Shown here one piece after another: positions 1 to 23,993 of a DNA stretch of 23,993 nucleotides. Position numbers and translations under genes: made by a program. Within the stretch, counting starts at the first letter, position 1, and each line of letters opens with the position of its first letter. The DNA lies in IMG/VR virus record IMGVR_UViG_3300009702_000717, positions 1-23,993 of that record; one strand, 5' to 3'. The notes below the pieces were generated by a model. It was not told where the DNA came from, did not search any database, and saw only the letters and a program-made list of their open reading frames with translations. The stretch comes from a virus.

Positions 1-387
1 ATGGTCGGGTTTTGGGCGTGCCGGTGGTCTCGGGCGTTCGGCACCGACACCCTCCATATGTGCCAATCGCGCCGCCTCATCAAACAATCGCCCGTCGGTC
101 ATGCCGGTGGCGTGATAAATCAGATCAACGGGGCCGGCACGTTCGCCGGTGGCAAAATCAAACCCCCAGCCTGCGTAGGGCCCATCGAGATGCAGAATGC
201 AGGAGCCCTCTTTTTGCGCAGGACGCCCGGTCAGGTCCGCGCATCGCAGGGCGCGCCGGTCATGCGTCAGCCGCGCCTCGGGAAAAAGCGACGGCAACCA
301 GTCACCTGCCGTGTCGGCAAGCCGGGCCTTTATCGCGCGCAAATCGTGACGCGCGGGCGGTGACCAGACATCGTTGAGATCGATCAT
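1..387 (-). CDS. Phage-type DNA primase, N-terminal part (runs off left edge)
   Basis: The reverse strand is open from an ATG at 387 to the window edge, 129 codons without a stop. The translation begins MIDLNDVWSPPARHDL and contains LFPEARLTHDRRALRC, then GWGFDFATGERAGPVDLIYH. This arrangement, a short basic strand followed by a W/G-F-DFATGE block and a D-L-I segment, is typical of the N-terminal region of phage and plasmid primases (toprim or primase-helicase proteins) in alphaproteobacteria. It would start DNA synthesis at an element-borne origin. A GAGGGG stretch lies upstream of the ATG. The helicase stop at 398-400 is only 10 bp upstream, so the two are co-transcribed. The catalytic part lies outside the window, so toprim and archaeo-eukaryotic primase types cannot be told apart. 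Confidence 0.7.
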   Translation of the reverse strand, partial: MIDLNDVWSPPARHDLRAIKARLADTAGDWLPSLFPEARLTHDRRALRCADLTGRPAQKEGSCILHLDGPYAGWGFDFATGERAGPVDLIYHATGMTDGRLFDEAARLAHMEGVGAERPRPPARPKPDH

Positions 388-397
388 GGTCTTCCCC

Positions 398-1718
398 TCA
401 CGCCAACAACACGAGGCCGCGTTCTGCACGGGTGATGGCGGTGTAAAGCCAGCGTCGGCGGTCGAGTTCGCTGCGCCCGAGCCCGTCATCCCAGACGATC
501 ACGTTTTCCCATTGGGAGCCTTGCGCCTTGTGGGCCGTAATCGCCCAGCCGAAGGTCGCCTCAGTCAGGCGCTTCTTGTCTTTCCAGTCGCGATCATTGC
601 GGGCGCGATCAAACGCGATGTGGTCCTCGAAATGCCCCCTTGTAAATCCGAAGGCGACCCGTGCGCCCCTCGTTATCTGCTGGCCCAACACGCCGACCAT
701 CCTCATCTGTCACTTTGGCCGAGAAATAGAGGCTGCCCTCATCCACGATATCCTCGAGCGTCAGGAACATGCCGTTGATCAGCCCGAGGTTGTTCTGGTT
801 CTTGAGGCAGATGATCTTTTCATTCGCCCCCGTCGGAAGCACCGTGCCCCCAAGCCCCGCGGCGGCGCGCATCGCGTTATTGAGCTGCAAACGTGTCGCG
901 TTCATCCCACAGATCAACTGCCCGCCGCACAACGCCTGTTCCGGCGTGATATCGCCCTTGTGCATTTTGGCGACATGCGCGTCATAGCCGCCAAACCCGA
1001 TCGGTTGCCCCTCGCGCGCCATGGTGGCGAGACGAATGATCGCGCTTTCGGCGGCCTGGCGGTGGATTTCCGTCAACATGATATCGGGGGCCACATTGGT
1101 AAACGCGCCCGCACCCTTGATCGGTGGCAATTGCCCGGGGTCGCCCAACACCAGGATTGGTTTGCCAAAGCTCATCAGATCGCGCGCCATATCTTCGCCC
1201 ACCATCGAGACCTCATCGAGCACAATCAGCTTTGCATCCGCCGCGTCGCTTTCGGGGTTGAGGGCAAAACGCGGCTTTTTCATTGCCGACAGCGCCTGGC
1301 GCATCGCTTCGATGCCCGCCTCGGCCGCGGTGCGATCAAACCCGCTCAGCGTGCGGATTTCTCTTTCAGCGGCGCGAACCTTGCGCGTGGCCGCCTCGAT
1401 TTCCTCCTCGGTTGCCTCGGACACCGAATAGATCAGGCTGTGGATGGTGCGCGCGGGCGTGCCCTTTCGGCTCAGCACCAGTGCGGCCTTGCCGGTGAAC
1501 GTCGCGGTGACAACGCCGGGCATGCATCCTCCCTCACGATCAGAGCGGTGGGGGGACAGGCCAAGTTCATCGAGAACGAATTTCAGAACGGTGCTCTTGC
1601 CGCTGCCGGCATAGCCGAAGAGCCGCAGAACCTGCTGCTCGTGGGTTCGGGTCTCAAACCATTCCCTGATCTGCCGGATGGCCGCTGCCTGCTGGGCGGA
1701 GGGGGTGAAACTTGTCAT
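398..1718 (-). pseudogene. RecD/Dda-like SF1 DNA helicase, interrupted by a +1 frameshift
   Basis: The start is the ATG at 1718, which overlaps the upstream gene's stop as ATGA. The first frame carries a Walker A motif (GYAGSGKST, residues 35-43), a Walker B motif (LIVLDEVSM) and motif III (LGDPGQLPP), the order found in RecD2/Dda-type SF1B helicases. That frame then runs out of register after RIYKG near 635-639 and stops at 609. The remaining conserved part lies in another frame (398 to about 650): HFEDHIAFD, then WAITAHKAQGSQW and YTAITRAERG, the family's C-terminal motifs V and VI. Removing one G from the GGGGG run at 635-639 (read on the minus strand) joins them into a protein of about 439 aa. 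As written, the product would lack motifs V-VI and should be inactive. The cause may be a real mutation or a homopolymer error. Role: unwinding during phage replication or recombination. Confidence 0.82.
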
Positions 1719-2462
1719 TGGCGCGCGCCTTTCACGATGTAATCCTTGACCACCCCGCCGCACGCGGGATCGCCGATCTGGCACTGGCGGATAAATATGC
1801 GGCGACCATCAGCCAGTGTTCGCCAATGACCGCGCCGGATATGCCAGCGCGGGCTGGCATGTGTGCCGCCGAGCGCGGCATGTTTTGTCCGCGCGCGCTC
1901 AAAGTCGATGGTGATCTGGTGCCACGTCCATCCGCGCACCCCCAGCCTTGGCGTATTTGCGACGCAAGGCTGGCGTTACCTTCCGCGTTTTCTCGTTACC
2001 AGCATGGGCCAGAATGGTGAGCGCCCGCCAGACGATACTGGCGACGACCTCATTGTAGATCACCGCTTTCTTATGGGTGGCCTCTGGATTGGCAGTAACG
2101 TTGGAGCATCCCGGCTTGGCAAAGACCGCATGAGCCAGGCAATCCGTCCATTGGCGACGCCTTTTGTCCTTGTAGACGAAGGCAGCTTCTACCCGATCCT
2201 CAAATTGCCGCGCGTAGACCAGCAACGACGATCTCTCGGGGTGGCGATCCTTTACCTCGAAGATGACCGCCGGATGGGGAAGTCGCAAAGGCGCATCCAT
2301 GATCAGCGAGCGCAGATCCTCAACCGCATCGCTGTCAAACGCCTCCTGGTCGGCGAAATAATAGACTGGCGCGGTTTCAATGCCGGCGAAGTGAAAGCCA
2401 TAGGCGGATTTCTGGCGAAACCGCGCGGCCACCCGTTTGAATTCATAGGCCTGCGGAATCAT
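1715..2462 (-). pseudogene. Conserved phage early protein of unknown function, frameshifted
   Basis: An ATG at 2462, overlapping the upstream nuclease stop as ATGA, opens a 187-codon frame ending at 1899. The last 13 or so residues look non-native. The second piece, in another frame from about 1939 to 1715, contains GGTHASPRWHIRRGHWR, then GRRIFIRQC and VVKDYIV. Such a histidine/arginine-rich tail ending in KDY normally closes a single protein of about 250 aa in alphaproteobacterial phages, so I read both pieces as one gene. Deleting one G of the GGGGG run at 1939-1943 restores continuity through AKAGVRGWTWHQ and gives about 248 aa. The N-terminal half has no recognised domain. Its place between a nuclease and a helicase suggests a DNA-replication or recombination accessory, but that is inference only. 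Confidence 0.68.
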
Positions 2463-3310
2463 GATCTGGGCTCCGCCCGTTCGCGGCTGAATTGCTCCCC
2501 CGGAGCAATTCCGGGACGCCGCTCACTCCAGCAACGTTGCGCCCAGGCGCAGGGCGGATGCCAATGCCCGGCCGCCATGCCGCCCTTGCAGACAACCGAG
2601 GTCGGCTCGGCCGCCTCGCGCGGCATTAATTCCCGGGCATCTGACGCCCGCACTACCTCAACGGCGCGATCGGACACCCGCTGCGCGAGGACCGCATCAA
2701 ACGGCAGCAGTTCGGCGTAGATTTCCTGCGTATCCCGGTTCAGCGCCGTGAATAGTGCCGGGTTCGGCAGATCGAGATAGGCTTGATAGATCGCGATCTG
2801 GGCGGCGTAGACCGGCTTGGAAATCGCAACGCCACGCTTCAGCGTGTCCTTCCAGCTTGACGCCCCGAGCGCCTTTGTTTCCCAGAGCGCAGGGTAAGCC
2901 ATCTGCACGGGGCCGCCCATCAGGCAGCCGTCAATATGGCCTTTCAAGCGACCATCCAGCGCCGAAAACCCGAACTGACGACCATCGGCGCGCTCGGTGC
3001 GCAAATCGAACCCGGCGAGGCGCAGCCAGCTGGCGACCATGTCCTCGCCGCGATGCCCGGCCTCGAATATCCGCAGTGTTTTCGGGGCAAAATCCTGCCC
3101 CTCATCCTTGGGGGTCGCCAGAAAGTCATACTGAATCTGGCGCAGGCACACCCGCCCGAGCCCGGAGGAGCTGATATAGGTTCTGGGGCGCTCGGCATCC
3201 CGGCGTACGCTGAGACCGGCATCGATGGCCGCACTCAGGGCGGCGGTGATGTCGGGAATAGTTTCGGGAGGCATATAATGCGCACCCGAGCGATGATTCA
3301 AATCAATCAT
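2459..3310 (-). CDS. Cas4/RecB-like PD-(D/E)XK nuclease with Fe-S cysteines
   Basis: A 283-aa protein. The nuclease core is visible as GHIDGC (Asp127), LWETKALG (Glu144, Lys146) and AQIAIYQAYL (Gln171, Tyr175), the D...E-x-K...QxxxY pattern of the Cas4/RecB/lambda-exonuclease fold. Four cysteines flank it as in Cas4 and AddB: Cys55 (GRVCLRQ) before the core and Cys241, Cys254 and Cys260 at the C-terminus. They could hold a 4Fe-4S cluster. The expected job is resection of DNA ends to make single strands for the Sak4-like ATPase encoded upstream. The 3310 start follows a GAGGTAA ribosome site; the internal ATG at 3274 has none. The 3' end overlaps the next gene by ATGA. The family assignment rests on motifs; no search was run. 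Confidence 0.8.
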   Translation of the reverse strand: MIDLNHRSGAHYMPPETIPDITAALSAAIDAGLSVRRDAERPRTYISSSGLGRVCLRQIQYDFLATPKDEGQDFAPKTLRIFEAGHRGEDMVASWLRLAGFDLRTERADGRQFGFSALDGRLKGHIDGCLMGGPVQMAYPALWETKALGASSWKDTLKRGVAISKPVYAAQIAIYQAYLDLPNPALFTALNRDTQEIYAELLPFDAVLAQRVSDRAVEVVRASDARELMPREAAEPTSVVCKGGMAAGHWHPPCAWAQRCWSERRPGIAPGEQFSRERAEPRS

Positions 3311-3319
3311 GGGGTTACC

Positions 3320-3739
3320 TCAAAATGGGATCGGGTATTCTGGAAGGCGGCCATCGCGCTCGGGCCTTGCGCCCTGGGCCTGCATGCTGTCGATGTAGCC
3401 GGTGACCGCCGCCTCGATCAGCTGGTCGATCTCGGCCGCGGTACGATCGAAGAAGGGCGCCATGAGGCCAAGCTCACTGAGCGCCTCGGCAAAATCCTGT
3501 CGCGCATCAGAGATGGCCTGTGCTTCGCGGGCTGTTTTATCAATCATTCCGTAATTCCTCGTTGCGAGGTCCGCGCCGATGTCCAGGCACCGGCGCGAAC
3601 AGAATTTATAGGAGGGGAACTGCGCCCTCTGCAGGCGCAGGCAGAACCCGAAGCCCCGGGATTCACGCCCGCAGATCGCGCAGACGCCGGGCCCGGAACT
3701 CACCCCGTTCACGGCTGAAATGCGCCTCTGGCGGGACAT
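3320..3739 (-). CDS. DUF6511-like zinc-binding phage protein
   Basis: A 139-aa protein with an N-terminal CAICGRESRGFGF segment (Cys20, Cys23), then KFCSRRC (Cys47, Cys51), four cysteines arranged as a zinc ribbon. The C-terminal half is helical and includes NYGMIDKT and IEAAVTGYIDSM. This layout (CxxCGR-RGFG, FCS-RC, GMID, VVTGY-D) matches my recollection of the DUF6511 family of phage early genes. The family's biochemical role is unknown to me; a zinc ribbon in this setting suggests nucleic-acid or protein contact. The gene starts 4 bp after the SSB-like gene's stop and ends 9 bp before the nuclease start, inside the early operon. The ribosome site is weak, so translation may depend on coupling. 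Confidence 0.66.
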   Translation of the reverse strand: MSRQRRISAVNGVSSGPGVCAICGRESRGFGFCLRLQRAQFPSYKFCSRRCLDIGADLATRNYGMIDKTAREAQAISDARQDFAEALSELGLMAPFFDRTAAEIDQLIEAAVTGYIDSMQAQGARPERDGRLPEYPIPF

Positions 3740-3743
3740 GAGC

Positions 3744-4433
3744 TCAGCTGTTCAACCAGGCCGGTGCCCCGCTCGGGGATGGTGGCGGCGTGTTGTCCGA
3801 TTGCGGCTGCGCGGCGGGTGCCTGTGCAGGCGCTTGCGCATTCCATGCCGGTGGCGTCTGGGCTGTGGATTTCCGGGGCGGCGCCTTGACCGGATCGGAG
3901 GGCACGTTTTCGCCGCGCATGATCGCCGCGTAGGCGGGCTCATTTGGCAGCACCACATTGGCCAGCTTGTTGCTGTCGCGGTAGTTCGGGTTGTCCGAGC
4001 TTTCCACCATGATGCGCGCGGCAAAGGTGATCCCGTCCAGATGCTTGAGACCACCGATTACCCGCTTTTCCCGGGCCGCTTGGCTGGTGTCCGCAGGATC
4101 AAGACCAAGGGCGCTGTCAATCATTGCCCGAAACGTGCTCTTCGAGATGTTCCAGCCCTTGGACTGGCCCTTTTCGTCGAGCTTGCCGCCGGCAACCGTA
4201 AAATTCTGCCAGAATTTGCGCCGCGCAAACGCCCCTTCGCTCACCGTCAGTTCACAATCGAGCATCTTGGCATCGCTGTGGCTGGACGCCTTCAGCAACC
4301 CGGCATCCATTTCTGTCGCGCCATTGCTGCCACCGGGGCGGATTTTCAACATGACCCTGGCGAAGGCCCCATCGGGGATCAACTCCCCCATCGGGGCCAT
4401 TTGCGGGGCGGCGTCATTCAGATCGTAACTCAT
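3744..4433 (-). CDS. Putative phage single-strand DNA-binding / recombination partner protein
   Basis: A 229-aa protein whose ATG at 4433 overlaps the stop of the Sak4-like gene (ATGA), implying translational coupling. Residues 1-150 or so form an alternating strand-rich domain with ELIPDGAFARVMLKIRPGG, ELTVSEGAFARRKFWQNF and FAARIMVESS, followed by NKLANVVLP. The last 60 or so residues are a Pro/Ala/Gln-rich flexible tail ending APAWLNS. An OB-like body with a disordered tail directly downstream of a Sak4-type ATPase is the usual layout for a phage SSB-like protein that loads or works with the annealing ATPase. The assignment rests on context and architecture; no catalytic motif is visible and none is expected. 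Confidence 0.6.
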   Translation of the reverse strand: MSYDLNDAAPQMAPMGELIPDGAFARVMLKIRPGGSNGATEMDAGLLKASSHSDAKMLDCELTVSEGAFARRKFWQNFTVAGGKLDEKGQSKGWNISKSTFRAMIDSALGLDPADTSQAAREKRVIGGLKHLDGITFAARIMVESSDNPNYRDSNKLANVVLPNEPAYAAIMRGENVPSDPVKAPPRKSTAQTPPAWNAQAPAQAPAAQPQSDNTPPPSPSGAPAWLNS

Positions 4434-5323
4434 GGATTCAGTCCTTTCATCGAGGGATCAGGGGTAGTTGGTGTGGTGGGAGCATTCGGTGGCGCGCGCC
4501 CGTCGACCTTGGCGAGCAATGCCGCGAGATCAGGCGGCTCGGTCATGTTCAGCCGACCGGATCGATCCTTGGCCGGCAGGCCCCAAGGGTTGCCGGATTT
4601 GCAGACCAGGCGCCGCTCGCTCGACGCCTCATCCAGAACCCAGGCGCCGTCGGCATCCTTGCCAAAAAGCTGCATCGACATGACCTGATCGACGATCCCG
4701 GGCAGTTCGCGTCCGGCTTTGGAGCCTTCCATCTGCGGCACCCAGGTAGAGACGCCGAACTCGTCGGTCAGTTTTTCCAGCACGCCAACGAAGATCACGG
4801 TCTTGCCACGGGCATGCTGGAGGTGTTTCAGCGACTGGATGACTTCCCGGCCCAACAGACCGTAAGCCCCGCGTATGTCCGGTTTGCCGGTGCGCTCTGA
4901 GAACGCCTCTGCCTGTTGTTTGGCATAGGCCATGGCCTGGCGCGTAAGATCGGTGATCGAGTCGACGAAGATGATCGAGCGCGCCTTGAGGAATGCTTCC
5001 AGCCCGCTTGTCGCGTATTTGGCCTGCACATGAGCATGGTATCCCGCGCCATAATAGCTGTCAGGATGTTGTGCCGGTTCCGGGCCGCCGATCAGGATCA
5101 CAAGGTCCCGGAAATCCTCAAAACTGCGGATTGGAATGCAGGGGCCGCGCCAGTCCTGAACGGATTTCATGCCGGCCTCGAGATCAAAGCAAACGGCCTT
5201 GTCCTCTGGCAAAGTCTTGATCAGCGTGGTTTTACCCACGCCGGGTGGTCCGAAGATCGCCAGCGATGTCTTGTTTTCAGCCGCAGACAATCTCTCGTCA
5301 GCGGTAATGATGCGCAGTGTCAT
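4430..5323 (-). CDS. Sak4-like RecA-fold ATPase (phage recombination)
   Basis: A 297-aa protein. The ATG at 5323 is chosen over an upstream in-frame start at 5497 because AAGGAG lies just before it and the extra 58 codons read through a strong inverted repeat and the 3' end of the preceding gene. It has a Walker A motif GPPGVGKT (residues 25-32), an LEAG segment after the first strand, and a Walker B-like SIIFVDSITDL. This is the AAA_24/Sak4 layout of phage single-strand annealing ATPases related to Rad51/RecA cores. It would act on phage or element DNA ends with the SSB-like protein and the Cas4-like nuclease encoded next. The C-terminal 30 or so residues are Pro/Thr-rich. The stop overlaps the next start. 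Confidence 0.83.
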   Translation of the reverse strand: MTLRIITADERLSAAENKTSLAIFGPPGVGKTTLIKTLPEDKAVCFDLEAGMKSVQDWRGPCIPIRSFEDFRDLVILIGGPEPAQHPDSYYGAGYHAHVQAKYATSGLEAFLKARSIIFVDSITDLTRQAMAYAKQQAEAFSERTGKPDIRGAYGLLGREVIQSLKHLQHARGKTVIFVGVLEKLTDEFGVSTWVPQMEGSKAGRELPGIVDQVMSMQLFGKDADGAWVLDEASSERRLVCKSGNPWGLPAKDRSGRLNMTEPPDLAALLAKVDGRAPPNAPTTPTTPDPSMKGLNP

Positions 5324-5354
5324 GGTGCTCTCCTTGGGTTGAATGAAAAGGTCA

Positions 5355-5427
5355 TCGGCGGCGGGGTTTAACCGGGCGCCGAAGGGGAGCCTGCCCAGCC
5401 TTGCGGTCTGGGCGTCCCCGCCGCCGA
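5355..5427. repeat. Long inverted repeat in the gap before the Sak4-like gene
   Basis: TCGGCGGCGGGG at 5355-5366 is perfectly complementary, in inverted orientation, to CCCCGCCGCCGA at 5416-5427. The 49-bp loop holds a second inverted pair, GCCCAG 5393-5398 and CTGGGC 5408-5413. It fills most of the only large gap (about 106 bp) inside the early operon, between the stop of the 161-aa gene (5430) and the Sak4 ribosome site. No U-run follows, so it is not a standard terminator. It may be an mRNA structure that sets relative expression, or a site that works in single-stranded DNA. Confidence 0.6.
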
Positions 5428-5429
5428 AT

Positions 5430-5915
5430 TCAGGTTTGCTCTGCCGCCTCAAGCCGGAAGGTCGGTTTGCCGCTGCCGACCTTGCGCGCAGCCTCAAACC
5501 CCTTGCGCCAACTTTCTGGCAGGGCCGTATATCTGCGCGCCGGCACCTTCAGCGTGGTCTCGATAAACTCGGCCGGATCATCGCCCGCCGCCTCGATGTT
5601 GGCCCCGATCCGGGCGAGCCGTTCCTGATCCCAACTCACACGTTTCGCCAGATCGGCCACCACCGTGAAATCACCGTCGGCAAGGCGAACGGTGCCGGTG
5701 TCCTTGCCGCAGGCGCGCCGCGCCACCTTGGCCCGGGTGGCATAACGCATATCAAGGGCCGCATTGAATCGGGCCGTCGCAGCCTTCATCTGCTTGCTGG
5801 CATGGGCCAACTCGCCCTGCAGGCGGGCCAGAAGCTCGACCGGCATCTCAGCCAACTCGCCAATTGGCAGGTTGAGCATCTCCTCCGTGCTTGGGGTGTT
5901 GTCGGGATAGGGCAT
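5430..5915 (-). CDS. Conserved phage early protein, unknown function
   Basis: A 161-aa protein from the ATG at 5915, preceded by AAGGAGA eight bases upstream; an in-frame upstream ATG at 5957 lacks a ribosome site. The N-terminal 60 residues are helical (ELLARLQGELAHASKQMKAA), probably a coiled coil. They are followed by ALDMRYATRAKVARR, GKDTGTVRLADGDFTVVADL, VSWDQERLA and a C-terminal GKPTFRLE. I recognise this as a conserved gene that commonly sits upstream of Sak4-type ATPases in alphaproteobacterial phages. I know no biochemical function, and the sequence shows no catalytic motif. It lies between a 110-aa gene (41 bp upstream) and the Sak4-like gene. Confidence 0.72.
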   Translation of the reverse strand: MPYPDNTPSTEEMLNLPIGELAEMPVELLARLQGELAHASKQMKAATARFNAALDMRYATRAKVARRACGKDTGTVRLADGDFTVVADLAKRVSWDQERLARIGANIEAAGDDPAEFIETTLKVPARRYTALPESWRKGFEAARKVGSGKPTFRLEAAEQT

Positions 5916-5956
5916 GGATTGGTCTCCTTGGGTGAATTGGGATTGAAAAGCGGGCA

Positions 5957-6289
5957 TCAGGCGGCCTGATCCAGAAGCAGCCTTGAAAGCGAGGCAGCGG
6001 CGGTCTTGGGCTTGGGGCGGGCGATGGCGATGTAGGCGAACCGGTCCACGTCGATGCGCCGCTGCACCAGATGCACGAGGCCAAGCTCTGAAAGCCGGTA
6101 GGCCGCATTCGCCGTGGCCCGCAGGACGCCCAGGTCATTTTTGGAAAGTTTCGAGAGGACGGCAGTGGTCTCGATCACCAGAAATCCCCGGTGATATTCA
6201 AGCCGTGCGCCGGGTTCGGCCACATTCACCCAGGCCATCAGGTCGATTTCGCAAACGGGTGATTTCAGACGAATGACGGGCGACATCAT
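5957..6289 (-). CDS. Conserved small phage protein, unknown function
   Basis: A 110-aa protein. The ATG at 6289 overlaps the stop of the HTH gene (ATGA) and is preferred to an earlier in-frame start at 6313 that lies inside that gene. It has a conserved core: AWVNVAEPGARLEYHRGFLVIE, then a helical stretch with RLSELGLVHLVQRR and FAYIAIARPK. This pattern (G-x-RLEYHRGFL ... GLVHLVQRR ... Y-AIARP) recurs in alphaproteobacterial phage early operons. The RLEYHRGFL strand and C-terminal basic strand resemble a small winged-helix-like DNA-binding fold, but that is a guess. No function is assigned. Confidence 0.7.
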   Translation of the reverse strand: MMSPVIRLKSPVCEIDLMAWVNVAEPGARLEYHRGFLVIETTAVLSKLSKNDLGVLRATANAAYRLSELGLVHLVQRRIDVDRFAYIAIARPKPKTAAASLSRLLLDQAA

Positions 6290-6504
6290 GCGGCCCACCC
6301 ATCGAGCTGACACGCCGGTTTGTCCCCGCTCGCCTCTCCCTGCAGAGCCTCGAAGGCCAGAATGTCCGCTTGGCTGTAGCGAATATGGCGACCGATGCGC
6401 AGAAACCGGGGGCCCCCGCCTTCAGCGCGCCAACGCTCCAGCGTCCGCGGCGTGATTTTCCACCGCCGGGCCAGAAGCTTTGTTGTTAGAAAATTGTGCT
6501 CCAT
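6286..6504 (-). CDS. Small helix-turn-helix (excisionase/AlpA-like) protein
   Basis: A 72-aa protein from the ATG at 6504, preceded by GAGG six bases upstream; an ATG at 6516 has no ribosome site. The N-terminal half reads FLTTKLLARRWKITPRTLERW, then GPRFLRIGRHIRYSQADILA, the winged HTH_17 layout of AlpA/Xis-type proteins: a helix-turn-helix, then a basic R-IGR-IRY wing. Such proteins direct excision or activate early operons by bending DNA. It is the first gene of the leftward early operon; the next gene overlaps its stop. The ribosome site lies within a perfect hairpin at 6511-6529, which may mark self-control. Confidence 0.8.
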   Translation of the reverse strand: MEHNFLTTKLLARRWKITPRTLERWRAEGGGPRFLRIGRHIRYSQADILAFEALQGEASGDKPACQLDGWAA

Positions 6505-6510
6505 TACCGT

Positions 6511-6529
6511 CCTCATCGAGTTGATGAGG
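6511..6529 (-). promoter_or_regulatory. Palindrome covering the ribosome site of the HTH gene
   Basis: CCTCATC at 6511-6517 and GATGAGG at 6523-6529 form a perfect 7-bp inverted repeat around a 5-bp spacer. On the minus strand the second arm supplies the GAGG used as Shine-Dalgarno for the ATG at 6504. It could be an operator for a dimeric repressor, such as the repressor at 7553 or the HTH protein itself, or an RNA hairpin that hides the ribosome site. Confidence 0.5.
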
Positions 6530-6574
6530 GCAATATGCCAAAGCTCTTGGTTGGACGTCGTGTCACGAATGGTC

Positions 6575-6607
6575 GGTGGGTAAAAATAGATTATTGTGGA
6601 AAGTCAA
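6575..6607 (-). promoter_or_regulatory. Possible promoter of the leftward early operon
   Basis: An AT-rich patch in otherwise GC-rich DNA, 70-100 bp upstream of the HTH gene. On the minus strand it holds a TTGACT element (6602-6607) followed by an A/T-rich run, but no good -10 hexamer at the usual spacing. It lies downstream of the terminator at 6728-6751, so the early operon needs a promoter here. Sequence support is weak and the position is inferred mainly from layout. Confidence 0.3.
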
Positions 6608-6633
6608 TGTCCAGACTTTTTTCGGTCGGAGCT

Positions 6634-6684
6634 CCAACCGGGCACCAACCACCTATCAACCCTTCACCGACCGGGCGCCAACCA
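6634..6684. repeat. Imperfect 18-bp direct repeat upstream of the early operon
   Basis: CCAACCGGGCACCAACCA (6634-6651) recurs as CCGACCGGGCGCCAACCA (6667-6684), 16 of 18 bases identical and 33 bp apart start to start, about three helical turns. It sits between the terminator at 6728-6751 and the possible promoter near 6575-6607. The spacing on one face of the helix suggests binding sites for an activator or repressor of the leftward operon. It is not in any gene I accept. Confidence 0.45.
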
Positions 6685-6727
6685 AACCGCCGCGCTCCCG
6701 GCGAATCAGGGGCCCGGTTCCCGGACA

Positions 6728-6751
6728 CAAAAAGCCCGCGCATGGCGGGCT
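6728..6751 (-). terminator. Rho-independent terminator after the 225-aa gene
   Basis: AGCCCGC (6733-6739) pairs with GCGGGCT (6745-6751) around a 5-nt loop. Read on the minus strand the stem is followed at once by five Ts (6728-6732). It lies 25 bp after the stop of the 225-aa gene at 6776 and should separate that transcript from the early operon that starts with the HTH gene. Confidence 0.8.
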
Positions 6752-6775
6752 CTCGGAGGTCATGATCGGGGCGGG

Positions 6776-7453
6776 TTAGTGTTCCATTCGCATCGCAACC
6801 ACCAATCTGGGGTGCAAGAAGTAGTAGCCCCGCCGCCCCGGCACGGAAAGCAGCACCTCCCGCCACCCCGGGCGGCTCGAAAACAAATAGCTGAGCTTGG
6901 TTGAGACGGAACCGGCCGCATCGAGTATGTCCAGTCCGCGTTGGTCTGGCTCTCCGGTTACTGCGCCGATGTAAAGAAAGTTCAGCGCCCGGGCCTGCAT
7001 CTCGGTGAAGAAATAGGGCTTTCCATCAAGCGCGAATGACAAAAACCGTTCATAATCATTTGTATGGGGTGCCCCGGCATCGATAACGACCTCCTGGAAC
7101 CTGTCGCGCTCAAACGCGCGCACCAGCAGCGTATCACGATACACAATCCAATCTTTGCCGCCTTCGGGCGTTGAAACCGCGCCGCCATCTGCCGAGTTGA
7201 ACGCCTGCACCGGGCATGTGTTCTTGCGCAGCACCTTCATTGCGTCGCGGCGGCGAAGATCCACCACCTCTTCAAAGTCAGGATTGTGCTGAACGGCTCC
7301 CCTCTTTACATTGCGTTTCGAGAAGGCGCCGTAGATCCTGACCGACAAGTTCAGCTGCCCGGTTTCCACGAGGTACTGCAACTCTGATTCGGTGATGTTC
7401 CAATCCCCCAGAGCCTCGGTCAAAGTGTAATACTCTCGCGGAATCAGTCCCAT
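6776..7453 (-). CDS. Phage regulator-like protein with N-terminal HTH-like segment
   Basis: A 225-aa protein from the ATG at 7453, preceded by AAGGAG at good spacing. The N-terminus (REYYTLTEALGDWNITESELQYLVETG, then LNLSVRI) resembles the MerR/excisionase-type helix-turn-helix seen in several phage regulators. The remainder has VVDLRRRDAMKVL and a segment YFFTEMQARALNFLYIG; I recognise no enzyme motif. It is divergent from the CI-like repressor across a 99-bp control region, the position of a Cro- or CII-type early regulator, and it has its own terminator. A role in the lysis-lysogeny switch is inferred from context. Confidence 0.62.
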   Translation of the reverse strand: MGLIPREYYTLTEALGDWNITESELQYLVETGQLNLSVRIYGAFSKRNVKRGAVQHNPDFEEVVDLRRRDAMKVLRKNTCPVQAFNSADGGAVSTPEGGKDWIVYRDTLLVRAFERDRFQEVVIDAGAPHTNDYERFLSFALDGKPYFFTEMQARALNFLYIGAVTGEPDQRGLDILDAAGSVSTKLSYLFSSRPGWREVLLSVPGRRGYYFLHPRLVVAMRMEH

Positions 7454-7552
7454 GATCTCTCCTTATGTTCGTGCTTTGTTTCTATTGGATTGATTATCCT
7501 CTTTCAACAGTATACTTATCCTGTTTAGTCCACAGATGAGTTGGTGATAACC
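7454..7552. promoter_or_regulatory. Bidirectional switch region with candidate operators
   Basis: An AT-rich 99-bp gap between two divergent regulators. On the plus strand TATACT (7511-7516) is a good -10 for the repressor, with TTGATT (7490-7495) as a -35 at a short 15-bp spacing. An imperfect palindrome CAGTATACTTATCCTG (7508-7523; CAG..CTG and ATA..TAT arms match) covers that -10. TTATCCT occurs twice (7494-7500 and 7516-7522), suggesting at least two repressor sites. On the minus strand TTGAAA near 7505 could be the -35 for the 225-aa gene. This is a typical repressor-controlled divergent promoter pair; the operators are inferred. Confidence 0.5.
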
Positions 7553-8227
7553 ATGATCGTCACCAATATCGCGCAACGCCTCAAAGCCCGCGCGTTTCAG
7601 TTCGACATGACACCGGCAGCGGTGGCGGAAGCCTCAGGGCTCAATCGCTCGTTCATCTATGACATTCTGCGGGGAAAATCCGTGCGTCCCAGCCGGGCCA
7701 AGCTGCAGATGGTCGCCGATGTTCTGAAGGTCGATGTGGACTGGCTGATCGACGGCGATGGCGATGTGGAGGGGGAGGCCCCGAAGATCTACGTGCCGGA
7801 TACAACCTTTGTCGCCATATCAGGTGTTCGCGCCCGCGCCTCGGCCGGCGGCGGGACGATCGTGCAGGCCGAAGACGAACAGGCCAGCAAGCTCTATCAT
7901 TTCCGGCTGTCGTGGATTGAAGACGAGCTTGATGCCAGCCCCAGGGATCTCAGGATGTTGCGGATCACTGGTGACAGCATGATGCCGACACTGAACGATG
8001 GCGATACCATCCTCGTCGACATGGGGCGCAAGGCACCACACCCGTCGGGCCTGTTTGTCCTGCACGACGGCATGGGGCTTGTGGCCAAGCGGATCGAACA
8101 TATTCCAGCCAGCGATCCGCCGCGTATTCGTGTAACGTCCGACAACGCGAATTACTCGCCCTATGAATGCCTGATGGACGAGATCAATATTATCGGGCGG
8201 ATACGGTGGTACGGCCGCAGGGTTTGA
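7553..8227 (+). CDS. CI/LexA-like phage repressor (XRE HTH + S24 peptidase)
   Basis: A 224-aa protein. The ATG at 7553 follows GGTGA at normal spacing; in-frame TTG and GTG codons just upstream are less likely starts. Residues 5-65 form an XRE-type helix-turn-helix (TPAAVAEASGLNRSFIYDIL, then a recognition-helix region ending VDVDWLI). Residues 90-224 are a peptidase S24 domain: a likely self-cleavage site ASAGGG (Ala98-Gly99), nucleophile Ser142 in GDSMMP and general-base Lys179 in VAKR. Such repressors hold the early operon off and self-cleave when RecA filaments form after DNA damage. The position opposite the leftward early genes and the operator-like sites at 7508-7523 support self-regulation and control of the prophage block. 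Confidence 0.88.
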   Translation: MIVTNIAQRLKARAFQFDMTPAAVAEASGLNRSFIYDILRGKSVRPSRAKLQMVADVLKVDVDWLIDGDGDVEGEAPKIYVPDTTFVAISGVRARASAGGGTIVQAEDEQASKLYHFRLSWIEDELDASPRDLRMLRITGDSMMPTLNDGDTILVDMGRKAPHPSGLFVLHDGMGLVAKRIEHIPASDPPRIRVTSDNANYSPYECLMDEINIIGRIRWYGRRV

Positions 8228-8404
8228 TTCTGTAACATTGAGGGGGACGGGCCGGATTGGCCGCGCCTGAGCGTGCGCCCCGCAAGATGCATCGGCGAAA
8301 CAAACCGACACGAACCGCCACCAGCCCCACAACCACCTGTTTTGAATTGTTAATTCTATTCTCTTCGGCAATCTGGACACACACCTTACGCACAGGACGT
8401 GTCA

Positions 8405-8632
8405 ATGCCTTCAAATCCCGATTACTCGTTTGCGGGCTCCAACCCCCTTTCACCCGACCAGATAACCCCGGCCGATCGGCGGGCTGAACTCTGTGCTTTG
8501 CTCGCACGGGGGTTGATCCGGCTTCGGATGCGCAATGCCGCGCAACTATCTGCCCACACGGGAGAAAGTTCGCTACACAAACCGGCCAAGCAGAGCGGTA
8601 CTGCGGAACCAACTCACCGGAGAACCGCATGA
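8405..8632 (+). CDS. Small conserved protein upstream of DUF2924
   Basis: A 75-aa protein. The ATG at 8405 follows AGGA seven bases upstream; a GTG at 8399 in the same frame is less suited. The central part, PADRRAELCALLARGLIRLRMRN, is an amphipathic helix, and the C-terminus GESSLHKPAKQSGTAEPTHRR is polar. I recall small proteins with the A-RRAE-CALLARGL-RLR and ESSL...S patterns preceding DUF2924 genes in alphaproteobacteria. The stop overlaps the DUF2924 start by ATGA, so it is coupled to the recombinase cassette. The function is unknown; the basic helix could contact DNA or the recombinase. Confidence 0.66.
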   Translation: MPSNPDYSFAGSNPLSPDQITPADRRAELCALLARGLIRLRMRNAAQLSAHTGESSLHKPAKQSGTAEPTHRRTA

Positions 8633-9081
8633 CCAAACCCGATCCCATCCCCGCGCGCCTGGCTGCGCTGAAGACAACGCCGACGCCGAACCTGAAGACC
8701 CAGTGGCGGGAATTGTTCGACTCCGAGCCGCCGCCCTTCAACCGCCGCTATCTCGAAAGTCGACTGGCCTACCGCATCCAGGAACTCGCCTATGGCGGGT
8801 TGAAGCCGGAAACGGTCAGACGACTGGAAAAGCTGGGCGAGGAACTGGATGGCGGCGATCGTAAGAAGAGCCGCGTCCGCGCCGATCTGAAGCCCATCAC
8901 CGGCACGCGCCTGATCCGCGAGTGGCAGGGCGTCGAGCAGGTCGTGACCGTTACCGCCGATGGATATGAATGGCAGGGACGGCCTTACAAGTCACTGTCA
9001 TCGGTCGCCCGGGCCATTACCGGCACCCGCTGGAACGGCTGGGTGTTCTTTGGCCTGAAATCACAGCGGGGTGCGACATGA
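8629..9081 (+). CDS. DUF2924 domain protein
   Basis: A 150-aa protein that matches the DUF2924 layout: LKTQWRELFDSEPPPFNRRYLESRLAYRIQEL near the N-terminus, then a basic linker, GTRLIREWQGVEQVVTV, the YEWQGRPYKSLSSVARAITGTRWNGW block and a C-terminal FFGLK. The RPYKSLSSVAR-ITG-RWNG block resembles small DNA- or effector-recognition motifs shared with restriction-associated proteins. DUF2924 genes are found almost always beside large serine recombinases in alphaproteobacteria and are thought to assist them, although the mechanism is not established to my knowledge. Both neighbouring junctions are ATGA overlaps. Confidence 0.88.
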   Translation: MTKPDPIPARLAALKTTPTPNLKTQWRELFDSEPPPFNRRYLESRLAYRIQELAYGGLKPETVRRLEKLGEELDGGDRKKSRVRADLKPITGTRLIREWQGVEQVVTVTADGYEWQGRPYKSLSSVARAITGTRWNGWVFFGLKSQRGAT

Positions 9082-10388
9082 GCAAGGACATCAAGCGCAA
9101 GCTGCGCTGTGCCGTCTATACCCGAAAATCCTCCGAGGAGGGGCTGGAACAGGAATTCAACAGCCTGCACGCTCAGCGAGAAGCCTGCGAGGCCTATATC
9201 GCCAGCCAACGTTCCGAAGGCTGGGTGCTGGTCCGGGATCAATATGACGATGGCGGCAAATCCGGCGGCACTCTCGAACGCCCCAGCCTGCAACGGCTGC
9301 TCGCCGACGTCGAGGATGGGCTGGTCGATGTGGTCGTGGTCTACAAGATCGACCGCCTGTCGCGCTCGCTGATGGATTTTTCCAAACTAGTCGAGGTGTT
9401 CGACCGGAACGGCGTCACGTTCGTTTCTGTCACTCAGTCGTTCAATACCACCACATCCATGGGCCGTCTGACGCTGAACATCCTGCTCTCGTTTGCCCAG
9501 TTCGAGCGCGAGGTGACGGCCGAACGCATCCGTGACAAGTTCGCGGCCAGCCGCAAGAAGGGCATGTGGATGGGCGGCGTGCCCCCGCTGGGCTACGAGG
9601 TGAAGGACCGAAAGCTGATCATCAAGGAGGCCGATGCCGCCCACGTCCGATGGATCTTCGCCCGCTTCATCGAGATTGGTTCCGGCACGGAACTGGCACG
9701 GCAACTGGCGGCGCGAGGCGTGCGGACCAGACATGGCAACCGGATCGACAAGAAATTCCTCTATCGTATGCTGAACAACCGCGCCTATATCGGCGAGGCT
9801 GTCCACAAGGGGAACAGTTATCCCGGCGAGCACAAGGCGATCATCGAGCGCGCGACCTGGGACAAGGTTCACGCGATCCTGACCGAAAGCCCCCGCAAGC
9901 GTGCCGCGCGCACACGGGCCGATACGCCCGCGCTGTTGAAAGGTCTGCTCTACGGGCCCGACGGGGCGGCCTTCTCGCCGACGCACACGCGCAAGGGTGG
10001 CAAGCTTTACCGCTATTATGTCAGTCAGACCGTGCTGAAACACGGCGCCGGGACATGCCCCGTCGGTCGCGTGCCCGCAGGCGAGATCGAGGTCGCCGTC
10101 ATTAACCAGCTCCGCGCCGTGTTCCGCCAGCCGGAGATCGTGGCGGGAACTTGGAAAGCAGCAAAGGGGGAGGATGGTGAGGTCGCCGAATCCAACGCGC
10201 GAGAGGCACTTCAGCAGCTTGACCCGTTCTGGGACGAGCTCTTTCCAGCCGAGCAGGCGCGCATCGTGGCATTGTTGGTCGAGCGGATCGATATCGGCTC
10301 CGATGGCCTGAATGTTCGCCTGCGCATGGACGGGTTGGTTGATTTGGCGCGGGAACTGATGGCGGGTACCAAGGACGCCGTAGCATGA
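9078..10388 (+). CDS. Large serine recombinase (resolvase/invertase superfamily)
   Basis: A 436-aa protein. The ATG at 9078 overlaps the DUF2924 stop. The N-terminal resolvase domain (1-150) has AVYTRKSSEEG with Ser18 as the likely nucleophile, YDDGGKSGG and KIDRLSRSLMDF carrying the active-site arginines, then ILLSFAQFEREVTAERIRDK. A PF07508-type recombinase domain follows (GVPPLGYEV ... RMLNNRAYIGEAVHKG). The segment where most relatives carry a zinc ribbon (LLKGLLYGPDGAAFSP ... RYYVSQ) has lost the CxxC pairs, as I remember for the DUF2924-linked subfamily. It should join or excise DNA between short att sites. It could be the integrase of the prophage block to the left or belong to an independent cassette; no att core could be identified. 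Confidence 0.9.
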   Translation: MSKDIKRKLRCAVYTRKSSEEGLEQEFNSLHAQREACEAYIASQRSEGWVLVRDQYDDGGKSGGTLERPSLQRLLADVEDGLVDVVVVYKIDRLSRSLMDFSKLVEVFDRNGVTFVSVTQSFNTTTSMGRLTLNILLSFAQFEREVTAERIRDKFAASRKKGMWMGGVPPLGYEVKDRKLIIKEADAAHVRWIFARFIEIGSGTELARQLAARGVRTRHGNRIDKKFLYRMLNNRAYIGEAVHKGNSYPGEHKAIIERATWDKVHAILTESPRKRAARTRADTPALLKGLLYGPDGAAFSPTHTRKGGKLYRYYVSQTVLKHGAGTCPVGRVPAGEIEVAVINQLRAVFRQPEIVAGTWKAAKGEDGEVAESNAREALQQLDPFWDELFPAEQARIVALLVERIDIGSDGLNVRLRMDGLVDLARELMAGTKDAVA

Positions 10389-10774
10389 AACGCGGCACCA
10401 CACCCGACACGATCACCCTCCACGTCCCGTTCCGCATCGTGAAGCGCGGAGGCCGCAAGAAAGTGCAACTGCCGCCCGGCGCTCCGGCCCAGCGCAAGTC
10501 CGACAACACGCTCGTCAAGGCGTTGGCCCGCGCCTTGCGCTGGAAGCGAATGCTGGAATCGGGCGAGTTCACGACCATCGCCGAACTGGCCCAGCGCGAG
10601 CGCATCGCGCCGTCCTACATGACCCGCATCCAGCGGCTGACGCTGCTGGCGCCGGACATCATCGAGGCGATCCTGGATGGGAAACAGGGGCCGGAGGTCA
10701 CGTTGGGGCGGCTGCTGCAGGGGTTTCCGGGGGAGTGGGAGGGGCAGCGACAGGATCTCCAATGCTCCATTTGA
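10385..10774 (+). CDS. ParB/KorB-like HTH protein of the recombinase cassette
   Basis: A 129-aa protein. The ATG at 10385 overlaps the recombinase stop (ATGA). The N-terminal third is basic (LHVPFRIVKRGGRKKVQLP). Residues 45-105 form a helix-turn-helix, LVKALARALRWKRMLESGEF, then TTIAELAQRERIAPSYMTRI and a hydrophobic LTLLAPDIIEAIL, close to the ParB/KorB central DNA-binding domain. It ends EWEGQRQDL. Proteins of this type end the DUF2924-recombinase cassette in many alphaproteobacteria. It may act as a recombination directionality factor or an autorepressor of the cassette; this is inferred. Confidence 0.72.
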   Translation: MKRGTTPDTITLHVPFRIVKRGGRKKVQLPPGAPAQRKSDNTLVKALARALRWKRMLESGEFTTIAELAQRERIAPSYMTRIQRLTLLAPDIIEAILDGKQGPEVTLGRLLQGFPGEWEGQRQDLQCSI

Positions 10775-11043
10775 ACGGCTCCAAAGCGTGCCGCTATATC
10801 GCTGAACGGGCACAGAGCCGCGCCTCCGGAGCGGTCACCGTGCGTCGCGCAGCCTTTTTCGAGAGCACTCGTCTGAATGCGTCTGCTGCCTGCCCAGCGT
10901 TCACACCAGAGCCTGCAACGTCGCCGAGGAATGGTTTACTCAGTCAAGCGATGTGGTAGTCTTGAAGGGACAGCACGACAGCGCAGCGCAAGATCCACAG
11001 ATTGATGCCGCTGCATTCTACGATCAATAAATCGAGCTAATTC
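10775..11043. other. Gap between recombinase cassette and defence operon
   Basis: A 269-bp stretch with no gene I can support. Open frames exist on both strands, but none has a ribosome site or recognised motif. The last 60 bp are AT-rich and hold a weak promoter-like pair for the downstream operon (TTGATG 11002-11007 and CAATAA 11025-11030, 17 bp apart). This is where the right attachment site of the recombinase or the entry point of the defence cargo would be expected, but no repeat with the right end of the cargo is convincing. Confidence 0.35.
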
Positions 11044-12276
11044 ATGAACGAAATACACACATCAGTAGTTAAAATTTCATCACGCGAAGCAGTATTAAAG
11101 CGCAAATTACGTCAGCACTTGCACGCCATCGGCTTTTCAAAATCTACAAATGGTGAACTGCAAATAGAGGGTGAAGGTAAAGAAATTGTGCGCGCCCTTC
11201 ATCGCGCTCAGCGAGAAGACCGCATTAAGGCGAGCAAGGACTTTCTGGCAACAAGAGCACCCAGTCTCTTTCATCACTTTGCAAACGGCAGCGACATTGA
11301 GCCGTCGAAGATTTCTCCTGTCATCGAGCGTATCTCATCAGGAACGCAACATGGCGATTTATTCCGGCTTGCCTCCCTAACATGGTCTGTCCCGGTGTCG
11401 AACGGCTTTGGCCGGCGGCTTCGCTATCTTGTGTGGGACGAAAATAACGGCAAGCTGATGGGCTTGATCGCTATCGGTGATCCCGTCTTTAATCTCGCCG
11501 TACGCGACCGTTTGATCGGCTGGACGTCCAAGGATCGCAGCGCAAGACTCGTCAACATCATGGACGCCTATGTGCTCGGTGCCATACCCCCTTACAATCA
11601 ATTACTCGGTGGTAAGCTGGTCGCGTGTCTTTTGCGAAGCCGCGAACTATATGACGACTTCGCGTCTGCCTATGGCGATACGACAGGCATCATATCCGGC
11701 GAAGGCAAAAAAGCCCGCCTGCTGGCCGTCACGACATCATCCTCAATGGGGCGTTCGTCCGTCTATAACCGCCTGAAGCTGGGTGGTGTCCAGTACATGG
11801 AGTCGATTGGCTTCACCGGGGGGTGGGGACATTTTCATATCCCGGACCATCTCTTTTCTGAATTGCGTGATTATTTAAGAGACATCGATCACAGCTATGC
11901 TGATCAGCACATGTTTGGCCAAGGTCCGAACTGGCGTCTGCGGACAACCAGGGCAGCGCTTGCCACATTGGGATTTAAAGAAGATATGCTCCGTCATGGT
12001 ATCAAGCGGGAGGTATTCATCAGCCGGCTCGCGAAAAATGCAGATGCGATCCTCAGGTCCGGAAATGGCAGACCCGACACCGGCTCTCTTTTGTCGACCA
12101 AAGAGATCGCAGGGCTTGCAACGGAAAGGTGGATGCAGCCGCGGGCAAAAAGGCGGCCTGAGTATCGCGACTGGACCGTTGAAGACTTGATGGCGCTATT
12201 CGGAAGCCAAAGCCGCCAGATGCAATCCCGCCTTGCTCAACAAGGTTCGCACGGGAATTCCTCCGCGGCGATGTGA
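11044..12276 (+). CDS. druA: DruA-like DUF4338 protein of a Druantia-type defence operon
   Basis: A 410-aa protein. The family signature is in the middle: LMGLIAIGDPVFNLAVRD (residues 140-154), then RLIGWT, RLVNIMDAYVLGAIPPYNQ and LLGGKLVACLL, followed by TTSSSMGRSSVYNRLKLGGV. This series (G-I-G-P-x-x-N...RD..IGW, N-x-D-x-x-VL-A-PPYN, GGKL) is the DUF4338 core of DruA proteins of type I Druantia antiphage systems. The biochemical action is not settled, to my knowledge; some DUF4338 proteins occur near transposons. The start codon has only a weak ribosome site. The N-terminal coding region is AT-richer than the rest of the window, which fits transfer. The 952-aa gene begins 6 bp after the stop. 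Confidence 0.82.
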   Translation: MNEIHTSVVKISSREAVLKRKLRQHLHAIGFSKSTNGELQIEGEGKEIVRALHRAQREDRIKASKDFLATRAPSLFHHFANGSDIEPSKISPVIERISSGTQHGDLFRLASLTWSVPVSNGFGRRLRYLVWDENNGKLMGLIAIGDPVFNLAVRDRLIGWTSKDRSARLVNIMDAYVLGAIPPYNQLLGGKLVACLLRSRELYDDFASAYGDTTGIISGEGKKARLLAVTTSSSMGRSSVYNRLKLGGVQYMESIGFTGGWGHFHIPDHLFSELRDYLRDIDHSYADQHMFGQGPNWRLRTTRAALATLGFKEDMLRHGIKREVFISRLAKNADAILRSGNGRPDTGSLLSTKEIAGLATERWMQPRAKRRPEYRDWTVEDLMALFGSQSRQMQSRLAQQGSHGNSSAAM

Positions 12277-12282
12277 TCTGAT

Positions 12283-15141
12283 ATGAGCGTTCCTCTCGAC
12301 ACATGGCAGAAACGAATGGAGGACCATTTTGCGGACCTCAAGGCGCGTCGTGACCGGTCCGGCCTTCCGATCTTCGCACTGGAACACGGTCTCGCGGAAG
12401 AAAGCTTGGCAGATATCGCCGCGCAGTTGCGTCAACGCCTCATCCATGGAGAAAGGCTCGCGCCGCACTGGCTACTTTGGACCATCTACGCCGCCGAGAG
12501 AGGCTATACATACGAAGGGGGTGAATACTGGCAATCCTTCGAGGAAGCTACGCCAAGCTGGGATTCCCGTGATCGCTACAGAGTCTCCAATTGGTTCAGG
12601 AAATTCCAGAAATTGTATAACGGCGTCGTCCCATCCGGACCTTGGGCCGAGCACTTCAGTATCATTGCCTGGCCAATCACACATGCCGTTCTGCCGCGGT
12701 TTCTCCAATGGCAGTTTGCTCGCATACTCTATGATTTGCGCTACCGACTGGCCCGACTGAACGACGTAGACCCCGCAATAATTGGCCGCCTCGTTGAGTC
12801 CAACGTCTATTATGCCTCAACCCGGCTAGAGCAATTCCTCCAGCAGGAAGAACTGGTTGGTCGCCTCGTCCTTGCACTTCTGCATCAAGATCAAATTGAA
12901 GGCGAAGAACCACTCCTCCCTGCAACGCTGGAACGCATCGTCGGTGACCTAGAACAAGTTCGCGACGCGAGAGCTTGGATCAAGGAGGCCAGCCGTGTCG
13001 TCTCGGACCGCTTCAAAGGTCTCGGCCGCGGGACAGGCTCTCGTCAAGCCCCTTCGGCAGGCGGAACTGCAGAGCGTTCCTCGTTTGAAGCGCGTCCCGA
13101 TATCCGCCCTGATCTGCGGCTGTACTACAAGGGTCAAGGGAACTGGGATCTTCAGATCGATATCCCGAGTTTCAAGGATGTTGGGGCGCTCAATCCAGAA
13201 GCACGCCAGTTTCTCAAACAAACTCGTTGCGCCGTCAACGGGAGCACAGGGAAGAAGCCGCCCGGATGGCTTCTTTCGGGGCGTCGTCAGGCCGTTCTTC
13301 GCAACTGGCCTGATCCAGATCAGCCGATGGTCGCCTTTGAAGGGAAGAACGGCACTGTCGATCATCTTCTCGGCAGCGAATGCCGTACGAGCGCAGGACC
13401 GGTCTGGCTCTTTCGTATTGGCAAGGACGGCCTAGCCCGGGAGATAGCCGGCCGCACCGTACGCCCCGGGCAGGACTACGTTGCCGCATCCAAAGAGCCT
13501 CTGGAAGATCTGCTCAATCTTCAACAGCCTTGCACAATCAACTGCGCCGACATCCATGCTATTCAGCTGAGTATTCCGAAGGCCATTCCGGAAGCGCTGG
13601 CTCAGCTACTCAAAGCATGGAACCTTGAAATTGCGCGGACCATCCGAGTTTGGCCAGCCGGGCTTCCCGGTCGAAGCTGGGACGGAGAGGGCCGCGGTGA
13701 GTGGCTGACGACAGAGAAGCCGTGCCTAGGTATCGCTCCTGATCATAAGGTTGAAACGTTCCAGATCAGTCTCGACGGCAGTGAGGCGCAAACAGTCAGT
13801 GCCGGAGAGCCCGGTGAGCCAACATTCATCCAGCTTCCGGAACTGACGGCTGGCAGACACCTCCTAAGGATCAGCGCCCACACCCAGAATGGGGAGGGAG
13901 TGGGTCTCGCTTCCCACGAGGGGTATCTCGAACTCCGAGTCCGTGAACCCGAATCCTGGGCTTCCGGTACTTCTCTTCACGCCGGTCTAATCGTGACGCG
14001 CAGCCCTCACGACGCAACGCTGGATACGTTTTGGCAGAACGAATTTGATCTATCGGTTGCCGGTCCGGAGGGCCGACAAGTCACGCCTTCTGTTGCGCTG
14101 CGCAATGCTGCTGAAGACAAAATTTTCACGCGGCAGGTGTGCGACGCTCTTAATCTGCCCGTTACGCCGGATGTCTGGAAGAAACGGTTCAAAGACTTCC
14201 TCCAGCGCGAAAAATGTGAATGGCGCTATTTGGAAGCGACATCCGGCATTCTCACACTCGATGGCGGCGAACTTGGACGCTATGATATTCGTTTTGAACA
14301 CGACGTAAAACCCGTTCGTTGGTTCCTGCGCCATCAGAGCGACGGGGTTTTCATCCGCCTTGTTGATGAAACGAACCAAGAGGGGACAGCGCCTGTCTGC
14401 CAGTTCTTTGGAATGGAAAGTCCGCGGGATATGGAATCCATCGATCCCGAAAAAGCATTACGAGGCTTCAAAGTAGAGCCGCCCGGCGGCTTGTTCACTG
14501 CAACAATCGGAACATCACGCGACTACATCGCGGTCAGCACCGGCTTATCCGATTCGCACCTTGCCGGCCTCGGCGTCCGCCCCAACTATGGCCATATCTC
14601 GGGCGACCCTAAAGCCATTGTCAACTTGATACGTATCCTCAGACACTGGAACAGCGCCCGCGTCGCAGGCGATCTCGGCACCTTTCACCGGTGGCAAGTG
14701 ATCAACACATTAATGCATGGGATCGTCGGTATCATCGCCGGCTGGGACTGGGCGCGAGCCGAAGCCCAGTTCATTGAAGTGAGCAATTCTGGCGAGGCCC
14801 TTACGCGCCTTCAATCCCTGGTCAATCACAAGAGCGGCTTTGCGAGCGTCATTGTCAGAGATGCCGGTACCATGACGGGAGGCCGGAAACAACTGATCGC
14901 TTGGTTTACCGATCTTGCAACGCGCTATCGAATTGCGTCAGACGCCGACCTCTGTCAGTTCGTGTTGGAGTTCGCCAGCCGGCCTCACGCCCTGCCAACG
15001 CTTTATCTGGAGCGGCTAGAAAGCCATATCAGGCGCGCCAAGGCGAGCCGGACCCTCGTTCGGGCGGCAAGGCTCGCGATCCTCTGCAAGAGTTGTGCGG
15101 ACGGCAGGGCTGCAAGACTTCTACCGGAGAGGGATTCATGA
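12283..15141 (+). CDS. Large uncharacterised Druantia-operon protein
   Basis: A 952-aa protein. Residues 1-230 are mostly helical, with HWLLWTIYAAERGYTYEGGEYW and SIIAWPITHAVLPRFLQW as distinctive aromatic stretches. The middle (about 270-700) is strand-rich, with GNWDLQIDIPSF and PVWLFRIGKDG followed by GRTVRPGQDYV, and looks like several Ig- or beta-sandwich-like units. The C-terminal part is helical again. I see no Walker, nuclease, methylase or membrane motif. It lies between DruA and DruE like the B/C/D proteins of type I Druantia, so a scaffold or sensor role is likely, but which canonical subunit it represents, or whether it is a fusion, cannot be decided here. Its stop overlaps the next start (ATGA). 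Confidence 0.72.
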   Translation: MSVPLDTWQKRMEDHFADLKARRDRSGLPIFALEHGLAEESLADIAAQLRQRLIHGERLAPHWLLWTIYAAERGYTYEGGEYWQSFEEATPSWDSRDRYRVSNWFRKFQKLYNGVVPSGPWAEHFSIIAWPITHAVLPRFLQWQFARILYDLRYRLARLNDVDPAIIGRLVESNVYYASTRLEQFLQQEELVGRLVLALLHQDQIEGEEPLLPATLERIVGDLEQVRDARAWIKEASRVVSDRFKGLGRGTGSRQAPSAGGTAERSSFEARPDIRPDLRLYYKGQGNWDLQIDIPSFKDVGALNPEARQFLKQTRCAVNGSTGKKPPGWLLSGRRQAVLRNWPDPDQPMVAFEGKNGTVDHLLGSECRTSAGPVWLFRIGKDGLAREIAGRTVRPGQDYVAASKEPLEDLLNLQQPCTINCADIHAIQLSIPKAIPEALAQLLKAWNLEIARTIRVWPAGLPGRSWDGEGRGEWLTTEKPCLGIAPDHKVETFQISLDGSEAQTVSAGEPGEPTFIQLPELTAGRHLLRISAHTQNGEGVGLASHEGYLELRVREPESWASGTSLHAGLIVTRSPHDATLDTFWQNEFDLSVAGPEGRQVTPSVALRNAAEDKIFTRQVCDALNLPVTPDVWKKRFKDFLQREKCEWRYLEATSGILTLDGGELGRYDIRFEHDVKPVRWFLRHQSDGVFIRLVDETNQEGTAPVCQFFGMESPRDMESIDPEKALRGFKVEPPGGLFTATIGTSRDYIAVSTGLSDSHLAGLGVRPNYGHISGDPKAIVNLIRILRHWNSARVAGDLGTFHRWQVINTLMHGIVGIIAGWDWARAEAQFIEVSNSGEALTRLQSLVNHKSGFASVIVRDAGTMTGGRKQLIAWFTDLATRYRIASDADLCQFVLEFASRPHALPTLYLERLESHIRRAKASRTLVRAARLAILCKSCADGRAARLLPERDS

Positions 15142-16235
15142 TCTCAGTCGTCGCGCCCGAAGATATCGTGCAGCACTGCCGGTCGCTGCTGAACTTGCAG
15201 GGCGAGGATCAAGGTATCGATGACATTTTCCTGTCTGCCATGCTCAGGCGGGCGGCAGGAATTCTTTGCCCCTGTTCGCGCACGGTACTGCGCGCCGCGC
15301 TTGTCGAGAGCCTGAGCCATTTGGATCAACAGCCAGCCACGTTGCCCGCACGCCTCGATAGCCTGATTGACGATCTTCTTGTGGTGGGCGACTTGCTGGA
15401 ACTATCCGACGTGACGACCGGAGATTCAGAAGTAAAGGGAACATGGGTCTTTGCAGCACCACCTTCGTTCGTGGAGCGCAAGAGCGGCAGCATCTTTCTG
15501 ACAGGAATCGTTCCCGACCAAGATGGGTGGCTGCCTGAAAACATCCGTAACCGAATCGTTCACTCGAACAACACGCGATCCATCAAACCGGAGGACGGGG
15601 AAGACCTTGCCGCACAGCTTGTTAGCGAAGGCCTTAGCAAATTACCCGAGACAACGTGGCTCAAGGCACCCAAGACCGTTGCGTCAAATGAAACCCTCTC
15701 CAAAGCAAGACAACACCTTGCTGGCGTGCAGCCATGCGCACCAGTTCAAGGGCTTGAGATCATCGACCCCGACGCCAAGCCGACCTACTACAAAGGGCGC
15801 TGGGCTTCCCCGAAGGATCACTCCGGCCTGTTTGTTGCGCGGCGTCCGCAGGAATTCGGCGCAGCTTTGTGGTGTTTGGCTGAAATCCATTCCGGGTCGC
15901 TCAAGCGTATCATTGACTTGCCAATCCGGGGCTATCGCTGGCGCGGGTGCGATGCGGCATGGCATCTGCAAATGGCAATAGACTGTGAGCGGGACGCGCC
16001 GCAGAGATACAGCCTCGATCCTGGTGGCGATGGCACATGTTGCTTGAGTTTCTATTCTCCGATTCCGCTATGGACGGAGCGCCGGCTCATGATTCTCGGC
16101 AAAAAATGCCAAGGGACAAAATGCCTTTTTGCTTATGAGATACCAGCCGATGAGGCCGCACAAGAACAGGAATTCTTGCAAGAGAACCTCTGGCTCGCCC
16201 CAATTGAGACCAAATCCGTGATGAGGAGTGCGTGA
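15138..16235 (+). CDS. Uncharacterised Druantia-operon protein, DruD/DruC position
   Basis: A 365-aa protein. The ATG at 15138 follows GGAGAGG and overlaps the 952-aa gene's stop. The N-terminal half is helical with an LCPCSRTVLRAALVESL segment. The C-terminal half contains a strand-rich block, QEFGAALWCLAEIHSG, LPIRGYRWRGCDAAW, then SFYSPIPLWTERRLMILG and a closing E-FLQENLWLAP. No enzyme motif is visible. The C-terminal pattern (FYSPIPLW-ERRL, LW-P) looks conserved and specific. The DruE-like start lies one base beyond the stop (TGATG), so it is made together with the helicase, perhaps as a partner. Its homology to a canonical Dru subunit is not proven. Confidence 0.7.
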   Translation: MISVVAPEDIVQHCRSLLNLQGEDQGIDDIFLSAMLRRAAGILCPCSRTVLRAALVESLSHLDQQPATLPARLDSLIDDLLVVGDLLELSDVTTGDSEVKGTWVFAAPPSFVERKSGSIFLTGIVPDQDGWLPENIRNRIVHSNNTRSIKPEDGEDLAAQLVSEGLSKLPETTWLKAPKTVASNETLSKARQHLAGVQPCAPVQGLEIIDPDAKPTYYKGRWASPKDHSGLFVARRPQEFGAALWCLAEIHSGSLKRIIDLPIRGYRWRGCDAAWHLQMAIDCERDAPQRYSLDPGGDGTCCLSFYSPIPLWTERRLMILGKKCQGTKCLFAYEIPADEAAQEQEFLQENLWLAPIETKSVMRSA

Positions 16236-19200
16236 TGCAAACAATAAAACAGACCATCGAACAGTTGCACGCCTCGCTCAAGGAATACATCGAGGCGACC
16301 TACCATATCAGCGCGCCCTCGCTTATCGCTCAGCGGCAGGCGCTTCTGGACAAGGAGGGAGTTATCCACCAAGTACCGTTTCTTGAATCGACCCCCAGAT
16401 ATCAATCGGGAGAAACCTTCGCGTCGATGTCGGGCCTGCCACGCGCGGCATTGGAACTGCTTGGCCGCTTGAGCACGCCTGAGGGAGTTCTGCCGCGGCT
16501 TGTTTATGACCCTCCCTACATGCATCAGGGCGAGTCACTGAAGAGCTGCCTGATCGACGGCAAGAACCTCGTCATCATGACCGGAACGGGTTCCGGTAAG
16601 ACCGAGGCCTTCCTTCTGCCGATCCTCGGCAAGTTCGCAAGGGAAGCCCAAGCACATCCTAAGGCTTTCGCAGAGCAGCCGGCCATGCGGGCTCTCATCA
16701 TGTATCCGATGAACGCTCTCGTGAACGACCAACTCGGCCGCTTGCGGGCGATGCTGGGCGATCCGAGGCTGGTTCAGACCTTCAAGGGCTGGTGCGGACG
16801 GCCGCCGCGATTTGCCCGGTATACAAGCCGGACACCCTATGCGGGTGTTCGCACAGCGAAGAAGGATGGCCAGCGGCTCAAATCCTTCGGCGACTTCTAT
16901 GTCGATGTGCTTCAGAACGCCGCAAATTCTGACCCCGAAAAGAGCATGGAAGCAGGCGCACTTCTCTCTGCCCTCAGAGAAAGAGGAAAATGGCCAGCAA
17001 AACCCGACCTTGAGGCGTGGTTTGGCCCGAAGGGAAGTCGATGGGAAAGCAAGGGCGCGTTTGTCAGGGCTGTCACCCTGCCGGACGACTCCGAACTTCT
17101 GACGCGCCACGAAGTGCAACTCGCCCCGCCTGACCTGCTGGTCACAAACTACTCGATGCTGGAATATATGCTCATGCGGCCGATTGAACGGCCGATCTTC
17201 GATAATACAAGGGAGTGGCTTCAAAAGAACCTTGACGAAACCTTCCTCGTCGTGCTCGATGAAGCGCATCTTTATCGTGGCGCAGCGGGAGCGGAAGTCG
17301 GGCTCTTGCTGCGAAGGTTGCGGGACCGGCTCGGAATACCCGAAGAGCGGCTTCAGGTTATTTGCGCGACAGCGAGCTTTGATGACTCGACCTACGCCCT
17401 CGAATTTGGTGCTCAACTCTCTGGCGTTCCTGCAAGCACCTTTGTCGCCGTTCAAGGCGCGCTCGATCTCAAATCAGTTCAGGACGCCGGAACAGATGCC
17501 GATTCCGCCGCTCTATCGGCCATAGACCTTCGGGTCTTCTATGAGGCCGAGACTAACGAGGCGCGCCTCGAATCCGTTGCACCGCTTCTAGCATATCGCG
17601 GAATCGATGCTGATGGACCGACAGAAAAGGCCCTGTACCAGGCGCTCCATGACTTTGGTCCTATGGGGCGGCTCATTAACGCAACCATGGAGGAGGCCAT
17701 CCCGATAGCCGAACTCGGCGCGCTCGTCTTCCCGGAAGGCGTTTCGGCCGACGTCGCGGATCAGGCCATCACCGTCCTTATGGCGCTTGGCAGCATTGCA
17801 AGACCATCGCCGGGGCTTCCGGGGCTCTTGCCATGCCGGGTGCACAACTTCTTTCGTGGATTGCCTGGTCTCTGGGTCTGTATGGACCCTGATTGCAGCG
17901 AACTCGCAGCAGAAGAGCGCGGCGGTATCTGTGGAAAAATGTATTCGCAGCCTATGGATGCGTGCCGCTGCGGCGCGCGCGTTCTCGAATTATTCACGTG
18001 CCGAAATTGCGGTACCGCGTATGGGCGGGCTTATACAGACGATATCGACGAGCCACACGATCTCTGGGCAGAGCCGGGCGAGCAACTTCACATGGCAAGC
18101 GGAGAGAGCGCACCGCTTGAGCCCATCGACCTGCTTCTTGAGGAACCCGCTCACGACGATGTCGCAGAGCCAGCAGACTACGACCTTGAGACAGGACAGC
18201 TAAACCCGAACACGATAGGGCCGCGCACTAGAACAGTGTATATCCGGCAGGGGCGGCTGGCCGACACGCCCGATGATGACGATGAAGGCGGAAGCGCTGC
18301 GGAAGCGCGGGGAAAGTTTGTTCCGTGCGCCGTGTGTAGAAAGAAAGCTCGGTTCGGGCGAAGCTACGTTCAGGACCACCAGACCAAGGGCGATCAGCCG
18401 TTCCAGGCGTTGGTTACCCATCAAATCCAGATTCAGCCGCCCGGTCCACAAGAGCCCACCCGTTTCGCGCCGCTGCGCGGGCGCAAGGTGCTCGCGTTCA
18501 GCGACTCCCGGCAAGTTGCGGCCCGACTGGCGCCCAACATCCAAATGTACTCAGAGCGGGACTCGCTCAGGCCGCTGATCATCAGCGGGTTCAAATGGCT
18601 ACAGGAACAGGACGCCTTACGGCCGCATCTCGGGCTCGACGACCTTTATCTCGGCGTGTTGCTGGCGTCACAAAGGCTCAATGTTCGCCTTCGTCCCGAG
18701 TTGCACGCTCACGAGAGCTTTGAGGCCGAAGACATCATCGAGGAGGCGCTCAAGGGTGGACATCTTGACGATCCGACAGCGCTCTTAACCCTGCTTCTCG
18801 ATCTGCGGGCGCACCGCCCGCCCGAAGCGCTTCTCGGAAGCATGCTGACAACGCTCTCAGACCGTTTCTACGGGATGGAAGCACTCGCGCTTGCTACGCT
18901 CTGCGAGAAGGACCGTCATCGCCAAAGAATCATTGATCTGCCGCTCATTCCCGGCCTTGTGGAAACGGACCAGGCCAAACTTGCTCTGGCTCGGTTTTGG
19001 CTTCACTGCTGGAACGGTTTCTGGCTCGCGCAAATGCCGGGAATCTGGGTCGACCGGCCTGCTTCGGACGGCTATCGCGTCAGATCGCGCAAGGCGCAGG
19101 CCAAGATTGAGGCCATCAATGCCATGATCGGCGATAAGACCGCCCGGAAGCTGTTCTGGGATCAATGGCATCCCGAACTCGTCTCGACCTTCACGAAATC

Positions 19201-21784
19201 CAAGGAAGGCGGGAACAGGTATCTCAACGGGAGCGAACTCTCGCTCCAATTTGAGGGCGACTGGGTACATTGCAAAAGCTGCAAGTCAGTCCATAGACCA
19301 ATACCCGGACATGATCGCTGCCTTGACTGCGGCAGCCTTTCCGTCAGTGCGCTCGATCCAGATTGCGATCCCGTTTTCCTCGCCCGGAAAGGCTTTTACC
19401 GCAAACCTGTCACGGAGGCTCTCCAAGACCCGCCGCGACAGCCGATGGCGCTTATCGCGGCCGAGCACACGGCGCAGCTCAACGCGCCTCAGAACGAGGA
19501 TGTCTTCTCCAAAGCCGAGGAGCATGAACTGTTGTTCCAGGATATCGCCCTTGTCGGCAGCAGCCTCAGGTCTCGCGCCACAGCGATAGATATCCTCTCT
19601 AGCACCACGACGATGGAGGTCGGTATAGATCTCGGTGCTCTGACAGGCGTTTCGCTAAGGAATATGCCCCCCGGACGCGCAAACTATCAGCAGCGCGCTG
19701 GACGGGCCGGTCGCCGCGGCAACGCTGTTGCAACTGTGGTGGCTTTCGGAAGCGCGGACAGCCATGACGAGCACTATTTCTCACGACCGGATGAAATGAT
19801 CCGCGGCAAGGTCATCGACCCTAAGCTCACGCTGGACAACCCGGAGATCGCGCGGCGGCATATCCGCGCATATCTGCTTCAGGGTTATCATCAGGACCGG
19901 CTGCCGACAATTGATCCTAGCCAGCCGCACGACCTTTTCTCGGTTCTCGGGAGCGTCTCAGCTTTCCGCAAGCCGGAGTCTGTCCTGAACCGCGATGATT
20001 TCGCGTCGTGGCTCAAAGAGAACGAAGAGGCGCTTCGCACGCGGATTGCCTCCTGGCTGCCGATTGAACTCTCGGATGCAGACCGGGCCAAACTTCTCGA
20101 AGAGTTCGTGACGGACTGTCTGAAAGCCGTCGATGATGCGATCTCCTCGGATGCCACAAACGATGACGAGGATGATGGTGGGGATGATGGCGGGGATGAA
20201 GAAGCTCCAGAGGAAGGAGAAGAGCGCCCGCAGCAGGCTTCCCAGCCCAATAAGCTCCTCGACCGTCTCCTTTATTGCGGGAAGCTGCCCCGTTACGCGT
20301 TCCCGACAGATGTCGCGACCTTCCATGTTTTTGACCGCGACCGCTCCACACCATTCCGGCACATCATGAAGTTTGCGCCCTCGCAAGGTCTGCCGATTGC
20401 ACTCTCGCAATACGCCCCCGGAAAGCAGGTCTGGATAGCAGGGAAGTGCTACACCTCTGGCGCAATCTACTCGGTCATGAGGGATGATCTCTTCGAGGCT
20501 TGGCAAGCGCGCAAACTTTACATGCAATGCTCTGAATGCGGGTACGCCAAGACATACGAACAGGGAGAGGTCGTTCGCAGCGATACGTCAGACTGCGAAG
20601 CTTGCGGTGAACCCGGCAGTTTCGGACCAGCACGTTATTGGCTACGGCCACCCGGTTTTGCGCATCCCGTCTTTGAGGAGGAGGTCACGTCTCCGGACGA
20701 GATTCCGGAGACGAGCTATGCGACGCGTGCCAAACTCACGATGGGTACGCCGGGCGATACCGCCGGTTGGGTGCACGCCAATGATCGTGTCCGCGGCCTG
20801 AGTTCGCGCGAGCACCTACTTGTATCAAATACTGGCCCGCAGGATGAAGGGTACAGCTATTGCGTCAAATGCGGCCGAATCGAAGCAAGTACGAAACCGA
20901 ACCCAAGCCTTGCCGGTCCGCACCGCAAACCCTTCCCAGAAAAGGACGACAATCTGATGTGCGACGGCATCGGTCCGACACACCATCTGGTCCTCGGTAC
21001 AGACTTCATTACCGATATCGGTCTCTTCTCGATGCGTGTCGAAAAACCGATCGAACTCCGGCCCACCCATTACTCCACCCATGTCGCACTTAGGACCGTC
21101 AGCGAGGCGCTTGCAAAGGCTGCGTGTCAGTTGCTTGAAATCGAGCCTAGTGAGCTAATGGCCGAATTTCGTCCTGCACTTACGACCAGAGGAAAGTCCG
21201 GAAAAGAAGTCGAGATCTTCCTCTATGACACGCTACCGGGCGGGGCCGGATTTGCCAGTCAGATCGCGGGGCGCGGGCTTGAACTGTTCCGGAGGGCGTT
21301 ATCCATCCTCAAGAACTGCCCTGAGAACTGCGATGGCTCTTGCTATCGATGCCTCCGGAGTTTCAAAAACAAGCTGGAACACAGGCTTCTTGATAGACAT
21401 GTTGGGGTCGAGCTTCTTGAGTATCTCCTATCCGGTCAACACCCTGGCTTCAACGAGCAGCGGTTGAAGGACTCCACGGCGCTCCTTTTGAACGATCTCA
21501 GGCGCCGCTGTGATGGCACTATATCCTTCGAAGCTGGAGCGACCGTCACCTACGGCGCGGGCACTAGCATCGAGGTTCCTATCCTCGCCCAATCGGCTAG
21601 GAAGTCGTTTGTGATAGCCTTGTCGGGTCCTCTGACGAGCGGCCACCCATCTGACGCCAAGATTGCTGACCTGAGGGAAAACAGCACCACATACCACGTC
21701 ATCGTTGAAAACGAACTCGAAGTACGCGGCAATCTACCCTCGGTCAGTCGCAAAGTGCTTCACCAGATAAGGACATCAGTATAA
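16235..21784 (+). CDS. druE: DruE-like DEAH helicase with C-terminal DUF1998
   Basis: An 1849-aa protein. The ATG at 16235 follows GAGGAG six bases upstream. SF2 helicase motifs: TGTGSGKTE (116-124), DEAH (342-345), ATAS (378-381), STTTMEVGID (1123-1132) and QQRAGRAGRRG (1152-1162). Between the two RecA lobes lie several CxxC pairs (549-592, 698-701, 1013-1032), probable zinc ribbons. A very acidic linker follows at about 1310-1330. More CxxC pairs (1432-1457, 1543-1546) precede the DUF1998 module, whose C-terminal cysteine cluster CPENCDGSCYRC (Cys1695, 1699, 1703, 1706) is intact. Helicase-DUF1998 proteins of this length are the DruE hallmark of Druantia. It would translocate on nucleic acid and drive the antiviral response; the precise substrate is unknown. 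The split-motif order, large insertions and intact catalytic residues indicate a functional gene. Confidence 0.88.
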   Translation: MQTIKQTIEQLHASLKEYIEATYHISAPSLIAQRQALLDKEGVIHQVPFLESTPRYQSGETFASMSGLPRAALELLGRLSTPEGVLPRLVYDPPYMHQGESLKSCLIDGKNLVIMTGTGSGKTEAFLLPILGKFAREAQAHPKAFAEQPAMRALIMYPMNALVNDQLGRLRAMLGDPRLVQTFKGWCGRPPRFARYTSRTPYAGVRTAKKDGQRLKSFGDFYVDVLQNAANSDPEKSMEAGALLSALRERGKWPAKPDLEAWFGPKGSRWESKGAFVRAVTLPDDSELLTRHEVQLAPPDLLVTNYSMLEYMLMRPIERPIFDNTREWLQKNLDETFLVVLDEAHLYRGAAGAEVGLLLRRLRDRLGIPEERLQVICATASFDDSTYALEFGAQLSGVPASTFVAVQGALDLKSVQDAGTDADSAALSAIDLRVFYEAETNEARLESVAPLLAYRGIDADGPTEKALYQALHDFGPMGRLINATMEEAIPIAELGALVFPEGVSADVADQAITVLMALGSIARPSPGLPGLLPCRVHNFFRGLPGLWVCMDPDCSELAAEERGGICGKMYSQPMDACRCGARVLELFTCRNCGTAYGRAYTDDIDEPHDLWAEPGEQLHMASGESAPLEPIDLLLEEPAHDDVAEPADYDLETGQLNPNTIGPRTRTVYIRQGRLADTPDDDDEGGSAAEARGKFVPCAVCRKKARFGRSYVQDHQTKGDQPFQALVTHQIQIQPPGPQEPTRFAPLRGRKVLAFSDSRQVAARLAPNIQMYSERDSLRPLIISGFKWLQEQDALRPHLGLDDLYLGVLLASQRLNVRLRPELHAHESFEAEDIIEEALKGGHLDDPTALLTLLLDLRAHRPPEALLGSMLTTLSDRFYGMEALALATLCEKDRHRQRIIDLPLIPGLVETDQAKLALARFWLHCWNGFWLAQMPGIWVDRPASDGYRVRSRKAQAKIEAINAMIGDKTARKLFWDQWHPELVSTFTKSKEGGNRYLNGSELSLQFEGDWVHCKSCKSVHRPIPGHDRCLDCGSLSVSALDPDCDPVFLARKGFYRKPVTEALQDPPRQPMALIAAEHTAQLNAPQNEDVFSKAEEHELLFQDIALVGSSLRSRATAIDILSSTTTMEVGIDLGALTGVSLRNMPPGRANYQQRAGRAGRRGNAVATVVAFGSADSHDEHYFSRPDEMIRGKVIDPKLTLDNPEIARRHIRAYLLQGYHQDRLPTIDPSQPHDLFSVLGSVSAFRKPESVLNRDDFASWLKENEEALRTRIASWLPIELSDADRAKLLEEFVTDCLKAVDDAISSDATNDDEDDGGDDGGDEEAPEEGEERPQQASQPNKLLDRLLYCGKLPRYAFPTDVATFHVFDRDRSTPFRHIMKFAPSQGLPIALSQYAPGKQVWIAGKCYTSGAIYSVMRDDLFEAWQARKLYMQCSECGYAKTYEQGEVVRSDTSDCEACGEPGSFGPARYWLRPPGFAHPVFEEEVTSPDEIPETSYATRAKLTMGTPGDTAGWVHANDRVRGLSSREHLLVSNTGPQDEGYSYCVKCGRIEASTKPNPSLAGPHRKPFPEKDDNLMCDGIGPTHHLVLGTDFITDIGLFSMRVEKPIELRPTHYSTHVALRTVSEALAKAACQLLEIEPSELMAEFRPALTTRGKSGKEVEIFLYDTLPGGAGFASQIAGRGLELFRRALSILKNCPENCDGSCYRCLRSFKNKLEHRLLDRHVGVELLEYLLSGQHPGFNEQRLKDSTALLLNDLRRRCDGTISFEAGATVTYGAGTSIEVPILAQSARKSFVIALSGPLTSGHPSDAKIADLRENSTTYHVIVENELEVRGNLPSVSRKVLHQIRTSV

Positions 21785-21860
21785 AGATGGTCGGTGCTTC
21801 GCTTTCTCGCTGTCATTCTCAAGGAAGTTTTTCCAAACGTCATCGGTTGGACGGGCGCTT

Positions 21861-23837
21861 ATGATTGAGATTATCGGCGCGAACGAAGGGCAGGAATACG
21901 AGGCGGCGGTTCATCTCCGCAAGCTGATCCTTGCGGTATGGCCTGATCTCAGCCAGCATCCTGATAACCATGTCAAGCTATTTGTAAGCCTGAAGCTCTA
22001 TGGCCAGAGATATGAAGACATCGATGTATTTGTAGTCGGCCATTTCTCCCAGCCGCGGGAATTCGATGTCGAAATGAAATTCTACCCGCGAGACGGCGAG
22101 CCTGTTCTGCCACGAAGGGCCTATGTCCGCAATTTCGCGTTGGCAGTTGAGGTCAAATCCCATGACGCCAGCGGCGTCCAGTTTGACGACAAGCTCGTCT
22201 CGGTCAAATATCCGCGCGGCTGGGAATGTGTGACCGAGAAGGCCTTCAAGCAGGTCTTCGAACTCAAGAGTTACCTTAAACGTGCGGGCCTCCCGAGCCC
22301 TTATGTGAAGGATCTGGTTTTCATGACCGGCTTGCGAGAGGCCGACCTTCCCGCGCGCCCTCATAACTGTTTTGGGATTGATGCCAGCTTCGAAAAGATA
22401 CTGAATATTGTTGGTCAGGTATCGCAGCCGCTCGTGAAGGATCGCTTCGCCACGATCAGTTTTGGCCCAGACGAAAACTTCCACGCCATCTTATCGCCAG
22501 AAGCAACGGTTCTAAAGACGATGGAGCCTACTTCGCTTGACCGAAGGCGAATGGACCGGATCGTGAAATCTGCCCTTCCTGATGAATGGCTTGACGACCT
22601 CGCCAAGAAACAAATCGTCATCCGCGGGCGCGGCGGCGTTGGCAAGACCGTCATCCTGCTTCAGATGGCTTACCGCGCGTTCGACAATGCCGGAATGCGG
22701 TCGCTGGTGCTCACATACAATAAGGCGCTTGTCGCCGACATGCGGCGCACAATGGCGCTTCTAGGAGTCCCTCGTCACCTTGCGAAGGGTGGTATCGGTA
22801 TCGAAACCGTCCACGCCTTTATCGGGCGGCTCATGAGCGAACTCGGGATCATTGGAAGCGAAGACGACTTCCTGGGCAACTACGAGAAGCATAAACAGGG
22901 GTTGCTCGATTATCTCCGCAGCGGCGCCGTGTCCAAGAGCGATCTCAAGAGTCTTATCGAAGAGAATGCCGACGATTTTGCATGGGATGTCATCTTTGTA
23001 GATGAGGGCCAGGACTGGCCTTCAAACGAGATCGAGATATTGCGCACTGTCTTCCGACCCGAGCAGATCGTTGTTGCAGATGGTGTCGATCAATATGTGC
23101 GCGACTCTGTCGCCGATTGGGACGCCGGTCTTTCGCGCGATCTTCTCCGGCCGCGCCGACTGAGACGATGCCTGCGGATGAAGGCCAACCTGGCGCACTT
23201 CGTTGCCGATTGCGCCAGCGCATTGGGGCTTGAGAACTGGGACTTGGAGCCAAATCCCGACGCCAATGGCGGCCGCGTCATCATCGTCGAGGGGAAGATG
23301 GCACGCGACACCGCGATCTTCGAACGCCTAAAGGAAGAGGCAGCCGAACTCGGCAACTATCCTGTCGATCTACTTGCGTGTGTGCCGCCGTCTCTCGTTG
23401 TTCACGAGGAGGATCAGACATATGCAATCCCGGGACGTGCGATCCAGCAAGCCGGGGGACTCGTGTGGGACGCGTCTTCAATGGACGTCAGAGAGAACTA
23501 CCCGACCGAACGAGATGCTCTGCGGATCGTTCAGTATGATTCCTGCCGCGGCCTCGAAGGTTGGACCGTTTTCAACTATGCCTTTGACGATTTCTACGAC
23601 TACAAGCTGAATCAGTGGCTGTTGTCACCGCCGGATCTTGGTGGGCTGTTTGACACCAAGGAAGACCTCGCCGCCGCGTTCGCCGCGCAATGGGTTATGA
23701 TTCCGATCACGCGCGCCATGGATACGCTGGTCATAAATGTTTCCACGCGCCCTTCCCGTCTGAAGGATGTTCTGAAGCATGTTCATGAGCGTCGCAACGA
23801 CTTCGTAGAATGGATCACAGTCCCCAGTCAGACCTGA
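21861..23837 (+). CDS. NERD-like nuclease fused to SF1 (UvrD-type) helicase
   Basis: A 658-aa protein. The N-terminal domain (1-150) begins IIGANEGQEYEAAVHL and has IDVF (Asp55), then AVEVKS (Glu97, Lys99), a D...E-x-K nuclease core as in NERD domains. The C-terminal two thirds is a one-subunit SF1A helicase: RGRGGVGKT (Walker A, to Thr263), VDEGQD (381-385), a GDxxQ-like ADGVDQ (406-411), YDSCRGLEG (motif V, near 560-567) and PITRAMDTL (motif VI, Thr617-Arg618-Ala619). NERD-helicase fusions of this kind are known from defence islands. It follows DruE by 76 bp on the same strand, so it is likely co-transcribed and may cut nucleic acid opened by DruE, or may be a separate defence gene. The catalytic residues look complete. 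Confidence 0.82.
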   Translation: MIEIIGANEGQEYEAAVHLRKLILAVWPDLSQHPDNHVKLFVSLKLYGQRYEDIDVFVVGHFSQPREFDVEMKFYPRDGEPVLPRRAYVRNFALAVEVKSHDASGVQFDDKLVSVKYPRGWECVTEKAFKQVFELKSYLKRAGLPSPYVKDLVFMTGLREADLPARPHNCFGIDASFEKILNIVGQVSQPLVKDRFATISFGPDENFHAILSPEATVLKTMEPTSLDRRRMDRIVKSALPDEWLDDLAKKQIVIRGRGGVGKTVILLQMAYRAFDNAGMRSLVLTYNKALVADMRRTMALLGVPRHLAKGGIGIETVHAFIGRLMSELGIIGSEDDFLGNYEKHKQGLLDYLRSGAVSKSDLKSLIEENADDFAWDVIFVDEGQDWPSNEIEILRTVFRPEQIVVADGVDQYVRDSVADWDAGLSRDLLRPRRLRRCLRMKANLAHFVADCASALGLENWDLEPNPDANGGRVIIVEGKMARDTAIFERLKEEAAELGNYPVDLLACVPPSLVVHEEDQTYAIPGRAIQQAGGLVWDASSMDVRENYPTERDALRIVQYDSCRGLEGWTVFNYAFDDFYDYKLNQWLLSPPDLGGLFDTKEDLAAAFAAQWVMIPITRAMDTLVINVSTRPSRLKDVLKHVHERRNDFVEWITVPSQT

Positions 23838-23870
23838 TGTAGTGGCTGCTTGGTTGATCCAGCCTTGTCT
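23838..23870. other. Short gap before the IS66 end
   Basis: A 33-bp segment between the stop of the nuclease-helicase gene and the first base of the IS66 terminal repeat. It contains no recognised gene or terminator with a T-run. CCTTGTCT (23863-23870), directly next to the repeat, would be the candidate 8-bp target duplication of the insertion. Confidence 0.5.
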
Positions 23871-23993
23871 GTAAGCAGCCGGTAAGGACCGCGCTTCAGG
23901 CCGCGACGGCTGCCTGATTGCTTTCCGCCTTCCAGTTCCACGGCAACAGTTCGTCGATCCGGTTGATTTTGTGATCCTGGATGCGGGCGAAGA
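23871..23993 (-). mobile_element. IS66-family insertion sequence, right end (continues past window)
   Basis: GTAAGCAGCCGGTAAGGACC begins at 23871, the GTAAGC start of IS66-family terminal inverted repeats. Immediately inside it lies the 3' end of a transposase gene on the minus strand. Only this end of the element is in the window. Its left boundary abuts the defence operon. Confidence 0.75.
23896..23993 (-). CDS. tnpC: IS66-family transposase (TnpC), C-terminal fragment at window edge
   Basis: The reverse strand reads FARIQDHKINRIDELLPWNW, then KAESNQAAVAA and a TGA at 23896-23898. The motif HKINRIDELLPW is the well-known C-terminus of IS66-family TnpC transposases. The gene is cut by the right edge of the window, so its 5' part, any companion tnpA/tnpB genes and its integrity cannot be judged. 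It reads toward the defence operon, and the IS66 terminal repeat follows 25 bp after the stop. Confidence 0.88.
   Translation of the reverse strand, partial: FARIQDHKINRIDELLPWNWKAESNQAAVAA

Follow-up and report, generated by a model that had tools for sequence, protein, structure and literature searches.

The stretch of DNA analyzed here, referred to as the window, forms one record of 23,993 bases in a viral-contig collection and carries five uninterrupted open reading frames, head to tail on the plus strand between positions 11044 and 23837. The question it raises is whether these genes form an ordinary Druantia type I defence system beside an unrelated gene or a system of another composition. 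The initial annotation had raised the possibility of an undescribed subtype, in which DruA and a DruE-like helicase bracket two anonymous proteins and a NERD-SF1 helicase closes the operon. Our sequence comparisons point to a distinct, widespread and modular Druantia type I-like variant with predicted anti-phage activity, in which a family that we call P952 takes the place of DruB and DruC.

Organization of the operon

The five genes of the operon are the following:

11044-12276, plus strand: druA, encoding a 410-aa DUF4338/DruA protein (PF14236, 2.8e-82; PADLOC DruA1, 2e-209, full length).
12283-15141, plus strand: P952 gene, encoding 952 aa of a family without a model, with a helical N-terminal part, a beta-sandwich middle and a helical C-terminal part (predicted).
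15138-16235, plus strand: druD-like gene, encoding 365 aa (PADLOC DruD1, 2e-139, full length).
16232-21784, plus strand: druE, encoding a 1850-aa YprA-family SF2 helicase with an MrfA-type Zn-binding (DUF1998) region and a degenerate nuclease-like C-terminus.
21861-23837, plus strand: fifth gene, encoding a 658-aa NERD-like PD-(D/E)XK nuclease fused to an SF1 helicase, assigned by conserved motifs.

The reading frames are intact, and their lengths and junctions are those first described: DruA and P952 lie 6 bp apart, P952 and DruD overlap at ATGA, and DruD and DruE overlap at GTGATG (TGATG), with DruE measuring 1850 aa from its GTG and 1849 aa from the next ATG. The gap between DruE and the helicase is wider than the other junctions, at 76 bp. 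In the PADLOC search, the proteins at the two ends of the core matched type I models over their full length (DruE1 with 2061 bits, together with Pfam DEAD, Helicase_C and MZB), the 365-aa protein matched DruD1, and P952 had no match. Of the two middle proteins taken to be anonymous, only P952 is so; likewise, the proposal of an undescribed subtype stands for P952 and for the gene composition and not for the core helicase, given that PADLOC flags DruA1, DruD1 and DruE1.

Distribution of P952 loci

When a P952 alignment was run against 84,980 species genomes, the family was found at 32 genome loci from about ten phyla, with representatives in Alpha- and Gammaproteobacteria, Acidobacteriota, Chloroflexota, Bacillota, Myxococcota, Thermodesulfobacteriota, Omnitrophota, Planctomycetota, Bacteroidota and Actinomycetota. 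A separate alignment-based scan of viral contigs added one further P952 locus. Single-protein pattern scans of the viral contigs, with DruE and P952 as queries, returned no relatives, whereas alignment-based scans did find some; among phage records, no P952 relatives were found. P952 is followed by DruD and DruE in every locus whose contig is long enough and unmasked, and a DruA-family gene lies upstream or nearby in nearly all of them, so that DruA-P952-DruD-DruE is the prevailing order. Beyond this core and the slot of the fifth gene, the loci share few flanking genes, and because the identical order recurs in dozens of loci with differing flanks, the arrangement lies far beyond chance. The full five-gene order also recurs in distant genomes. 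Among 385 sampled alphaproteobacterial genomes, one locus known beforehand included, P952 was present in four and the terminal helicase in two, both of them P952-bearing. Literature searches that did not extend to the first Druantia publication and its supplementary data turned up neither an account of a P952-type Druantia nor any reference to DruK.

Some loci showed additional features. On conjugative plasmids of Sinorhizobium medicae the operon is present as a decayed copy (L003, 6171-16798), in which P952 is matched in two frames, an IS3 element splits DruE and the helicase is shortened at its C-terminus. A Mycobacterium locus (L041, 5012-20748) has two P952-like genes and a DruE represented by two overlapping reading frames, followed by a DruK-like nuclease. 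In Rhizobium sp. BK251 (L025), a gene upstream of P952, at 6835-9606, encodes 923 aa that include a caspase-like (Peptidase_C14) domain, and the DruA-like gene is found at the opposite end of the locus, on the opposite strand.

The P952 family

P952 gave no match in PADLOC (up to an E-value of 10), Pfam, NCBIfam or PDB. Profile comparison with hhalign matched it to none of DruB, DruC and DruD, with probabilities of 0.3% for DruB and 0.1% for DruC. Two further candidates, DruH (represented by the Marinobacter protein, PADLOC DruH3) and YjiT, were rejected with a profile probability of 0.5%. An AlphaFold2 model built from 28 sequences comprises a helical region at residues 1-245, a beta-rich region at 277-760 and a second helical region at 776-940, with a mean pLDDT of 77.5 and a pTM of 0.42, and the placement of its domains is uncertain. 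Foldseek matches of this model were Ig, FNIII and macroglobulin-like arrays together with phage tail proteins, all with low TM-scores, which we read as supporting the predicted beta-sandwich domains and as implying no specific relative. By sequence, residues 3-834 have homologues of some 1000 aa in other YprA-family loci, where their genes adjoin those for SNF2/BrxHII-like helicases.

Judging from the model, P952 would be a helical and beta-sandwich scaffold and possibly a sensor of infection. A DNA-processing or DruE-loading subunit, such as a clamp or a further nuclease, with sensing placed in DruA, DruD or DruE, appears to us a somewhat unlikely role for this protein, although it would fit several observations: the occurrence of P952 relatives beside SNF2/BrxHII-like helicases suits a general helicase partner, the best-conserved stretch (residues 126-150) falls in the helical N-terminal part and outside the beta-sandwich part, and DruH unites sensing and nuclease activity in one protein (PMC13192584). 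It is disfavoured by the fact that beta-sandwich arrays usually mediate protein recognition and that neither a nuclease nor an ATPase motif was recognized in P952.

The fifth slot

The nuclease motifs of the fifth protein, ED-x-D at residues 52-55 and E-x-K at 97-99, are invariant or nearly so in the alignment, and SF1 helicase motifs are also present. Pfam returned only weak hits with no significant NERD match, and the NERD label is therefore motif-based; the initial assignment of this gene holds for its SF1 and nuclease motifs and lacks the Pfam NERD match. Occupancy of the slot was counted over the 27 loci with the DruE end on the contig. A NERD-like helicase comes next after DruE in 15 of them (truncated in L023; shortened and beside the IS-broken DruE in L003), a PD-(D/E)XK nuclease with Cas4-like motifs, some 415 aa long, occupies the slot in six (L026, L028, L031, L038, L041 and L042), and neither nuclease is found there in the remaining six (L002, L020, L021, L022, L040 and L043). 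The slot nuclease of L041 matches PADLOC DruK at 3e-15. The window helicase showed no confident profile likeness to the Leisingera NERD helicase family beyond the helicase core, and neither of these two helicases resembled the Cas4/DruK-like nuclease by profile.

Across distant genomes the terminal helicase-nuclease accompanies the operon as a conserved gene, common and not obligatory. It might still be an independent defence gene that frequently travels with a working system of DruA, P952, DruD and DruE alone, as could be argued from the Nitrosococcus locus (L002) and the five others without a nuclease gene after DruE, as well as from the 76 bp that precede the helicase in the window. We regard this as rather improbable. 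At other loci the corresponding junction is a gap of 5-7 bp or a 4-bp overlap, and the divergence of the helicase tracks that of DruE (11 loci, r = 0.989, a value from related sequences and hence no independent test). In addition, a second, unrelated nuclease occupies the slot in the sister clade, and relatives of the helicase follow DruE in other contexts: in an Alisedimentitalea plasmid (L050, 4553-14968), DruF and DruE are followed, with a 4-bp overlap, by a full-length relative with 37% identity, and in Shinella (L051) another relative follows a DruE-like protein. The DruF-DruE locus of L050 adjoins a cytosine methyltransferase and a restriction enzyme.

Comparison with canonical type I Druantia

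Canonical type I was represented by two operons only, those of E. coli strain 165 (L045) and P. putida pKF715A (L007). The window shares with them a compact same-strand operon, a DruE that matches PADLOC DruE1, a gene called DruD before druE, and a DruA that is 66% identical to both references. It differs in that P952 loci have P952 in place of DruB and DruC, usually with a fifth nuclease gene; no PADLOC hit to DruB or DruC was obtained in the window, and the P. putida DruB and DruC queries found nothing in P952 loci. The window DruE is 31-38% identical to canonical type I DruE. DruD could not be aligned to the canonical DruD proteins by BLAST, and profile comparison with the E. coli and P. 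putida proteins gave a probability of 12% with an E-value of 0.002. The assignment of the 365-aa protein as DruD thus rests on the PADLOC model, which evidently covers the P952-type variant, and E. coli DruD would be at best a remote relative. The AlphaFold2 model of the window DruD (pLDDT 87) matched no solved structure below an E-value of 0.001, and neither DruD nor the terminal helicase has a sequence relative in the PDB.

The phylogenies of the two outer core proteins disagree. The DruE proteins of P952 loci, 27 in the tree, cluster together with a support of 100, separate from canonical DruE, whereas canonical DruA falls inside the P952 group as sister to Nitrosococcus, with supports of 96-100. 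This conflict indicates that DruA was exchanged between the two operon kinds, in either direction, as far as sequence trees with two canonical operons can tell. In L031, L033, L042 and L044, DruA is divergent (about 683 aa where the reading frame was read) and the upstream gene belongs to one family, with a HATPase in the two members scanned.

Ordinary type I Druantia, with P952 derived from DruB-DruC by fusion or divergence and an unrelated terminal gene as its neighbour, retains the DruA-x-DruD-DruE order and the close DruA in its favour, but it is very improbable and is refuted at the profile level by the DruB and DruC comparisons given above, besides which the PADLOC DruB and DruC models gave no match even at an E-value of 10, DruB and DruC together (about 1175 aa) exceed the 952 aa of P952, DruE stands in a clade of its own and the terminal gene is conserved in distant genomes.

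Relationship to other YprA-family systems

Druantia types II and IV share with the P952 variant a YprA-family DruE, the NERD-like helicase after DruE in the DruF-DruE locus of L050, and the resemblance of DruK to the alternative slot nuclease. They differ in having DruF as the partner instead of P952 and in lacking DruA from their set; none of the five window proteins matched DruF, DruM, DruG or DruL. In type III, DruE unwinds 3'-tailed DNA and DruH, which has Ig-like domains, is the likely sensor (PMC13192584). Type III also places DruE beside a large partner with helical ends and beta-sandwich domains, as predicted in P952, but DruH is not a P952 homologue by profile and the parallel is a functional analogy; moreover, type III DruE has its own active PLD nuclease (PMC13192584).

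A P952 relative is also present in SNF2-containing YprA loci of Rhodobacterales and Rhizobiales (L004/L008, L005, L006 and L011), and two of these (L008 and L011) share a DruA-domain protein, a DruE-like helicase and a NERD helicase with the window. In these loci, in contrast, the partner of the P952 relative is an SNF2 helicase, in many cases on the other strand, and the NERD helicase belongs to another subfamily. On the Leisingera (L008) and Paracoccus (L011) plasmids, genes for a HATPase, a DruA-domain protein, a DruE-like protein, a NERD helicase and a protein in the DruD position are convergent with those for the SNF2 helicase and the P952 relative. ARMADA and DISARM likewise center on a YprA-family helicase, but the five operon proteins and the other annotated reading frames of the window include no PglX-like methyltransferase, BrxHII-like helicase, DrmB or DrmC.

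Mobile-element context

Upstream of the operon, positions 609-10774 are prophage-like, with a Dda-like helicase, a Cas4-type exonuclease, a Sak4-like annealing protein, a CI-like repressor and a large serine recombinase, and have a G+C content of 0.61 against 0.53-0.58 in the operon. The genes nearest to the operon are the following:

8970-10388, plus strand: large serine recombinase (Pfam Resolvase/Recombinase; phrog_95 and phrog_14161 in the span 8970-10774).
10385-10774, plus strand: small recombinase-associated gene adjoining it.

We assign these recombinase genes to the mobile-element context, outside the defence system. In Rubellimicrobium (L012) a recombinase also adjoins the operon, and the DNA is collinear with the window at 87% from 9558 to 23869; the operon therefore probably travels with the recombinase. 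In L013 and L014, similarity to the window is confined to the operon. A search for direct repeats resembling attachment sites and for a tRNA found none, which leaves the right end of the mobile element undefined. Just past the helicase gene, on the minus strand, a frame at 23870-23993 reads FARIQDHKINRIDELLPWNWKAESNQAAVAA*, which we take, from its C-terminal motif, to resemble the C-terminus of an IS66 transposase; the start of this IS66-like segment coincides with the end of the L012 collinearity.

Proposed mechanism and implications

We lean slightly toward the complete reading of the operon as a type I-like Druantia in which P952 replaces DruB and DruC and acts with DruE and a nuclease supplied in trans. 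P952 would sense a phage component or a DNA state and thereby license DruE, which, modelled on type III DruE, would load on exposed 3' single-stranded phage DNA and unwind it; DruD would probably serve as an adaptor. The nuclease-like tail of DruE is presumed dead: none of the aligned members has a conserved acidic residue where the catalytic strand is expected, which matches the published description of the type I DruE C-terminus as an inactivated Vsr nuclease (PMC12458937). Because the tail lacks these acidic residues, cutting is proposed in trans, probably by the product of the fifth gene, a nuclease-SF1 helicase fusion here and a Cas4/DruK-like nuclease elsewhere, which would cut or resect the opened DNA.

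Whether the operon deserves the rank of a separate Druantia type, spread over about ten phyla and defined by a core with a dead DruE tail, an exchangeable nuclease slot and a P952 sensor shared with SNF2-containing YprA systems, is in our judgment evenly balanced. The mechanism of type I Druantia is apparently not established and an obvious active nuclease is lacking, hence the interest of a PD-(D/E)XK gene that recurs right after a degenerate-tailed DruE, a testable source of DNA cutting. P952 itself is a conserved family that the tested defence catalogue does not contain, and through it Druantia is connected with SNF2-containing YprA systems. Finally, an exchanged DruA set against a separate DruE clade shows that Druantia is built of swappable modules, which bears on how its types are defined and detected.
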